Shown here: positions 1-64,000 of the stretch, piece after piece
How the letters are laid out: every line of letters starts with the position of its first letter
Position numbering within the stretch: position 1 is the first letter of the stretch
NCBI RefSeq assembly: GCF_014334335.1
Contig: NZ_JACSEU010000001.1
Span: 1,364,001-1,428,000 of the forward strand
DNA: 64,000 nt
DNA from: Treponema sp. Marseille-Q3903
GTDB taxonomy: Bacteria; Spirochaetota; Spirochaetia; Treponematales; Treponemataceae
Direction: 5' to 3'
The notes under the pieces: generated by a model
Databases searched by the model: none
What the model was told of the DNA's origin: nothing
Seen by the model: only the letters and a program-made list of their open reading frames with translations
Made by a program: the position numbers and the translations under genes

Positions 1-1747
1 TGTTTAGAACCGCTTCCGCCATTTTGCCTACAATTCTTGCATGGCATTCGGATAGAATCTCGTCATCGTTGGAAAGGTTACGGTAGTTCTCGTCTGCAAG
101 AACTTCTTCCCAAAGACTTGTTCCTTTGAATATGTCCTTGCCCTTCTGCCAAAGTTCCGGATTTTTGTTTTGCGTGTATGAATCCCAAAGGTGTGTGAAT
201 TCGTGTGCGTAGGTGTTGCTTGTGGCAATTTCTGGGTCTGCGTAGATTTTTCCGTCATAGGCAAAGCCGTAGATGTTATTTTCACCATCAATCATATATT
301 GAACACGGTTAGAAATGCTCATATCGCGGTCGTTGAATACGATGTAATTAGAACTGTCCATCTGCATACCGACATAGCCGCAGTTCTTCAAGAATTCGCT
401 AGTCTGCTTCTGGTTGCCCTTGAAAACATTTTTTGCAAGGACATCAAAATAAATATTCTTGCCGATGTCGTTTCTTGAAACTCGCCAATCGACATTCAAC
501 TTTTCAAGCTGTTCGTTTATGCGGTTAGCGTTTTCTATTCCAATCGGATTGTTGTATAAAAGATAGTTCGTATTGTCGTTGTCCGGAATATCGACAGAAT
601 AGAGGAATGTCTGCTCTCTTTTGTATTCAATCAAATCCAGAGAGAAAAGCGTTGTTATTGCTTCGTGTTCTTTTTGCAGTGCGGCATTGCCTTTTACATC
701 TGCGTTGATGAAATCGCTTGTAAGGCTGTCTATATCGTTACCTTTGAACTGCTCCAAGCGTTTTGTCCAGTATGGAGAGAAATTCTTTTCCTGCAAGAAT
801 TCATTGAACGGCTGATCGTTTATATAGAAAGTTCCGCCGTATTTTCTCGCTGCAATTTTGATTCCAAGCTGTTTTGCATTTTCTTCATTCACAGAAACAA
901 CATAAGTTCCAAAACCGTTGAAAGACTCTTCATTTTGAATGTCTTGATTAGTTCCGTATTTGACCGCCATCTTCTGGACATTCTTTCCGGCATCAAGAAT
1001 TGAACGCATAATGCTCGTATCTTCAATTACTTCTATATCAGCCCTGGCACAAAGGTTCTTCAAGAACTGTTCGGGGGTGAGTAGTTCTTCGTTTGTGTTT
1101 TCCATAGCCTGTGTGTTTTCGTTTGCCATAGTTTTTTCTCCTTGGATTGAGTTTATTTGGAATTGGATTTTTTCAGTTGATATTTTTTCTGATTGTGATA
1201 CAATGTTGTCGTAGTCATTAGTTGCCACTGTCGGATTAGCTATCGACTGTTCTTTTTGAATACGCTGACTAATCAATTGCCCGATTTCAGAGCTTTTATA
1301 AAGTATCTGTTCGGGCATTTTTATTTTATTAACCAAATTGTTTATATCTTTTTCGTGTGTTGATATAGAAACATTATCGTTTCCAATTACAACTACTACA
1401 GATTGAATTCCTTTTGATTTGTTTGCAATCAAATAACTTTTTGCATAAATATGAGATTTTTCTTCAGTTCCAAAAACATTTTTGCGCAGCTCATCAATAA
1501 TCAAATCTGGAGTATGTAATACTTCATGAACAGCACCAAGAATAAATTGCCTTTTCTTTGCATCCAGTTTTTCAAATTGATGACTTCCAAGTTTTACATT
1601 TTCTATAGGTGTCTGAATTCTACCGCGAGGGAAAAGAGCATCATAACTTTTTTGCGAAAACTCTATTCTTGGAAGTTCTTCAGCTTTTTCTTTAAGAACT
1701 TCTTTAAGAATATCTTTTAATTTTTCTAGGTCTCGTTCATTAACCAT
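1..1747 (-). CDS. Polyvalent mobile-element protein, nuclease-like domain plus zincin peptidase (partial)
   Basis: The frame is open from an ATG at 1747 (GGAG ribosome site) to the window edge, so the C-terminus is missing; about 582 residues are seen. Residues about 25-150 contain PRGRIQTPIENVKLGSHQFE and ILGAVHEVLHTPDLI and then an ISTHEKD motif. This resembles the Barnase/EndoU/ColicinE5/RelE-like nuclease domains found in phage and conjugative polyvalent proteins (family recall, not searched). Residues 515-521 read HEFTHLW, a zinc-peptidase HExxH motif, with a candidate third ligand Glu567 in LSECHAR. This zincin segment closely matches one in the giant protein at 3571-13431 (HEYTHLW, LSECHTR). 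An internal ATG at 1129 (residue 207) has its own AAGGAG site and could start a separate zincin protein. It is the last visible gene of the minus-strand operon. Proposed role: protection or processing of proteins and DNA on entry to a recipient; this is inference. Confidence 0.7.
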   Translation of the reverse strand, partial: MVNERDLEKLKDILKEVLKEKAEELPRIEFSQKSYDALFPRGRIQTPIENVKLGSHQFEKLDAKKRQFILGAVHEVLHTPDLIIDELRKNVFGTEEKSHIYAKSYLIANKSKGIQSVVVVIGNDNVSISTHEKDINNLVNKIKMPEQILYKSSEIGQLISQRIQKEQSIANPTVATNDYDNIVSQSEKISTEKIQFQINSIQGEKTMANENTQAMENTNEELLTPEQFLKNLCARADIEVIEDTSIMRSILDAGKNVQKMAVKYGTNQDIQNEESFNGFGTYVVSVNEENAKQLGIKIAARKYGGTFYINDQPFNEFLQEKNFSPYWTKRLEQFKGNDIDSLTSDFINADVKGNAALQKEHEAITTLFSLDLIEYKREQTFLYSVDIPDNDNTNYLLYNNPIGIENANRINEQLEKLNVDWRVSRNDIGKNIYFDVLAKNVFKGNQKQTSEFLKNCGYVGMQMDSSNYIVFNDRDMSISNRVQYMIDGENNIYGFAYDGKIYADPEIATSNTYAHEFTHLWDSYTQNKNPELWQKGKDIFKGTSLWEEVLADENYRNLSNDDEILSECHARIVGKMAEAVLN

Positions 1748-1763
1748 TCGTCAATCTCCGTTT

Positions 1764-3110
1764 CTATCTTTCAATCTCATTACTCTTGTCGTGCTTATAT
1801 TGCTGTGTATGCTCTATATGCAAAGGCTTTTCGTTTGAGAACTGGCACATAAGTCTTGCTGCTTCGTTCAAGTCCTTTATATCGTAATGCCCGTTGTTCA
1901 AAGAATTGGTTTCGGAATTGTAAGATGTCCATACTGTGTAAGTGTGGTTTTTGTTGTTTTGAGCAAGAACTGTATAAAGGTTCTTGTCGTCTGGGTGTCG
2001 GCTTATAAGCAGAATCGTTTTTACCTTGTCTTCTGGCGCAAGGTATTCACCAATTTTTATTTGTGCGTCTCCTATTTTAACCATCTGTTCGGTTGTCATT
2101 GTTCGTGCAAATGTAGCCTGTTTATAATTCATCTGGTCCGTGTAATAATTGTCTGTGGGCTTGTATTTTGGCTCGCAATATAATTTTATGCCTATCATAT
2201 TCTGGTCATTGATATTGCCACCCTTTTGTTCGAGTTCTTTTGTTTTTTCATTTATTATTACATACCCTTTGTTAAAATAGTCGCCTTGTGTAAATCCTTT
2301 GCCGATTGCCATAGATACTTCTAATGAATTTGCCTGTTCAAATGATTTTGGATTACCAATAAAATTGTCTTGGTCAAACTTAAAAATTATATAATCCATT
2401 CTTTGTTTAGGAGGAATATTTTCATTTATAAAATCATCAAGTGGGGTTTCTTCAAGTTCCGGACAGATTGCGCCTGTATGCTGATTTATAAGATGAAGAA
2501 CATCTCCAAGATTTATTTTTGATTTGAAACTTTCAGAAATATTTTCCTTTACAATTTTTGCCTTGCCGTCTTGAACAAAAACAACAGGAACAGACTTGTA
2601 ATTTAATTTCCAATACTCCTGGCTGTTTCTGTTTGAGTATTCAGAAATCAATTTCCAGTTATCGTGCCAAATGAAATCGTATTCGCCGTATACTCTGTTT
2701 CCATCCTTTGTTTCGATGTAGAGGCTTTCCCAGTCTTCCAATACTCGTTCAAAATTCCGCATATCTTTTGAGTAAGGGCGGATATTGTCTTTTGTAAGCT
2801 TTTCCACAAAAGGCTTTACTTCTTCGTAAGAGGAATATTTGTCTTTGGCAATATCCATACCGATTTTGGCAATTTCATCTGAAAGATTTTCATTCCAGTT
2901 TCCGTTATAGTTTTCTTCAATTTTAGATTCAATTGCACTGGCTGCAAGCTTGCCCAAGATATATGTTTTCTCTGGACTCTCTTCATTCTGCAAATCGTAT
3001 AGTTTTACAACTTCATCAGAATAATAGTTCATTTTTTCAATTGCTTGCATAAGTTCTTCCGACGAAAATTCGTGATGGAAAAATGCTTCAATATTTTTTA
3101 CGTCATTCAT
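1764..3110 (-). CDS. Hypothetical protein of the polyvalent-protein operon
   Basis: A 448-residue soluble protein with no signal peptide or membrane segment and no family I recognise. Its first 45 residues (IEAFFHHEFSSEELMQAIEK and on) resemble the start of the 111-residue neighbour at 3223-3558 (EKFYETKYDKEQIVNAINHV), so the two share an N-terminal helical module. It lies 16 bp before the nuclease/zincin gene and after a cluster of three hairpins, in the same transcription direction, and is probably co-transcribed. The C-terminal third (HPDDKNLYTVLAQ, YTVWTSYNSET, LNEAARLMCQF) looks like the small alpha-beta LPD-type domains often found in conjugative-element polyvalent proteins, but this is only a resemblance. 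Start chosen at the first ATG, with an upstream AAGGAG-like site. Confidence 0.65.
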   Translation of the reverse strand: MNDVKNIEAFFHHEFSSEELMQAIEKMNYYSDEVVKLYDLQNEESPEKTYILGKLAASAIESKIEENYNGNWNENLSDEIAKIGMDIAKDKYSSYEEVKPFVEKLTKDNIRPYSKDMRNFERVLEDWESLYIETKDGNRVYGEYDFIWHDNWKLISEYSNRNSQEYWKLNYKSVPVVFVQDGKAKIVKENISESFKSKINLGDVLHLINQHTGAICPELEETPLDDFINENIPPKQRMDYIIFKFDQDNFIGNPKSFEQANSLEVSMAIGKGFTQGDYFNKGYVIINEKTKELEQKGGNINDQNMIGIKLYCEPKYKPTDNYYTDQMNYKQATFARTMTTEQMVKIGDAQIKIGEYLAPEDKVKTILLISRHPDDKNLYTVLAQNNKNHTYTVWTSYNSETNSLNNGHYDIKDLNEAARLMCQFSNEKPLHIEHTQQYKHDKSNEIER

Positions 3111-3144
3111 AGTTATACTCCTTTAAAAACTCCGCGTTTAGCGG

Positions 3145-3226
3145 CACGACAGGATGTCGTGTATCGCAGTTTTGCCGAAGGCAAAATCTGCAGTGATAAA
3201 AATTACACGGATGTAATTTTTATCAC
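3145..3226 (-). repeat. Cluster of three consecutive perfect or near-perfect hairpins between operon genes
   Basis: Three inverted repeats stand side by side. Arms 3145-3151/3155-3161 pair over 7 bp. Arms 3166-3176/3180-3191 pair over 11 bp with one bulge. Arms 3193-3207/3212-3226 pair over 15 bp without mismatch. Read as minus-strand RNA, the middle loop is C(UUCG)G and the last is A(UCCG)U, both UNCG-type tetraloops that make very stable RNA hairpins. The longest one overlaps the stop codon of the 111-residue gene. None is followed by a U-run, so they look like RNA processing or stability elements, or a composite repeat, rather than terminators. Confidence 0.75.
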
Positions 3227-3558
3227 ATCTCCCTCTTATTCTTTTCAGACAAGTCAAATCTTATTGCTAGTGCCAGGTCATTCTTTTTGAAGAATTTATC
3301 TTTAATTACTTCGTGCGATTTATTGAGCATATAAGGTGCGCTTGGTTCTTGTGAAAAAGCCTTCCAGATATACATAAAATCATTCCAAGAAGTTTTATAA
3401 GACAAGAATGTAAAGATGAAATCGCGGATAGTAAGCTGGTCTTTCAAGTAAAGTTCAAAATCGACTTTTGCTTTGTTTACATGATTGATTGCGTTTACTA
3501 TCTGCTCCTTGTCGTATTTAGTTTCATAAAATTTTTCAAGTTCAAGTATTCTATCCAT
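3223..3558 (-). CDS. Small hypothetical protein, paralogous to the N-terminus of the 448-residue neighbour
   Basis: A 111-residue protein, mostly charged helices, with no recognised domain. Its first 40 residues share pattern with the N-terminus of the next gene (acidic helix, F/Y-rich, then QAI or NAI-x-x-N/M). It starts 12 bp after the end of the giant polyvalent gene, so it is almost certainly in the same operon. Its stop codon lies inside the 15-bp hairpin at 3193-3226, which may affect termination of translation or mRNA processing. An antitoxin- or immunity-like role for the neighbouring enzymes is possible but not supported by any motif. Confidence 0.6.
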   Translation of the reverse strand: MDRILELEKFYETKYDKEQIVNAINHVNKAKVDFELYLKDQLTIRDFIFTFLSYKTSWNDFMYIWKAFSQEPSAPYMLNKSHEVIKDKFFKKNDLALAIRFDLSEKNKREM

Positions 3559-3570
3559 AATCTTTACTCC

Positions 3571-6500
3571 TTATCTTGAATATCCAGTTTTTATTGGCTT
3601 AGGTGTTGAAATAATAAGATGTTGGTCTGCCCATTCTTTTGACGCTCCAGTTTGTTCAACAATCTTGTCTTTTATCTGCTGTTCTACATCAGTTACAGAA
3701 GATTCTTTTACATTGTCTTTAAGTTGGTAGCCATTCAGTTTTAGAACTTCATTTGAAAAGGCTTGCTCTACAGGGAATGTTCCATACTTTGATTCAATCA
3801 TCTTAGTGTCTATATTGTAGACAACATAACCTGCTGAACTTTCATCAAGATTCCATTCTTTAAGCAGAGCCTTACCTTTGTTTTGTGCTTCTGAAAGAGT
3901 TGTATATTCTGGTTGCTCGTCAAATCCGTTTCCATCGCTATCATAAGTAATTAGTTGATGAACTTTTTTCTGTTCGGTAACAGATTGCACTTGAAGTTCT
4001 TCCTCGTTAAAAAGCCAGCCTTGTGTGTCTTGTTGAACTTTGATTTTAACTTCAACAGGCTCTTTTGAAGATTTTGCAATTTCTGTAATCTTGTCCGCAA
4101 CTTCTTGAACGACTGCCTGAACTTTTGCCTTTTGCTCTGCTTCTCTTACTACAGGTTCAAGACTTTCAAGTTCACCGTCTAACCATTCATAGTAGGCTTT
4201 ATAACCAGCGGCAGAATAGTTCTTCTTTTCTTCCGTTGTAATTTCGCCTTTCTCCCACTTCTTTGAAAGCATTTCTTCAAATCTTTCTTTGCGGATTTCC
4301 GGCTCTACTTCTTTCATTGCTCGCAAGTTGTTTTGAATGTCAGAAGTAAAACTTTCTATCTGCTTTTCTACTGGAGGAAGAAGAATTTTCTGCTCGTTCA
4401 TTTTGAGCGTTTCTCTTTCAAGAATTTTAGGCAATTCTTCTTTCTTTGTTTTTAGCAAAGATTCAAGCTCGTGTTTTTTACTGTTAAGGGACGGAACAAA
4501 ATTGTTCAAGTCCTCTTCAGATTTGATTCCCCAAGAATTGAATTTTTTTGCAATAGTTTCCAACTGACGCTCATAACTTTCTCTATACTTGAGTTTGTCT
4601 TTAAGGTCTAGTTTGCACCATTCAGGAATTTCCAAATCTCTTGACTTGTAATCATCAATGCTTTTTTCCAAGCGTTTAATATCGATATTTGTTTCTTCAA
4701 GATTATCTTTGAGATTTTTACGCTTTTCATAAACTTCGTCATAAGATTTCAATCGGCTTTCAATTTTGTTCAGTTCGTTTTGAATTGAATTAGTTCCTTC
4801 AAATTTAAAAATGATGTTGCCATTTGAATCTTTTTCTTCAATTCCTTGTTCCAAAATCATCTTTGCCCTTTTTTGTGGGTCTTTAATCAAGTCAAACTTC
4901 AAGTCTTCCGGATTTATGTTTTCAATATTTAGAGTATCGCCGTCTTTGTAAGTCCAAAGCTCGTTTATTCGTCTTCGCTTTTCATCGTGCTTCTGGTATA
5001 AAACAGAATCAATACTGTCATTCATTACAGGATAGCAGCAATGAGTATGTCCCTGCATATTTCCCTGTCGCCAAATACGACCTTCCGCCTGTATTGTTTC
5101 AGAAGGATTCCAGCCAAGAGAACAGTTATACATAACAAATGAATTTCCGTTAAGGTCTATTCCTTCACTTGTGTTTTTTCCACCGATAAGGATTTTGCAT
5201 TTTTCGTTTGGGTCATTAAACTTGCTTGTTACCTTGTATTTCTTATCAGTTGAATTGTTTATTTCACCGTTGATAATTTCAACCGCTTCTTTTGAAATTC
5301 CGTGTTCAACAAGATAATCATTAATCATTCCATGAGCTTCTTTACCAAAAGGCAGATACAAGAACTGTCCTTTTTCGGGATTTTTCTTGTAGAGTTCAAT
5401 TATAGAATCGCAAACAAACTTTAGTTTTGGCGAGGTTTCAACAAGGTCTTTCATTGAAGGAAGTTTTATTTCAAACTCTGAATAGCGTGCTTCGTCCGCA
5501 AGAGCCGGAGCGACAAGCGCAAGTCTCATTGCGTTCATAGATGTTATGACAGCTGCGGTGTTTCCTTCTTTTACTTTGCTCATTTTGATAGTGTCTATTT
5601 CCATCATCTTTTTCTGCAAATCAGACATTTCTATCTGCTGAACATGAGTGAACTTTTTAGGACGGATAATTTCTTTTAGTTCCTCTCCGTCAACCTTATC
5701 AATAAATTCTGTAAGAATTTTCTGCAATGCAGGAAGTTCTTTCCAGTCTTTCATTACCTGCTTTTGGTCAATTTCGCCTTTAGAATTTACTCCAAGTTCA
5801 AGTTTTGTATGAGCAAACTCGTTGCAGAAATCTCGCAAAGAATACAAACCTGCATCTAAAAGACGTTTACGACCAACATAAGAAAGCATTGAATATACTT
5901 CTAGCGGTGAATTAGTAAACGGAGTTGCCGTTAGCAAGAATACATTACGGTCTTCGTTCTGCCGTTGTGTTAGTTGCGTCATCGCATAAAGTTTTACAGC
6001 TCGTGCGCTAGGCTTACCAGAAGGAATACCTGCAAACTCATTTGACTGTCCTTTTGTTTTAGGTTTTGGAACGGTCCACAAGTTCTTGAAGTTGTGGGCT
6101 TCATCTACAGTTATATTGTCCCAACCACAATCTTCAAAGAAAACAAAGTCATCATTTTTGACTTGTGATGCTGCGCCAATAACACCTTTAATCTTGTCTG
6201 CGTTCTTAGCGTTTTCAACTGCTGTTCCGTCCATATCTTCAGATAGGAGTTTTGAAAAATCATCGAACAATTCATTTTCGCAAGAAGAATCTGTAAATGT
6301 GATATTTTTCAATCCTTCATAAGTTACAAGAGAAATTGAGCATTCTGGAATATTGAGTTTGTGCGGATTTTCAGTATTTCTGAACTTTGCACTAGACGGC
6401 TTATTCAAGTTGTATAAATCGTTTACTTTGATATTTGGAAATAGTTCTGTAATATCTTTGAGCCACTTTGAATAAACAGCATTAGGAACTACAATAAGCG

Positions 6501-9500
6501 GTCTTGAACTTCTTCCAGTCTGAATCTGACTTACATTTGCGACAATTCCAGTTGCAGTTTTACCGACACCAACATCATAAGCTAACAAACCATTTCCTTT
6601 ATTTGAAAGGAATGAAACACCTTTTATCTGCTGGTCGTAAAGTTTGAACTTTTCGTTGCCTTTTGTCCGGCTCATTCCAGAAATAAACAATGGAAGTTTT
6701 GAATAGTCGGGTATGATGTAAGAATTAAAGCGTCTGTTGTATTCAGCAACTACCTGTTCTCTGACTTTTTCGGAAAGACCTTCGTGCAAATATTTGTCAA
6801 AAAGTTTGTCGGCAGTCTCGCTTCTTGCCATTCTCTTTTCATCAGCTTCTTTTTTATGCTGCGCTTTTTCTGCTTTTATTTCGTCTTCGTCTTTTCGCCA
6901 TGTTCCTAGAACTTTATCTGCCTTTACAGGCTTTTTGTCTATGTAGTCTACAATATCGTTCCAAGAAACATTTGGCGGAAAATCTTCTTCAGAAATATTG
7001 GCAGTTGCAAAATCTATTCCGCCTCTCCAGTAACGGCTATGGTCTGAATATGCGGATTGCAATGTGTGTCCGGCAGCCCAGAGAATAAAGGATTCTTGCA
7101 AGTTGATTTTTTCAATTTTGCCTTCTTCATTTATCTGCTCTATTTCAAATTCTTCTGCCAATGTTGTGTTTACACCAAAGTGCAATCTTTCCATTGGAAT
7201 TAAAGGCGGTGTAACACTTTCAAGCTGTGCAAGGTTCTTTTTATAAAGTTCGAGTTTTGCGCTGTCAGTTTCTGTATTTATTTCATTCTGGTAGTGGACT
7301 TTCTTTTCTGCAATATCGCCAGATTCAAAAAGAACTTTGTGAGTAAACTTGCCTGGTTCAACTTCGACATAGTTAGGATTTGAATGAAGCTGATTGTCTT
7401 CTTCAAAAGAAAGTTTACTGCGATCAATAATTCCTTCCCAGTTTGTAGCCTTCCAAATCGGCAAATCTTCTTCTTTGAATTGCTTGCCATACAGTTTGTT
7501 GAAGTCTTCGGCAGTCATTACAGGTGATTTTGTAAGAACAGGCTTTTTCTGTTCGACTGGTTCTGATTGCAAAGAAGATCCTGGAGTAACAGAAGGTTTT
7601 ATTTCTTCTTTTAGGCTATCATTTGCCCATTCAGAAACAACCTGATTCATCTGCTTGTCAAAAACATCATGTTCATTTATAAATTCCGGCAATTTAAGAC
7701 CTGTGTTTTCCTCAAAGATTTCCTTGACAAGTTTTTTCTCTTCAAAGGAAATCCTGTCATTATTCAATGATAAATGGCTTCGGATAGTTCCAACATCAGC
7801 CAGCCGCCTTGTTTCCAATGCAGATGCAAGTTCCTGAGCAATTTTGCGAGCATATCCTTCTTTGTCTGAAAAAACAGGTTCAATATCAGCTTCGATATAT
7901 TTCTCGTAAATCTGTTCTTTAAGAGGTTTTGATAAAACAGGAGAACGAGCCGCATTATAATTTACTCCAAGCTGTTCACCAATCTTTGCAAGTTCATCTT
8001 CGAGCGTTACACCTTCCGGCAAGTTTACACAGTTCTCCTCGCCAAATCTTCCACTGCGAGTTGATTCTACGCCGAGAATTTTTTCCGGGTGTTGTTTGAA
8101 GAATTGGTCATTATTGAAATAAGAAAGATGTTCTCTCCATTCAAGTCCAAAGAGGTCTGCATCCCAGTCGCTTTCACCTCGCGTTTCTTTCTTCAACAGA
8201 ACAATATCCGTTCCAACATCTGTTGAATCAAAAGCACCATTCGGCAAGCGGTAAGCGTCAATCAAAGTTCCTTTACTTGCGATAAGCTCCTTTATTTTAT
8301 CATTGCCACTTCTAAGCCAGCCAGAAGGAACTATAAAAGCAAGAAGCGAATTCTCGTCTTTAAGAGAATCAAGTCCTTTTTCTATGAAGTATTCTTCTAT
8401 GCGGTTATGATTTTTTCCTTCGCCACGACCTTTCCATTCATTTGAATAAGTGCCATAAGGCGGATTGCCAATTACAAGGTCATATTTTATAAGCTCTGTA
8501 TTTTGATTGTAAACTCTACCTGTTTTATCAAAGAATTGCGCCTGGAACGCTCCTTGAATTACTTCTGCTTCTGGGTGTAAGATTTTTGCGATGCGCGCGG
8601 AAGTTTCGTCAAGTTCACGCAAAGTAAATTCATTTTGCGGTCTGTTTTCTGCAAAGCGACCAATTCCACTGGAAGGCTCTAAAACTGTTTTTGCGTTAGG
8701 TGCATAGTGGTCTGCAAGCTGCCAGACAGCATTTACAATATTTCTTGGAGTGTAGAAAGCATTTAGAACTTCTGCGTTTGTGCGACCATCTTCATTAAGT
8801 CCGCCACCACCTTCATATTGTGAGAGAAGATTAAGATATTCCTTGTTTGCAGAAATTTCTTCGTCCGTGTGGTTTGCAAGAAGTTCTTTTACCTGCGAGC
8901 GAATATCGCGCGGAGTTAAGTTTGTATTTTGTTCAATTTCTTCATGATAAAGTTCCGGCATAATCACTGTGTCTGGATTTACAATTCCCATTGCAAGGTC
9001 ATATTCTTCTTTTGAGACTGTATGTATTCCAGCTTCAAGCTGCTCTTTTGCGTAGTCGCAAAGTTCTTTTAATGATTCATTTCCATTTAATGTTACACCG
9101 CCGATTTCAAGTTGCTCTTTCATATCTTCAATAAAGTGGTCGTTGATGTATATATCCATTCGGTCAAAGATTTGTTCGGCAGAGTTAAACTTCAAATCGT
9201 CTTCTGGATTGTCGTTTTCCTGTCTGTTGTCAAGGTATTCGTTTCGTTGGGTGTCGTAGACTTTCATTGTTCCGTCATTCTGAACTTCAATATTGAAATC
9301 CATGACATTTAGGATTTCTTCGAGTTCTACAGGGGAAGCAGTTATTTCTTCTTTCTTAAATTGAGCTTGCACCAAAGAAATATTTCTACCGTTCATCAAG
9401 TCTTTCATTGGCATGGAAATAAAGTCGGTAAAATTTATTCTATCTAATGTATGTTGATTTACTTTTCCATAACCAAACGCTTTTTCATTGATAAAAAAAT

Positions 9501-12500
9501 TCTTGTGTAGATAATCCCAGGTTTCATTATCCCAATCAATCACAGTGTCCTTTGTAAATTCACCGTTTTCCTTTGCGATTCGGTCAAGAACCTGCTGTGC
9601 AATCTTTCCGCAGATACGAGTGTGGCACTCGCTTAAAACAAGGTCGTCATCATCTGCTATGTCCTGATAGTTCGGGTCTGCTTTTACTTCGTTCCAAAGG
9701 TTTGTATGCTTGAAAATCTCCTTGCCCTTTTCCCAAAGCTCCGGATTTGTCCGTTGTGTGTAGGCATCCCAGAGGTGGGTGTATTCGTGGACAGCCGCTT
9801 CTGCGGTCATGATGTCAGGGTTCAGGTAGATTTTGCCGTTGTGGGTAAAGCCGTAGGTCTGGTTGTCTTGGATGAAGAATTGTTGCTTATCACTTGCTTT
9901 TTCTGTGGATAGTGATAAGATATTCATAGAAGCGTAAGCAGCTCCCACTTGAGCGTAAATTCCGAGAAACTCAGGTGCATATCTATAGTTGGCGATTACC
10001 GCAGCTATGGTTTCTGCCGCTTCCATTTTTGTTTCATCTACGTCAAATCCTGTAACAACATAAAATCCACGTTCATCTTTGTTTACAACAGTTTTTATTC
10101 CATTCCTAAAGATGCCATAGCTACCGTTAAGTTCTTTTAGTGCTGGAGATTTGTCGATGTTGTTTATTGCACAAAACATTATTGCACTTGTCTCCAATAA
10201 AGCCTTTTCTTCGCTTGCTTTATCGTGCTCAGCAAGTTTGTTCATTCGTCTGTGGATTATATGAGTAAGCCCTTTGGCGGCAATTCCATTTTCTGTTCCC
10301 CTGCGAACTCGAACAGCGCCTAATGTTTCATTTTCTCGTAAAAACGATTCACCTTCTTCAAGTGCGTTTATAATATCGGACATTAAGGATGTGTCTTTGT
10401 TTAAATCAAAATCAAGTTTCACAAAACCTTTTAGTAAGTCTTTATTCTTTTCCCGGAATTCTTCAACTTCCTTATCAAAATGCTCCTTATTTTTTGTTTC
10501 TGTATTGAAGGAAACAATTCCCGAATCTTGATAAGGCATACAAAAGCAGCCCTTTTCGACAGAATAGAAAATGCTTGCAACAGTTTTTGCAGCATCATAA
10601 AAGTTGTCATGGGTGTAATTTTGTCCATTAGCAGGCTTATGAAGAACTGCACCTTTGAAAGACAAGTTTTCTTCTACAAATTTTATCTCTTCATTGTCCT
10701 TGAAATTTCGGACAGGAATGAAATGTAAACTTTCATATTCAAAGACTGTCGGCTCGAAAGTATTTTTAAAAGCTTTCGATGATTGAACAGTATTTTTTAG
10801 TGCTTTTTCATGTTGTTCAGCCTTTAGGCTTTCTGAGTTCAAATTTTTCAAATAGAACTCTTCAAGTTTTTCATCCAAGAGAACCGACAAATCTTTTTCA
10901 AAAGCACTATACAAGGTATAGCCTTTATATTTTTCGATACTACAATTCTCAACATTATTCCAACTTTCTTGGATGCCGTTGCCGTGCATGTAAATGGATA
11001 TTTTGTTCTCTTTGCTATCTAGTTTTACGCTAAGGCTTCGATTATAATATCCTTCATCTATCAAATGAAAAGGTTTGTCGTATGGTAGAAGATTTTCTTT
11101 TTTAAGTTCGTCTAGGTGGGCATGGAATTTCTCAATATTATTCCGGCAAATGTCCGCAAGTTGTCTGTTGACATTTTTTTGAAGTTCATCTTTTTTATTT
11201 TGAATTTCTTCATTTTTTTGTGCAAGTTCTTTCAAATGTTCAAGGCTTACAGCCATCTTCTGCAAGACTTTCTCGTTTTCCAAAATGCGGTTGAATTCTC
11301 CCTTGTCCTGCACAACTTCAATACCGGCTGCAGAAAGTTTATCGAGAACAAAGTTTAAAGATTTGTTTTGTTCAACTTCTTCTGTCTGTTCTTTACCGTT
11401 GTTTTCCTCAAGTTCTTTTGGAACTGCAATGTCATACCCAGCTTTTTGGAATGTATCTACAAGTTCATTCACCGCATGAATAAGCAATGGGTCGTTTCTT
11501 GTTGTTGCCTGGTCTGCTTGTAAGAATGTATCGTCAATATAAATTTCATTGCCGTTATCACGAGTTGAAAGAACATACATTCCGTTTCCATTTGTATCAA
11601 GAACAAAGTTAGAAGGAATATAGACACCAATATTGGCACTTCCATTCTTACCATCATGCTGTTCAAATTCTTTCAACGCTTCTTGTGCTGTAAGATTTGT
11701 AATTGGCTCAAAATCCGCAAACTGTTCAAACTCTGCTGAATCCTGAACATAGAAAGAATATGATGGTTGTGTATTTTCGTTTTCAGCTGGATTTTCCTGC
11801 AATGCAGTTTTTTGCTGCTCGTTGTTCAATCTTTCATCATAGTTTTTCATTTCTTCGTTGAGGTCAAATTTCCATTCGCTTTCAGGAAGTAGTTCAAATC
11901 TTAATTCCGGGTAATTTTTGCAGATAGCGTGTTCCATTGACTGTGTATCATCAATGTAAAGGTCTATTTTTGTTTCAATCATTCCGCCGATTTTAAGGCT
12001 AGTTATTTCATCTAAATTGATATAGCCGAATTCAGCCATTTCGGTATCGCCATTCAATACGGCAAAACCAAAACCGATATTGTCATCGTCAATTTCTGAA
12101 ATATACCAATCACTGTTTCCGATGTAGTAATGGACAAAGCCCTTGTCGTGCAGTTCTGTTTCTTCGTTGTAAGATTTTCCGTTTGCGTTTTGACGGAGTT
12201 TCCTTCCCATATGTGCAATATGCTTGATACGCTCTTTGTAATGCTCCTGTTCTTCGCCATGAGTTGCGTAATCAAGCATTGTCGCATATTCCATTGGCGG
12301 AACAAGTTTTTTTGCAATATCAAGGTCTTCAATTTCCAATTCGACAGAATTTTGTTCATTGTTTTGGGTGGGGGGTGTCGAACTGATTTCTTCGTTTATT
12401 TCTTTTTCTTCTTCGTTCCAAACTTCGATTTTTGTTTCAACTTGATTGAAATATTCGCTTTCTGCCTGTTCCAGATTTGTATAATCGCCGTTGATAATGT

Positions 12501-13431
12501 CCCATGCCAACCTATGGGCAATTTCTTTTGGAGCGTCAAGATTGCTTTCGTCATTTGTAAGCTGGTGATTCAAGTTGAAGTCATTTACCAAAATCGCTGC
12601 GGCTTCTTTTGCCATCAAGTCCTGCAAGTCGGAAACATCAGCTCCAGGTAAATGTTCAAGGTGTTGATTTCTTAATTCCTGTTCTGTATAGTCTGTTTTG
12701 AAAAACTCGTTGAATTGGTCGATTGTATTTATTTCAAAATAATTCCCCACTTCTTTTGCAGCTTCAAGTGCAAAGTCCATACCTTCTCTTAAATCTTCCG
12801 ACATATCATGTTCGGCTTCCGGTGAAATATGCTCTTCCAGATTTTGTATATCATTTACAATTTCTTTATTGTTTTCGTTTATTTGCTCTTGAACTGTATT
12901 TTCCAATGAGTGCATGGCAACAGCAAAATCTTTTGCCTGTTCGTTTGAAACATCAATCTTACTTCCATCGTTGGAAATGACTTCTTTAATGGCGGCAATC
13001 TTGCGGTCAAGTTCCGCTCTTTGTTTTACCATTGCCACAAGTTCATCTATTGTTATTTCTTCGAGCTTGTTTTCCACTTGCTCTGTTGGAATAATTTTGA
13101 GTGATTCCAAGAATGATGAATTCTTTATCAAGTTTTCATCAAGAACTTCTTCGTTTTTGCTCTGTTCCCTCGCATATTGAATTTGAGGGTCTTCTATAGC
13201 CTGTCTTTCTTCTTCGTAGGCAGATTCAATGAGACTAACAAATTCAATTGATTTTTCATTCTGGTAGGCATACCACATCTGCTGTCTTTTGGACCATCTA
13301 AAGCCAGCGTCTTTGATTTCTTCAATTTGGTCTTCGGTCAGTTTCTTTTCGTAGCGGATTTCAATTCCATTCATTCTGTTGTTTATTGTTACTGAAAAAT
13401 CGTTGTTCTTGTAATTTCTTAATTCTGCCAT
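3571..13431 (-). CDS. Giant polyvalent protein: zincin + N6-adenine-type methylase + SNF2 helicase
   Basis: This single frame encodes 3286 residues. Visible modules in order: an N-terminal small domain around residues 40-60 (AGFRWSKRQQMWYAYQNEK, a motif common at the start of mobile-element polyvalent proteins); a long acidic and coiled region; a zincin at 1215-1221 (HEYTHLW) with candidate Glu1268; an amino-methylase with motif I (VLEPSSGIGRFA, near 1580) and catalytic NPPY at 1656-1659; an SNF2-type helicase with Walker A DVGVGKT at 2286-2292, DEAH at 2443-2446, LLTATPF motif III and motif VI GRIWRQG at 2784-2790; then coiled coil about 2850-3100 and a small C-terminal domain. Methylase-helicase giants (DarB-like) are known from phages and conjugative elements as protection proteins that enter or act early in the recipient. 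It is second in the operon behind the ArdC-like gene. The ribosome site is weak. Confidence 0.88.
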   Translation of the reverse strand: MAELRNYKNNDFSVTINNRMNGIEIRYEKKLTEDQIEEIKDAGFRWSKRQQMWYAYQNEKSIEFVSLIESAYEEERQAIEDPQIQYAREQSKNEEVLDENLIKNSSFLESLKIIPTEQVENKLEEITIDELVAMVKQRAELDRKIAAIKEVISNDGSKIDVSNEQAKDFAVAMHSLENTVQEQINENNKEIVNDIQNLEEHISPEAEHDMSEDLREGMDFALEAAKEVGNYFEINTIDQFNEFFKTDYTEQELRNQHLEHLPGADVSDLQDLMAKEAAAILVNDFNLNHQLTNDESNLDAPKEIAHRLAWDIINGDYTNLEQAESEYFNQVETKIEVWNEEEKEINEEISSTPPTQNNEQNSVELEIEDLDIAKKLVPPMEYATMLDYATHGEEQEHYKERIKHIAHMGRKLRQNANGKSYNEETELHDKGFVHYYIGNSDWYISEIDDDNIGFGFAVLNGDTEMAEFGYINLDEITSLKIGGMIETKIDLYIDDTQSMEHAICKNYPELRFELLPESEWKFDLNEEMKNYDERLNNEQQKTALQENPAENENTQPSYSFYVQDSAEFEQFADFEPITNLTAQEALKEFEQHDGKNGSANIGVYIPSNFVLDTNGNGMYVLSTRDNGNEIYIDDTFLQADQATTRNDPLLIHAVNELVDTFQKAGYDIAVPKELEENNGKEQTEEVEQNKSLNFVLDKLSAAGIEVVQDKGEFNRILENEKVLQKMAVSLEHLKELAQKNEEIQNKKDELQKNVNRQLADICRNNIEKFHAHLDELKKENLLPYDKPFHLIDEGYYNRSLSVKLDSKENKISIYMHGNGIQESWNNVENCSIEKYKGYTLYSAFEKDLSVLLDEKLEEFYLKNLNSESLKAEQHEKALKNTVQSSKAFKNTFEPTVFEYESLHFIPVRNFKDNEEIKFVEENLSFKGAVLHKPANGQNYTHDNFYDAAKTVASIFYSVEKGCFCMPYQDSGIVSFNTETKNKEHFDKEVEEFREKNKDLLKGFVKLDFDLNKDTSLMSDIINALEEGESFLRENETLGAVRVRRGTENGIAAKGLTHIIHRRMNKLAEHDKASEEKALLETSAIMFCAINNIDKSPALKELNGSYGIFRNGIKTVVNKDERGFYVVTGFDVDETKMEAAETIAAVIANYRYAPEFLGIYAQVGAAYASMNILSLSTEKASDKQQFFIQDNQTYGFTHNGKIYLNPDIMTAEAAVHEYTHLWDAYTQRTNPELWEKGKEIFKHTNLWNEVKADPNYQDIADDDDLVLSECHTRICGKIAQQVLDRIAKENGEFTKDTVIDWDNETWDYLHKNFFINEKAFGYGKVNQHTLDRINFTDFISMPMKDLMNGRNISLVQAQFKKEEITASPVELEEILNVMDFNIEVQNDGTMKVYDTQRNEYLDNRQENDNPEDDLKFNSAEQIFDRMDIYINDHFIEDMKEQLEIGGVTLNGNESLKELCDYAKEQLEAGIHTVSKEEYDLAMGIVNPDTVIMPELYHEEIEQNTNLTPRDIRSQVKELLANHTDEEISANKEYLNLLSQYEGGGGLNEDGRTNAEVLNAFYTPRNIVNAVWQLADHYAPNAKTVLEPSSGIGRFAENRPQNEFTLRELDETSARIAKILHPEAEVIQGAFQAQFFDKTGRVYNQNTELIKYDLVIGNPPYGTYSNEWKGRGEGKNHNRIEEYFIEKGLDSLKDENSLLAFIVPSGWLRSGNDKIKELIASKGTLIDAYRLPNGAFDSTDVGTDIVLLKKETRGESDWDADLFGLEWREHLSYFNNDQFFKQHPEKILGVESTRSGRFGEENCVNLPEGVTLEDELAKIGEQLGVNYNAARSPVLSKPLKEQIYEKYIEADIEPVFSDKEGYARKIAQELASALETRRLADVGTIRSHLSLNNDRISFEEKKLVKEIFEENTGLKLPEFINEHDVFDKQMNQVVSEWANDSLKEEIKPSVTPGSSLQSEPVEQKKPVLTKSPVMTAEDFNKLYGKQFKEEDLPIWKATNWEGIIDRSKLSFEEDNQLHSNPNYVEVEPGKFTHKVLFESGDIAEKKVHYQNEINTETDSAKLELYKKNLAQLESVTPPLIPMERLHFGVNTTLAEEFEIEQINEEGKIEKINLQESFILWAAGHTLQSAYSDHSRYWRGGIDFATANISEEDFPPNVSWNDIVDYIDKKPVKADKVLGTWRKDEDEIKAEKAQHKKEADEKRMARSETADKLFDKYLHEGLSEKVREQVVAEYNRRFNSYIIPDYSKLPLFISGMSRTKGNEKFKLYDQQIKGVSFLSNKGNGLLAYDVGVGKTATGIVANVSQIQTGRSSRPLIVVPNAVYSKWLKDITELFPNIKVNDLYNLNKPSSAKFRNTENPHKLNIPECSISLVTYEGLKNITFTDSSCENELFDDFSKLLSEDMDGTAVENAKNADKIKGVIGAASQVKNDDFVFFEDCGWDNITVDEAHNFKNLWTVPKPKTKGQSNEFAGIPSGKPSARAVKLYAMTQLTQRQNEDRNVFLLTATPFTNSPLEVYSMLSYVGRKRLLDAGLYSLRDFCNEFAHTKLELGVNSKGEIDQKQVMKDWKELPALQKILTEFIDKVDGEELKEIIRPKKFTHVQQIEMSDLQKKMMEIDTIKMSKVKEGNTAAVITSMNAMRLALVAPALADEARYSEFEIKLPSMKDLVETSPKLKFVCDSIIELYKKNPEKGQFLYLPFGKEAHGMINDYLVEHGISKEAVEIINGEINNSTDKKYKVTSKFNDPNEKCKILIGGKNTSEGIDLNGNSFVMYNCSLGWNPSETIQAEGRIWRQGNMQGHTHCCYPVMNDSIDSVLYQKHDEKRRRINELWTYKDGDTLNIENINPEDLKFDLIKDPQKRAKMILEQGIEEKDSNGNIIFKFEGTNSIQNELNKIESRLKSYDEVYEKRKNLKDNLEETNIDIKRLEKSIDDYKSRDLEIPEWCKLDLKDKLKYRESYERQLETIAKKFNSWGIKSEEDLNNFVPSLNSKKHELESLLKTKKEELPKILERETLKMNEQKILLPPVEKQIESFTSDIQNNLRAMKEVEPEIRKERFEEMLSKKWEKGEITTEEKKNYSAAGYKAYYEWLDGELESLEPVVREAEQKAKVQAVVQEVADKITEIAKSSKEPVEVKIKVQQDTQGWLFNEEELQVQSVTEQKKVHQLITYDSDGNGFDEQPEYTTLSEAQNKGKALLKEWNLDESSAGYVVYNIDTKMIESKYGTFPVEQAFSNEVLKLNGYQLKDNVKESSVTDVEQQIKDKIVEQTGASKEWADQHLIISTPKPIKTGYSR

Positions 13432-13460
13432 ATTATTTGCTCTTGTTAGAAAGTCTTAAA

Positions 13461-13498
13461 ATTAAAAAACTGGACGGAAACCGAAATTTCCGCCCAGT
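13461..13498 (-). terminator. Rho-independent terminator or attenuator after the ArdC-like gene
   Basis: A 12-bp stem (arms 13469-13480 and 13487-13498, one G-U type mismatch) with a 6-nt loop is followed on the minus strand by a run of five T then a T-rich tail. It lies between the ArdC-like gene and the giant gene, so it would make the first gene the most abundant product, with the giant gene expressed by read-through. Confidence 0.75.
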
Positions 13499-13514
13499 AA
13501 AAAGTGAAAAGGAA

Positions 13515-14285
13515 TCAGCTTCTTTCAATTCCCTGTTCTTTTTTTTTCCCCTGTTCCTGTTTCTGCTGATGTTCCTGCTTTACTTCCGCATAAAGTTTCT
13601 GGTTGATTGCATTAGCCTTTGTATCAACCTTGAACATCAGCTCGCTATACTTGTCCACACCTTCTTTGCGGTCGGCAGGTTTTGAAAGCTGATTGTTGAG
13701 GACTTCAGTAAACTTTTCTATAAACGCTTTTGCAACTTTGGGACTTGCAGTTACGGTAGCGCCAGACTTGCAGGCTGCAATATAAGCGCCAAGATATTCT
13801 TCTGGTTCTGCAGATGTGATTTCGATTGTCTTGTCGAGTTTTCGTTCACCGTTTTTCTTTACCTTTTCTTCAACGGCTTTTGCGACAGCTTCTGGATTTG
13901 CAGTCTGTTCTGGAAAGAAGAACTGGCTTGTCCCTATTGTGTTTGTTTCTTTATCTTTTACATAATTGTAGAAGAAGCCTTTTTCGCCTTCCTTTACCTG
14001 TGTTCCGGCAGCATTTACAGTTTTGAAGGTTACTACAACATTTGATTTGTCGCCGTTTTCAACCTGCAATGGTAGAAGGTCCTTTGCGTTCAGACAGAAT
14101 CCAGTGTTGCCATTGTAAATAGCCTTTGCGTCAATCTTTCCTGTCTGGTCTGGCAAGAAAGGCGCTGTGCCGTTTTTAATACCGGCTTTGATTACTTTTG
14201 CATTGTGGGCTGGAACAAAATATCCGTTGAACTGCTTTTCGGATACATCGTTGTTGAAAGGTTTGTTGGAATTTAAGGAACTCAT
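13515..14285 (-). CDS. ArdC-N-like (ssDNA-binding/antirestriction-like) protein
   Basis: A 256-residue protein without signal peptide. Residues about 60-110 show an order of features like the ArdC N-terminal domain: a Y-x-G-N-x-G-F-x-L-N segment (IYNGNTGFCLNAKDLLPL), then TFKTVNAAGTQVKEGEKGFF, matching the family pattern TF-x-Q-x-x-x-x-G-x-x-V-x-x-G-E-x-G. ArdC proteins bind single-stranded DNA and block restriction of incoming DNA. The C-terminus is a Lys/Gln/Glu-rich tail. It is first in the operon, has a very strong AAGGAG site, a structured 5' leader and its own terminator, so it is probably made early and in quantity. The assignment is by pattern only; a DUF of unrelated fold remains possible. 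Confidence 0.5.
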   Translation of the reverse strand: MSSLNSNKPFNNDVSEKQFNGYFVPAHNAKVIKAGIKNGTAPFLPDQTGKIDAKAIYNGNTGFCLNAKDLLPLQVENGDKSNVVVTFKTVNAAGTQVKEGEKGFFYNYVKDKETNTIGTSQFFFPEQTANPEAVAKAVEEKVKKNGERKLDKTIEITSAEPEEYLGAYIAACKSGATVTASPKVAKAFIEKFTEVLNNQLSKPADRKEGVDKYSELMFKVDTKANAINQKLYAEVKQEHQQKQEQGKKKEQGIERS

Positions 14286-14463
14286 AATTGTTTCTCCTTA
14301 AAAAGTTAAATTTTCTTAAGGAGAAACAAGTCTCCTTAAAATTTAATGCACTTGTCCCATCAGACTAGGAGTTCCGACTGACAAGATATTCAAGGGCATT
14401 AAAGGTAGTTTCTAACAGAAACTGGTTACGCAAATGGAAACGGAATTTTTTATTTGTATAACT
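14286..14463 (-). promoter_or_regulatory. Structured 5' leader with an alternative ribosome-site hairpin
   Basis: Between the predicted transcription start (about 14463) and the ATG at 14285 the minus-strand RNA can fold extensively. Hairpin A pairs 14407-14412 with 14418-14423. Region B has outer arms 14345-14349/14396-14400 and inner arms 14351-14356/14380-14385. Region C contains an anti-Shine-Dalgarno stretch (14316-14326) that can pair either with the real ribosome site (14291-14301) or with an upstream decoy copy of it (14331-14339). This layout fits a translational on/off switch. I do not recognise a known riboswitch class. Confidence 0.55.
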
Positions 14464-14469
14464 AACAAT

Positions 14470-14498
14470 ATTATAATTGCATTTATTACATTATGCAA
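14470..14498 (-). promoter_or_regulatory. Sigma-70 type promoter of the polyvalent-protein operon
   Basis: On the minus strand TTGCAT (14493-14498) and TATAAT (14470-14475) are separated by exactly 17 nt. The predicted start is near 14463, leaving a leader of about 180 nt before the ArdC-like gene. Confidence 0.7.
14477..14498. promoter_or_regulatory. Candidate operator (TTGCAT-N10-ATGCAA)
   Basis: A perfect inverted repeat, TTGCAT at 14477-14482 and ATGCAA at 14493-14498, covers the -35 box and the spacer of the minus-strand promoter. A repressor bound here would block that promoter and could also affect the divergent one 26 bp away. The HTH-MazF-like protein at 15329 is the nearest candidate regulator. 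Confidence 0.45.
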
Positions 14499-14523
14499 TA
14501 GTAAGATTATATTTTTTACAATA

Positions 14524-14552
14524 TTGATAATTTGAGGTTTTACAATTATATT
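14524..14552 (+). promoter_or_regulatory. Divergent promoter giving a probably leaderless transcript
   Basis: TTGATA (14524-14529), 17 nt, TATATT (14547-14552). The ATG of the downstream gene begins exactly 7 nt after the -10 box, so transcription would start at or next to the start codon. The same geometry is seen at 26986-27021. Confidence 0.6.
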
Positions 14553-14558
14553 TTATGT

Positions 14559-15020
14559 ATGAGACACAATGTTTTGGTAAATGTGCCTATAAAAGATACA
14601 GTTTCATACACTCTCTTTGCACAGGGATTATTGTTAGATATTCCCAAAGACAACGAGCAAAAGGACAGTGTTGAATTTAAATTCCTTGGCGGAAGTGTAT
14701 TCGCACTTTTCTACACTTTCGCAAATTTCCGCAGGGCATACTTGGCAACTGAATGGCAGAATAAAGAAGACGGAGAACCTTTTTATTTGCCAGGAATTGA
14801 TGTTCCGCTATACGTTCTTTTTAAAGCAAAAGGAAGGAAAATTGACGAATTGAAACACGCTCTGCATATAATGACAAAAGAAGACCATTACGCTCCTTTC
14901 CGGCTTTCAATTGAATTTTGGAAGAAGCTGGCTGCACAGATAGAGTTTTACGGAAGCAACAAAGAGGATATTTTTTGGCTTTACAATAAATACGCAAAAA
15001 AAGGAAAGAAACTTGTATGA
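14559..15020 (+). CDS. Hypothetical protein, probably leaderless
   Basis: A protein of 153 residues if it starts at the ATG at 14559. A TTG nine codons upstream stays in frame but falls inside the promoter, so I prefer the ATG. No Shine-Dalgarno site is present at a useful distance. The protein is soluble and rich in aromatic residues (FALFYTFANFRRAYLATEW, DIFWLYNKYAKKGKKLV); I recognise no family. It is the first gene of the plus-strand block that runs away from the polyvalent-protein operon. Its stop overlaps the start of a 21-codon frame at 15017. Confidence 0.6.
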   Translation: MRHNVLVNVPIKDTVSYTLFAQGLLLDIPKDNEQKDSVEFKFLGGSVFALFYTFANFRRAYLATEWQNKEDGEPFYLPGIDVPLYVLFKAKGRKIDELKHALHIMTKEDHYAPFRLSIEFWKKLAAQIEFYGSNKEDIFWLYNKYAKKGKKLV

Positions 15021-15082
15021 ATGTTACGAAAGAATTGTTAGATGATTTCTCGGTAATTGGAATGTTTTTCAATCAAGGATAA
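15017..15082 (+). CDS. Possible 21-residue peptide overlapping the upstream stop
   Basis: The ATG overlaps the TGA of the preceding gene (ATGA arrangement), which favours translational coupling. The frame gives MNVTKELLDDFSVIGMFFNQ plus Gly. It may be a real short peptide or the remains of a longer gene broken by a stop. Confidence 0.25.
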   Translation: MNVTKELLDDFSVIGMFFNQG

Positions 15083-15095
15083 AATGACATAAATT

Positions 15096-15266
15096 GTGTA
15101 TTACGCAGATCTGATAAAAGAAATTATTTTTTTAGTTTTACAGGAAACTATAAATACTGGTTCAAGGACCTTTGCAACGATTTCGTGCCAACTTTTAGAG
15201 CCGATTAACTATATCTGGAAAGAAAGAGTAATCAATATATTGGAACAAAATCAAGTTGCCAAATAA
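15096..15266 (+). CDS. Possible 56-residue protein or gene remnant (GTG start)
   Basis: An open frame from GTG at 15096 to TAA at 15264-15266 gives a mixed helical peptide (DLIKEIIFLVLQETINTGSR ... LEPINYIWKERVINILEQNQ). Codon use is like the neighbours, but there is no clear ribosome site. Together with the 21-codon frame just upstream it could be the debris of one gene. No family recognised. Confidence 0.3.
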   Translation: MYYADLIKEIIFLVLQETINTGSRTFATISCQLLEPINYIWKERVINILEQNQVAK

Positions 15267-15328
15267 TATTTTTTACTTTATTATAAATGTATAAACTGTA
15301 ATTATGCAGATTATGAAGTATTAGGTTT

Positions 15329-16075
15329 ATGTTAAAGAGAATACCGGAGCGTATTACATACGCACAGAAAAAAATTATTGCGCTCATAGAAGACCGCAAA
15401 CTCCGCCAGTGGTGTATTGATAACGATCTTGAACACTCTGCAATTTACAGAATCGGTATCGGAGAACAAAACCCGACTTACAAAACAATCTCGCTTATGG
15501 TTCATCTTATTCCGCCTATAGAGTGGCTTTTTTATACAGACGAGAAATTACCCTACAAGCCGCAGCTTTTACCGCAATGGGATTCCTCAAAAAAAAGCAA
15601 GTTCATCAAATCACACAAATATGACTACAAGGAACTTGTAAAACGATATGGAATCAACGAACTTTCCGCCTACAATATGTGCGTAGCGTTCAGGGCGATG
15701 CCGGGTGTCGCTTTTATTCGCGAGTGCTGCAAGGATACAAATCCAATAGATTTTTTTATAGACGGAGAAGAGCCTGCCGAGCCTAAGAAATTTTCTCCAG
15801 ACCGTGGCGACATAATCAACATAAGCGGAAATATTGTTCTTGTTCTCTCAAAAAAGCAGGGGATTGAAAATACAAATTATATTACCTGCGTTCCCATTGT
15901 TGCAAAAACAAAAGACGGCATAGAGCTTTCCGACACAAAGACAAAAGGTTTTGCGGTTGCAAAAAATCTCACCACTTACCTTTTGTCTTCAAAATGCCAG
16001 GCGAATTATATTGAAACAGTTTCCAAAGAAATTATTGCAACTGTCTTGGAAGAAGCAAGAAATGTATTGAGATAA
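15329..16075 (+). CDS. HTH-like region fused to a MazF/PemK-like domain
   Basis: A 248-residue protein. Residues about 15-60 (LIEDRKLRQWCIDNDLEHSA, then a short turn and TYKTISLMVHLIPPIEWLFY) look like an Xre-type helix-turn-helix. Residues about 150-245 fit the MazF/PemK fold: DRGDI near the start, then VLVLSKKQG, CVPIVAKT, a Gly-x-Ala-x-x-x-N-L strand, and SKEIIATVLEEARNVL at the end. MazF proteins are ribosome-independent mRNA interferases, usually stand-alone and paired with an antitoxin; here the fold may be a dead or sensor module on a repressor. A candidate operator lies at 14477-14498 and no separate antitoxin gene is adjacent. The start follows an ATTAGGTTT leader that also precedes the transposase at 46036. 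Confidence 0.55.
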   Translation: MLKRIPERITYAQKKIIALIEDRKLRQWCIDNDLEHSAIYRIGIGEQNPTYKTISLMVHLIPPIEWLFYTDEKLPYKPQLLPQWDSSKKSKFIKSHKYDYKELVKRYGINELSAYNMCVAFRAMPGVAFIRECCKDTNPIDFFIDGEEPAEPKKFSPDRGDIINISGNIVLVLSKKQGIENTNYITCVPIVAKTKDGIELSDTKTKGFAVAKNLTTYLLSSKCQANYIETVSKEIIATVLEEARNVLR

Positions 16076-16098
16076 AATTTAGTAAGGAGATTTTTGTT

Positions 16099-16677
16099 AT
16101 GGGATTTCTAAGCGATTATACAAGTGCAAAATTTTTAGGTGCCTCAACTGACGATGCTATGAAGTATGCTGCTGTGAAAAGTTTTTTATCTTCAGACCAA
16201 CCTAATAACAATGCAACGCAAAACACAAATACAAATCATTATTACTATGATGACAAAAAAAAGCGTTCTGGTAAAAACGAGCAACAACAATTACCCAAAA
16301 AAACACAGCCTAAAGGTCCTGTATTACCCATTGTTGAAGAAGAATTGACGGAGCTTCAAAAACCTGTTGCATTTGATGACAAAAATCTTCCAATGGATTA
16401 TATGAAGACAGAAGCAAAAAAAGAATTTCAAAAAGGAAAAGGTATTTTTAATGAACGATGCATAATAAAAATGAACGAAATACAAAAAAAGTATCTTGAA
16501 AACTACATAAATGAATTATTACATTGCAATACTATTCAAGAAATTCAAAAAATTCACTTGTTATACATATATTCAGGTCTTAGTTACTTAGATTATTTCA
16601 CTTTATATACGAACAATATAAATCAGATAAAAATACACTTTCAACGTATTTTGACGATGAAGATAAATTATGTTTGA
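16099..16677 (+). CDS. Hypothetical protein with a low-complexity N-terminal half
   Basis: A 192-residue protein starting after a strong AAGGAG site, 23 bp behind the HTH-MazF-like gene. Residues about 30-75 are Asn/Gln/Lys/Pro-rich and probably disordered (NHYYYDDKKK). The C-terminal half is predicted helical (NERCIIKMNEIQKKYLENYI). No signal peptide. The short N-terminus (FLSDYTSAKFLGASTDDAMK) is the kind of sequence seen in small element-borne proteins, but I cannot assign a family. It converges on the trbL gene. Confidence 0.5.
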   Translation: MGFLSDYTSAKFLGASTDDAMKYAAVKSFLSSDQPNNNATQNTNTNHYYYDDKKKRSGKNEQQQLPKKTQPKGPVLPIVEEELTELQKPVAFDDKNLPMDYMKTEAKKEFQKGKGIFNERCIIKMNEIQKKYLENYINELLHCNTIQEIQKIHLLYIYSGLSYLDYFTLYTNNINQIKIHFQRILTMKINYV

Positions 16678-16699
16678 AGGAAAAGATTTTTCCCTTCAA
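16674..16699. terminator. Hairpin between convergent genes, possible bidirectional terminator
   Basis: Arms TTGAAGG and CCTTCAA enclose an A-run and a T-run, at the junction of the plus-strand hypothetical gene and minus-strand trbL. No long T-run follows the stem on either side, so this is a weak call. Confidence 0.4.
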
Positions 16700-16709
16700 G
16701 TGATATAAC

Positions 16710-18587
16710 TTATTCAACTTGCCGAGTTCCGACATTAGGATCATCTGGCAGGTTGTTTTTCTTTGTTTCAGGTTTCGTATTCTGATTATTAAAATCAAAT
16801 TCAGCAGGATTAACAGTTGATATATAGTTTTTATCTGAATCAACAGAATCCCTTCCGGCACGATTAACATCTATATTGCTTTGTGGCATATTATAACCGC
16901 GTCCTTGCATAAGCGTTTGTTTTGGATTGAGAATTGCTCCAGAATAATGTGCCATAAATCTACCCGCACTTCCTGCAACTCCGCCATGTTTTTTATATTC
17001 GGCTTTCTGCATTTCTTTAACTTCTGAAGAAGCCTTGTGTCCTGCACTATTAAGTTTTTCTTTGATTTCTCCTCTGTTTTCACCGCTGCGTCTTTCTTTA
17101 TTCCAATCCATTTGCAATCGCTTTTGCTCTGATTTTGAAGAGCCATATCCATTATTCTTTCCCCACTCATCCCTTAGTTCTGCATTTTTCTTTTGTCTTG
17201 CGGCAGTAGAAGCACCAGACCTCTCGCTCCAATCATGAGCTTTCTTTTGAGCCAATGCTTTTAGAGGTGATAAAGCAGTTCCGGCAGTATTCTTTGCCAT
17301 CATTGCTCCTGTTCCAAGAGTTGCCGCTGCTTGCATAAGTTCACCCATAGAAAGTTGCGGTTGTCCAGTAAGAAATGTCATAGCTATTTTTGGTGCATTA
17401 CTTGTAAGAACAAATGATAGTAAAATTATAAAAATACCTTCTGCAAAAACAGGTAAACTCATGCTACCGCTAGAAGGTGAAATTTGTTGTGCTGCATATT
17501 TTAAGTTTAAGTTCAAAACAAACATCATACATATTGTAATTACAATAATTTTAATTACAAATCCAGTAAAAACATTGACAAGTTTCTTTGGAATTTCTTT
17601 TGTTCCGTCAAATAAATATAAAGGAACAAAGGCTGCTCCAAGTCCCTGAACAATAATATATTCCAATACGCACATTACATATTGGATAACACAAAATACC
17701 CCGGCCGCAATTAAACAAAATGCCAAGACATCAGCCATAATGCAATCGGCCAGATAATCAAAATCAAGATTAGTTATGGATATACCTTTCCTTTTTTGAA
17801 CTTTGTATTTAATTTCACCGTCATCATTAGGTTCTTCAACAACTTCCATTCTGGCCTTTTCTTTGATAATTTGACCACTTAAGAGAAAGATACGAAGAAT
17901 GGCCGCACCAGAAAGATAACTAGTTGCATTTGCAACTTCATTGCCGTTTTCGTCTTTGCTTTTTTTTGAAAGCCACATATTTACATCGGGTTTATCTACA
18001 ACATAGGCTTCTGTAATATTCGCACTTCGTTCGCCTTTTGTATTCCGCATTATCAATACTTCGTTCAATGCGTTCAATGTTTTCTGCCCATAAATAGTGT
18101 TTTCTTCTTTAGGTCTTGTTTTTTTATATGCTTCAACTTTTTTATTGGCAGCTTTAATTTCTTTGCTTGTAGAAAGAGGGTTCATTTCAATTTCAAGTTC
18201 TGCTTCCTCAAGGTCTTTCAAACCCTTTTCCCATTGTTTTTGAAATTCCAGTTCTTTTTCAATTCTGGATTTTAGACTTACGAAATTTTTAACAATAGTA
18301 GTTTTTCCTTCACCGGCATTAGTTCCAATGTTGTTTGCAATAGCGGAAATTGCATTTGTTCCCACAACGTAGAAATTCAAGAGCAAAACAAAAACAAACC
18401 ATTTTGAAAGCATACTCCACCAAGCGTCTCGCATAGTTATTCTTGAATTGATAAGCTTTACAGAAGTCCAGATTATTCCAAGCAATCCGAAGAAATTGCC
18501 ATAAGCAAGTGCAAACTTGAAGAAGTAGACCAATACACCTTGGAAATAATCTATCGCTTCGATTATTGGTGAGTCTATAAAATCCAT
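16710..18587 (-). CDS. trbL: TrbL/VirB6-like inner-membrane channel protein of the conjugation machine
   Basis: A 625-residue protein. The first 440 residues hold several hydrophobic segments (LVYFFKFALAYGNFFGLLGI, VFVLLLNFYVVGTNAISAIA, VLAFCLIAAGVFCVIQYVMC, IKIIVITICMMFVLNL). The rest is a hydrophilic tail rich in Gly, Ser, Lys and Asn. This build and the position directly after trbJ match TrbL/VirB6, the polytopic inner-membrane part of type IV secretion systems. A charged loop at about 75-200 is larger than usual. Start chosen at the ATG with AAGGAG upstream, 15 bp after the trbJ stop. Confidence 0.8.
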   Translation of the reverse strand: MDFIDSPIIEAIDYFQGVLVYFFKFALAYGNFFGLLGIIWTSVKLINSRITMRDAWWSMLSKWFVFVLLLNFYVVGTNAISAIANNIGTNAGEGKTTIVKNFVSLKSRIEKELEFQKQWEKGLKDLEEAELEIEMNPLSTSKEIKAANKKVEAYKKTRPKEENTIYGQKTLNALNEVLIMRNTKGERSANITEAYVVDKPDVNMWLSKKSKDENGNEVANATSYLSGAAILRIFLLSGQIIKEKARMEVVEEPNDDGEIKYKVQKRKGISITNLDFDYLADCIMADVLAFCLIAAGVFCVIQYVMCVLEYIIVQGLGAAFVPLYLFDGTKEIPKKLVNVFTGFVIKIIVITICMMFVLNLNLKYAAQQISPSSGSMSLPVFAEGIFIILLSFVLTSNAPKIAMTFLTGQPQLSMGELMQAAATLGTGAMMAKNTAGTALSPLKALAQKKAHDWSERSGASTAARQKKNAELRDEWGKNNGYGSSKSEQKRLQMDWNKERRSGENRGEIKEKLNSAGHKASSEVKEMQKAEYKKHGGVAGSAGRFMAHYSGAILNPKQTLMQGRGYNMPQSNIDVNRAGRDSVDSDKNYISTVNPAEFDFNNQNTKPETKKNNLPDDPNVGTRQVE

Positions 18588-18602
18588 AAAATAAACTCCT
18601 TG

Positions 18603-19577
18603 TTAATTACTTTCTGCTTTTGAATGTCCGCCGACAAAACTTGCAGGCAAATCATTTTGATTAATATCATTTGTTTTTTTTGCTTGACCTCTTTGACTGG
18701 CTTCAATTTCTTTCTGCTGTTCTTCTGCTATCAGTTTCTGACCAATCATAGCGCAAGCGTCTTCTATCGCTTCGCGGAGTGATTCATTGTCATCGAGCAT
18801 AAGTTTCTGCATCATAAGGATTGCTTCTTGCAACGCCCCTTCAGGAATCGTTCCGTCTGAAGTTTTTTCTTTTAAGGCAGCCTGAATAATCGGGTCGAGC
18901 ATTGCGGCTTTTTGTTCCCTAACTAGTTTTCTAGCCTCTTCAGTTGTTTTCGCGATATTCTTTGAAGCTGCATTTCTAATCTGCTTTGAGGTCTGTGCCA
19001 CAAGATAATAGTTTCTAGGCGAGATACCGTATTTTGCCCATATTGCCATTTCCTGTTCTTCAGATAAATTTCCTGCTGCACTGGCTGCAGCTTGCAACAT
19101 ATTTGTCTTCATGTAGCCGTAAACATCTGTTACGCAGGAAGCAAAACTTTTTCCGTCATCACCTGCGCCGCATAAATCTGCAAGCGAATACGAAGCACCG
19201 TCTGTCTGTATGATTGTTGTATTCAAGGTATCTTTTATTGCATTTGCTTGAGATAAAAGTCGGTTAACTCTTTTGTTAGCATTTCTGATGTCATCTCGGA
19301 TGTCAAAATCGCCATCAAAGCGGATATTTTCCCAGTCAATTCCTTTTGCATTTTCAATAGCCTGATTTATAGCCTTATATTGGTTTTCAATCTGCGTAAT
19401 GGTGTTCATAACCATGTCGTAGTTTGAATAAAGCTGGTCGATTGCCGTCAGCCAGTTTGAGACAAGAGGGATATTGTTTATAGGATCATGAAATATTCCT
19501 ACTGTTTGGGCAAAGCAAGAGAAAGCGGAATTAAATGCGATAATACCAACAATCAAAAGTGTTTTAATTTTTTTCAT
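18603..19577 (-). CDS. trbJ: TrbJ/VirB5-like periplasmic conjugation protein
   Basis: A 324-residue protein with a Sec signal peptide (KTLLIVGIIAFNSAFSCFAQ, cleavage after FAQ) and a largely helical mature part. The segment after the signal (DPINNIPLVSNWLTAIDQLY, then a helix with NTITQIENQYKAINQ) is typical of TrbJ, which acts in pilus assembly and mating-pair formation. A second helical region (EEARKLVREQKAAMLDPIIQ) and a polar C-terminus follow. It lies between trbE and trbL as in the IncP Trb order and has a strong AAGGAG ribosome site. Confidence 0.8.
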   Translation of the reverse strand: MKKIKTLLIVGIIAFNSAFSCFAQTVGIFHDPINNIPLVSNWLTAIDQLYSNYDMVMNTITQIENQYKAINQAIENAKGIDWENIRFDGDFDIRDDIRNANKRVNRLLSQANAIKDTLNTTIIQTDGASYSLADLCGAGDDGKSFASCVTDVYGYMKTNMLQAAASAAGNLSEEQEMAIWAKYGISPRNYYLVAQTSKQIRNAASKNIAKTTEEARKLVREQKAAMLDPIIQAALKEKTSDGTIPEGALQEAILMMQKLMLDDNESLREAIEDACAMIGQKLIAEEQQKEIEASQRGQAKKTNDINQNDLPASFVGGHSKAESN

Positions 19578-19599
19578 AAAATTTTCTCCTTACAATAAT

Positions 19600-22191
19600 T
19601 TAATATGCTCCCAGCATTTCCTGATACTTTTCGTAGTCAAGCAAATGCGGGTCTTTTCCTATATTGATATACTTCTGCCTTGTCGCTTCCAGGATTTCAA
19701 AGGCAAGTTCTTTTGTTGTGTTCTTGCCGTATTGTGCTTCTACATGGTCGAGCAGTTCGTGGTCGCTGGAAATCAAGGCAAGTTGAAAATCGTCAAGGTC
19801 AAGTGAGAACATTCTGCAGCCAAGCGGATTTTTGAAGTAATAGTCGTGCTTCATCTGAGCGTTGGACAGGGCGACAATTTCAGAATCCGTTAGTCCGAAT
19901 TCAGAGTAGCTTCTTGCAAGTGCTGGGTTTTGAGCAGATTCGTCCGCAAGGTAGATTTTTGTAAGGCACTGCTGGTCTATCGTTTCTTTTAGAGATGACT
20001 TTGAAGCTGCACTTACTTCTTGCGTAGCGAAAATACAGAAGACTTTTTTCTTTCTTAAAGTTCTCAGCCATTCTTGAATGAAACTCGCGAAAATCGGGTG
20101 TTGCAAATATAACCACGCCTCATCTAGGAAAAGGAAAGTCAAAGGCTGCCTTTCGCCAGTAGGAACATTCCAGAGTTTTTCAAGATAGCGAAAGATGTAG
20201 AACAATGCCGGAGCAACCGCCTTTTCTGAAAGGCGCATAAGGCTTCCCATTTCTATAGTCATTCTTTTTGAAAGGTTCAAGGTTGTAGTGTCAGCGTCAA
20301 AAATGCTTCCGAACTGGCCGCCAGCACAATAAGGCTCTATTCCAAGACGGATTGTATTCTCTCCAGTTTTCGGGTCTTGATAAGTTACATACTGTTGGAA
20401 GGTGGTCAAGTCTTTTGTCGGTTTTTCAGAAACAAGACGCAGTGCTTCCGTAATCGTCTTGCTCATAGTCGCAGTGCAGTCAATATTCTGTTGTGCCAAA
20501 AGTCCTTCAATGAACTGCTGACACCACAAAAGGCTTTCGTTGTATTCTTCCGGCGAACATTCATCCGGACTTTTCAACTCACTTAAAGGTTGGAAGGCAA
20601 CCTTGTCCTTGCCAGGTTCTACATAAACACCGCCAGAGCCTACCATAAAGGCGCGGCTTGAAAGTTGCTTGTCTATACAAATTACATTGGCATCTTTGTA
20701 TTTTGTAGCCTGTGCCATAAGCAATGCAAGCAATGTAGACTTACCTGCTCCGATAGGTCCAAACACGAAAGTGTGTCCTACATCGCGGACATTCAGGTTC
20801 ATAAAGAACGGTGTTCCGTAGCTTGTGGAGCAGATACAAAGAGGTGTCGAACTTCCGCAAGTTTCGAGGGTGAAATCATTCTCTGCGTTTCCCTGCCATG
20901 CGGAAGATAAAGGAATAATGTTTGAACATGTTTCCGATGAAATCAAAGGTCTTCTGTTGTTTGCATAGACATTTCCAGGCCACATCCCCTGCCAAGCCTG
21001 GAAGTTGTTCAACGTCTCTTCCTTCACACCAAAACCGCAACTTCTTATTATCTGCTGCAGTTTCCGACTTTTGATTTTCGCCCCCTCAAGTTTCTTGTCC
21101 CAGCACATAAGAGAGCTTGTGTAATAGCCAAGAACATAAGATTCCATAGTCAAGTCCTCGTTTATCTGACTTGCTTCCCCTGCCATCGCAAGCGCTCCCT
21201 GATTTTCCTTCCCGATAGAGGAACCAAGAAAATTTTCTGTCAAGGCTGTCATTGCAGATTTTCTTTTTGCAAGATATTTATTCTGATATTTGTCAGCTTC
21301 TTTAAGAGATGTATCGCGAGACAATGGAATAAATCTTGTAGTCCAGCGGTATTCCTGCATTGTCCTGTTCAATTTGTCAAATATTGCAGGATAGCTCATA
21401 CTTGGAAAATCATTTACTGTCATAACGGGAACATAATATTCTCCGATTTTTAACGGCATTGAAGTCTGAACATCTTTTTCACAGATATAATTATCAAGAA
21501 AGAAAAATACATCATCGGGAAAAATAAGTTTTTCTTCTTCAAGCGATATGCAGGATTTTATGTAAGAAAACAATTCGCTTTTATCAAGATGATGAATCCA
21601 GAGCTTGTTTGTCATTGCTCCCATAATTTTGTCGCAATCATCAAGAAAACGGTTGCAGTTTTCCTGAACAGCTTTAAGGTCTCTTTTTTGTGCCCAATTC
21701 TTTTTTGTCTGTTTATTCTGTTTTATATTCTTTTTATTAATATCAGAATCCTTAAAGAATATCTCATTGCCTTTTTCTTCAAGGTCGTTAGGAAGCTGCC
21801 AGACAAAACTTATATAATATTTGGAAGTGTAATGCTCACCGAATTTTTCAAAGTTTTCTGCCCTGCGCTGGTCTATAAGCCAACCTGTAAGGTTGTCAAA
21901 AGTTCCGGCCGGATATTCTTTAGTTTTAATTCGTTTTACATCAAAGAAAATTGCCCAGCCTTCATTCTGTGCAAGTGTCATAATACTACGGTTAAAAAGA
22001 GCTGCAACAGCAGCAATATCATTCGCGGAAGAAGATTCCAAATCCGGATACTCTATTTGATATGTCGTCATCAATGCACCGTTTTTTAATAGACAAATAT
22101 TTGATTCAAGAATAAAGGCATAAGGTGAAACATATTTCAGTTGGTTCAGAGGTTCTTTGAACTGGAACATATCAAGAAAAGGTATTTTCAT
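19600..22191 (-). CDS. trbE: TrbE/VirB4 conjugation ATPase
   Basis: An 863-residue AAA-type ATPase that powers pilus assembly and substrate transfer at the inner membrane. Walker A GPIGAGKST is at residues 478-486 and Walker B FLFLDEAWLYL in the C-terminal half; FATQEVSAASKS follows as a sensor-like segment. The N-terminal half (SNICLLKNGALMTTYQIEYP, MTLAQNEGWAIFFDVKR) matches the VirB4 N-terminal domain. Length is typical. It starts 3 bp after the trbD stop, so the two are translationally coupled. Pieces of this gene were copied into the pseudogene at 22514-22708. Confidence 0.92.
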   Translation of the reverse strand: MKIPFLDMFQFKEPLNQLKYVSPYAFILESNICLLKNGALMTTYQIEYPDLESSSANDIAAVAALFNRSIMTLAQNEGWAIFFDVKRIKTKEYPAGTFDNLTGWLIDQRRAENFEKFGEHYTSKYYISFVWQLPNDLEEKGNEIFFKDSDINKKNIKQNKQTKKNWAQKRDLKAVQENCNRFLDDCDKIMGAMTNKLWIHHLDKSELFSYIKSCISLEEEKLIFPDDVFFFLDNYICEKDVQTSMPLKIGEYYVPVMTVNDFPSMSYPAIFDKLNRTMQEYRWTTRFIPLSRDTSLKEADKYQNKYLAKRKSAMTALTENFLGSSIGKENQGALAMAGEASQINEDLTMESYVLGYYTSSLMCWDKKLEGAKIKSRKLQQIIRSCGFGVKEETLNNFQAWQGMWPGNVYANNRRPLISSETCSNIIPLSSAWQGNAENDFTLETCGSSTPLCICSTSYGTPFFMNLNVRDVGHTFVFGPIGAGKSTLLALLMAQATKYKDANVICIDKQLSSRAFMVGSGGVYVEPGKDKVAFQPLSELKSPDECSPEEYNESLLWCQQFIEGLLAQQNIDCTATMSKTITEALRLVSEKPTKDLTTFQQYVTYQDPKTGENTIRLGIEPYCAGGQFGSIFDADTTTLNLSKRMTIEMGSLMRLSEKAVAPALFYIFRYLEKLWNVPTGERQPLTFLFLDEAWLYLQHPIFASFIQEWLRTLRKKKVFCIFATQEVSAASKSSLKETIDQQCLTKIYLADESAQNPALARSYSEFGLTDSEIVALSNAQMKHDYYFKNPLGCRMFSLDLDDFQLALISSDHELLDHVEAQYGKNTTKELAFEILEATRQKYINIGKDPHLLDYEKYQEMLGAY

Positions 22192-22193
22192 TT

Positions 22194-22454
22194 TTAACTC
22201 CTATAGACTTCGGGAGTAAACAGACGCTCAAACAAAGCTTCAAGCAAATGCGGGTCTTTCCTAATTGAAATTTTTGCGATAATGAAAAGTGCAAAACCTG
22301 CAAACATACACCAGATACTTACAAGGCGCATAAGAACGATTGTGATTATTACAATTAAAACTACAGGTGCAATTCCGATTCCCAAGTCCACATCATCCTG
22401 AATAAGGCTTTTATGAATAGGGGTTGCATAGTTAAAAACACTGTCTTTTTCCAT
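22194..22454 (-). CDS. trbD: TrbD/VirB3-like inner-membrane protein
   Basis: An 86-residue protein starting at MEKDSVFNYATPIHK. An upstream in-frame ATG 17 codons earlier is less likely because it lies within a terminator-like hairpin. It has two adjacent hydrophobic segments (LGIGIAPVVLIVIITIVLMR and SIWCMFAGFALFIIAKISIR) and a C-terminal amphipathic stretch ending in EVYRS. Size, topology and position just before trbE match VirB3/TrbD. The 5' end of this gene has been duplicated at 22640-22765. Confidence 0.8.
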   Translation of the reverse strand: MEKDSVFNYATPIHKSLIQDDVDLGIGIAPVVLIVIITIVLMRLVSIWCMFAGFALFIIAKISIRKDPHLLEALFERLFTPEVYRS

Positions 22455-22468
22455 AAAAAACTCCCTGC

Positions 22469-22496
22469 AAAAAGGCGGAAGAAAATGTTTTCCGCC
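22469..22496 (-). terminator. Intra-operon terminator/attenuator before trbD (copy 1)
   Basis: A 7-bp GC-rich stem (GGCGGAA at 22474-22480, TTCCGCC at 22490-22496) with a 9-nt loop, followed on the minus strand by five T (22469-22473). It lies just upstream of the trbD start and is an exact duplicate of the element at 22723-22750. Confidence 0.65.
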
Positions 22497-22513
22497 CTTC
22501 TGCAAAAATTAAT

Positions 22514-22708
22514 TCAGTCAATATTCTGCTGTGCCATAAGCAATGCAAGCAATGTAGACATACCTGCTCCGGTAGGTCCAAACACGAAAGTGTGTCCTAC
22601 ATCACGGACATTCAGGTTCATAAAGAACGGTGTTCCGTAGTCCACATCATCCTGAATAAGGCTTTTGTGAATAGGGGTTGCATAGTTCAAAACGCTGTCT
22701 TTTTCCAT
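22514..22708 (-). pseudogene. Chimeric scrap: trbD 5' end joined to internal fragments of trbE
   Basis: The frame begins like trbD (MEKDSVLNYATPIHKSLIQ) and after ...DDVD switches to a trbE segment (TPFFMNLNVRDVGHTFVFGP), then jumps to trbE ...QQNID. The Walker A is damaged (GPTGAGMST, catalytic Lys changed to Met). The second trbE join lies at a TGTGCC repeat present at both donor sites (about 20490 and 20710), which suggests deletion by microhomology. A ribosome site and start remain, so a 64-residue peptide could still be made. It sits between the pilin gene and the true trbD. Confidence 0.8.
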
Positions 22709-22722
22709 AAAATGCTCCCTGC

Positions 22723-22750
22723 AAAAAGGCGGAAGAAAATGTTTTCCGCC
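22723..22750 (-). terminator. Terminator/attenuator directly after the pilin gene (copy 2)
   Basis: Stem GGCGGAA (22728-22734) with TTCCGCC (22744-22750), 9-nt loop, then five T on the minus strand (22723-22727). It starts 13 bp after the trbC stop and would allow more pilin mRNA than downstream channel mRNA. Confidence 0.75.
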
Positions 22751-22762
22751 CTTCTGCAAAAA

Positions 22763-23131
22763 TTAATTTTTGCTGAATGAAAGGTCGGAAAGGAAGTAGT
22801 TGCAGATTCCGTTAGCGGAAAGAAGAACTACAGTTCCGACTACCCACGGAGAAAACTTGCCGATAATTGACTGTATATCCGCTCCCTGCTTTCCCATTAA
22901 AACAACACCAACTCCTTCAACTACTAGGGCAATTAAACACACCGCAGTAATCACACCTGATGAAAGAAATGAAGTTACTTTTTCAACTGCAGAATCAATT
23001 CCTGTTGCACTAGACCCATTGCCGGCAAAAATCGGAACTACTGCCATAACCATAATAAGAGCGAACATGAAAAACTTTTTCCATGCTAATACTGCTTTTT
23101 CTTTTTCAGAAATTACGTTGATTTCTCTCAT
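22763..23131 (-). CDS. trbC: TrbC/VirB2-like conjugative pilin
   Basis: A 122-residue prepilin. A positively charged N-terminus leads to a hydrophobic segment (FFMFALIMVMAVVPIFAGNG), and the mature part has the typical two membrane helices (SSGVITAVCLIALVVEGVGV and FSPWVVGTVVLLSANGICNY) around a short loop with Gly and Lys. These features and the place between trbB and trbD mark the pilus subunit of the Trb system. A strong terminator follows at once. Start ATG follows a GGAGAT site. Confidence 0.85.
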   Translation of the reverse strand: MREINVISEKEKAVLAWKKFFMFALIMVMAVVPIFAGNGSSATGIDSAVEKVTSFLSSGVITAVCLIALVVEGVGVVLMGKQGADIQSIIGKFSPWVVGTVVLLSANGICNYFLSDLSFSKN

Positions 23132-23261
23132 AATTTTTTTATCTCCTATAAAAAAAATGTTACTGTTCCTTCGTAATTTTCTAATACTTCATTTGATAAA
23201 ACTAATGCTTCAAATCGAAAATAATAGTTTCCCTTTTTTCCTCCTTCTTCAATTTTCAGCA

Positions 23262-24245
23262 TTAAATAAGATGATTGGATTCAAGCTCTTTCATAAAGAT
23301 AGAACTTGCCGCCTGATGAGTTTCCATAACTTCGTTTACCACAGGACCGTTTTTTGTCGGTATCATGTGGATAACGAGCTGGACACTTTGGGCAATATCA
23401 GGCAGTTCACCCAATATAACTTCACGCAAATATGTTCTGAGTTTTTCAATTGTAAGCAGTGCGCTATCAGAGTGGACAGTGGTAATACCTCCACGGTGTC
23501 CCGTATTCCACGCTTTAAGAAGCTCGTTTGTTGTTGAGCCATATCTTAACTCGCCGAATATAATCCTGTTCACATGGCAGCGGAGTGCAATTCTAACAGC
23601 CTTTACCGTATCTTCACCTTCCGCCCAGATTGGAACAAGGTCTTTTGCATTGCATTGGATTTCACCAGCGTCTTCTACGATGTAGAATCTGTCATCAGGA
23701 GTAAACTCCGCCATTTTTGCTATGATTGCATTGAGCATTGTTGTTTTTCCAGAACCCGTAGCACCGCCTAAAACTATGTTGCTCCTCATTTCAATATGCT
23801 TCATAATCAGGTTGTATTTATCTTTTGAAAGCCTTCCCTGTTGGATATAGTCTTCCAAAGTAAAAATCTTATTGCTTGGTCTGCGGATAAATATCATCGG
23901 ACACTCTGCGCTTCTTGGCGGAAGAATACCTTCAAAGCGGATTTTGTAATTGGTAAGTTTAATTGTTCCTTCGACAATAGGATTTTTTTGATCAATAGTA
24001 ACTCCCATTACCGCTGCACTTGCATAGATAATTCTTGTAGTTGTCGCCTCGTCAAAAATTATTCCGGTATAGTTTTTATCCATACCGATTCCCTCGACAA
24101 TAAGCTCTCCACCGTGTCCAATGGCAATATCGGTAACATCGCGATTGTCTATGTAAGGCATAATGAGCTTCATATCATCTTCAAGATTTCTGAGCCACTT
24201 GTTCTGTTTTACAGTTTGGTTTATATCTTCTACTGAAACACTCAT
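23262..24245 (-). CDS. trbB: TrbB/VirB11 traffic ATPase
   Basis: A 327-residue hexameric secretion ATPase of the VirB11/GspE type. Walker A GATGSGKTTM is near residue 160; then the Asp box RFYIVEDAGEIQC, the His box (VRIALRCHVNRIIFGELRYG) and Walker B region as in the family. The N-terminal domain (NRDVTDIAIGHGGELIVEGI) is also typical. It powers pilus biogenesis together with TrbE. It begins directly after the stop of the RHH gene (TAA-ATG), so it is translationally coupled. A 130-bp gap without a gene separates it from trbC. Confidence 0.92.
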   Translation of the reverse strand: MSVSVEDINQTVKQNKWLRNLEDDMKLIMPYIDNRDVTDIAIGHGGELIVEGIGMDKNYTGIIFDEATTTRIIYASAAVMGVTIDQKNPIVEGTIKLTNYKIRFEGILPPRSAECPMIFIRRPSNKIFTLEDYIQQGRLSKDKYNLIMKHIEMRSNIVLGGATGSGKTTMLNAIIAKMAEFTPDDRFYIVEDAGEIQCNAKDLVPIWAEGEDTVKAVRIALRCHVNRIIFGELRYGSTTNELLKAWNTGHRGGITTVHSDSALLTIEKLRTYLREVILGELPDIAQSVQLVIHMIPTKNGPVVNEVMETHQAASSIFMKELESNHLI

Positions 24246-24665
24246 TTAATTCACTCCGGACTGTTCGTAAATATCAAGGACCATCGATTCAAATCTGCCC
24301 TTGTGATTCTTCATATTTTCAGACAAACGCTTCATCAAATCTTCATAGAACTTATCCTGCATTTCCTGAGTAAGCTGCTTATCGGAAAATGTCGCAGTGT
24401 ATGCCTGAGCAAGCTGCAGAACAATCATAGACATAAGTTCAACCTTATTTTCCAGCATGGAGATTTTTCGCTTAGTCTGTATCATATTCTGCGTGAGAAT
24501 CTTGCTGTCGCTCAAAGAGTCCTCAAAATACTGGCATATAATCTCGCGGACAACGGAAGAGACATCCATATTCTCGCGGAAGGCTTTTGAAACAAGCCGT
24601 TTTCCGATTTCGTCATTTACACGAGTATTTATAACTGTATTAAGTTTCGCCTTTGAACTTTTCAT
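24246..24665 (-). CDS. Ribbon-helix-helix protein, likely relaxosome accessory or regulator
   Basis: A 139-residue protein with an N-terminal RHH pattern: a basic strand (SSKAKLNTVINTRVNDEIGK), helix 1 (RLVSKAFRENM) and helix 2 after DVSSVVREII. The C-terminal 80 residues form a coiled helix (TQNMIQTKRKISMLENKVEL). RHH proteins placed next to the coupling protein often bind oriT or control transfer genes. It lies between traG and trbB with 9-bp and 0-bp gaps, so it is part of that operon. The DNA target is unknown; the operator-like repeat at 26901-26921 is a candidate. Confidence 0.65.
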   Translation of the reverse strand: MKSSKAKLNTVINTRVNDEIGKRLVSKAFRENMDVSSVVREIICQYFEDSLSDSKILTQNMIQTKRKISMLENKVELMSMIVLQLAQAYTATFSDKQLTQEMQDKFYEDLMKRLSENMKNHKGRFESMVLDIYEQSGVN

Positions 24666-24674
24666 CCGTTTCTC

Positions 24675-26858
24675 CTATTCTGTAAATACGTCAAAATCAG
24701 CAGGTATTTCATTTTTAATGTCTATTCCCTGAACAACTTCCATAGGAGTTTTTTCACTTACCTTATGAACAATTCTATTGCTCGGCAATGTCTTCATGAT
24801 TTTACGGATTTGCTCCATAGTAGGAACTGTCTGCCAGGCTTTGTCTTTGAATATTGGGTCTTCGTAATAAACAACTTTCTTTCCTTTGTATGGAGGATTG
24901 TTTTCTATCAAAACAAGGCAGCGTGAATAGTTAAGTTTCATTAATTCATCTGCGTTCATCAAAGAAACAGAAACTTCCTGACTTGAAAGATTTGCAGCAC
25001 CCATTGAAGACATATTTGAAGACTTGTTATCAAGAAGAACAGAACGGTTGCCAAGGATTTCTGCAATTTGTTTTGCGTCCGCAGGTTCATTCGGTGCATA
25101 AATAATCTTAGTCTTGCAGTGTCCCATAAATGGGTGCTTGTCGCCATAAGTATCATTCATCTGCTGCAATGACTGGCTGATTAAAAAGAATGTTACACCA
25201 TAACCACGAAGGACACCCATGTTTTCCGCAATTTCGGAATACTTGCCAAGTGTCGGAAACTCGTCCAAAAGGAACATACAAGGATTCTTGAGTTTTACAC
25301 TTATAGCGTTTGTAGTTCCCGCAGAAAATTTTTTAATCATGAAAGTCATAATCATTCTGAATACAGGAGCGACACGTCCGATGTTTGAATAATCAACAAT
25401 AAGGTAAAGGGAAATAGGATTTTTACCGTGAATAAAATCATCGATTGAAAAATCAGAATAAGAAGTTGCTTCGGCAATCAAAGGGTCAGAGAAAAGGTTT
25501 ATTTCACTGAATACTGTTGAATAAACAGAACCTCTTTCCTTGTTCTGCATCGTCTTTGAACGGTTGGCGGCTTCCCTTACCTGTTCGTTTATAATGTCGC
25601 TTCCGTGGTCGGTTGTTGCCATTTCATAAAGCATTTTCAAACCGCAGCCAGCAGCTTCCTCATCAGATGATTCTTCTCCGATTGTTCCGGCATTGCTTGC
25701 CTGAGACATAAATGAAAGAATCTTTTTGAAGTTCTTGTCTTTTCTTGGAATATAACCAGGCGCTTTAGGGTCTTCAGGAGCGAATCGGACATGAAGAATA
25801 ACACCTGTAAAAATATCTCTCGCACTGTTAATCCAAAAAGAATTGTCTCCCTGTGCCTTGTCGGCCGGAAATAAAATTGCTCCTATAGTGCTTGCCCATG
25901 AAAATGCAGTTTCAGGATTGTCAGGAATTTCAAGAAGCGGATTGTAATGGGCCGTTCCCTGATGTTCTGCGTCTACAAGTCTTAATGGAATAATTATAGA
26001 GAATTTTGATCGCCAGCCAGCCGTAGCGTCAAAGTTTTCCTGCTTTGGGTCATAGACAATAATCGACCTTTTTCCCTTTATAACTTTTTCATGCGGAAGA
26101 ATAAAAGTAAAAAACTTCTGCAAATCTGGGTGGTTTTTCATTCCTTTTTTCACAAAAGCAAATTTTGATTCTCTTGCCCAGTAAGGAACTCCATAATTTA
26201 TACAGGTGGGAATTACAACACTAACACCCTTACCGCTGCCGGTAGGAGCTATCATCCAAGTGTTCAAAGCTCCAGAATGGCAGATTATAGGCGCAGTCTT
26301 AGGGCCGCCCAGACCAAAAAGTCTTTTCCTGATATGAAGGATTATATTTGCTTTTTCCGGATCAGGATTCAATTCAGAATAAACATCGGCTTTTTCAAGT
26401 TCTCCGCAGACAACACCGTAACGCTGCAAGTGTCCGGCTTCTCTCAATACTTTTGTATCTGCCCAATCAGAAGTTCCATATATATGCTGATTTCTCTGAT
26501 GGGTATTAAGAATTAATGCTGTAATAAAATAAATTACGAAGGCGATGCCGAACGACCAGATTGTTGGCGGAAAAGCCTTGAAGAAATAATCCGAATAAGT
26601 TTTGTTGAATGCGTATTTGAATGTTCCCATAAGGAACACACCAGGATTATAAAGCCTGTAACCGTTCTTTAAAACCAACAAGGGATTGCCCACTACTCTT
26701 GGGTCGTAATTCATTGAGCGAGCAAAAATCTGTGCCGATATAAAAAGCCCTGTTGCGACAATGCAAATCGGAATAAGCCAGTTCAAAAAGCGCAAGAGAT
26801 AGTATTTTTTATAGCTTTCAGGGTCGGTTCTTATGAATTTATCTTTTTTATTAAACAA
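24675..26858 (-). CDS. traG: TraG/VirD4 type IV coupling protein
   Basis: A 727-residue inner-membrane ATPase that passes the relaxase-DNA complex to the channel. Two N-terminal membrane segments (LNWLIPICIVATGLFISAQI; IWSFGIAFVIYFITALILN) precede Walker A (IAPTGSGKGVSVVIPTC) near residue 200 and Walker B FLLDEFPTLGKY near 530, followed by FLISQSLQQM. Length is typical of the family. The start codon is TTG with an AAGGAAAG site, and the mRNA leader carries the CCGCCTGCCCA motif. A promoter and operator lie at 26900-26928. Confidence 0.93.
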   Translation of the reverse strand: MFNKKDKFIRTDPESYKKYYLLRFLNWLIPICIVATGLFISAQIFARSMNYDPRVVGNPLLVLKNGYRLYNPGVFLMGTFKYAFNKTYSDYFFKAFPPTIWSFGIAFVIYFITALILNTHQRNQHIYGTSDWADTKVLREAGHLQRYGVVCGELEKADVYSELNPDPEKANIILHIRKRLFGLGGPKTAPIICHSGALNTWMIAPTGSGKGVSVVIPTCINYGVPYWARESKFAFVKKGMKNHPDLQKFFTFILPHEKVIKGKRSIIVYDPKQENFDATAGWRSKFSIIIPLRLVDAEHQGTAHYNPLLEIPDNPETAFSWASTIGAILFPADKAQGDNSFWINSARDIFTGVILHVRFAPEDPKAPGYIPRKDKNFKKILSFMSQASNAGTIGEESSDEEAAGCGLKMLYEMATTDHGSDIINEQVREAANRSKTMQNKERGSVYSTVFSEINLFSDPLIAEATSYSDFSIDDFIHGKNPISLYLIVDYSNIGRVAPVFRMIMTFMIKKFSAGTTNAISVKLKNPCMFLLDEFPTLGKYSEIAENMGVLRGYGVTFFLISQSLQQMNDTYGDKHPFMGHCKTKIIYAPNEPADAKQIAEILGNRSVLLDNKSSNMSSMGAANLSSQEVSVSLMNADELMKLNYSRCLVLIENNPPYKGKKVVYYEDPIFKDKAWQTVPTMEQIRKIMKTLPSNRIVHKVSEKTPMEVVQGIDIKNEIPADFDVFTE

Positions 26859-26899
26859 AACTTTCCTTCTTGGGCAGGCGGATAAGTTTTATAAGAATA

Positions 26900-26928
26900 A
26901 TTATACAGTCAAATTGTATAAGTTTCAA
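26900..26928 (-). promoter_or_regulatory. Promoter of the traG-trb operon with embedded operator
   Basis: On the minus strand TTGAAA (26923-26928), 17 nt, TATAAT (26900-26905). The spacer and -10 contain a perfect inverted repeat TTATACA-N7-TGTATAA (26901-26921) whose centre is GTCAAAT on the plus strand. The AGTCAAAT core recurs in the trbF promoter. The predicted start near 26893 leaves a 35-nt leader. Confidence 0.7.
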
Positions 26929-26985
26929 TAGTTTATTTGTATTATTAAACATTTATATTTCTTCCAAAATAACTTGATTTTAGAG

Positions 26986-27014
26986 TTGACAATATCAAAT
27001 AACGGTAGTATATT
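26986..27014 (+). promoter_or_regulatory. Near-consensus promoter of the RHH gene, probably leaderless
   Basis: TTGACA (26986-26991), 17 nt, TATATT (27009-27014). The ATG at 27021 starts exactly 7 nt after the -10 box, and no Shine-Dalgarno site is present. Confidence 0.75.
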
Positions 27015-27020
27015 ATATGT

Positions 27021-27248
27021 ATGGATGGACGAAATTGGGGTGGAAAAAGAAAAGGCGCAGGTCGCAAAAAAGGAGAAGTCGAATATCAGACATTTTCCGT
27101 GGTTCTGCCAAAAGAAGAGGTTGAACTTTTGCGCCGTGAAGCCAAAAGTCAGAAAATGACAGTAAGCAGGTTTATCAGCAAATATCTGCACCTTGCAGAA
27201 GCCGTTGAAATAGAAAAAGCCGGAAAGGAAGGAGTTCAAGAATTATGA
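27021..27248 (+). CDS. Small basic ribbon-helix-helix-like regulator
   Basis: A 75-residue protein. The N-terminus (GRNWGGKRKGAGRKKGE) is the basic arm seen in many small phage and element RHH proteins. A strand (YQTFSVVLPKEE) and two helices (EVELLRREAKSQKM and TVSRFISKYLHLAEAVE) complete the fold. It is transcribed divergently from traG from a near-consensus promoter with no leader, so it may be an autoregulated repressor acting on the operator at 26901-26921. The next gene overlaps its stop (ATGA). Confidence 0.65.
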   Translation: MDGRNWGGKRKGAGRKKGEVEYQTFSVVLPKEEVELLRREAKSQKMTVSRFISKYLHLAEAVEIEKAGKEGVQEL

Positions 27249-27697
27249 TTGTTTTATTGATAAGTTTAATGATTGCGTTTTGTATCGGTTGTGTTATGGG
27301 CCTTTTCCTGTTTGCCATTTTTACTATAGGTGTCGCCTTAAACGGATGGTGCACTCTACCTATTGCTAACTTTTCTACTCTTGAAACTTTTATAGAAATC
27401 TACATTATTCTTTTCCTGATTTTCAGAAAGATAAGGGACAATGTTGGATGGAAGGCTGCAAGGGTTGTTCAGATAGTCTTTTGGACTTTTGCCGGAATCA
27501 CAGGCTTTATAACAATCCTTGTCGCTTATAAAGCTTTCAGATACGGCATAGACTCGCCGCGTTTTGTTTATACTCTGGTTGACGGCATTCCGGTATTGGA
27601 CTGGATTGAAAACGGAATCATTCAGCTGTGGTTCAAGATTCAGTCTTTTTTCGACAAGATTGTTCAGGCTGTAGATAATTTTGCTGGTGATATTTAA
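27245..27697 (+). CDS. Small integral membrane protein of the cassette
   Basis: A 150-residue protein with three hydrophobic segments (LLISLMIAFCIGCVMGLFLF, ETFIEIYIILFLIFRK, IVFWTFAGITGFITILVAY) and an amphipathic C-terminus (WIENGIIQLWFKIQSFF). Its ATG overlaps the stop of the RHH gene, which indicates translational coupling. I recognise no family. A role in entry exclusion or in the transfer channel would fit its position between the two transfer operons but is not shown. Confidence 0.55.
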   Translation: MIVLLISLMIAFCIGCVMGLFLFAIFTIGVALNGWCTLPIANFSTLETFIEIYIILFLIFRKIRDNVGWKAARVVQIVFWTFAGITGFITILVAYKAFRYGIDSPRFVYTLVDGIPVLDWIENGIIQLWFKIQSFFDKIVQAVDNFAGDI

Positions 27698-27726
27698 TCA
27701 CAAAAAAAATATAAGGAGATGCTATT

Positions 27727-28092
27727 ATGGCTGAAGTTGAAACAGATTATCTTTCCCTGGTCAGGGAAGAATTTGTTGCTCGCGGCGTAAAGCATGGCGG
27801 ACAGGTTTCGTTCGTCAAGGTCAAAAAGGAAATCAACAGGGACAATTTTGACAAGGAATTCGTCGATAACATTATCCCTGATGACAACCTTCCTTTTACA
27901 GACAAGGAAAACTTGGTTCTGAACGGAGAAACGGCATGGCTTCCCATTAACGCTCAGAAGTATCCTGGTATCTGCAAGAGCATGACAGCAAACCAGGCTG
28001 GCTACTTTGCAATCCGCAAGTGCAAGCAGCAGGGGTGGGACTTTTTGGAAGACTGGCAATGCGTCCTTTCAAACCTTGAAATGGACTTATAA
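27727..28092 (+). CDS. Small hypothetical protein
   Basis: A 121-residue soluble protein after a good AAGGAG site, 29 bp behind the membrane-protein gene. It mixes acidic and basic residues; VARGVKHGGQVSFVKVKKE and TANQAGYFAIRKCKQQGWDF are its most distinctive segments. There is no signal peptide. Local GC is slightly higher than in the flanking genes. No known family. Confidence 0.55.
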   Translation: MAEVETDYLSLVREEFVARGVKHGGQVSFVKVKKEINRDNFDKEFVDNIIPDDNLPFTDKENLVLNGETAWLPINAQKYPGICKSMTANQAGYFAIRKCKQQGWDFLEDWQCVLSNLEMDL

Positions 28093-28308
28093 AAAAAGTA
28101 TAATTAACACATCAAATCCATACACCTTGTATGGTCGGCTATAACAACCGTAAATCCAGCACCGTCAAAATCCGGCGGATAGTGGGCTTCTAAAAGCCTT
28201 CGTGGTGCATCCGGAAAATAAACAACAAAAACTATGCAGTAAAAAGATTGTCTAAATACTTTTTTTTGTATAGTAAAGAAATTAAAAGATTTTTCTGGAG
28301 GAAGAATT
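28093..28308. other. Intergenic segment with nested inverted repeats and a possible gene relic
   Basis: Between the hypothetical gene and the lipoprotein gene the DNA is less AT-rich than usual and can fold: CCATAC/GTATGG near 28128-28144, and nested GCACC/GGTGC enclosing GGCTT/AAGCC around 28160-28210. On the minus strand one frame reads YPPDFDGAGFTVVIADHTRC, which looks like the tail of a real protein and may be debris. A weak promoter (TTGTCT, 15 nt, TATAGT, 28248-28274) precedes the lipoprotein gene. Confidence 0.35.
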
Positions 28309-29070
28309 ATGTTTAAATCAAAATTTGCAAAAGAGATGTTTTCTCTTTTCTGTCTGGCAAGTATTCTGCTTGCAATTTCCTGCACACAGCCTACTTCTGG
28401 CGGCAGTTCCGGCAGCAACAACAATTCCAGTGAGACGATTGCCGCAGGTTGGTATGCATACACGACAAACGCAAATTCGGCTATGCCACAGACAACGTAT
28501 CTTTACATCAAGGTTGACGGAAGCGTGGAAAGAGCCGGAAGTTCAAGTTATGAGTATAAAGACAGCCAATTGAAAATGATTCAACAGCAGCTTTCTTATT
28601 CAACCTGCAAAAAAAACGCTGACGGAACAAATATTACTTTTGCTTCGTGCGATGCTCCTTCCTGGGCAACTGATTCTGAAAAAAACGGCGGAAAGGACAA
28701 TCCAAAAGGAAATATATGTCCTTACGCTCCAGGAGAATATCTTGACTGTGCAAAAGACACTGCCATTGACGAATCTCATTTATATGATAACCTTTATGGC
28801 TCAAACTATTATTTAAAAGAAGTGACCTGGCCAATAAATAAGAATATTCAATTATGGAGTGCAAAGGAACTGCAATATACTGATTCTTGTTCTGACAGTT
28901 TTGGCTATATTAATTTTAATAATGTTTTTGTTATTGGAAAAGATATGACGGTCGGAGAAACCATTAGAATTTGTATGATGGATTCAGCTTACATAAATTA
29001 TGTTGTAAAAATTACTTTTACGAAAGCTGTTCCCACAGGCGGCGGAAATATTTACCGGAACAAAATATAA
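28309..29070 (+). CDS. Lipoprotein carried by the element
   Basis: A 253-residue protein with a lipoprotein signal: basic start, hydrophobic core and lipobox LLAISC with Cys25, followed by a Gly/Ser/Asn-rich linker (TSGGSSGSNNNSSE). The mature part (GWYAYTTNANSAMPQTTYLY and on) has mixed strands and several Cys (STCKK, FASCDAP, NICPYAP, EYLDCAK, TDSCSD), which may form disulfides. Function unknown; it may be a surface-exclusion or adhesion lipoprotein. It has a good GGAGGAAG ribosome site, and its transcript should end at the bidirectional terminator shared with the giant lipoprotein gene. Confidence 0.75.
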   Translation: MFKSKFAKEMFSLFCLASILLAISCTQPTSGGSSGSNNNSSETIAAGWYAYTTNANSAMPQTTYLYIKVDGSVERAGSSSYEYKDSQLKMIQQQLSYSTCKKNADGTNITFASCDAPSWATDSEKNGGKDNPKGNICPYAPGEYLDCAKDTAIDESHLYDNLYGSNYYLKEVTWPINKNIQLWSAKELQYTDSCSDSFGYINFNNVFVIGKDMTVGETIRICMMDSAYINYVVKITFTKAVPTGGGNIYRNKI

Positions 29071-29115
29071 AGTAACGGATTTTACAAAACTTCCTTATTG
29101 GTGTTTTAAATAAGT

Positions 29116-29150
29116 AAAAAGGGCTGCCCAAATGGACAGCCCAATTTTTT
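29116..29150. terminator. Bidirectional terminator between two lipoprotein genes
   Basis: A 9-bp stem with one mismatch (29121-29129 with 29134-29142) and loop AAAT is flanked by an A-run (29116-29120) and a T-run (29145-29150), so it works in both directions. Confidence 0.85.
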
Positions 29151-32100
29151 ACTTGGTGCAATATTTATTGCATTTTCTTGTTTCTTTATAGACCTTTATT
29201 TCAAACTGCTTTGAAATATTATGTCCGTTATGATGCAAAGTGATTTTTATTGTTCCCAAGTCTTCAATGGAATAGTTCCTGTCTGTAGAATTCTGCAGAG
29301 TAGCTGTAACATGGGGACTCCAAACTTGAGCTGGAATTGTTGCCGTATAACTTGCCTGTTTATAAGACTGTGTATGAGATATGCCAGGACAATAATACCA
29401 GGCAATTTTCTCAAATTCACTCTTAGAGTAAGTCTTGCCTACTTCTGCAGGATTATCTGCCAACCCCCACCATTTTGATGTCCAAGCATTTCCTTCATCA
29501 TTTTTTGCATACACCCATTTATTTTTGCAAGTATCTCCCATGTTTCCTGTGTTTATATCTATATCCTGCTTTGAATATGAATGGGATAACAAACCAACCC
29601 AAGAAAAATTATGATCGCCCCAAGAATACCAATAGTCTCCGTCTCCTGCCCAATAAAAATCTGTCTTCCAATTTTCTATGGTTATGGCTCCTGCTGTATT
29701 GTCATAATAATATGTTTCCACAAGGCCGCCTTGTGTCTGGCTTGTCACAACCCTTTCTAGATTCGGATAGTAAACAGGTTTCTTTGCGGAAGATACATAA
29801 TAAACTTGATCTACATTATCAGTTCCACCATTAACCGTAAACGTGCTTGTAGATGTATTAAAACCAGAAACTGTTACACCGCTTTTTGGTGTAAATGTAA
29901 TATTCTCTATTCTAGCATTTGCAACAGGCAGATTCATTGTTGTATAAAATTCTCCAGTCTCGCCGTCTCCAATGTAGAGAACATTATTCTCTCTGTCAAA
30001 TCTTGAGAATATGCCATCCTTATTGGTGAAAGACAGAATCGGTTTTATATCAGTATCTGCATAGGCAAACTTGGCAGTAAAGGTTTTACTACCGACAACT
30101 TCGTTGTTGTTATTCGGATTCGTTGCCTGAACATGAATTGTAATTTCTTGTGGAGTTTCGCTTTTTGGAGTAATTATAATTGTTCCAGTTCCATCACCGC
30201 TGTTGTTTACAACATAATCATAATAACCGTCATCGGCAGATGTTACCGCAATATCAGCATATTTCGGATTTACCTTAAATCCAATTTCCGCAGACTCTGT
30301 AGGAATACATTTTATCGGGAACTTTCCGGTAAGAGTAAAATCATAATCCCATGCGACTCTTACACTTAGATTTACCTTTACATTTCCGTCTGTAACACCA
30401 TAAAGGTTGCCGCTTCCTTCTGCTATACCTTCAACTTGAACATATCCGACACCATTTGCATCGCAGCCCAAGTCCGTATATGTAAAGAAGTCTTTCTGCT
30501 GGTTCATAGTCCAGGTGATATTAGCGGTTGCAGGGCTTACCGTGTATTTGATTTTCTTTGTTCCACCGTTAGGCTGGACGCTTGCGCTTGTAGATTCAAG
30601 GACAAAGCTCTTTCCAGCCTGCACAAGTACTGTACACTTCGCTACAGAATTGCTGTCAGGAAGCTGAGCCATTACTTCTGCCTCGCCTACATTTATCGGA
30701 TAGATTGTAACGTTTTGACCGCTTCCCATAACACGGCATACTTCGTTTTCTCCAACATTGTGAACAGTCCATTCAAGGTCATTGTAGTCATTATTGCTTT
30801 CTGCGTTTTCAATAGTGGCCTTTAATGTTGTTCCGGAACTTCCCTTTAACAAAGTGATGTAAGACTTATTGAAAGTTACTGCTTTTACAGCGCTACCTGG
30901 AACTACTACAAAGAACTGTAGATTGCTTGCAGCCTTTTCGTGTGAACAGGTAATAATGGCTTCACCGCTTTTGTTTGCTGTTATGTAGATGCTCTGGCCG
31001 GTAACAGTTCCGTTTGAAGTCAGACCTGCAATACTTACAATATCAGTGTCGCTTGTGGTCCATTTTAGGTTCTGCTGGTCGCTTGAGACAATTCCAGTTC
31101 CAGTAATAGAAGCACTTAATGTCTGGCTTTTTCCTTTGTTCACAGTATAAATTGTAGATGACGATGTAATGTAACAGGCGTTCACTTCCGCTTCTTTTAC
31201 ATATACCATCATCTCTGCACTTGCCTGAACAACTCCTGTTGAATTTGCAACCAATCTTGCGTGGACTGTTGTAGTTCCTGCGGCAATTCCTTTAATTTGG
31301 GCAGTAGTCTTAGTTCCTTCAATCAAACAAATATTCGGGTTATCTGTAGAATATTCGACATGAGTTGAGACTTTTGTATTTGGAACTTCCATTGTCTTAA
31401 AGTCTACACGTCCCGCCGTTATACTTGTATATTCGTCAGGAAATTTAAATGTAGAATATTCTTGAACAGTTACAACTATCTGCTGGTCATAGGTTGCCTT
31501 CGGATGATGAATTGTGATTGTTACCTGTCCCTGCTGCTTTGGTTCGATTGTGCAGACATTTGCAGAATAAACAAAGTTTATTACATCATACACATCAAGA
31601 GACCAAGTAAAGTTATATTTGTCTGTTTCGCTTCCGTTTACAAGGCTTGCAGTAATCGTCTGGGTAGAATCAGTGGGCTTCATATTGATGATACTTGACG
31701 GAACTGAAATGTAGCAATCGCTTTGAACAACCTTATCGCAAACGACAAGAATTTGTGCGCTGTAAACAGATTTGGGGTGGGAAACAGTAATGTATGCTAT
31801 GCCTTCCTTCAATGCCCTTATCTTTCCAACCTCATTCTGACCGTAGCAGACGCAGATAGATGAATCATTGGACTGCCAGATAAAATCTTTTAAGTCTCCC
31901 TCTTTTCCGCCCACAAGGTCTGCTGTAACCGAAGTATATGTTGAGCCTATGTTTACTGTAATTACAGACGAGGTAAGCTGTATGTAAGGATTTGCAGCCG
32001 CTGCTATCGGGTCTACACACTGTGCAATAATCTGCAAGGAATAAGCGCACTTTCTATTTGTTACAGTTATTATTGCTGTTCCTATTGAATTTCCTTTAAG

Positions 32101-35070
32101 GACGGCGGTCGCTCCAGTCTGTGTAATATCAACTATACTTGGGTCAGAAGAAACCCAGTTGTAGCCGTCAACTATCACTTCTTCTGAGTTCTTTACGGAA
32201 ACGGAGACGGTCCTTGTATTTCCCTCTCCAATTGCCACAACATTTGAAGATGTCGTGAGGTAGGTAAATCCGGCAAGATCTTCTGCAGAGTTTCCAACCA
32301 CCACAAGGACTTTCTTGGAAATTGTTGACTTTGTATGCGTAATCGTAATTTCCGCCTGGCCGCTTCCAACCGGCTTGATATAGGCAAGACCATTTGTAGA
32401 CTGGCTTGAGATTTGTGCGATTTCAGGTTTGTCTATTTCAAAATTAAATCCAGTCTTGTCCGGTCCGGTATAATTTACAAGGACGGCATCTAAACGCTGT
32501 GCAGGGTCGTCTTTGAGCATTGTAATAACATCAGAACTTGAAATATAAACGACAGGCTCTGCTTCGTTGATTACATATTCGCTTCCGACACGGACATAAA
32601 TTTTCAAAGTGTTTTGGCTGTCTGTGTGTGTTACACGAACTATTGTTTCTCCTTCCTTTTTTGCAGTTATTGTTGCTGAAGTTCCGTTTGGAGAGACTCT
32701 TGCAACTGATTCATCTTCGACAGTCCATGTAATTTCACCATATTTTGAAGAGCTTAAATTTATTGCAGAAACGCTAACCTGTTTTTCATCTCCTGCCTTG
32801 CCAAGATTCACGACATTCTGACTTGTTGTAAAATACACTTCGGGCAATGTCTGGACAGCTCTTTCAGGATAAACAGTAATTGTATAAGAACAAGAGTATG
32901 ACTTGTTTTCACTGTCTTTTACCGTTACGGTTACTGTCGCAGTTCCGGCTTTCAATCCTTTTACGCTTGCCGTAAGGGGATTGGCTTCAATCTTTTCAAC
33001 AGAACAGACTGTAGAATCAGTTACAGTCCATTGGGCTGCAGAAAAGTCATAAGGTTTTTCATCCTGATATTCCTTTCCGTTTTCATCAATTTTAGTTTCA
33101 TAACTTTCAAAACCGACCTGACTTGTCATACAATAGGCAGATTTACCAATCTCTAGATTGTAATACAGCTTGTCAGAGTAGAGGGCTTTCATATTGCGAA
33201 GTTCTTTTTCGGTATCTGCAGTAAGTATCATAACCTTTTTATCAGCGTCCGCCTTATTATGGCTTATCGTAATGTAAGAAATTGTGTTTCCTGTTCCAAG
33301 AGGCGGAGCAGTGATATTTGCTACATTGCCATTCGCAGAAATACCGATTGCAGGATTATTGCAAGACCATCTTATGCTTCCGTCATCACTTGCAACCTTA
33401 TTGTTACCCTTTAGTTGAACTGTATACTCGGTAGTTGCACCATTAAGAACACGGATTAATCCGTCTCCTGCAAAATACAATGGCTCAGTCAGAATCGCGT
33501 CTCTATTCAAGACTTTGACAAGGATTTCTGTCGGATATATAACTTTTGGATGAGTTATAGTTATAACGGCTGTTCCCTCATATTTTGGTTCAATAAAAGC
33601 CTTGCCGTATGCGTAGGTAAAAGACGCTGCCCTTGAATGAATTACAGAGCCGTTAGATGTATCCATTGAAACTACATCATTTGAACTGCCGTCAGTCGTT
33701 GTGCTTTTTATCGACCATGTGAATCCGGCTTCGTCTCCTTCGCTTCCGCCTTTTAGCGAAACATTAAGATAAGTTCCTTCTGCTCCAACTTTTGTCCTGA
33801 CATAATTCTGGCTTGTAGTTATATAGCAAGAAGAATCAACTGCGTCTGTAAGCTGTCCGTTTACAATCAAGAGAACTTCCCTTGTATACGCTGCCTTTTC
33901 ATGGCTTATCAATAGTTTGCAAGAACCGTTAGCTTTTCCTTTGAGCATTACTTCATTTCCAACCCAGCCTACGATTTCCGCAACATTGTAATCGTCAAGG
34001 GCATAAGTAAATCCGTCTACATCATATTCACCGATATTAATATTCTCCAATGTAGATTTTACAGTCTGTTCAGTTTCACCAGAAAGTGTAACTACAGTCT
34101 TGTCCGGCTGAATATACACATTTTTTACAACAGAGATTACTCTGCAAAGAATATCAAGCGGATAAGCAGAATCAGGATGTGTAACTCTCAATGTGCAGCT
34201 TCCGGCTTTAAGCGGTTTTACAACAGCTTTATTGCCATTCGTTTCTACTCTAACAGGAGTGTTTGAATCTTCGTTTATTATTTCCCAGCGGAACTGGCTG
34301 TCTGAAGAATCCTTTTTGCCGTTCACAAGAGAAACTGAAATATTCTGCTCATTGTCTGCAAGGTTCATCGTAAGAATATTGTTTGTCGTTGTTATGTAAG
34401 TTACGTTTGTTGCGTCCGCAAAGACATAGATTCCCATGTAATATGGATATGAAGCCTTGTTGTGTGTAATTTTGACTCTGGCGTATCCAGTATCTTTTGC
34501 AGTTATAAGACAATACTGACCTGTGGGTTCTATCGAAGCTACATTTGGATTGTCGCAAGTCCACGAATAGCCGTCTATATCTGCCGCACTACCACCGTAT
34601 AAAGAACAGAAAACTTTTTCTGTTACACCAGGTGCAGTCTGTATAATTGAAGTGCTTGAATAAATATAAGGTTCTACTGTTTCTTCGTAATTTTTTGCAA
34701 AGCCTTTTACGGTTACAATACAAGTCGCTTCATAGCCACCGTAAGAGCATTTGAGGTTTGTCTGACCTTCTTTCTTGCCTGTAATGGTTACTCCCCATGC
34801 GGAACTTGTATCTGCCTTAATAATCGATTCATCATAAGACCAAGCGAGTTTCACATCTTTTTGCACATCGTTGGGTCGGATATTTACCGTAACATAGTTC
34901 ATCTCTCCGACAGAAACATTAACACTTGTTTTTGCCATAGTAAGACTTGTGATTGAAATACTGCTACCAGGCTGGTCTTCTGAAAAGCTGTTAAAAAAAT
35001 TACAGCTAGAAAGAAAACATACAATGCTTAAAAACAGAATAACTGTTTTTGTGAATTTGAAGTTTTTCAT
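29149..35070 (-). CDS. Giant surface lipoprotein with about 16 bacterial Ig-like (Big_2-type) repeats
   Basis: A 1973-residue protein. It has a lipoprotein signal (TVILFLSIVCFLSSC, Cys near residue 23). Then about 16 repeats of roughly 85-100 residues follow, each with a TSSxxxVxxG-like start, a W-x-x-x-D/N-x-x-I/V centre (TWTVEDESVARVSPNGTSAT) and a strand ending in an I/V-T/S-H-x-K/D-x-x-Y motif (ITITHPKVIYPTE; VKITHNKASYPY). The last 350 residues form a different Trp/Tyr-rich domain (FYWAGDGDYWYSWGDHNFSW). Big repeats occur in adhesins and invasins. The gene lies between trbI and the traG operon, inside the transfer region, so a role in cell contact during mating is plausible. It probably forms its own unit, with AAGGAG 7 nt before the ATG. 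Confidence 0.88.
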   Translation of the reverse strand: MKNFKFTKTVILFLSIVCFLSSCNFFNSFSEDQPGSSISITSLTMAKTSVNVSVGEMNYVTVNIRPNDVQKDVKLAWSYDESIIKADTSSAWGVTITGKKEGQTNLKCSYGGYEATCIVTVKGFAKNYEETVEPYIYSSTSIIQTAPGVTEKVFCSLYGGSAADIDGYSWTCDNPNVASIEPTGQYCLITAKDTGYARVKITHNKASYPYYMGIYVFADATNVTYITTTNNILTMNLADNEQNISVSLVNGKKDSSDSQFRWEIINEDSNTPVRVETNGNKAVVKPLKAGSCTLRVTHPDSAYPLDILCRVISVVKNVYIQPDKTVVTLSGETEQTVKSTLENINIGEYDVDGFTYALDDYNVAEIVGWVGNEVMLKGKANGSCKLLISHEKAAYTREVLLIVNGQLTDAVDSSCYITTSQNYVRTKVGAEGTYLNVSLKGGSEGDEAGFTWSIKSTTTDGSSNDVVSMDTSNGSVIHSRAASFTYAYGKAFIEPKYEGTAVITITHPKVIYPTEILVKVLNRDAILTEPLYFAGDGLIRVLNGATTEYTVQLKGNNKVASDDGSIRWSCNNPAIGISANGNVANITAPPLGTGNTISYITISHNKADADKKVMILTADTEKELRNMKALYSDKLYYNLEIGKSAYCMTSQVGFESYETKIDENGKEYQDEKPYDFSAAQWTVTDSTVCSVEKIEANPLTASVKGLKAGTATVTVTVKDSENKSYSCSYTITVYPERAVQTLPEVYFTTSQNVVNLGKAGDEKQVSVSAINLSSSKYGEITWTVEDESVARVSPNGTSATITAKKEGETIVRVTHTDSQNTLKIYVRVGSEYVINEAEPVVYISSSDVITMLKDDPAQRLDAVLVNYTGPDKTGFNFEIDKPEIAQISSQSTNGLAYIKPVGSGQAEITITHTKSTISKKVLVVVGNSAEDLAGFTYLTTSSNVVAIGEGNTRTVSVSVKNSEEVIVDGYNWVSSDPSIVDITQTGATAVLKGNSIGTAIITVTNRKCAYSLQIIAQCVDPIAAAANPYIQLTSSVITVNIGSTYTSVTADLVGGKEGDLKDFIWQSNDSSICVCYGQNEVGKIRALKEGIAYITVSHPKSVYSAQILVVCDKVVQSDCYISVPSSIINMKPTDSTQTITASLVNGSETDKYNFTWSLDVYDVINFVYSANVCTIEPKQQGQVTITIHHPKATYDQQIVVTVQEYSTFKFPDEYTSITAGRVDFKTMEVPNTKVSTHVEYSTDNPNICLIEGTKTTAQIKGIAAGTTTVHARLVANSTGVVQASAEMMVYVKEAEVNACYITSSSTIYTVNKGKSQTLSASITGTGIVSSDQQNLKWTTSDTDIVSIAGLTSNGTVTGQSIYITANKSGEAIITCSHEKAASNLQFFVVVPGSAVKAVTFNKSYITLLKGSSGTTLKATIENAESNNDYNDLEWTVHNVGENEVCRVMGSGQNVTIYPINVGEAEVMAQLPDSNSVAKCTVLVQAGKSFVLESTSASVQPNGGTKKIKYTVSPATANITWTMNQQKDFFTYTDLGCDANGVGYVQVEGIAEGSGNLYGVTDGNVKVNLSVRVAWDYDFTLTGKFPIKCIPTESAEIGFKVNPKYADIAVTSADDGYYDYVVNNSGDGTGTIIITPKSETPQEITIHVQATNPNNNNEVVGSKTFTAKFAYADTDIKPILSFTNKDGIFSRFDRENNVLYIGDGETGEFYTTMNLPVANARIENITFTPKSGVTVSGFNTSTSTFTVNGGTDNVDQVYYVSSAKKPVYYPNLERVVTSQTQGGLVETYYYDNTAGAITIENWKTDFYWAGDGDYWYSWGDHNFSWVGLLSHSYSKQDIDINTGNMGDTCKNKWVYAKNDEGNAWTSKWWGLADNPAEVGKTYSKSEFEKIAWYYCPGISHTQSYKQASYTATIPAQVWSPHVTATLQNSTDRNYSIEDLGTIKITLHHNGHNISKQFEIKVYKETRKCNKYCTK

Positions 35071-35142
35071 AATCTTCTCCTTGAAAAAACTTATTTTCTT
35101 AAAACCTGTTAATTCTGATTCAGCTAATACTTCTATCTAAAT

Positions 35143-35154
35143 CGCAACTTTGCG
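35143..35154. repeat. Variant of the CGCAACGTTGCG palindrome
   Basis: CGCAACTTTGCG in the gap between trbI and the giant lipoprotein gene differs at one position from the core palindrome scattered over 39.8-45.2 kb. It could be a degenerate copy or a chance match. Confidence 0.35.
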
Positions 35155-35189
35155 CTAATACTTAATACTTCATTTTTATGTAATATCTT

Positions 35190-36593
35190 TCAGTTCCTTA
35201 CATATTTTCTGTTCACTTGATTAACCTTCACTGGTGGAAGTTCCAGCGGCATATTTGTAATAAACTTTATTTGTGTTCCCTGTTTTATCCGTATTGTAGG
35301 TTTAATATCCAAGGCTCTGTCTACAATTTTATTTCCAAGTTTACTTGCTTCTGCATAAACATCGTTCATTGAATTTTGGATATACGGATTGTTCTGAGTC
35401 TTTATATTCTGAGTAATTTCTGTCTGGATAATGGAAAACATTGCAACAAGTCCAAGTGCTTTCAATGTTTCAAAAGGATGATTTGTTGCAAAGCCTTTTG
35501 TCCCGCTTTGTCCTTTTGAATCCACTCCGTTCATATTTCCCAATTCAATTCTGTAGCCGTCGGGTCTAATCATCAAGTTCCAAGCAATCTGAACCCTGTT
35601 CTGACCATAATTAACAGAAGAATTATAGGTTGCATAAAGAAGCGTTCCTTCTGGTATAAGTAGGAATGAAGAATCATAGCTTGAATAGACATTTTCTGTT
35701 ACTCTTGCAATTACAACTCCAGGATTGTCAGTATTAATGGCAGTTACAAGAGCGCCAGTTATAATTGTCCCATCCCAAAGAGAAGAATAGGAAAGATACT
35801 GTCCGTTACCTGCTGTGTTCGCCGAAGAATTGTAAAAACTTTCTTTATTTTGCTGATTCATCTGCTGCTGATTTTGATTTTGTTGTGTTCCGTAACTTCT
35901 GTAAGAAGCCTGACTTACCTGATTGGCTTGTTTCATTAAGCTTGCAATATAATCTTCTTTGCTCATTCTTTGTCCGGAACTTTGACTTGTCGTTCCACCA
36001 TACGGATATGAAGACGAGCCACTTAATGCATTTGAAATAATATTTGATTTGCTTTCATAAGAATAATTTTCCTGTCCTGCAATACCTTCTATTTTTCTTA
36101 TTGAAAGAGAATTTCTTGTGTCTGGTCTGTCGGATTTATAAGCTCCGCTTCCACCGCTAGAACCACCGGAAACAGAGACTGGAGCTATTCCTGGTTCAGG
36201 CTGCTGAAAATCTTCTGGAAGTGTTTTTATTATTTCGTCTACTTCTTGTCTCTTTTTCTCAGCAAAATCGTCATTCTCATCATTGACAAAATCAAATGGG
36301 ATCTCTTTGTCTTTCAATTCAATATTCGGCATGAACTTTGTTCCTGCCTTATCAAGTTCAGCGGTTTCTTCTTTTTTGCTCCGGCTGATTTTACTTATAA
36401 GGACAATTACCCCTACAATAATAATAGCAGCAATACCGATTACCATAAAAATATTACCGACATTCAGTTGCTTGGCTTTATTTTCTTCAGGCGGAGTAAA
36501 ATCTAATTCTCCGTCTTCCGTGTCTTTCGTTAAATCTTCAGCTTCGGTGTCTTCTAGGAATAATTCATTTTCATCTTTTTCTTCTTCTGTCAT
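35190..36593 (-). CDS. trbI: TrbI/VirB10 conjugation scaffold protein
   Basis: A 467-residue protein with an acidic cytoplasmic N-terminus, one membrane segment (NIFMVIGIAAIIIVGVIVLI, about 47-66), a Ser/Gln/Asn-rich linker in the periplasm and a C-terminal beta domain. The latter has LIPEGTLLYATYNSSVNYGQ, TVITGALVTAIN-like strands and the hallmark IQIAWNLMIRPDG / IELGNMNGVDSKGQSGTKG region of VirB10/TrbI. It spans both membranes and gates the channel. It follows trbG by 10 bp in the trbF-trbG-trbI operon. Confidence 0.88.
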   Translation of the reverse strand: MTEEEKDENELFLEDTEAEDLTKDTEDGELDFTPPEENKAKQLNVGNIFMVIGIAAIIIVGVIVLISKISRSKKEETAELDKAGTKFMPNIELKDKEIPFDFVNDENDDFAEKKRQEVDEIIKTLPEDFQQPEPGIAPVSVSGGSSGGSGAYKSDRPDTRNSLSIRKIEGIAGQENYSYESKSNIISNALSGSSSYPYGGTTSQSSGQRMSKEDYIASLMKQANQVSQASYRSYGTQQNQNQQQMNQQNKESFYNSSANTAGNGQYLSYSSLWDGTIITGALVTAINTDNPGVVIARVTENVYSSYDSSFLLIPEGTLLYATYNSSVNYGQNRVQIAWNLMIRPDGYRIELGNMNGVDSKGQSGTKGFATNHPFETLKALGLVAMFSIIQTEITQNIKTQNNPYIQNSMNDVYAEASKLGNKIVDRALDIKPTIRIKQGTQIKFITNMPLELPPVKVNQVNRKYVRN

Positions 36594-36603
36594 AGTTATT
36601 CCT

Positions 36604-37722
36604 TTATTTATTTACTGAAGTATCTGAACTTGTAGATGTTTCTGTCTGTTCTTTCTGGGATTTCTTTGACTTTTTCTTCTCAACAATAACTTTTTTGTTT
36701 CCAAGTCTGAGTGTAATTCTGTTTATAAGACGAGGGATAATGAAAACATTTTTTGAAACGGAATAATTTACAATTTCATTTCTTTCGTTGAATACCAAAG
36801 GAAGCTGCTTGTGAAGAACAATATCATCAACTACGATATAGGTTTTGTTTCCGTCATCGTAAACATTTTGTGGCAAGAATTCAGGTTTCTTGAATCCGTA
36901 TTTTATTCTATAGTCAAAAGAAAGATATTCAGGATTTGTAATTGTTACATAATCATTTTCAATGCTTACACCTTTTGCACCTGATTTATTGGAAGTTGCC
37001 CAGACATTTCTTGTTTGCGGATAGTTGAACTTGACCATTGCCATGTGGGTGTCTTTATAACTTTTAATTCTCAAGTGATAGACTCGCCTGTCGGTAATCA
37101 CTATGAAAGAAGAATCAAGACCCGAATAGGCAGGTTTGATGAATAGATGCTGAATGCTTTCTCCAGTCATCGGATTTTTTGCCACATTTGCAGTAAGTTC
37201 CCATACGCTGTCATCTTCGCTTATAAGAGGATTGCCCATGACAATTTCACCGTCTTCAAGAATAATATCAGTCAAATGATAAGGCTGGGCGTAAATTTCA
37301 TAAACAAAATTCTCATTATATGTATAATAAAAAGTTCCGTCTTTGTAGTGTTCAGGTTTTATTGTGGACTTAACTTCGCTTGCTTTGCTTGCGTCAGTTC
37401 CTTTTACTTTATCCTTTTCAGAAACTGGCACGAAACCTTCGGGAACATAAACAGGCTTTTCTACATATACTACAATCGGATCTATATCCTGGACTTTCAC
37501 TTCTTCCTGAATAAGGTATTTGTGCATTTCCTCTTCATTCTGTTCTACTTCCTGTTCAGGAGATTTAATCGAGCTGTCACCTTCTATTTCTGGCTTCATC
37601 TGCTTTTCAAGGTCTATAGTTTTACAGCTGGAAAAAAATATTGAAAATAAAATAGTAAGAATCAATGCAATACCAGCACAAACAAAAGCTACAATTCTAT
37701 CATTATTTTTTGCCACAATCAT
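36604..37722 (-). CDS. trbG: TrbG/VirB9-like outer-membrane complex protein, apparently lipidated
   Basis: A 372-residue protein. The C-terminal half matches VirB9/TrbG (ENDYVTITNPEYLSFDYRIK, VYDDGNKTYIVVDD, FNERNEIVNYSVSKNVFIIP, LRLGNKKVIVEKKK). The N-terminus has a membrane segment ending in a lipobox-like FFSSC (about residues 28-33), which VirB9 proteins normally lack. No small VirB7-type lipoprotein gene is present nearby, so this protein may anchor itself in the outer membrane. It lies between trbF and trbI. A Ser/Thr/Lys tail ends the protein. Confidence 0.8.
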   Translation of the reverse strand: MIVAKNNDRIVAFVCAGIALILTILFSIFFSSCKTIDLEKQMKPEIEGDSSIKSPEQEVEQNEEEMHKYLIQEEVKVQDIDPIVVYVEKPVYVPEGFVPVSEKDKVKGTDASKASEVKSTIKPEHYKDGTFYYTYNENFVYEIYAQPYHLTDIILEDGEIVMGNPLISEDDSVWELTANVAKNPMTGESIQHLFIKPAYSGLDSSFIVITDRRVYHLRIKSYKDTHMAMVKFNYPQTRNVWATSNKSGAKGVSIENDYVTITNPEYLSFDYRIKYGFKKPEFLPQNVYDDGNKTYIVVDDIVLHKQLPLVFNERNEIVNYSVSKNVFIIPRLINRITLRLGNKKVIVEKKKSKKSQKEQTETSTSSDTSVNK

Positions 37723-37734
37723 TTTTATCTCCGT

Positions 37735-38421
37735 TTAGTTAATATTTTTAATATCAAAATCTGTTATATAAATACCAAGCGGATTGTCTTTAATGTCTTC
37801 TTCCGTTGGTTCCAATGTTTTTACAGAAATAACTGCCCTCTGTCTTGTATCTTCCGTAATAGTTCCTGTAATTGTTCTTTTAGTTATTTTGAAATCAACT
37901 TGGTAAGTATCCTTTGAAATTTTCAAAGGGTCAGTTTCAAATCTAACTTCTTTTGTATAGTCCCCGAAATCTTTATAAGGATTATCTTCTCTTAGAAAGG
38001 TAGAATATTTAGAAGCAGAAACGGCTGTCAAAAGGTGATAGGCTTTTTCAATATTTTTCTTTACAACTTCCTTGTCGCTGGAAAGAGATTTGTAGAGATT
38101 TATAAAATCCTTTATCTGATATGTAACCGCTACTTCCGGAATATTGAAATTCTGATAATTCTTTCTTGATACTTTGCCGACATACTGCGTCTGTCCGAAA
38201 TCATTCATTGTTATAAGGCATGGAACAATCTGCGTTCTTTTGAGAAGAAAGAACACAATTCCACAAGAAAGGACAACAATCACAAAATCCTTGACGATGT
38301 TTTCAATTTTAAGGATTCTGTTTTCCTTCATCGTCTGTCCGCATATCATATCAAAATGTTGGAGTTGCGGATTGAACGGTGTAGAGTTCGTCCCTTTTGG
38401 AGGATAAATTTTCGAAGCCAC
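37735..38421 (-). CDS. trbF: TrbF/VirB8 conjugation protein
   Basis: A 228-residue bitopic inner-membrane protein. The N-terminal cytoplasmic part (NPQLQHFDMICGQTMKENRI) leads to one membrane segment (FVIVVLSCGIVFFLLKR) and a periplasmic NTF2-like domain with YQIKDFINLYKSLSSDK and the closing strands VISVKTLEPTEEDIKDNPLG, as in VirB8/TrbF. It nucleates channel assembly. The start is GTG with AAGGAG upstream. A promoter with a 30-nt leader precedes it, so it begins the trbF-trbG-trbI unit. Confidence 0.85.
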   Translation of the reverse strand: MASKIYPPKGTNSTPFNPQLQHFDMICGQTMKENRILKIENIVKDFVIVVLSCGIVFFLLKRTQIVPCLITMNDFGQTQYVGKVSRKNYQNFNIPEVAVTYQIKDFINLYKSLSSDKEVVKKNIEKAYHLLTAVSASKYSTFLREDNPYKDFGDYTKEVRFETDPLKISKDTYQVDFKITKRTITGTITEDTRQRAVISVKTLEPTEEDIKDNPLGIYITDFDIKNIN

Positions 38422-38459
38422 TTTTATATCTCCTTTGGGCAGGCAGATACGTGGCTATT

Positions 38460-38488
38460 ATTATAATTTAATTGTTGTATATAGTCAA
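38460..38488 (-). promoter_or_regulatory. Promoter of the trbF-trbG-trbI operon
   Basis: On the minus strand TTGACT (38483-38488), 17 nt, TATAAT (38460-38465). The -35 box lies in the shared TATA-Y-AGTCAAAT core, also found in the traG promoter. A perfect 9-bp AT inverted repeat (38488-38496 with 38501-38509) lies directly upstream and may act as an operator or as the relaxase terminator. The leader carries CTGCCTGCCCAAAGGA. Confidence 0.7.
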
Positions 38489-38517
38489 ATATAATAATTG
38501 TATTATATTCAACATTT

Positions 38518-39696
38518 CTATTCTCTTACAATAATATTCTTATCACTAACTTGTCTTGCGATCTTAGTTTCATTGCAGGACTTTCTGATTGTTATATTCT
38601 TTCCCTGCAAGTTTTCCTTATGAAGTTGCCAAACTGGAACATAGACACGTTTTCCATCATCTTGTCTGACAATCAGTGCGTCATTCCAGGCTTCGTCTTT
38701 ATCAAAGGTAATAATCTTTTCAACTTTGCCTTTTACTCCTCCGCCTGTATAAAGTTCCAGTGGTTCTTCAGGATTCTTGGCATATTCTTCAAGATAGGTG
38801 TTGTATCTTCCTGCGGCTCTTAATATTTCTTCAAAATTACTCTTTACTTTCCAAACATTATTCTTTTTATCCAGTTCTGCAAGTTTCAATTTAGATAGTT
38901 CACATAGTCTTGAATTAAATTCCATAGGAAGATTTTCAATGTATATTTTTCCGTTGTTTAGTTCAGCACTGACTTTGATTTTATCATCAAGTTCAGTCCA
39001 TCGTTTTGCTTCGACAATTTTTTTCTTCGCAAGTTTAATCTGCTCTTTAGTTCTTTCGCCTATCATTTGTGTTGCAGCATTAGAACACATAAGGCGCATA
39101 AGTTCTATTGTCTCTTTATTGAAGAAAACCTCTTCGCCGTTTTGGTCTTTGCCGTTGATTACGACATGAGAATGTCTGTGTTCTGTATCAGAATGAATAC
39201 AAGCTTTCCAGCAAAGTTTATAGCCCGTTTGTTTTTCAAGCCTTTCAATAAATGATTCCGTAAGTATTTTAAGGTCTATTTCCTGACTTTCAGGAGATAT
39301 AATACACTTAAAATTTAATCCTACTTTATTTTTGTCATATTCTTCATCGCTCATTCCAAAAAGTTCAGGTTTTTCTTCAACATAATCTTTATTTTCCTGC
39401 GGCATATAATACTTTATGTATTTATTATGACTTTCCAGAGAATTGGAATATGACATTTTGAAAGTAACTCTCTGGTTCTGCTCCGGTATTTTATAAAGAC
39501 TTCCCTTCGCTTTACTCCCACCGCCAGAAGAATAAGAAGTTTTTTTTCTTTGTTTTTTAATATGATTATAATTCTTCATCAGACGATTCAAAGTTTCAAG
39601 GTCGTCTTTTACATAGACAGGCTTCTTGAATTTTATTCTATTTTCTTCGTCATAGCGGTTTTTGTTCGGTTTGTGGTTGAATGGATTGTTCTTCAT
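38518..39696 (-). CDS. Relaxase (MobP/VirD2-like)
   Basis: A 392-residue protein that should nick oriT and carry the strand into the recipient. The three-histidine motif III is EHRHSHVVINGKD (about residues 168-180). Upstream KVGLNFKCIISPESQEIDLK and FIERLEKQTGYKL fit the VirD2/MobP fold. The N-terminal 90 residues are basic. The catalytic Tyr is not certain; Tyr92-Tyr103 (HNKYIKYYMPQ) are candidates. It lies upstream of trbF in the same direction. The ATG overlaps the stop of a 29-codon frame. Confidence 0.85.
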   Translation of the reverse strand: MKNNPFNHKPNKNRYDEENRIKFKKPVYVKDDLETLNRLMKNYNHIKKQRKKTSYSSGGGSKAKGSLYKIPEQNQRVTFKMSYSNSLESHNKYIKYYMPQENKDYVEEKPELFGMSDEEYDKNKVGLNFKCIISPESQEIDLKILTESFIERLEKQTGYKLCWKACIHSDTEHRHSHVVINGKDQNGEEVFFNKETIELMRLMCSNAATQMIGERTKEQIKLAKKKIVEAKRWTELDDKIKVSAELNNGKIYIENLPMEFNSRLCELSKLKLAELDKKNNVWKVKSNFEEILRAAGRYNTYLEEYAKNPEEPLELYTGGGVKGKVEKIITFDKDEAWNDALIVRQDDGKRVYVPVWQLHKENLQGKNITIRKSCNETKIARQVSDKNIIVRE

Positions 39697-39782
39697 GTTT
39701 TAATCAAAACTTCCAACAAAGTCTTTGATACCCCTTTGTATGATGTAAGCCTTAACAACAGACCAAGATTATTCTTATTCAT
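39693..39782 (-). CDS. Possible 29-residue leader peptide coupled to the relaxase
   Basis: An open frame (MNKNNLGLLLRLTSYKGVSK and on) has a G-rich upstream site (AAGGGGG) and a stop overlapping the relaxase ATG. It could couple relaxase translation or be accidental. Two copies of TTTGATACCCC-C-TTT (39724-39737 and 39782-39796) flank it. Confidence 0.35.
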   Translation of the reverse strand: MNKNNLGLLLRLTSYKGVSKTLLEVLIKT

Positions 39783-39813
39783 TTGATACCCCCTTTTTTC
39801 TACTTATCAATTA

Positions 39814-40428
39814 TCATCTCTCCATTTCGAGCGCAACGTTGCACTCCAAGTTTTTTCGCGACATTATTCCGCTTCGTGAACACAATTGCTTGTTGTATTG
39901 GTAAGAATCAAGAAGTTCTTCCAACTCTTTGTTTTCTTTGATTACACGAATACACGGCAACATAAGGTTATCCAGAACTTGGTCATATTGCTCCGGCGGG
40001 ATTTCTTCAACCGGAATAGCGATTTCAAATCCCTTTTTGTATTCAGGTTTTCCAGATTCGTATGTGATTAAATTTACTCCAGAGGAATTTATTTTTATAA
40101 GGCTGAAAAAAGCTATTTTTCTAAGCTGTTCAATCTTCGGCATATTTTTTTTATCGGCAAATAAATTGAAATACAAATACGGTCTTGCAACTTCACCATC
40201 AATTTCAATTATCAATTCTCTTGTATATCCTGCAAAATACCTGAAAAATACATTCATGTGATTTCCTGAGATTCTAAGCCACATATCTAACAGAAAGTCG
40301 CAGATAGTAATTACATCGTCTTTAGAACATTTTCCGATATAGATTTTCATCTTATACATTTTAAGACCTCTTTCCCTTACAATTTTCTTCATAAGATTCT
40401 TTGTCTTCTTTCTAAAGTTTTTTGTCAT
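39814..40428 (-). CDS. Hypothetical protein next to the relaxase
   Basis: A 204-residue protein if it starts at the ATG at 40428, which follows GGAAGTG; a GTG two codons upstream is less likely. It has a basic N-terminus and a mixed alpha-beta body (ICDFLLDMWLRISGNHMNVF, RYFAGYTRELIIEIDGEVAR) with no known motif. The last residues (ECNVALEMER) are encoded by a copy of the dispersed palindrome. The upstream sequence around the start (AAAAGGAAGTGACGATGACA) is repeated before the dead cytosine-methylase gene. It is in the same direction as the relaxase and may act in DNA processing, which is a guess from position. Confidence 0.5.
   Translation of the reverse strand: MTKNFRKKTKNLMKKIVRERGLKMYKMKIYIGKCSKDDVITICDFLLDMWLRISGNHMNVFFRYFAGYTRELIIEIDGEVARPYLYFNLFADKKNMPKIEQLRKIAFFSLIKINSSGVNLITYESGKPEYKKGFEIAIPVEEIPPEQYDQVLDNLMLPCIRVIKENKELEELLDSYQYNKQLCSRSGIMSRKNLECNVALEMER
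39829..39847. repeat. Dispersed palindrome copy (inside the hypothetical gene)
   Basis: GAGCGCAACGTTGCACTCC, one mismatch from the perfect form. It encodes ...CNVALE... on the minus strand. Confidence 0.7.
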
Positions 40429-40505
40429 CGTCACTTCCTTTTATCCATTTTTAGGTAAACTTCTAATTATACTTTCTCCTATGTTTTTTTGTCAAATTGC
40501 CATTG

Positions 40506-41768
40506 TTATTTCTCCACTATTAATATGTATTCGTTTGGATATACTTCTTTTATATTAGGATCTGTTCGTTTTGCGAATCGACCTGTCTTAACATTACGAA
40601 TGGTTGGCATAAGTTTACAAGGAATACATCTTTTGATTATATTTTGTTCATTTGTCTTAAAACCTGCTTTTTTTAAAAACTCCCAAAAAACTTCAGCAGC
40701 TTGAATATGTACATTTTTCACTGTTGTATTTCCAATAACAATGCATGCTTTACCATTAGTTTGCAATACTCGGTATATCTCTTTTGCTACTATTTCCATA
40801 TTGTTAAAATAGCATGCAACATTTCTAGCAGTTTTTGGATCTTTTGCAAATAATGCATTTACAATTTTTTTACCTAAAAGACTTCCAACATCTATACTTC
40901 CTTTATTTGAGTAAGAAGTACCAATAAATTTCTGCCGAAATTGTTTTAAATCATCAAAATAGTCATACAAATATCCAGTCAGCTGATGAATATCAGCATA
41001 TTCATACGAAGTTACATAGGGAGGAGATGTTATGATTGTTCCTATGGAATTAGAAGCCCAGTTTGTATTGCGAGCATCTCCAATAGTCATATTACATAAG
41101 ATATCAAGGTTACTGCTATGCAGCAACTCATTATAATATTCTGTATTTTTTCGTATCATCATCTGTGTATGTGATTTGAAAAGAATGAAAGAATCTGAAG
41201 GTTTTTTATTTTTATCAATTTGAGGTTTTGTACTTGATTGCAGCCATTTTGAACAATTCTTTAAAATATGTGATAAACTGACCAAAAAGAAATCTCTAAT
41301 ATCATTATTATCTATCTTGCAAATTATACTATAGATAAAAATAATTTTATATTTCTCTTTTTTATCAAACCAGTAATCTAATTTATCATGCTTTTTAATA
41401 TTGTATAAGTTACTTTCAGCATACAAGTCAAATTGATTAATTAAATCACTATAATATGAGTCTAATAGATCAGGCATAATCGGTTTCGTTTTAACTTTTG
41501 CAATCAATCCTGCAACAGGGTTAATATCAACGCCATAAGATTCGAAACCGTGTATCTTTGCTTCTACTAGAGTTGTTCCGCAACCTGCAAATGGATCTGC
41601 TACAGGGAGTTCTGGTAAAGCATAATTTTCTATTATTTTTTTTACGACATTGGGTAAGAATTTTGCAGGATATCTATGATAGCCATGTGTCCATTGTTCA
41701 ATCGATCGAACCTTATCAAAAGCCCAATCTTCATTTACAGAAATATTATCAAAATTAAGGTATCTCAT
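40506..41768 (-). CDS. Orphan site-specific DNA methyltransferase (SPPY type, likely N4-cytosine)
   Basis: A 420-residue class I methyltransferase. Motif I is DPFAGCGTTLVEAK near residue 58 and the catalytic motif IV TSPPYVTSYEYAD near residue 258; the order I - long region - IV puts the target domain between them, as in the alpha group. SPPY points to cytosine-N4, though N6-adenine enzymes can also carry it. No restriction endonuclease gene is adjacent, so it may modify element DNA to protect it on transfer. It overlaps the truncated upstream gene by ATGA (41765-41768) and shows somewhat more AT-rich codon use than the T4SS genes. Confidence 0.82.
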   Translation of the reverse strand: MRYLNFDNISVNEDWAFDKVRSIEQWTHGYHRYPAKFLPNVVKKIIENYALPELPVADPFAGCGTTLVEAKIHGFESYGVDINPVAGLIAKVKTKPIMPDLLDSYYSDLINQFDLYAESNLYNIKKHDKLDYWFDKKEKYKIIFIYSIICKIDNNDIRDFFLVSLSHILKNCSKWLQSSTKPQIDKNKKPSDSFILFKSHTQMMIRKNTEYYNELLHSSNLDILCNMTIGDARNTNWASNSIGTIITSPPYVTSYEYADIHQLTGYLYDYFDDLKQFRQKFIGTSYSNKGSIDVGSLLGKKIVNALFAKDPKTARNVACYFNNMEIVAKEIYRVLQTNGKACIVIGNTTVKNVHIQAAEVFWEFLKKAGFKTNEQNIIKRCIPCKLMPTIRNVKTGRFAKRTDPNIKEVYPNEYILIVEK

Positions 41769-42157
41769 AACGTCCTAAACTCCACGCCTGAATAATTACC
41801 TGTTGCACTTGCGCCGGATTTATAACTTGTTGCGCTATTCTTTTTAGTCCATTTCACTTTCTCGAAACAAAAGTTAATTCCTGCTTGAATAATTCCTCCA
41901 AGACCAAGTTCCATAATAATTTTAATTTTTTCAAAAGATGTTTTATCATTTTTTTTATCTTTTTTACCGTCTCCTTCTACCTCACAATATCTCGATTGGT
42001 TGGGCGGATAAAAAGAAAAAACATCAAAAGGATTTTCACAAGCATGGAAACCGCTTTCGCAAGCACTAACATCTCCTTCATGTATATATTCTTGTCCGAC
42101 TTCATACTGGAAATCATGACATTTCAAATTTTCTCCAAAACCTTTGTACATTTTCAT
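41765..42157 (-). CDS. Truncated phage-type protein (CHA-rich DUF7666-like)
   Basis: About 130 residues from the ATG at 42157, which has an AGAGGT site. The signature YKGFGENLKC-x-DFQYEVGQEY, CESGFHACENPFDVFSFY and SRYCEVEGDG is common in small phage proteins (as I recall, DUF7666). The family usually continues with several S-A/T-x-x-x-G-repeats; here only SATSYKSGASATGNYSG remains before the frame runs into the methyltransferase start. It therefore looks cut by an insertion or recombination of the methyltransferase. Function unknown. Confidence 0.6.
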   Translation of the reverse strand: MKMYKGFGENLKCHDFQYEVGQEYIHEGDVSACESGFHACENPFDVFSFYPPNQSRYCEVEGDGKKDKKNDKTSFEKIKIIMELGLGGIIQAGINFCFEKVKWTKKNSATSYKSGASATGNYSGVEFRTL

Positions 42158-42238
42158 AAATTTACCTCTTACTTTCATTCTTGATTAAATCTTCACCAAA
42201 ATGAGCAATAATTCGAGGGGTTATCGAAAAATTTTGCT

Positions 42239-42485
42239 TCATATTGTGCCACCGCTTTCCTTAATTACTTCTCCCAACCTTCTTGAATATTCAGGCGGTA
42301 CTGCATTACCGATTAATTTTGCCGCCACTGCAATGCTTGACGTTTTAAAAACATAGTTCTTCGGAAATGTTTGTATTGTAGCACCTTCTCTTATGGACAA
42401 AGCCCTATCTTCATCGGGATGTCCGAAACGTCCGTTTGATAAGCCCACCTACGCCGCAAAATAAATCAACAGCTTTAATTGTCAT
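42239..42485 (-). pseudogene. Internally deleted C5-cytosine methyltransferase
   Basis: The start (MTIKAVDLFCGVGGL at 42485) is motif I of a Dcm-type enzyme. The frame is then shifted by one base at a GGTGGG run; removing one G would give GGLSNG. This runs straight into the C-terminal motifs (RFGHPDEDRALSIREGATIQ, IGNAVPPEYSRRLGEVI). Motifs IV, VI and VIII and the target domain (about 250 residues) are missing, so no enzyme can form. The ribosome site GGAAGTG matches that of the 39814-40428 gene. Confidence 0.85.
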
Positions 42486-42833
42486 CGTCACTTCCTTTTC
42501 TTCATGTTCTTCGAGCGCAACGTTGCGCTTTTTTTCAGACATTTTTAATTTGATATTTTTCTGTTGGTATTTTGCGTATCTTGTAATATCAGCTTTTTTA
42601 CAGATATGAGGTGCAAGACTTGTGTAGTCATACAAGATTTTCTTTTTGCCTTTCTGATTTACAAAAACAGGCTTTCCGCAAACAGAGCAAGGTCTTATTC
42701 CTGTAGACTTCACATCCTCTTTTTTCTCCTGGCAAAAATGCGGTTCGCCAGTCAATAAATCGCAAGGAATCCATTTTTCATTTTTCGAGCGTTTGTAAGT
42801 TATTTCTACACCGCAGTATCTGCAATACAACAT
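42411..42833 (-). CDS. Small double zinc-ribbon protein, frame fused to the dead methylase
   Basis: A frame of 140 codons. The first 85 residues hold two C-x2-C...H-x-C units (CRYC...PHFC and CSVC...PHIC), each likely binding zinc, in a similar LxxxxPHxC context. A Lys-rich segment and the encoded palindrome (KKRNVALEEHEE) follow, and the frame runs without stop into the methylase start (VDLFCGVGG). The real protein may have ended before that. Zinc-ribbon proteins near relaxases and methylases often bind DNA. No ribosome site other than an AGATGAA-like stretch. Confidence 0.5.
   Translation of the reverse strand: MLYCRYCGVEITYKRSKNEKWIPCDLLTGEPHFCQEKKEDVKSTGIRPCSVCGKPVFVNQKGKKKILYDYTSLAPHICKKADITRYAKYQQKNIKLKMSEKKRNVALEEHEEKEVTMTIKAVDLFCGVGGLIKRTFRTSR
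42514..42529. repeat. Dispersed palindrome copy, perfect 16-bp AGCGCAACGTTGCGCT
   Basis: A perfect palindrome inside the zinc-ribbon frame, reading K-R-N-V-A-L on the minus strand. A T-run follows on the plus strand. Confidence 0.8.
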
Positions 42834-43012
42834 TTCATCTCCATTTATTTTAAAAATATGAATAATAAGTAAACTTTACATATACTATATTTTATATTTT
42901 TATCATTGTCAATATTGTGTTTTTTGCATTATAGTTATTGTATTTTATAACTCATAAAAAATCTATCGGTATACAATGCATATATAGTAGAAAAATAAAA
43001 CCGCTTACAAAA

Positions 43013-43115
43013 CCCCACTGACCGTATATATCTAACTCTTTGTATTACCCATACTTAGGCGATACAAAATGGTGTATGTATACAACTCTTTATCTTGCCG
43101 TAAAGGTCAGTGGGG
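43013..43115. repeat. 103-bp nested inverted repeat, candidate oriT or structured RNA
   Basis: Outer arms CCCCACTGACC (43013-43023) and GGTCAGTGGGG (43105-43115) match over 11 bp. An inner stem pairs TTTGTAT (43039-43045) with ATACAAA (43062-43068). Direct repeats AACTCTTTGTAT (43034-43045) and AACTCTTTAT (43084-43093) flank it. This is too long and structured for a simple terminator, and no T-run follows. It is the strongest unexplained secondary structure in the transfer-associated half of the window. Confidence 0.6.
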
Positions 43116-43148
43116 AATTTCTTTATTGTTTTAGAGGTTATTTTGGAA

Positions 43149-43160
43149 CGCAACGTTGCG
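43149..43160. repeat. Dispersed palindrome copy (intergenic)
   Basis: CGCAACGTTGCG within GGAACGCAACGTTGCGCTTT, upstream of the topoisomerase fragment. Confidence 0.7.
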
Positions 43161-43205
43161 CTTTTTTGTGAATATACGAAAGAATAGGTAGATATTCACA
43201 TTTTG

Positions 43206-44290
43206 CATACTGCACTTGAAATTTATCGATTTTTATACAAAATGAAAGATGAACCGCCTGCCCAAAGGAGATTCACAAATGCTTATTCTCACAGAAAAAC
43301 CAAGTGTCGCAAAAGATTTTGCGGCTGCATTAAACTGTTCTTTCAAATTTGTTCCCCAATATAAAATTGGATATTATTCAGACGGGAGAACGGATATTAC
43401 AAATCATCTTTTCAGTCTAGTAGAACCAGATTTCTATGATGACCGCTTCAAATCATGGAAAGAGATTCCTTGTATTCCTGAAAGATTTATATATCAAAAA
43501 AATTCTTTGGTTATGGGGCAAATACTGTTTGTTTTGGAACTTCTAACAAAACACATTTCAGATTCCATTCTTATCGCTACAGATGCAGACAGGGAAGGTG
43601 AAGTAATTGCAAGGGAGTGTCTTTCAGAAGTAGAGGGATTACTGACCGCATTCACAAAATCTTCTAAAATCAAAAGATTCTGGGTTTCCCAGGCACTTAC
43701 GAAAGATGTTATTCTTGAAGGAATAAAAAATGCAAAGCCACTAGCAGAATCATACTGCACTTGAAATTTATTGATTTTTATACAAAATGAAAGATGAACC
43801 GCCTGCCCAAAGGAGATTCACAAATGCTTATTCTCACAGAAAAACCAAGTGTCGCAAAAGATTTTGCGGCTGCATTAAACTGTTCCTATAAGTCAAGTCC
43901 GCAAAAAACTGGATATTTTTCTGACGGAAGAACAGACATTACAAATTGTGTCGGTCATCTTTTCAGTCTAGTAGAACCAGATTTCTATGATGACCGCTTC
44001 AAATCATGGAAAGGAATTCCGTGCATTCCTGATAAGTTTTCTTATCTCATAAATACTTCTGCAAAGACACAAGCACAACTTGTTTTAAGCCTTCTAAAGA
44101 AACATAGTTCAGATTCTATTCTTATCGCTACAGATGCCGACCGAGAAGGCGAAGTTATTGCAAGAGAATGCCTTTGGTGTTCAGGAATTAAAGACTTTTC
44201 AAAAATCAAAAGATTCTGGGTTTCCCAGGCACTTACGAAAGATGTTATTCTTGAAGGAATAAAAAATGCAAAGCCACTAGCAGAATACGA
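43206..44290 (+). repeat. Tandem partial duplication of the topoisomerase 5' region
   Basis: The segment from CATACTGCACTTGAAATTTA at 43206 is repeated at about 43752. Both copies carry the leader CCGCCTGCCCAAAGGAG, the topoisomerase start and about 160 codons. Identity is near total at both ends and in a central block of about 57 bp (HLFSLVEPDFYDDRFKSWK) but low in between, a mosaic pattern. Confidence 0.85.
43279..43764 (+). pseudogene. Truncated duplicate of the topoisomerase III N-terminus
   Basis: About 161 residues, starting MLILTEKPSVAKDFAAALNC and holding the TOPRIM acidic residues (ATDADREGEVIARE). It lacks three residues (C-V-G before HLF), has a scrambled middle segment (YQKNSLVMGQILFVLELLTK) and stops after AKPLAE at the duplication joint, long before the active-site tyrosine. 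It cannot be an active topoisomerase. A full ribosome site remains, so a TOPRIM-only peptide might be made. Confidence 0.85.
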
Positions 44291-45941
44291 CAAACTTGCC
44301 GCAAATGGATTCGCAAGGCAACATTCAGACTGGCTTACAGGAATGAATTTTACTCGATATGTTTCTGTTGCCGCAAATAAAAAACTCTCTATAGGCAGGG
44401 TAAAAACTGCTGTTCTTTCCGCCATAGAAACACGGTGTTCTCAGATTGAAAACTTCCAACGTGAAAAATACTTTGAATACTACGGCTCATTTGGAGCGCA
44501 ACGTTGCGTTCCGTCTTGCAAAGGGATTTTTTTCATTGCATTCGGTCAAAAAGGGGAAATTATTCCTGATGGAAAAGATGGACAAACAAAGTTTCCTGGC
44601 AGCGGTCTTGCAGACACGTTAAAGTTAGATATTGGAAGCAAAGTTTCTGTCATTGAAAACAAGTCTGAACGAAAGGAAACTTCAGCACCTCAGCTTTACA
44701 ATCTTAACGCAGTTCAAAAAGACGCTTTCAAACTTTACGGATTGTCTGCGGAAGAGACACTTAAAATAATCCAGAAACTTTATGAGGAATACAAGTGCGT
44801 TTCCTATCCAAGAACTCCATCAAAAGTAATGGGCAGTGGCAATGTTGAACTCGTTCAAAATATTTTCAACGAACTTTCAAATTCATATCCAGAATTAAAG
44901 GAAGCTCTAAAAATCTCTGACATTTCCCTGAATAATAAACGGTGCTTCAATGACGCAAAACTGGAAGCCCACCATGCCTTGATTCCTTTGAAAGAATGTC
45001 CAACATCTGCCACAGAAAACGATAGAAATATCTACAACTTGATTTTGAACAGATTTAAAATCGCTTTTGCTTCACCTTATATCTACGACAAACAGACTGT
45101 AGTTCTTTCTGTAAACAATCACAACTATAAGGTTACAGGAAATCAAACAGTAGATTATGGCTGGAAATCATTCGCTCCGAGCGCAACGTTGCGTTCCACA
45201 GAAGTAGACGAAGAACAGGAAGAAGAACAATCTTTATCAAACATTGATTGGGATAACCTGTATTTGCAGGATTTGGAAGCGAAAAAAAAATGGACCAAGC
45301 CGCCAAAATATTTCAACGAAGCTTCAATTCTATCCTTCATGGAAAATCCAAAGAGCGAAGACGAGAATCAAGGAAAACTTGTAGGACTTGGAACACAGGC
45401 AACAAGGCACACCTTTATACCGGAACTTCTTGCAAACGGTTACATCAAGATTGAAAGGAAAAATATTCTGGTAACAGGGCTTGGAAGGACTGTAATCAAC
45501 ACTGTAAGGAATTCTTCAATCAAAAGTTTTGCGGACATTGGACAAACAACAGAGTGGGAAAAGCAACTTGAAGAGAATCCAGAGCGTTTTGAAAATGATA
45601 TAAAGAGCTTTATAAGAACTGCCGTTCAAGAGCCTTTCAAAATAGAACTAAATGCAGACGAAGGGCAGATAAAGTGTCCTTCTTGCGGAAAGCCGTTGAG
45701 ATTCGGAACTACAAAGAGCGGCTATAAAAACTGGTTCTGCACAGGCTACACAGACGGCTGCCATTTCAAGATTTGGGAAAACTTCAACGGTTCAAAATTG
45801 ACTGAAAGAGATATAACTTCCTTATGTTCTGGTCAAAAAACAGGACTTAAAAAGTTCACTTCCCAAAAGACAGGTAAGGAATATAAGGCACATTTATTTC
45901 TCGATAAAGACTTACAGATAAAGTTTGACTTTGCAAAATAA
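43824..45941 (+). CDS. topB: Topoisomerase III-like (TopB/TraE) enzyme of the element
   Basis: A 705-residue type IA topoisomerase. The TOPRIM domain has EKPSVAKDFA and ATDADREGEVIA. The active-site segment is CVSYPRTPSKVMGS, with Tyr in SYPRT; EAHHALIPLK and the ASILSFMENPKSEDEN-x-GLGTQATR region are also family-typical. One C-terminal zinc ribbon is seen (CPSCGKPLRF...CTGYTDGC). Such enzymes are common on conjugative elements, where they resolve DNA tangles during transfer. Two copies of the dispersed palindrome lie inside the gene, in different codon phases, adding FGAQRCVPS and APSATLRST segments. Start chosen after AAAGGAG. Confidence 0.9.
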   Translation: MLILTEKPSVAKDFAAALNCSYKSSPQKTGYFSDGRTDITNCVGHLFSLVEPDFYDDRFKSWKGIPCIPDKFSYLINTSAKTQAQLVLSLLKKHSSDSILIATDADREGEVIARECLWCSGIKDFSKIKRFWVSQALTKDVILEGIKNAKPLAEYDKLAANGFARQHSDWLTGMNFTRYVSVAANKKLSIGRVKTAVLSAIETRCSQIENFQREKYFEYYGSFGAQRCVPSCKGIFFIAFGQKGEIIPDGKDGQTKFPGSGLADTLKLDIGSKVSVIENKSERKETSAPQLYNLNAVQKDAFKLYGLSAEETLKIIQKLYEEYKCVSYPRTPSKVMGSGNVELVQNIFNELSNSYPELKEALKISDISLNNKRCFNDAKLEAHHALIPLKECPTSATENDRNIYNLILNRFKIAFASPYIYDKQTVVLSVNNHNYKVTGNQTVDYGWKSFAPSATLRSTEVDEEQEEEQSLSNIDWDNLYLQDLEAKKKWTKPPKYFNEASILSFMENPKSEDENQGKLVGLGTQATRHTFIPELLANGYIKIERKNILVTGLGRTVINTVRNSSIKSFADIGQTTEWEKQLEENPERFENDIKSFIRTAVQEPFKIELNADEGQIKCPSCGKPLRFGTTKSGYKNWFCTGYTDGCHFKIWENFNGSKLTERDITSLCSGQKTGLKKFTSQKTGKEYKAHLFLDKDLQIKFDFAK
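44493..44512. repeat. Dispersed palindrome copy inside topB (phase 2)
   Basis: GGAGCGCAACGTTGCGTTCC reads G-A-Q-R-C-V in the topB frame. Confidence 0.8.
45179..45197. repeat. Dispersed palindrome copy inside topB (phase 3)
   Basis: GAGCGCAACGTTGCGTTCC reads S-A-T-L-R-S in the topB frame. Confidence 0.8.
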
Positions 45942-45970
45942 TTGTAATACAAAATATTAGGTTTAAAATC

Positions 45971-46012
45971 GGAGCGCAACATCGCTGGAAGTTTCACTGC
46001 GAATGACGCTCC
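45971..46012. repeat. Longer diverged relative of the palindrome, between topB and the transposase
   Basis: Starts GGAGCGCAAC and ends GACGCTCC with an unrelated centre, so the ends pair (GGAGCG/CGCTCC). It may be the palindrome with an insertion or a different repeat. Confidence 0.45.
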
Positions 46013-46035
46013 AAATTTTATGAAGGATTAGGTTT

Positions 46036-47298
46036 ATGAATACAGTAGAACTCGATGACAAGCAGACAGCATACAAGTCTGTCCTTGAAAAAATCATTAA
46101 CAATGAAATGACGACAAAACAGGCGGCACTAGAACTTTGCGTTACACAGAGATGTATTGAATACAAAGTGCAAGCCTACAAACTATTAGGCGATATTTCC
46201 CTTCGCCACGGCAATACAGGCAAAAGTCATGTAAGCGGAAAATTTAAAACTCTTAGACAAAAAATCATTGATATTTTTCTGTATACAAAAATTGAAGGAG
46301 AAACTCTCGATGGGATTTCTTATTCTTATTTCAATTCCCTTCTTGAAGAAATGTTTGATATAAAAGTATCTGATACTTATGTTAAAAAAGTTTTGAAAAA
46401 AGAATGTCATTATATTTCTCCACGCTCGTCAAATTGCAAGGATAAGATAATTCATCTGTCCCGTTCCAGAAAGGCACAAGAAGGGGAATTGATACAAGTT
46501 GACGGTTCTGAACACGATTGGTTCAGGAACGGACACAAGGAATGCATTCACGGATTCATTGACGATGCTACTGGAAAAATAATCTCTCTGTATATGACAA
46601 AACATGAATGTTCTTTCGGCTATCACGAGTGCTTTAGGTCAATGACAATAGAATATGGAATTCCGCTCGCTTTATATACCGACAAGCTCCAAGTATTCTA
46701 CACAATAAGAGATGGGAAGATAAAAGACGAGCCAACACAGTTTGGAAGAATTATGAATGAATTTGGAGTTGAGTTAATTCCTGCAAATACTCCGCAAGCA
46801 AAAGGTAGGGTAGAAAGAATGTGGCAGACATTGCAGGGGCAGCTTCCATTTTGGCTTTGGATTCACGGAGTAAAAACAATAGAAGAAGCAAACAAAGTTC
46901 TTAATCAATACATAAAAAAGTTCAACAAGAAATATGCAGTAAAAGCAAAGGAAAAAGACAGCGCCTTTGTTCCAGCAGATTTGGAGCAAGTAAACCAACA
47001 CTTAAAACTTACTACTATCGGAAAAGTAGACAACGGCGGTGTATTCAATTTGAAAGGCTACAGATTTTTTTGCAAAGAACTTGCAGGAGAAAAAGTTAAA
47101 ATCTGCCTGTCAATAAAAAACGGACTTTGGTGCGAACCGATAAACGGCAAGAAACATTATCCTGTTGAATTGCTTGAAACAGATACATCCGGTCTAATGC
47201 CGGAAGTCTGGAAAGACCTTGTAGAAGAATTCTTTCTTAAAAATGCCAAGCCAAAATACAGAGAAGTCTACAAAGAATTAGAATATAAATCTGCGTAA
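46036..47298 (+). CDS. ISNCY-like DDE transposase
   Basis: A 420-residue transposase. An N-terminal helix-turn-helix (TTKQAALELCVTQRCIEYKV) is followed by an RNase H-type catalytic core: first Asp in LIQVDGSEHDWF, second in ALYTDKLQVF, and Glu in TPQAKGRVERMW. The GFIDDATG and TQFGRIMNEFGVELIPAN segments are those of ISNCY-type (integrase-core) elements. It looks intact. Clear terminal inverted repeats could not be defined, so it may be an IS or a remnant. It lies at the right edge of the accessory region. The start follows ATTAGGTTT. Confidence 0.82.
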   Translation: MNTVELDDKQTAYKSVLEKIINNEMTTKQAALELCVTQRCIEYKVQAYKLLGDISLRHGNTGKSHVSGKFKTLRQKIIDIFLYTKIEGETLDGISYSYFNSLLEEMFDIKVSDTYVKKVLKKECHYISPRSSNCKDKIIHLSRSRKAQEGELIQVDGSEHDWFRNGHKECIHGFIDDATGKIISLYMTKHECSFGYHECFRSMTIEYGIPLALYTDKLQVFYTIRDGKIKDEPTQFGRIMNEFGVELIPANTPQAKGRVERMWQTLQGQLPFWLWIHGVKTIEEANKVLNQYIKKFNKKYAVKAKEKDSAFVPADLEQVNQHLKLTTIGKVDNGGVFNLKGYRFFCKELAGEKVKICLSIKNGLWCEPINGKKHYPVELLETDTSGLMPEVWKDLVEEFFLKNAKPKYREVYKELEYKSA

Positions 47299-47534
47299 AG
47301 GGCTTGGTAGATTTCATTTTATTTATCCTCATCTGACAGTGCTTTATGGCACTTAGGAAGAGTATATTCTTTTATACTCAATGCTATTCAAATTCAATTA
47401 AAATACAAACAATTCAGCAAATAAATCAAAGAAAATTAAGTATTATGCAGCAAATATAGGTCTATCCCCTGCTTGCCAATTTAAAAAACTTTGACGAAAA
47501 AATAAAAAGTTGTTGACATATTTTGTGATTCTCG
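47299..47534. other. Junction between the accessory region and chromosomal genes
   Basis: This gap holds two small hairpins (AGTGC/GCACT at 47338-47353 and GAGTATA/TATACTC at 47360-47379). A TTGACA near 47513-47518 has no good -10 partner before the end of rluD. No tRNA gene or direct-repeat attachment site is evident. It probably contains the right end of the transposon or of the element. Confidence 0.45.
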
Positions 47535-48506
47535 TCATCGCTCCAAAACAGTCTTCGGAAACTTTTCTTTTAATTTTTTTTCAACACGCTTAAAGCGATT
47601 CGGGACTGAAGTCCTGAATGTCGTCAGTTGATTATCACCAGGCAATTTTATTTTTAGCTGCACAGAATGAAGCATAAGCGTCGCATCAGGAAAAAGAGAA
47701 TCAGGTTTGTTGTAAATTGAATCACCTAAAATCGGACAGCCTAGATATTTCATGTGAACGCGTATCTGATGAGTTCTGCCTGTCTTTATCCGCACTCTCA
47801 ATAGTGAATAGTTTCCATAGCATGCAATGCAGTGGTAGATTGTCCTTGAAAATTTGCCTTCGTCTGAGATATCTACAGCTTTAAATCTGTGACGATTTTT
47901 CGGATCTCTGATTATATTTGTGCGGATATCTCCGTTTCTGTGTGGCGGACGCCCTGTGACAATCAAAATGTATTCTTTTTGGTTCGATTTATCTTTAAAT
48001 TGTTTTTGCAAAAACTCTTCTGCATCTCGGTTTTTTGCAGTGATTATGATACCTGAAGTTTCTTTATCAAGCCGATGGACTATACCCGGACGTCTTCTTT
48101 GAATAATATCGGAAGTACAGCCTTCTTTTATCTGTTCAATAGATTTTCGTCCCCAATGGTACAAAAGAGCGTTTACAAGAGTTTTGTTCCAGTTTCCGCA
48201 CGCAGGATGTGTCACCATTCCTTGTTTTTTGTTTACTACAGTGACATCATCATCTTCATAAATTATGTCCAGAGGAATATTTTCCGGCTCAATGTTGTCT
48301 GGAATGTTGTCTTCCCATTGAATATCAATTATATCGCCTGCTTTGACTTTTTGTGAAAGCTTTACTTTTTTCCCGTTCAAAAGGATTTCATTCACGCCGC
48401 TTTTTAATTTTGAGCGGTTCATTCCGTTTGGAAGTGATGCAATAAATTTATCTAGCCGTTCCTGATTTTCGTAATCTTCAGGAACTTTTGCAGTAAAAAA
48501 AGGCAT
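47535..48506 (-). CDS. rluD: RluD-family 23S rRNA pseudouridine synthase
   Basis: A 323-residue enzyme that converts uridine to pseudouridine in the large-subunit rRNA. It has an N-terminal S4 domain (QERLDKFIASLPNGMNRSKL) and the catalytic core with RLDKETSGIIITAKN (catalytic Asp) and RTHQIRVHMKYLGCPILGDS. It could also be RluC-like; the family is certain, the target less so. It overlaps the stop of the upstream small membrane-protein gene and is the first chromosomal gene beside the element. Confidence 0.85.
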   Translation of the reverse strand: MPFFTAKVPEDYENQERLDKFIASLPNGMNRSKLKSGVNEILLNGKKVKLSQKVKAGDIIDIQWEDNIPDNIEPENIPLDIIYEDDDVTVVNKKQGMVTHPACGNWNKTLVNALLYHWGRKSIEQIKEGCTSDIIQRRRPGIVHRLDKETSGIIITAKNRDAEEFLQKQFKDKSNQKEYILIVTGRPPHRNGDIRTNIIRDPKNRHRFKAVDISDEGKFSRTIYHCIACYGNYSLLRVRIKTGRTHQIRVHMKYLGCPILGDSIYNKPDSLFPDATLMLHSVQLKIKLPGDNQLTTFRTSVPNRFKRVEKKLKEKFPKTVLER

Positions 48507-49033
48507 TATTCTTCAACCTCTTGAACATCATCGTCTTCCCCAATATCTTTGACTTTTTTTTCAGATGATGGCACAACTTTTACCGCTTCTTTGTCTTCTG
48601 AAAGAGGTGTGATAGAAATATCGTCATAGTTTAGTAACTCTGTTGTTTTTTTTGCTTTTGAACGCTTTATAATCTGGAAAATATAATCTGTAATACCGAT
48701 GCAGACAGATATTCCGATGGAAGTCAAAATAATGTTTTTTTGTTCTTCTTGAGTAAAATTTGACCCAAAAAGACTCGGCGCATATTCGCTTTTAAAATCA
48801 TTTTTATAATAGCGATAACCAGAATAAGCAAGCGATGTATCAAGCATGACAAAAGGGATTGCGCCGAGCGTTATGATTTCAAAACGGCGGAGATCTTTTA
48901 GTCCTTGCGGAATTTCGTCTTTTTCGTAAGGAAGCGGCGTCGTGTCTTCCGAAAACACCGGAGACAAAATATTAAATAAAATCGAGAATGATAGTATTTT
49001 TAACACTGATTTTGTAAAATTATGCTTTTTCAT
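48506..49033 (-). CDS. Secreted or membrane-anchored hypothetical protein
   Basis: About 175 residues from the ATG at 49033 (MKKHNFTKSVLKILSFSILF, signal peptide ending near SPVFSED). Two hydrophobic segments (ITLGAIPFVMLDTSLAYSGY; IILTSIGISVCIGITDYIF) and an acidic tail follow. Its start overlaps the yggS stop by about 14 bp, so the two are coupled. A spirochaete-specific conserved protein is likely; function unknown. Confidence 0.6.
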   Translation of the reverse strand: MKKHNFTKSVLKILSFSILFNILSPVFSEDTTPLPYEKDEIPQGLKDLRRFEIITLGAIPFVMLDTSLAYSGYRYYKNDFKSEYAPSLFGSNFTQEEQKNIILTSIGISVCIGITDYIFQIIKRSKAKKTTELLNYDDISITPLSEDKEAVKVVPSSEKKVKDIGEDDDVQEVEE

Positions 49034-49739
49034 TTTTTGAATACACTCTCTCTCCAAAAATTGCAGTTCCTATTCTGACAATTGTCGCTCCTTCTTCAAC
49101 AGCGATTTCGTAATCGCCCGACATTCCCATCGATAATTCCTTCATATCAAATTGTGGATATTTTTTATCGATTTTTTTTGAAAGATTCTGCAATGCTCTA
49201 AATGAATCCCTTATAAGTTTTTCATCGTTTGTAAAAGGAGCCATCGTCATCAGTCCGCAAGGTATTACATGTGGAAATCTGCCGTCTGCACAAGCTTTGA
49301 TCGACTCTAAAAGGAGGTCTTCGGTTTTATATCCTGATTTGGAATCTTCTCCTGTGTGAAGTTCAAAAAAAACTTTGATTTTTTTGTCAATTTTTGCGCA
49401 CTGCTTTTCAATTTCTTCGAGAATCTCTATTCTGTCAACAGATTCGATACAGTCAGCAATTTTTACAGCATTTTTTACTTTATTTGACTGGAGAACGCCG
49501 AGCAAATGAAGTTCAACGTTTTTGTATTTTTCTTTGATTTCGAGAAACTTTTTTCCGGCTTCTTGAACTCTGTTTTCACCGAATAAAAACTGCCCTGCTT
49601 CGATTGCCTTATATACGTCATCTACAGTGTGATATTTACTTACGGCGACAAGTTTTACAGAATCCGTTTTGCGACCGGCTCTTTTTTCAGCAGCGTTTAT
49701 TTTGTTTTTTATATCTTTTAAGTTTTCTTTTATTCCCAT
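49020..49739 (-). CDS. yggS: YggS/PLPBP pyridoxal-phosphate homeostasis protein
   Basis: A 239-residue TIM-barrel protein that binds pyridoxal phosphate without known catalysis and buffers the vitamin B6 pool. KLVAVSKYH carries the lysine that holds the cofactor; FGENRVQEAGKK, HLLGVLQSNKVK, GLMTMAPF and LSMGMSGDYEIAVEEGATIV are all family-typical. Complete. It lies between rsmA and the small membrane protein in a compact minus-strand run. Confidence 0.92.
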   Translation of the reverse strand: MGIKENLKDIKNKINAAEKRAGRKTDSVKLVAVSKYHTVDDVYKAIEAGQFLFGENRVQEAGKKFLEIKEKYKNVELHLLGVLQSNKVKNAVKIADCIESVDRIEILEEIEKQCAKIDKKIKVFFELHTGEDSKSGYKTEDLLLESIKACADGRFPHVIPCGLMTMAPFTNDEKLIRDSFRALQNLSKKIDKKYPQFDMKELSMGMSGDYEIAVEEGATIVRIGTAIFGERVYSKNEKA

Positions 49740-49754
49740 CGGTCTGCCCTTTAT

Positions 49755-50636
49755 TTATAAACATGCCATATCGGAAAGTACATCTGAAAGTTTAAGCAAC
49801 TCCTCGATTTTTAGTGCTTCCGCCCTTTTCATAGAATCTATTCCGGCTGTCTCAAGCGCTTTGATTGCTGTGTCGTTGTTTTTAAGATATACGGAAAGGT
49901 TGTTTCGCACATTTTTCCGCCTTGAAGAAAACAAAGCTCGCTGCATTTTCATAAACAAGATTGGATTTTTGCAGCCGGGAAACTCTTCTCGTCTTGTCAT
50001 GACAACAGCTCTTGAATCTACATTCGGTCTAGGCCAAAAGTTCCCACCTGCCAAATCGAGCAATGGCTTTACGTCGTATGCCCACTGGCACAACACAGAA
50101 AATGATGAATAATCCTCTGTGCCTGGTTTTGAAGTCATACGCTGTGCGACTTCTTTTTGGACTGTAAAGACGCATCTGTCAAATAAAATATTGCTTTCTA
50201 TCGTGTCGGCAATGATTGACGCTGCAATGTTGTACGGGAGGTTTCCAAAAAGCCTGTTGGGAGTTTTCTTTTCTTTTTCAAGCTGATTTTTCCATGTTTT
50301 TAATACATCGCCTTCGACAATTGTGACCACTCCCGATTCTTGCTGCTTTGAAAAGAACTGCTTGATTAAAAACGCAAATCCTCTGTCAATTTCAAAAACT
50401 GTCAGATTTGAGCCTCTGTTTAGAATTTCAAAAGTCATTGAGCCGAGACCGGGACCGATTTCCCAAACTTTTGAAGTTTCATTTATTTCAAGCGCGTCGA
50501 TCAAGCGTTTACGAGCGTCTCCATTTATAAGAAAGTTCTGACCAAACTTTTTTTGCATTGAAAAACCGTTTGAATCGAGTATCTGTTTGAGCTGTGCCGG
50601 TGAATTATAATCAGGGGGATTCAAATTTTGCTCCAA
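49755..50636 (-). CDS. rsmA: 16S rRNA dimethyladenosine transferase
   Basis: A 293-residue SAM-dependent methylase that dimethylates two adjacent adenosines near the 3' end of 16S rRNA. KKFGQNFLINGDARK, VWEIGPGLGSMTFEIL (motif I), the RLFGNLPYNIAASI catalytic region and the VDSRAVVM segment are typical of KsgA/RsmA. Complete and alone in function; neighbours are not related. Confidence 0.93.
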   Translation of the reverse strand: MEQNLNPPDYNSPAQLKQILDSNGFSMQKKFGQNFLINGDARKRLIDALEINETSKVWEIGPGLGSMTFEILNRGSNLTVFEIDRGFAFLIKQFFSKQQESGVVTIVEGDVLKTWKNQLEKEKKTPNRLFGNLPYNIAASIIADTIESNILFDRCVFTVQKEVAQRMTSKPGTEDYSSFSVLCQWAYDVKPLLDLAGGNFWPRPNVDSRAVVMTRREEFPGCKNPILFMKMQRALFSSRRKNVRNNLSVYLKNNDTAIKALETAGIDSMKRAEALKIEELLKLSDVLSDMACL

Positions 50637-50661
50637 TCTGTTTCAACAAAAAACAATAAAT

Positions 50662-51924
50662 CTACTTAATTTGGACAATCGGCATGTGCGAAAAAGCCAA
50701 TACCGAATATTTGATAACAGTATACTGTAAATTTATAAAAAATCCACTGGGCTTTTGAAATATCGGAAAGATAAGCGAGATAATCATAAGCATGAGTCCG
50801 GAGTAAATAAAAATCGTAATCAATGGGGAAATCACTGTCGTCGCAATGATTCCGATAGGAGAATATATTCCAAAAAATTTTATGCTGATAGGTGCAGTAA
50901 AGATTTGTGCTCCTGTAGACGCGGAAAGTGAGGCTGCAATCGGTTTTGGAAAAAGCTTAAAATAAATGAATCCCGATATCCTGCTGAAAATTATGATTCC
51001 AGCGAGTGCTCCGTAACTCAACATAAAGCCGATATTGTTTATGTCTGATGGCGAAATTACACATTGAAACAAAAATGAAAAACACAAAATACTTATCCTG
51101 TCAGTCTGCTCCGAACCTGACATTGATGCTACAATCGTAAGCATTGCGCATATAAATGCACGCAAAAGAGATGGAGAAAAACCTGCGAACCACACAAACA
51201 AAATCAGCGCAATAATCCTGATTATAAAAGTCAGTTTTTTTTGTCCTGCTTTTTTTCCAAAAAAAATTGCGAGTGCAGAAAACATTGAAAGGTGCATGCC
51301 GGAAAGCGCTAAAATATGAGAAAGACCGGCATTCCTAAACGCATTTGAGGTTTCTTCATTTGTGTATTCTTTTGAACCGCACAGTAACGCTAACAAAAGC
51401 CCACCTGCTTCGCCCCAGCCGTACATCAATCTTTTTATCTGAAGGCGACACAATGCACGAAAAAAATCAATCTTGCCGGTTATAGTATTTTGCCATGAAC
51501 AGAAATTGCAAGCTGAAGATACAAAACCATTTTTTGTAAATTTTCCACTGAAAGAATAAATACCTCCAGCTTCAAAAAGATATGCGCCTTTTGCTTTTGC
51601 CTTTGAGTAAAGTTTACCTGGATAAAAAGATTCAACGATTTCAGAAGGAATGTATACGATAATCCTACCTTTTGACGATGATTTTTCCCCTTTTGAAGTC
51701 GATGTTTCTATTGCAGAAAGCAGCGAAGTATAATATTTCCCGGAATTAGATTTTACAGGTGAAGATAAAATAGTACCTGTTATCCCGGTCACTTTGTCTT
51801 TTGAAATCAGTGATATAAAAGGATACCGTGAAGGTGTTTTACACAATCCTGAATAGAAGACAATTAAACAAATTAAAACAGCTAAAACTACAGGTTTATC
51901 AATATACCTAAATCTTATTGCCAT
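50662..51924 (-). CDS. comEC: ComEC-type DNA uptake channel, short form
   Basis: A 420-residue membrane protein. After an N-terminal hydrophobic segment and an OB-like soluble part (VTGITGTILSSPVKSNSGKY), the competence core follows: LLLALLCGSKEYTNEETSNA and FRNAGLSHILALSGMHLSMF, then seven or so membrane helices. The C-terminal metallo-beta-lactamase-like domain of full ComEC is absent, so this is the short version seen in many spirochaetes. It overlaps the downstream end of the HEAT-repeat gene by 10 bp. Function in competence is inferred from the family. Confidence 0.85.
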   Translation of the reverse strand: MAIRFRYIDKPVVLAVLICLIVFYSGLCKTPSRYPFISLISKDKVTGITGTILSSPVKSNSGKYYTSLLSAIETSTSKGEKSSSKGRIIVYIPSEIVESFYPGKLYSKAKAKGAYLFEAGGIYSFSGKFTKNGFVSSACNFCSWQNTITGKIDFFRALCRLQIKRLMYGWGEAGGLLLALLCGSKEYTNEETSNAFRNAGLSHILALSGMHLSMFSALAIFFGKKAGQKKLTFIIRIIALILFVWFAGFSPSLLRAFICAMLTIVASMSGSEQTDRISILCFSFLFQCVISPSDINNIGFMLSYGALAGIIIFSRISGFIYFKLFPKPIAASLSASTGAQIFTAPISIKFFGIYSPIGIIATTVISPLITIFIYSGLMLMIISLIFPIFQKPSGFFINLQYTVIKYSVLAFSHMPIVQIK

Positions 51925-53099
51925 CTAAGTCCTGACAGTGCCTCTCGAGCAGCTGCCAGAACAGATTCATCATAATTCAAGTATGTCACCGCAAGAAGAG
52001 AATCAAACGCTGATTTATCGCCGATAGCACCTAAAGTTTTGATTACCGCAAGAACAATCTTTTGGGAAACTTTATTTCCATTTTCTGTTCTTCCGTTCAA
52101 TTCTTCAAGATATGATATCAACTTTGGAACAGACGCAATCGGAGCGATGTTGTTGAGAGAACTGATGACGATTTCAAACGTGCTTTCATCGCTTATTTTG
52201 CTCTCATAACGAGTTTTTGTATTTTCAAAATATGAAAGCACTGTCGCTTGTGCACGAGTCCATTTGTTATCGCTCAGTATTTTAAGTGCATCTAATTGAA
52301 CAAAAGTATCTGCTTCAGAAATCTTTGAAGAACTGCCTGATAATAATATAGACTTACTGAGCACATTTTCGGAAATCTCACAGAGATAATTTGTTGGAAT
52401 TTTTGTATTTTTTTTAGTTAATGCTGAAACCGTTCGCAATGTATTTGCATCTCCATTGTGAATGATTCCTAAGATTTCATTCATAGAATATGGAATTAAA
52501 GTTGAAACAGTATCTTTAATTTCATTTGTATAATTCGAATATTTTTTGTCTTCAATAAGGTTATAAAGAATTAAAAATGTTTCATTGTTTCCGATAAATG
52601 ACAATTCGTTTAATACATTTTTAAAAACACCGGAATCTACATCATTTATCTCGCTGTTGATTATAAACTCGTTGAGAGTTTTGACAAAACCTGTTACAGG
52701 AATCGTGTCTTTTAGAGCCAGCATTTTAGAAAGAATTGCAATTTTTACAGTGTTGCTGCTATTAAACTCATTAAAAAGCATTATAAATTTGTTTGAAAGC
52801 TGATTTTTATTTTCGTCTGTAAAAAGTTTTAGATATTCAGGAGAGATTGAAAAAACTGCTGCTACTGCAAGTCCATCGAGCTCACGGTCATTGCCAAGAA
52901 CCTCTTTGTTTTCAAGGCAAAAATCAATCGCTTTGTTTGAAAGAATAGCAGCTTCATCTTCAGTCGCTTCACGAACTGCGGCTGTCTTATCCGATATGTT
53001 CCCTTTTATAAATTTAATTATATTTTTACCTTTGTTTTGGGCAAAAACATTGAGAACCGATAAAGATAAAATTAAAATTAAAGAAATCTTTTTTGCCAT
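51915..53099 (-). CDS. Exported helical-repeat (HEAT-like) protein
   Basis: A 394-residue protein with a signal peptide (KISLILILSLSVLNVFAQN). The rest is a series of helical pairs of about 35-40 residues (AILSKMLALKDTIPVTGFVK, TLGAIGDKSAFDSLLAVTYL), ending VLAAAREALSGLRW, as in HEAT or Armadillo repeats. Such periplasmic proteins usually bind partners. It overlaps comEC by 10 bp, so the two genes are translationally linked. Confidence 0.65.
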   Translation of the reverse strand: MAKKISLILILSLSVLNVFAQNKGKNIIKFIKGNISDKTAAVREATEDEAAILSNKAIDFCLENKEVLGNDRELDGLAVAAVFSISPEYLKLFTDENKNQLSNKFIMLFNEFNSSNTVKIAILSKMLALKDTIPVTGFVKTLNEFIINSEINDVDSGVFKNVLNELSFIGNNETFLILYNLIEDKKYSNYTNEIKDTVSTLIPYSMNEILGIIHNGDANTLRTVSALTKKNTKIPTNYLCEISENVLSKSILLSGSSSKISEADTFVQLDALKILSDNKWTRAQATVLSYFENTKTRYESKISDESTFEIVISSLNNIAPIASVPKLISYLEELNGRTENGNKVSQKIVLAVIKTLGAIGDKSAFDSLLAVTYLNYDESVLAAAREALSGLRWQ

Positions 53100-53107
53100 A
53101 TTGTCCT

Positions 53108-54463
53108 CTAAAAAACGTTGATTTGTTCTTCTTCTGAAAAAGTCAGTCCGGTTTTTGTATTTTTTTTGTCAGAAGTTGCTTCTGAACTGGAACTTGCATC
53201 CGAAATTGCATTTTCTTCAGAATCAGCATTTGTGTCTACATTAAAATCTGCAATAGAATCACTTTCTGTAGAATCATTTATGTTTTGCGCATTTAAAACT
53301 GTCTGGCTGTTTTGAGTCTCAGTTTCATCTGTTTTATCCATTTCATCTGTTTTGTTTTCCTGAGTTTCATCTGTATCATCAGCTTCTCCATCGATATGAT
53401 TTTCATCCGATTGTTCAGATTTTTTCGCTTCTTCAGCGATGTCTTCATCTGTCTGCGCAAGAGCTTCGAGAACTTCTTTTTCGGTTTCAGGAAGAAGATT
53501 ATATACGAATTTCAAAACTTCGTTTCTCATTGAAGTTTCAATGTGAGTGCATTCAAAATGAAGCTTTGACTGATTTTCATTTTCATTAAATTCAACAGTC
53601 CTGATAATTCCGCTCATCAAAATCAATTTATTGCGGATTGTGAACTGAAGCTTAATTTTTGCATTTACGACACCTTTTCCGCCGATTCTGATAAGTGCCC
53701 CTGATTCTGAAATATCTTCAATGAGACATCTAAATCCATTTTGGGTTTCAATAGCATTTAGGTTTTCGTCATTTTTTTTAATTATGTAAAGCATTCCGTA
53801 AATATTGCAAGTTACGCGGACTGCTTTTCTTTTTTGCGTCCTTACAAGATTTGCAGAGTGTTTAAGAAATAATACTGATTTTCCAAGAAAAATTCCATTT
53901 CCTAAAACAGTCGTATCAAACACATAGCGGGCGTCACTTTTACGCCATAAAAAAACGCTGATTGTTTTTCCAACCCATTCATCAGCAGAATAAATGATTT
54001 TTTCTTTTTGTTTCGGGATTTCGATTGTGAGGTTTTTGTCGTTGTTGAGCAGTTTTGAGACAAAGACTCCTTTTCCCGGAAAAATTATCCGCAATGTCTG
54101 CCCTTTTTCAAGCGTGCTTGTATCTGAAAGCCCTTTTTTATCATCAGATTCGTTTTGAATTTTTGTACGGTATTTAAAAAGTTTTGACAGCAGAATTTGA
54201 TATTTTTCATTATCTTCTGAAGCCGTATGATTTGAAATTTCTGTCATGCAGCGAGTTAGAGCCTGCATTGAAAAAAAGAGAGATTTCGGTTCGTCAAGGT
54301 TGCAAATCTGTGCTGTACTCCACAAAAGAACAAGGTCGGAAAGTGAAAAGCCTGCATCTAATCCGGTTACAAAAAAAACAATTTGTGTTTTGAAAGCAGA
54401 ATAAACAGCTCCGAAAGCGAACAGTATTAATAACAAAATTATTAACGCAATTAGTGTGTACAA
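53108..54463 (-). CDS. Membrane-anchored PilZ-domain protein with an acidic tail
   Basis: A 451-residue protein. One N-terminal membrane segment (LIALIILLLILFAFGAVYS) is followed by a cytoplasmic domain and a PilZ domain (about 205-330): QKRKAVRVTCNI gives R-x3-R, and EDISESGALIRIGGKG gives the D-x-S-x-x-G motif, so c-di-GMP binding is expected. The last 110 residues are Asp/Glu/Thr/Ser-rich repeats (DDTDETQENKTDEMDKTDET) and probably disordered. The start is TTG after GAGGAAATT. It is transcribed divergently from the CAAX protease gene. Confidence 0.8.
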   Translation of the reverse strand: MYTLIALIILLLILFAFGAVYSAFKTQIVFFVTGLDAGFSLSDLVLLWSTAQICNLDEPKSLFFSMQALTRCMTEISNHTASEDNEKYQILLSKLFKYRTKIQNESDDKKGLSDTSTLEKGQTLRIIFPGKGVFVSKLLNNDKNLTIEIPKQKEKIIYSADEWVGKTISVFLWRKSDARYVFDTTVLGNGIFLGKSVLFLKHSANLVRTQKRKAVRVTCNIYGMLYIIKKNDENLNAIETQNGFRCLIEDISESGALIRIGGKGVVNAKIKLQFTIRNKLILMSGIIRTVEFNENENQSKLHFECTHIETSMRNEVLKFVYNLLPETEKEVLEALAQTDEDIAEEAKKSEQSDENHIDGEADDTDETQENKTDEMDKTDETETQNSQTVLNAQNINDSTESDSIADFNVDTNADSEENAISDASSSSEATSDKKNTKTGLTFSEEEQINVF

Positions 54464-54508
54464 AATTTCCTCTTTTTTTTATTATATTATATAATAATAC
54501 ATTTTTAT

Positions 54509-55135
54509 ATGAAAAAACATTCGTTATCAATTGAAATTATTATTTTTTCAGCTATTTTTTTCTTATTTGTAGTTCCTCCACTTTTTGCAAAAAACGTCTT
54601 TGAGAGCAATCTGTTCAGTGTGTGGAATTTTCCTGTAAATCAGCTGATTCTTGCATTTTTCGGCGGAATTATTTTATTTTTTTATTATGAAAAAGACAAA
54701 AAAAAGCCATTTTTGATTTTTTTTCCGGTCATTTATACATTCGGTCTTTTGTTTTCCGGCTCTCTTTTTATAAAATATATTTCTATTCTCATAGGTGAAA
54801 GTCCTGCTATCGATATAAAAATGCCTTCATCTTTTACAGGATGGCTTTGGTGCATTTTAAACTTTTCATGTGCAGCTTTTTTTGAAGAAGTAATTTACAG
54901 ATTTTACATCATAGATGAACTTGAATATCTTTTAAAATATAAAATAAACATTGTCTGCGAAATTGTAGGATGCCTTCTATTTGCTTTTGCTCATCTTTAC
55001 ATGGGCTGGATTTCTGTCTTAAATGCGGCAATTGCGCACATAATTTTACGCATGTGTTATGTAAAAAATCACAGATTGTGGCAGTGCGTTGCCTCACACT
55101 TTATTTACAATGTTATCTCTTTGATTTTATTGTAA
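54509..55135 (+). CDS. CPBP-family (CAAX/Abi-like) intramembrane metalloprotease
   Basis: A 208-residue protein with about six membrane segments. The signature is FFEEVIYRFYIIDEL (EExxxR) followed by FAFAHLYMGWISV (FxxxH) and H in VASHFIYNVIS. This is the CPBP prenyl-protease and bacteriocin-immunity family. No Shine-Dalgarno is visible. It converges on the DUF4340 gene and overlaps its end by 31 bp. Substrate unknown. Confidence 0.8.
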   Translation: MKKHSLSIEIIIFSAIFFLFVVPPLFAKNVFESNLFSVWNFPVNQLILAFFGGIILFFYYEKDKKKPFLIFFPVIYTFGLLFSGSLFIKYISILIGESPAIDIKMPSSFTGWLWCILNFSCAAFFEEVIYRFYIIDELEYLLKYKINIVCEIVGCLLFAFAHLYMGWISVLNAAIAHIILRMCYVKNHRLWQCVASHFIYNVISLILL

Positions 55136-56013
55136 GTCCAATAACTTATTTTATAGTGCGATATGTAGAATGCGTTATCATTTGATAATGAGCCGTCGCG
55201 CGTTGCAGAAAAATATTGAACTTTAACGATATATTCCTGCTGTGAGTCTGTTTTGAATATGTTCAAAACTATCCTTTTTTTATTTCCAAGTTCCATTATT
55301 ATAGCTGTATCAGGATTGTCTGATGATTGATAGTGAGATGGAAATCCTCCGTGTCGAAGTTCAAGGAATTTTTGTAAATCAGTGATTTTTGGTGTCTGCT
55401 GCACTATATCTTCTGGCTTGATTTTACCAAAAACTTCTTGCGATATTATAAAAGGCTCTGCCCACGATTGAATTGAAGTCGTCAGAAAACTATCAAAATT
55501 TAAATTTGTCTCATAAACCGCCGTGTTTTTATCTGTCATAAAAAAGCGTGAAGTCTGTGAAAAATCATGTTTTCCAAATATCAATTCGTGAGCTTCCCCA
55601 TCTTTTATATGATATTTTATGTGAAATGACTCAAAGCCGGAAAGACCAAATGCACTACCCTTGTTTATATCGTCTGATATTTTATACATATTGACAATAC
55701 CTGTAAGAGTGTTTATGAAATTTTTCATTTTTTCGTCTGAGGCTGGAAGTTGATATATATCGTTATTTTTTTGCAATATTTCTTGAGATGACTTTATTGT
55801 CCAAAAATTGTCGGTCTTTTTGATTGTGAGTTTTGAATTGCCTCTGTAAAGTTCAAACTCCGAGATGCTGTCTTTATATTTTGGATTTACGAGTGCCGTC
55901 TTTATAAGTTTTCGTCTGTCTTTTGAGCTGCATGACTTTGTAAAAGAAAAAACATATAAAATTGCCAGAAAGATTGTAGCTATATATAATATTTTTCGAT
56001 TTAATGTTTTCAT
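55105..56013 (-). CDS. DUF4340-domain protein of the Gld-like ABC system
   Basis: A 302-residue protein with an N-terminal membrane anchor (KILYIATIFLAILYVFSFTK). The soluble part fits DUF4340: EFELYRGNSKLTIKKTDNFW, QLPASDEKMKNFINTLTGI, FGLSGFESFHIKYHIKDGEA and so on. In other bacteria this domain stands next to the Gld-type ABC permease, as here. It overlaps the stop of the permease by 4 bp and the plus-strand protease by 31 bp. Confidence 0.75.
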   Translation of the reverse strand: MKTLNRKILYIATIFLAILYVFSFTKSCSSKDRRKLIKTALVNPKYKDSISEFELYRGNSKLTIKKTDNFWTIKSSQEILQKNNDIYQLPASDEKMKNFINTLTGIVNMYKISDDINKGSAFGLSGFESFHIKYHIKDGEAHELIFGKHDFSQTSRFFMTDKNTAVYETNLNFDSFLTTSIQSWAEPFIISQEVFGKIKPEDIVQQTPKITDLQKFLELRHGGFPSHYQSSDNPDTAIIMELGNKKRIVLNIFKTDSQQEYIVKVQYFSATRDGSLSNDNAFYISHYKISYWTYNKIKEITL

Positions 56014-58250
56014 TTTCTTACTGCCTTTTTTTTATGAAAATTGAAAAAGAATCCAAAAGCGATAACTGTAAGCGGAATGATTGCAAATAAAATGATAAAT
56101 GAAATCAATTTGAGCCTTGTAAAATCGGCAATGCTTTTGATTTTAAAAAAAGATGTATCCCTTGATATGCGGCTTTGGAGTTCCGCAAGTTCTTCTTCGT
56201 TGTTCAATTTTAAAAGAGCATTTGTCATAAAGTCAAAATTTCTGTAATCGCCAGTCTCCCCGCCGATGTAACCGTTCATAAGTGAATTAACAAAATATTG
56301 GTCTGAGACAACGATTATATTTGCATCACTTCTGTCTGCGAGGTTGTATAGCCCGGAAATTTTTCCTTTGATCTGTGCTGCGAGTATCTGTGTCGACTTT
56401 TGTAAATCTGATGTTTTTGAAGTCTCGAGAATGAATGGATTTGTTTCAATCAATTTATCTTTGCTGTTTTTGTCTATTTCATAAAAGTAACTTGCAGGCG
56501 ACGACATGATATAAGGCTGTGCATTTTCGTTTAATTCAAGCGGTGTCGGCCAAAACAGTGTCATTCCAAGAGTTGCATTTTTTTGCTGCAAAACGCTTAT
56601 CCAAAGAGGATAGTTTATCACTTGTTGATGCGAATTGTCTTCGCTGTACATCGTGATCGCTGCACACGAAACATCTGCTGCAATTTTTTTGCTGAATTGA
56701 ACACCCCAGTTTTCTATCATTTCAACGATATTTGTCCAAAGATTTTGTGTTATATTCCAGCTGTCTGCAATACTTGAACTGTATGGGCTTACTGCTAAAA
56801 TTGCGTTTCCTTTATTCGATAGAATGTATGATTCAATTGCGATTGCGTTTTCAATGTTTATTCTGCTGTCTCCAATCACAAAAAGAGGACCTGCCGTTTT
56901 TGAAAGTTTATCGGAAAATAAAGGGTCATCTATGCTGATTTGATTGCATATAAATCCTTGAGCTTGGAGCCAAGGGACTACGTAACTGTAATCGTCATTG
57001 AGAGTCATCTCATTTCCTACGACAATGTTAACACTGCGAGTATTACCCGAAATCAAATGCTTTATCCGTCCATCTAGGTCGTACTCGAGAGTGTTTGCAG
57101 CCATTGTAAAGGCGATTATCTCTGCATACCCCATATACTCGATTATTATCGACGAGTATACGGTTGTATACTCTGTGGAGGTATCTGAAACGGTTTTCAT
57201 TTGCTGCCCTGTAATTCCGTAGTTTTCAAGAAGCGTTTTAGCTGTTTTATCTTTGTCAGGATTTTTTATTATAAGAGTGATATTTTTTCCCGCTGATGTG
57301 TATTCTTCCAAAAAGTCGCTAACATCCCTGATTTGTGGGTACAACTTTGCGATTTTTGAGGAACGATAATACGTGATTTTTATAGGGTTGTCCGCTTTTT
57401 TTAACAGTTCTTTTGAATACTTTGAGATTGAATATGTCTTGTTTTTTGAAAAATCAAATCGCTTATAGAATTTGTTTCCGTTCATCATCACAAGCAATGT
57501 ACATGCGATTGCAGCAATTTTATTCAGCTTTTCTTTTTTTGTGTAACATTTTCCGTTCTTTATGCTGCTTGCAATTTCTGAAAGCAAAACAAATAAAACA
57601 GATGTTCCTGAAAGCCAGAATATATCTCTTGTATCTAAAATGCCTTTTCCTGCGGCATCAAAATGCCACGCAAAACTCATCTGCTTGAACACAGAAACAA
57701 TAAAATCAGGAAACTGGATATAAACTGTAAAAAGATGTGCGCTGTTGAAAATTGCGAGCAGCGTTGCACTTACGATGTATGATATCGGCCTGTTGGGAAA
57801 AAAAATGTTTACAAAACAGCATAGAGAAATGATTGCGCAACCGTAAAAAAAAAGGCAGATAATGCTTGTCGTCAGCTGTCCAAAATCGATGCAGCCGAAC
57901 ATGTTTACGATCAAAGCAGCCGGAATAAGAAGCAGAATCATAGATGTGTATAAAATCAGTTTTGTGACAAAGTTTATCGATATTTTTTCAAGGCTGCTCA
58001 AGGGAACAAATTTGTCATAAATCTGAAATGAACGTTTTGAACACAGAGAAGGCATAATCAATATGCTGATGTATGGCACTGAAGAAAAAAATAAAACCAA
58101 ATCTGTCGTTCCGTTTCCGCTGAAAAACTGTTGTCTTATAAAATAATTTATCGATGTGAATACGGAAAATAAGATTGCGATTATGTAAAAAAACGGTGAT
58201 TTTAGATTGTTGATGATGTTGTATTTTAAAAATGCATTGCGGCTTGTCAT
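56010..58250 (-). CDS. ABC-2 permease fused to a GldG-like domain
   Basis: A 746-residue protein. Residues 1-240 carry six membrane segments of ABC-2 permease type (ISILIMPSLCSKRSFQIYDK, LILYTSMILLLIPAALIVNM). From about 265 a GldG-like extracytoplasmic part begins (KTYSISKYSKELLKKADNPI, ITYYRSSKIAKLYPQIRDVS), with a last membrane segment near the C-terminus (LKLISFIILFAIIPLTVIAF). This is a GldF-GldG fusion; the ATPase is the next gene (58256) and DUF4340 the other partner. In Bacteroidetes the system serves gliding motility; in spirochaetes the role is unknown. Confidence 0.8.
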   Translation of the reverse strand: MTSRNAFLKYNIINNLKSPFFYIIAILFSVFTSINYFIRQQFFSGNGTTDLVLFFSSVPYISILIMPSLCSKRSFQIYDKFVPLSSLEKISINFVTKLILYTSMILLLIPAALIVNMFGCIDFGQLTTSIICLFFYGCAIISLCCFVNIFFPNRPISYIVSATLLAIFNSAHLFTVYIQFPDFIVSVFKQMSFAWHFDAAGKGILDTRDIFWLSGTSVLFVLLSEIASSIKNGKCYTKKEKLNKIAAIACTLLVMMNGNKFYKRFDFSKNKTYSISKYSKELLKKADNPIKITYYRSSKIAKLYPQIRDVSDFLEEYTSAGKNITLIIKNPDKDKTAKTLLENYGITGQQMKTVSDTSTEYTTVYSSIIIEYMGYAEIIAFTMAANTLEYDLDGRIKHLISGNTRSVNIVVGNEMTLNDDYSYVVPWLQAQGFICNQISIDDPLFSDKLSKTAGPLFVIGDSRINIENAIAIESYILSNKGNAILAVSPYSSSIADSWNITQNLWTNIVEMIENWGVQFSKKIAADVSCAAITMYSEDNSHQQVINYPLWISVLQQKNATLGMTLFWPTPLELNENAQPYIMSSPASYFYEIDKNSKDKLIETNPFILETSKTSDLQKSTQILAAQIKGKISGLYNLADRSDANIIVVSDQYFVNSLMNGYIGGETGDYRNFDFMTNALLKLNNEEELAELQSRISRDTSFFKIKSIADFTRLKLISFIILFAIIPLTVIAFGFFFNFHKKKAVRK

Positions 58251-58255
58251 TAAAA

Positions 58256-58996
58256 TTATCTTTCCTCTTTATATGTGAGTTTTATAAATGCATCTTCAAG
58301 ATTTTTAGATTTTGTCTTGGTGATAATCTGAGATTCCGTTCCGCTTGCGACTATCTTTCCGTCATTTAAAATATACAGTTCTGAACAAAGAGAATAAACT
58401 TCCTGAAGAATATGCGTAGACATTAAAATTGCCTTTTTTTTCGAAAGTTTTTTTATGAGATTTCTCATCTGGATAATCTGGGTCGGGTCAAGTCCGCTGA
58501 TAGGTTCATCTAATATAAGATTCGGAGGATTGTGGACAAGAGCTTGCGCAAAAGAAACTCGCTGCTGCTGTCCTTTTGAAAGATTTTTAATCTTTTTATC
58601 GAGTAACTTTTCTATTGAGCTCTGCTCTACTGTTTTTTCAATCGATTCTTTGAGATTTGATACTTCGTGAGTTTCTGCTGCGTAATTAAGAAATTCAGAA
58701 ACTGTCATCTCAGGCGGAAGCATCGGAATCTCAGGGACATAGCCTATCAACTTCATGCATACTTCAGGATTTTCAGCTGCATTCCACATGTTGTTGTTTT
58801 CATCTGTTATTATGATATTTCCGGACGACGGGTAATGAAAGCCGCAGATAACTTTCATTATCGTAGTTTTCCCCGAACCGTTCGGTCCTATTAAACATGT
58901 TATCTTGCAGTCTTCAATTTTGAGATTTACATTTTCAACGGCAAAATCTGATTTACGTGGATTGTACTTTTTTGAAAACCATGTAATTTCAATCAT
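58256..58996 (-). CDS. ABC transporter ATPase, GldA-like
   Basis: A 246-residue ATPase with Walker A GPNGSGKTTIMKVIC, signature LSKGQQQRVSFAQAL, Walker B PNLILDEPISGLDP and the switch His in STHILQEVY. It should power the fused permease encoded immediately after it (5-bp gap). All motifs are intact. Confidence 0.9.
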   Translation of the reverse strand: MIEITWFSKKYNPRKSDFAVENVNLKIEDCKITCLIGPNGSGKTTIMKVICGFHYPSSGNIIITDENNNMWNAAENPEVCMKLIGYVPEIPMLPPEMTVSEFLNYAAETHEVSNLKESIEKTVEQSSIEKLLDKKIKNLSKGQQQRVSFAQALVHNPPNLILDEPISGLDPTQIIQMRNLIKKLSKKKAILMSTHILQEVYSLCSELYILNDGKIVASGTESQIITKTKSKNLEDAFIKLTYKEER

Positions 58997-58997
58997 C

Positions 58998-59924
58998 TTA
59001 ATCTACAAACGGAATATCGATCTGCATTCTGTCGCGTGACAATTCTGCTTTTGGCCAGACAGCTTGTGCCTCTGTTAGTAAAATCTGGAGGTCTTTGTCT
59101 GTATAACGAGGGCTGTAGTGTATCATGCACATTCGTCGTACATTTGCTTCTTTTGCGATTGTCGCAGCCTGAACGGCAGTCATGTGTTTCTTTTCTTTTG
59201 CCTGCTCAAGCAATGCGTTTTCAAACATTCCTTCACAGATTAAAAGATCAGACCCTCGAACTTCATCAATAATAGAAGTCTTGAAAAGCGTATCGGTTAC
59301 AAAAGAAAATTTTCTTCCGCTTCGTTTTGGTCCAAGAACTTGTTCAGGCTTTACTGTTGAACCGTCTGCTGCCTGTACTTCGTATCCGTTTTGAAGCTGC
59401 GACCAAAGTGGTCCGCATGGAACTCCGAGTTCACGAGCTTTTTCTGGGTTGAACGCACCTGGTCTGTCAAGTTCTTCGAGCGTATAACCTACGCATGTTT
59501 TTGTATGGTCTAGAGGAAATGCACGGATATAAAAATCTTTGCCGGAATGAACAACGCAAGGTGCTTTAATTTCTTTTACTATAATCGGATAGTTTATATA
59601 CATGTCTAGCACGTTTCGGCTTGTTTCAATATATTCCTTGATTTTCGGAGGACCGTAAATGTAAAGAGGCTCTTCCCTATCGACTTGGGCAGAGAGCATA
59701 AGAATACCTGGTAATCCTGTCACATGGTCTGCATGTGTATGAGAAACAAAAATTGCGTCGATTTTCTTCCATTTCAGATTGAGCCTTTTTAGACTTACTT
59801 GAGTTCCTTCGCCGCCATCAAAAAGAAATAAATTACCGTCACGGCGAAGCAAAACTGATGTGAGGTGTCTGTAAGGCAACGGCATCATTCCGCCGCAGCC
59901 AAGAATAAAAGCTTCCATGTTCAT
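58998..59924 (-). CDS. rnz: Ribonuclease Z
   Basis: A 308-residue metallo-beta-lactamase-fold endonuclease that trims tRNA 3' ends. Zinc motif HTHADHVTGLPGILML, GCGGMMPLPYRHLTS and GGEGTQVSLKRLNLKWKKID at the N-terminus and MIHYSPRY near the end are typical of RNase Z. Start at ATG 59924; a second ATG two codons later is possible. It follows the ABC genes closely (1-bp gap), forming one run with them. Confidence 0.9.
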   Translation of the reverse strand: MNMEAFILGCGGMMPLPYRHLTSVLLRRDGNLFLFDGGEGTQVSLKRLNLKWKKIDAIFVSHTHADHVTGLPGILMLSAQVDREEPLYIYGPPKIKEYIETSRNVLDMYINYPIIVKEIKAPCVVHSGKDFYIRAFPLDHTKTCVGYTLEELDRPGAFNPEKARELGVPCGPLWSQLQNGYEVQAADGSTVKPEQVLGPKRSGRKFSFVTDTLFKTSIIDEVRGSDLLICEGMFENALLEQAKEKKHMTAVQAATIAKEANVRRMCMIHYSPRYTDKDLQILLTEAQAVWPKAELSRDRMQIDIPFVD

Positions 59925-59986
59925 ATTTGAGACAATAATATCAAAAAAATAAAAAATATAAAATGGGTTTGAAAAATTGTTTTTTT

Positions 59987-61369
59987 TTATCTTGACGGCA
60001 ATGTTTCTTTGATTTTTTTCTTTTTTGGTGACAGACGGTTGATGTATATATTATAAAAAATTAAATTCGCTATAAATGTCAAAACCCAGCTGACCGGATA
60101 TGAGATAAATATCGTCTTCGGCGTATGCAACTGTGGTATCTGAAATATTGTCACTAACCATATTATTCTGAAAAGGCACGCGCCAAGCAATGAAGATATA
60201 ACAGGCATGAGTGAATGTCCTATCCCGCGTATAGTGTTTGCCATTCCGTCCATCATTCCGCAAAGATAATATGTTGTAAATATAACCCAGCAGCGAATCA
60301 TGCCGGCTTGAATTACATCGGGACTTTTTGTGTAAATTCCAAGGAATCTATAGCGGAATAAAAGAAAAATTGTGCATAAAACAGTTCCGATAACAACTAT
60401 AGAAAATTGAGAAATCCATGTTAGTCTTCTGATTCTGTCAAACTTTTTTGCACCTGCGTTTTGAGAACAGAATGTGAGAGAACCTTGTGAAAATCCGTTC
60501 ATAGCGGTATAAACAAAACCTTCGATGTTGCAAACTGCGGAGTTTCCTGCAATCAGTGTTGCCCCAAAAGTATTCACCGATGACTGTATGATTACGTTCG
60601 AAAATGAAAACATAATCCCCTGAAATCCTGCCGGCAGCCCTATTTTTACGATTCGTGCAAATATTGACATGTTGATTTTTAAGTTATGAAGGCTTAGATG
60701 AAAATCATCTTTTTCAAAAACTAAAATTGTAATTATAAGAATCGCGGCTAGAGTCTGTGATATGACTGTAGCCCATGCAACTCCCGCAACATCCATCTTA
60801 AATATGATTACAAAAATCAGGTTTAAGACAAGATTTAGAATGCCTGCGAGAAACAAAATATACAACGGTCGCTTTGTGTCTCCTTTTGCACGCAGTAAGG
60901 CGCTTCCAAAATTGTATACCATCGTCGCTGTAATCCCACTAAAATAAATTTTAAGATAAAGTGTCGCAAGATTTAGAACTTCGTCAGGAGCTTGCATCAT
61001 CCGTAAAATGATGCGTGAACCGGCAATCCCTACGGCAGTCAAAATGATTCCGCTGTATACAGAAAGCAGAATTGATGTGTGTACAGTGTCCTTTAATTCC
61101 TTTGAGTTTCCAGCTCCAAAATAATTGGCAGCAACTACATTCGAGCCGATTGAAAGACCTGTAAAAAGATTGACTAAAAGATTTATCAGAGAACCTGTAG
61201 AACCGACTGCCGCAAGCGAGTTGTCTCCCGCAAATCTTCCTACAACTATGATATCGGCAGCATTAAAAAGCAACTGTAAGATGCTGGAAAAAATAAGCGG
61301 GATTGAAAACTGAAGCAACTTCCCAAAGATAGAACCTTCAGTCATGTTTATTTGGTTTGATTTTTTCAT
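59987..61369 (-). CDS. MATE-family efflux transporter
   Basis: A 460-residue protein with twelve membrane helices. Family-typical segments are IFGKLLQFSIPLIFSSILQL, ADIIVVGRFAGDNSLAAVGS and the repeat of the two six-helix halves (AGLPAGFQGIMFSFSNVIIQ). It exports cationic drugs or metabolites using Na+ or H+. It overlaps the start of the small upstream gene by ATGA (61366-61369). Confidence 0.88.
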   Translation of the reverse strand: MKKSNQINMTEGSIFGKLLQFSIPLIFSSILQLLFNAADIIVVGRFAGDNSLAAVGSTGSLINLLVNLFTGLSIGSNVVAANYFGAGNSKELKDTVHTSILLSVYSGIILTAVGIAGSRIILRMMQAPDEVLNLATLYLKIYFSGITATMVYNFGSALLRAKGDTKRPLYILFLAGILNLVLNLIFVIIFKMDVAGVAWATVISQTLAAILIITILVFEKDDFHLSLHNLKINMSIFARIVKIGLPAGFQGIMFSFSNVIIQSSVNTFGATLIAGNSAVCNIEGFVYTAMNGFSQGSLTFCSQNAGAKKFDRIRRLTWISQFSIVVIGTVLCTIFLLFRYRFLGIYTKSPDVIQAGMIRCWVIFTTYYLCGMMDGMANTIRGIGHSLMPVISSLLGACLFRIIWLVTIFQIPQLHTPKTIFISYPVSWVLTFIANLIFYNIYINRLSPKKKKIKETLPSR

Positions 61370-61590
61370 ATAATATCCAGCATATCTTTAAAAAAATGAT
61401 TTTCAATTTTTGCAGTATTCAGAAGTTGCCCAACAGAATCGTATCTTTTGCCTTCGTAAAGTTTTCCGAATACAATGACAAGTTCTCCATTTTCTTTTTT
61501 ATCATAAGTCATATTGTAAATTTTCCCGTTGTAAGAAAATTCCAGTGGTTTTTGAATTTCTATCAAATATAAAAAATGGTCTTTAGTCAT
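61366..61590 (-). CDS. Small conserved hypothetical protein, coupled to the MATE exporter
   Basis: About 74 residues from the ATG at 61590 (MTKDHFLYLIEIQKPLEFSY); an ATG eight codons upstream is also possible. It has a beta-rich start (NGKIYNMTYDKKENGELVIV) and a helical end. Its stop overlaps the MATE start, so they are translated together. No family recognised. Confidence 0.55.
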   Translation of the reverse strand: MTKDHFLYLIEIQKPLEFSYNGKIYNMTYDKKENGELVIVFGKLYEGKRYDSVGQLLNTAKIENHFFKDMLDII

Positions 61591-61832
61591 TCCTCTTAGT
61601 CTATTGAAATACATGCACGATTACAATTGGCTATCAAAACAATATCAGCGAAAAAGCTTTCAGATAATCATTCTCTGCATTTTTTTTACTCAATATCAAA
61701 TATAATTTTAAAATTAGATATTAACAAAAAAACGATTAGATATTACAATAATTGAGATATATTAGGTTTAATGTATCTTAGAAAAAGTTCTAAAAGGGTT
61801 TGTGAAAATTCTTTAGTAAAGGAGACTCTGAA

Positions 61833-62774
61833 ATGTCAAACAAAATTACTATTATCGGTGCCGGACAGGTTGGTTCAACGGTAGCATATGCATTAACACT
61901 TAAGCAGCTTGCTTCTGAAATTGTTATTATCGATATCATAAAAGAAAAAGCTATGGGCGAAGCTATGGATATCAGGCAGGGAACACCGTTTATCGGTCCT
62001 GTTTATATTCATGACGGTGATTATGAAGACGCAAAAGATTCAGATATAGTTATTTTTACTTCCGGCGTTGGCAGAAAACCTGGTCAGTCACGTCTTGATT
62101 TGACTCAGACAAACGTAAATATTGCAAAATCAGTTATACCTCTTATTACTAAGGCTGCTCCAAACGCCCTTTATCTTATTGTCGCAAACCCTGTAGATAT
62201 TCTCACATATTTGTTTGTAAAAACATCAGGCATCCCGGCAAGTCACATCTTCGGTACGGGAACAATGCTCGATACCGCTCGTTTCCGTGCACGCATTGCA
62301 GAAACTTACAGAGTCGGTGCAACAAATGTTCACGGATATGTATTTGGTGAACACGGTGATTCATCTTTTGTCCCATGGTCATTGGCAAACATCGGTTCAA
62401 TTCCCGTAGACAGTTTTGCATCAAGCTTTACAGGTAAAAAACTTCCTGATTTCAATAAAGACGATATTGAAGATTATATCCGTAAGTCTGGAGGAATCAT
62501 CATCAATGCTAAAAAATTTACAAACTACGGTATTGGAGCAACTACAGCTGACCTTGTAGACGCTTTGAAATACAGCACGGACTCTGTCCTTACAATTTCT
62601 TCGATGATGAACGGTGAATACGGAATCAATGATGTATGTATTTCTATTCCGACGTTGATTGGACAAAATGGAATTAAAGGTCACCTCGCTGCTCCGCTTA
62701 CAGATGATGAAGTTACAAAACTCCGTCACTCTGCAGATTGTCTTAAAGATATTATCAAACAGATTGAATTTTAA
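61833..62774 (+). CDS. ldh: L-lactate dehydrogenase
   Basis: A 313-residue NAD-dependent enzyme. GAGQVGST begins the dinucleotide fold; DIVIFTSGVGRKPGQSRLDL, IVANPVDILTY and the active-site signature GEHGDSSFVPWS (catalytic His) are all present. It reduces pyruvate to lactate in fermentation. A strong AAAGGAG site precedes the ATG. fumC follows 50 bp later in the same direction. Confidence 0.95.
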   Translation: MSNKITIIGAGQVGSTVAYALTLKQLASEIVIIDIIKEKAMGEAMDIRQGTPFIGPVYIHDGDYEDAKDSDIVIFTSGVGRKPGQSRLDLTQTNVNIAKSVIPLITKAAPNALYLIVANPVDILTYLFVKTSGIPASHIFGTGTMLDTARFRARIAETYRVGATNVHGYVFGEHGDSSFVPWSLANIGSIPVDSFASSFTGKKLPDFNKDDIEDYIRKSGGIIINAKKFTNYGIGATTADLVDALKYSTDSVLTISSMMNGEYGINDVCISIPTLIGQNGIKGHLAAPLTDDEVTKLRHSADCLKDIIKQIEF

Positions 62775-62780
62775 TAAAAA

Positions 62781-62808
62781 CTGTTTTGTCATGTAGATGG
62801 CAAAACAG
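62781..62808 (+). other. Stable hairpin between ldh and fumC
   Basis: Arms 62781-62792 and 62797-62808 pair over 12 bp with one G-U, loop GTAG. No T-run follows, and the fumC ribosome site begins right after it, so it is more likely an mRNA-stability or translation element than a terminator. Confidence 0.55.
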
Positions 62809-62824
62809 AAAGGAATAATGATTT

Positions 62825-64000
62825 ATGGAATATAAAATTGAACATGATTCAATGGGCGAAGTAAAAGTTCCTGCAGATAAATACTGGGGAGCTCAAACTG
62901 AACGAAGCCACGAAAACTTTGATATTGGTGTTGGAATTGAAACAATGCCGCGCGAAATAACTAGAGCTTTCGGTTACTTAAAAAAAGCTGCGGCAATGGC
63001 TAACAATTCCCTAAAACCAGAGAAAATGACTGACGAAAAACTCAAGGTAATTTCTCAGGCATGTGAAGAAGTTATAAATGGTTCATTAAACGAACACTTC
63101 CCTCTCGTAGTCTGGCAAACAGGTTCCGGCACTCAGAGCAATATGAATGCAAACGAAGTCATCGCTAACAGGGCTAATGAAATAGCAGGAAAAAAGCTTT
63201 GCCATCCAAACGATGATATCAACATGAGTCAGTCTTCAAACGACACTTTCCCGACAGCGCTTCATATCTCTGCTGTATTTGTGATTGAAGATAAACTTAT
63301 TCCGGCAATCGATACTCTTGTTTCAACTTTCAAAAAACTTGAAAAAGAAAACGAAGGAATTGTAAAATCAGGACGCACACACCTTCAGGACGCTGTTCCT
63401 ATCGCTTTTGAACAGGAAATAAGCGGCTGGAGAACTTCTTTGGAACGCGATAAAGAAATGCTTTTATCTTCACTCCCTTACTTAAAGCAGCTCGCACTCG
63501 GAGGAACTGCAGTTGGAACAGGATTAAACGCTCCAAAAGGGTTTGATAAAAAAGTTGCGGAATGCGTTTCAAAACTCACCGGAAAAGATTTTATTACAGC
63601 TCCTAACAAGTTCCACGCACTGACATCTAAAGATGAACTTGTATTTGCTCACGGTGCAATTAAAGCACTTGCAGCCGATATGATGAAGATCGCAAACGAT
63701 GTTCGCTGGCTTGCTTCGGGTCCTCGTGATGGACTTGGCGAGATTTTTATTCCGGAAAACGAACCCGGCTCTTCAATCATGCCTGGAAAAGTAAATCCTA
63801 CACAGTGTGAAGCAGTTACAATGGTTGCCGTTCAGGTTATGGGCAACGATGCTGCTGTCGGTTTTGCTGCATCTCAAGGTAACTTTGAATTAAATGTCTT
63901 TATGCCGGTGATCGCTTACAATTTTATTCAATCTGCACGTTTGCTTGCAGAATCTATGGTTTCATTCAATAAAAATTGTGCAGTTGGTATAAAAGCGAAC
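62825..64000 (+). CDS. fumC: Class II fumarate hydratase (partial, 3' end outside the window)
   Basis: 392 codons visible from ATG 62825 to the window end; the full enzyme is about 460 residues. [14 protein letters not shown], the [17 protein letters not shown] segment and the signature [15 protein letters not shown] are typical. It interconverts fumarate and malate. It is downstream of ldh and probably co-transcribed. Confidence 0.93.

Follow-up and report, generated by a model that had tools for sequence, protein, structure and literature searches.

In the accessible text of Iyer et al. (2017; PMC5512222), polyvalent proteins of phages and conjugative elements are described in which a metallopeptidase (MPTase) domain occurs as a fusion with SWI2/SNF2, adenine methylase and PBECR1 domains; the combination of peptidase, methylase and helicase is already known and is not new. 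Zincins are given there as the commonest polyvalent-protein domain, present in about 36% of such proteins, and both self-processing and cleavage of host proteins have been proposed for the class as a whole. Processing is reported there for DdrB of phage P1, with the zincin substrates standing as a prediction. In a whole-word search, this was the only paper among the literature matches listed to bring PBECR and a metallopeptidase together, and a literature search on Treponema elements gave no match.

The protein analysed here is encoded by Treponema sp. Marseille-Q3903, within a stretch of 64,000 nucleotides (hereafter the window) that spans positions 1364001–1428000 of a 2.2-Mb contig in a 2.5-Mb genome. 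A preliminary description of this DNA had read the gene as one 3286-residue polypeptide, and the deposited sequence agrees: the frame is open from its ATG, with no frame break or internal stop. The features of the chain are listed below.

3571..13431 (-): polyvalent protein, 3286 aa, single open frame with ATG start
13249..13323 (-): weak DUF5710-like stretch, aa 37–61 (14.4 bits, under the cut-off of 26.5)
11935..12138 (-): DUF2958-like domain (PF11171), aa 432–499 (18.8 bits in the whole chain; 23.8 bits when scanned as a separate piece, passing the Pfam cut-off of 21)
9922..10329 (-): PBECR1-like domain (predicted RNase), approximately aa 1035–1170, by homology to four sequences passing PF18809
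9472..9879 (-): zincin-type metallopeptidase domain, aa 1185–1320 (family alignments A1, A2 and A6; structure models; VIA)
9766..9789 (-): HEYTHLWD, aa 1215–1222 (motif position)
9622..9636 (-): LSECH with the predicted Glu ligand, aa 1268 (Glu in 62/62 rows)
8797..8817 (-): YEGGGGL, aa 1539, GXGU motif of LPD36 type (motif position; definition from PMC5512222)
7552..8934 (-): adenine methylase region, aa 1500–1960 (PF07669, PHROGs, and the motifs FYTP, LEPSSGIGRF and NPPY)
5062..6627 (-): SNF2 helicase/translocase, aa 2269–2790 (PF00176, PF00271, phrog_10089)

Domain layout and conjugative setting

The N6-type DNA methylase and the SNF2 helicase named in the preliminary description are both borne out. 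The Eco57I methylase profile (PF07669) matches aa 1632–1725 with 46.9 bits against a Pfam cut-off of 25.3, and YEGGGGL (1539), FYTP (1559), LEPSSGIGRF (1584) and NPPY (1656) are all present. The helicase is matched by PF00176 (aa 2269–2450, 55.9 bits) and PF00271 (Helicase_C, aa 2690–2790), and carries DVGVGKT at 2286 (GKT at 2290), DEAH at 2443, LTATP at 2500 and QAEGRIWRQG at 2781. The PHROG family annotated as “DarB-like antirestriction” (phrog_10089) matches aa 2221–2601 at 1e-71. The GXGU, TP, NPP(Y/F) and SNF2 motifs thus appear in the order of the LPD36-methylase-SNF2 dyad of the DarB type, LPD36 being assessed by its motif alone.

The genes surrounding the giant lie on the same strand and are listed below.

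1..1747 (-), coding part 2–1747: first 582 aa of a 1660-aa gene, downstream of the giant (weak PBECR2; zincin with HEFTH at aa 515)
1764..3110 (-): LPD24 gene, 448 aa, downstream (PF18839, 51.2 bits)
3223..3558 (-): 111-aa ORF downstream of the giant, no family match
13515..14285 (-): ArdC-N gene, 256 aa, just upstream of the giant (PF08401, 27.3 bits; cut-off 22.6)
16710..18587 (-): TrbL/VirB6-like T4SS gene, below curated cut-offs (NF010449, E 5e-8; PF04610, 22.1 against 25.9 bits)
19600..22191 (-): VirB4/TrbE-type ATPase, below equivalog/subfamily cut-offs (NF010447, E 1e-172; TIGR00929, E 5e-121)
23262..24245 (-): VirB11-type ATPase (T2SSE; PF00437, 86.6 bits)
24675..26858 (-): coupling protein VirD4/TraG (PF02534, 262.5 bits)
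35190..36593 (-): TrbI/VirB10 (PF03743, 159 bits)
38518..39696 (-): relaxase-like gene (MobA/VirD2 nuclease; PF03432, 24.3 bits, just under the cut-off of 24.6)

Because VirB4, VirB11, VirD4 and TrbI genes, together with the sub-cut-off TrbL-like and relaxase-like genes, surround the giant, we assign it to a conjugative element. It shares two characters of polyvalent proteins: several unrelated enzyme domains in a single 3286-aa chain, and a position beside T4SS genes (with TrbL-like and relaxase-like matches below cut-off). The second zincin that had been proposed for the gene at the window edge is present, with HEFTH at aa 515. This 1660-aa gene continues past the edge, and its MuF_C domain lies in the outside part; a further HEVLH at aa 74 falls within the PBECR2 match, which is weak at 20.9 bits against a cut-off of 27.1, and outside any zincin-profile match.

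Several other genes of the window were recorded. A 1973-aa protein encoded among the conjugation genes (29149–35070, -) has repeated Big_2 Ig-like domains and matches to phage Ig/tail families. Near the conjugation genes are an N6/N4 DNA methylase (40506–41768, -) and a topoisomerase (PF01131 with Toprim; 43794–45941, +). A C5 DNA methylase fragment (PF00145, 46 bits; 42260–42577, -) has four in-frame stops and represents a decayed gene. PADLOC returned DISARM-type helicase and methyltransferase rows and one weak DpdE, which led no further.

The zincin and its PBECR1-like neighbour

HEYTHLW had been read as the metallopeptidase motif of the giant, with a possible Glu ligand. The present analysis indicates that the chain probably carries a zincin-type domain, with Glu 1268 as predicted metal ligand. 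All 62 rows of alignment A2, down to 22% identity, retain both His residues, the catalytic Glu and the ligand Glu. The invariance of HEYTHLW follows in part from the sampling, as the rows were gathered by the patterns HEYTHLW or NP[EM]LW[EQN][KR]G (also in longer forms), and the ligand Glu formed no part of these patterns. Candidates for A2 were pre-filtered (domain E 1e-15, at least 130 aa, “HE” in the piece), and six of 67 were left out as second, partial or short copies. Alignment A1 holds 14 of 18 rows, with a degenerate copy among those dropped. Second zincin copies with HEYGH and HEYAH exist.

The predicted structure combines a sheet with an active-site helix. In model 1 the HExxH helix (residues 51–69) is followed by a later helix (103–113) bearing the Glu; the segment before the sheet, where an N-terminal helix would lie, has pLDDT below 50 (residues 1–22 in model 1, 1–15 in model 2). 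Neither Pfam nor the PHROGs gave a match over the motif region, single Pfam scans of 14 zincin members gave no meaningful match, and scans with the protein query found no relatives. PDB sequence searches with the zincin returned nothing significant; the helical tail aligned with a designed repeat protein (E 0.005). Relatives of the zincin were collected from 33 loci in bacterial genomes and 38 in viral contigs. Asp 1222, directly after HEYTHLW, and His 1270, two residues after the Glu, occur together in 46/62 rows of A2 and are both missing in the other 16, which corresponds to one change on the tree; the pair is a clade mark.

The preliminary description missed the PBECR RNase-like domain, the DUF2958 domain (432–499) and the T4SS context, and the PBECR domain and conjugative setting shift the probable interpretation of the peptidase. 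Residues from about 1035 to 1170 align with PBECR1 sequences, and an iterated profile joins the window with L110, L070, L079 and L020, which score 66.2, 62.4, 37.4 and 30.8 bits with PF18809 (cut-off 27.6); a fifth relative, L015, has no PF18809 match. As the window's own stretch has no Pfam match and stays below the PF18809 gathering score, we call it PBECR1-like and not PBECR1. All four scoring sequences align with the window at a His (in GLTHII) and a Thr (in VVTGFD), two residues that agree with the PBECR RNase active site as described in the accessible text of PMC5512222. Placement in the PBECR superfamily follows from this homology and from the His and Thr positions, both read from sequence. 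The PBECR1-like domain ends about eight residues ahead of the zincin match.

Distribution in methylase-helicase chains

The preliminary description had proposed a survey of zincins in DarB-like proteins. The methylase-helicase part was matched at E 1e-30 in 28 of 195 genomes of the family. Twenty places with both methylase and helicase were fetched, helicase-only and remnant places being left out, and with the window these gave 21 chains; genomes G087 and G147 belong to the same genus as that of the window. A window-type zincin lies within three of the 21 chains (the window, G047 and G068), and the chains of G043 and G042 have a different HExxH...E motif at the N-terminus, without Pfam support. 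In these two chains (L124 and L126, respectively), the N-terminal 100–160 aa or so hold HEAAH or HEIAH followed by EEAFA.G.E, with MuF_C adjoining; judged by these motifs, this looks like another zincin type. In the other 16 chains no zincin was seen, among them three cut by contig ends (L122, L123, L127) and one broken (L125, from G035, in which the chain is split into several pieces). A possible further fused case, G023, was left uncounted: a zincin-methylase chain ends one contig and a methylase-helicase chain begins another.

The zincin occurs in a separate gene adjoining the methylase-helicase chain in three cases (G191, G014, G129), beside a methylase-helicase gene at L053, and about 6 kb from the chain in G147. 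At the G014 locus (L118, 10400–15739), the 1780-aa neighbour chain combines a zincin with a sequence related to the ArdC-N protein of the window, a pairing known from ArdC; relatives of ArdC-N are found in 8/20 of the fetched loci.

Besides the window, six chains of the scan set combine zincin, methylase and helicase: L047 and L054 (the chains of G068 and G047), and the viral contigs L081, L094, L112 and L097 (the last by partial matches). The three are also fused on the Prevotella plasmid pE2-28. Mapped on the tree of the zincin, fusion covers 8/62 rows and requires at least five changes, with chains cut by contig ends scored as not fused, so it seems to recur. The zincin is patchily distributed: among 392 genomes drawn from the phylum, six have it, the genome of the window included. 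A window-type zincin (HEFGH...E) is also present in the 2482-aa “structural protein” of Tenacibaculum phage Gundel_1 (L141, 4056–11504), encoded near a portal gene, which fits virion packaging for phage versions.

A PBECR-type domain is present in each of the five methylase-helicase chains that bear a zincin or a zincin-like motif: the window's chain has the PBECR1-like form, and the other four have MuF_C. One of the remaining 16 has MuF_C (G078). For these 21 related rows, four of them cut or broken and all searched for PBECR1- and MuF_C-type domains, the link is suggestive. A PB1- or MuF-type domain occurs in 26 of 70 distinct zincin chains. The pairing test used 21 of these 26, leaving out five short or cut chains, four of which also pair within 80 aa. 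In eight of the 21 the domain lies within 80 aa of the zincin; random placement gives 2.45, and eight was reached in 1 of 2000 draws. Close pairing is seen in 6/9 Treponema rows and 2/12 others.

Proposed role and comparison with known systems

We propose, at a confidence somewhat short of even, that the giant serves an integrated conjugative element as a polyvalent protein in which a DarB-type module protects DNA and the zincin cuts its own chain beside itself, freeing or limiting the RNase-like domain. The proposal builds on directly supported features: the domain identities, the conserved metal ligands, the predicted fold, the location among conjugation genes, and the repeated occurrence of PBECR and zincin together in methylase-helicase chains that contain a zincin. 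As inferred from the family, the methylase-SNF2 half would serve in antirestriction, travelling along the element DNA as it comes in and methylating it. The zincin would bind metal and act as a peptidase, cutting the chain at adjacent linkers, either once the protein is made or after delivery inside the recipient. Cleavage may then free or limit the putative RNase and part it from the methylase-translocase. The preliminary description had suggested that the peptidase cuts itself or a host protein on entry, the two options already published for the class.

The processing of P1 DdrB (PMC5512222, accessible text) speaks for self-cleavage, and several observations count on the other side: in 16 of the 21 surveyed methylase-helicase chains no zincin was seen, the N4 RNA polymerase enters the virion unprocessed, ArdC and TraC1 are transferred as whole proteins (same source), and the peptidase Glu of ArdC is dispensable for antirestriction (PMC7213743, accessible text). 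It is possible, though rather unlikely, that the zincin is instead an effector that cuts a recipient protein, such as a restriction or other defence protein, and shares the chain only for joint delivery or expression. The same zincin in separate genes beside methylase-helicase genes (at G191, G014, G129 and L053) fits a target in trans, and host targeting is among the options named in PMC5512222; however, such a target is putative, and the zincin is found mostly inside very long chains, 26 of 70 of which also hold a PBECR-type domain. A non-catalytic or dispensable domain, with a binding or structural role, is in our view improbable; the ArdC peptidase seems to be a case of this kind where antirestriction is concerned. 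ArdC E229A retained full conjugation activity (PMC7213743), and the 16 chains in which no zincin was seen point the same way. Against this, the four catalytic and ligand residues persist in every A2 row, HEYTHLW itself belonging to a search pattern. A pure scaffold would usually not retain residues of this kind.

Another HExxH enzyme, for example an alpha-ketoglutarate-dependent HExxH oxygenase with no peptidase activity, is very improbable; an oxygenase chain (8s5f) is among the fold-search rows, and the N4 structure preprint (PMC12633501, accessible text), citing a paper on fused HExxH domains, notes for the N4 HExxH domain that the motif also occurs in radical SAM enzymes. Hardly any weight is left for a chance HExxH in a helical linker, one of the outcomes that the preliminary description had named as fatal to its claim. 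A shuffled chain of the same composition holds 0.146 HExxH on average. The motif region does lack Pfam, PHROG or significant PDB sequence matches, but the conserved family, its invariant distant Glu and the predicted sheet and active-site helix argue against chance, which we consider refuted by the family alignment.

A bolder version of the self-cleavage proposal, which we regard as doubtful, would treat the PBECR RNase joined to a zincin as a portable release cassette. The slot ahead of the zincin would take different PBECR families (PBECR1 type here, MuF_C elsewhere), the peptidase would mainly free, activate or destroy the RNase after entry, and the methylase-translocase would guard the DNA; in G043 and G042 the four-part protein would have been assembled again, using another zincin-like type. 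At about 290 residues, the RNase-zincin pair is easier to express and assay than chains of 3000–6000 aa, which makes the self-cleavage proposal directly testable and may help to establish what polyvalent-protein peptidases cut. The giant is ordinary as a kind, and useful as a handle on zincin substrates.

Like the polyvalent proteins in the accessible text of Iyer et al. (PMC5512222), the giant has a zincin, a gamma-class adenine methylase (GXGU, TP, NPPY) and an SNF2 ATPase, with a T4SS neighbourhood and with ArdC-N and LPD domains close by; that text also names chains in which MPTase and PBECR1 occur together. Unlike those described in that text, it places PBECR immediately ahead of the zincin within a methylase-SNF2 chain and has ArdC-N encoded in a gene of its own next to it; its zincin clade, possibly one of the 12 MPTase clades of that paper, has no Pfam match. 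As far as the accessible text allows comparison, this clade appears to be an addition to the published picture, as does the recurrent PBECR-zincin neighbourhood with PBECR families exchanged in methylase-SNF2 chains.

DarB of phage P1 shares the methylase-helicase, as the phrog_10089 match indicates, but belongs to a virion and not a conjugative element, and the giant adds PBECR and the zincin. ArdC of plasmid R388 (PMC7213743, accessible text) likewise links conjugation, ArdC-N and an HExxH...Glu peptidase in one system; there both domains form one small protein, whereas here ArdC-N is a neighbouring gene and the zincin without Pfam match sits in the giant. The C1 domain of the coliphage N4 virion RNA polymerase is an HExxH domain in an injected protein of about 3500 aa (PMC12633501, accessible text), with RNA polymerase in place of methylase-helicase; strands and HELVH line up with the A2 profile, but at E 0.93 to 3.1 the match is not significant. 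The protein WP_237827837.1 (3234 aa) of the complete plasmid pE2-28 from Prevotella sp. E2-28 shares methylase (95–305), SNF2 (795–1412) and a zincin of the window family (2083–2247); it differs in that the zincin follows the helicase, that MutS-I and nucleotidyltransferase domains are present, and that it has no PB1/MuF-type match.
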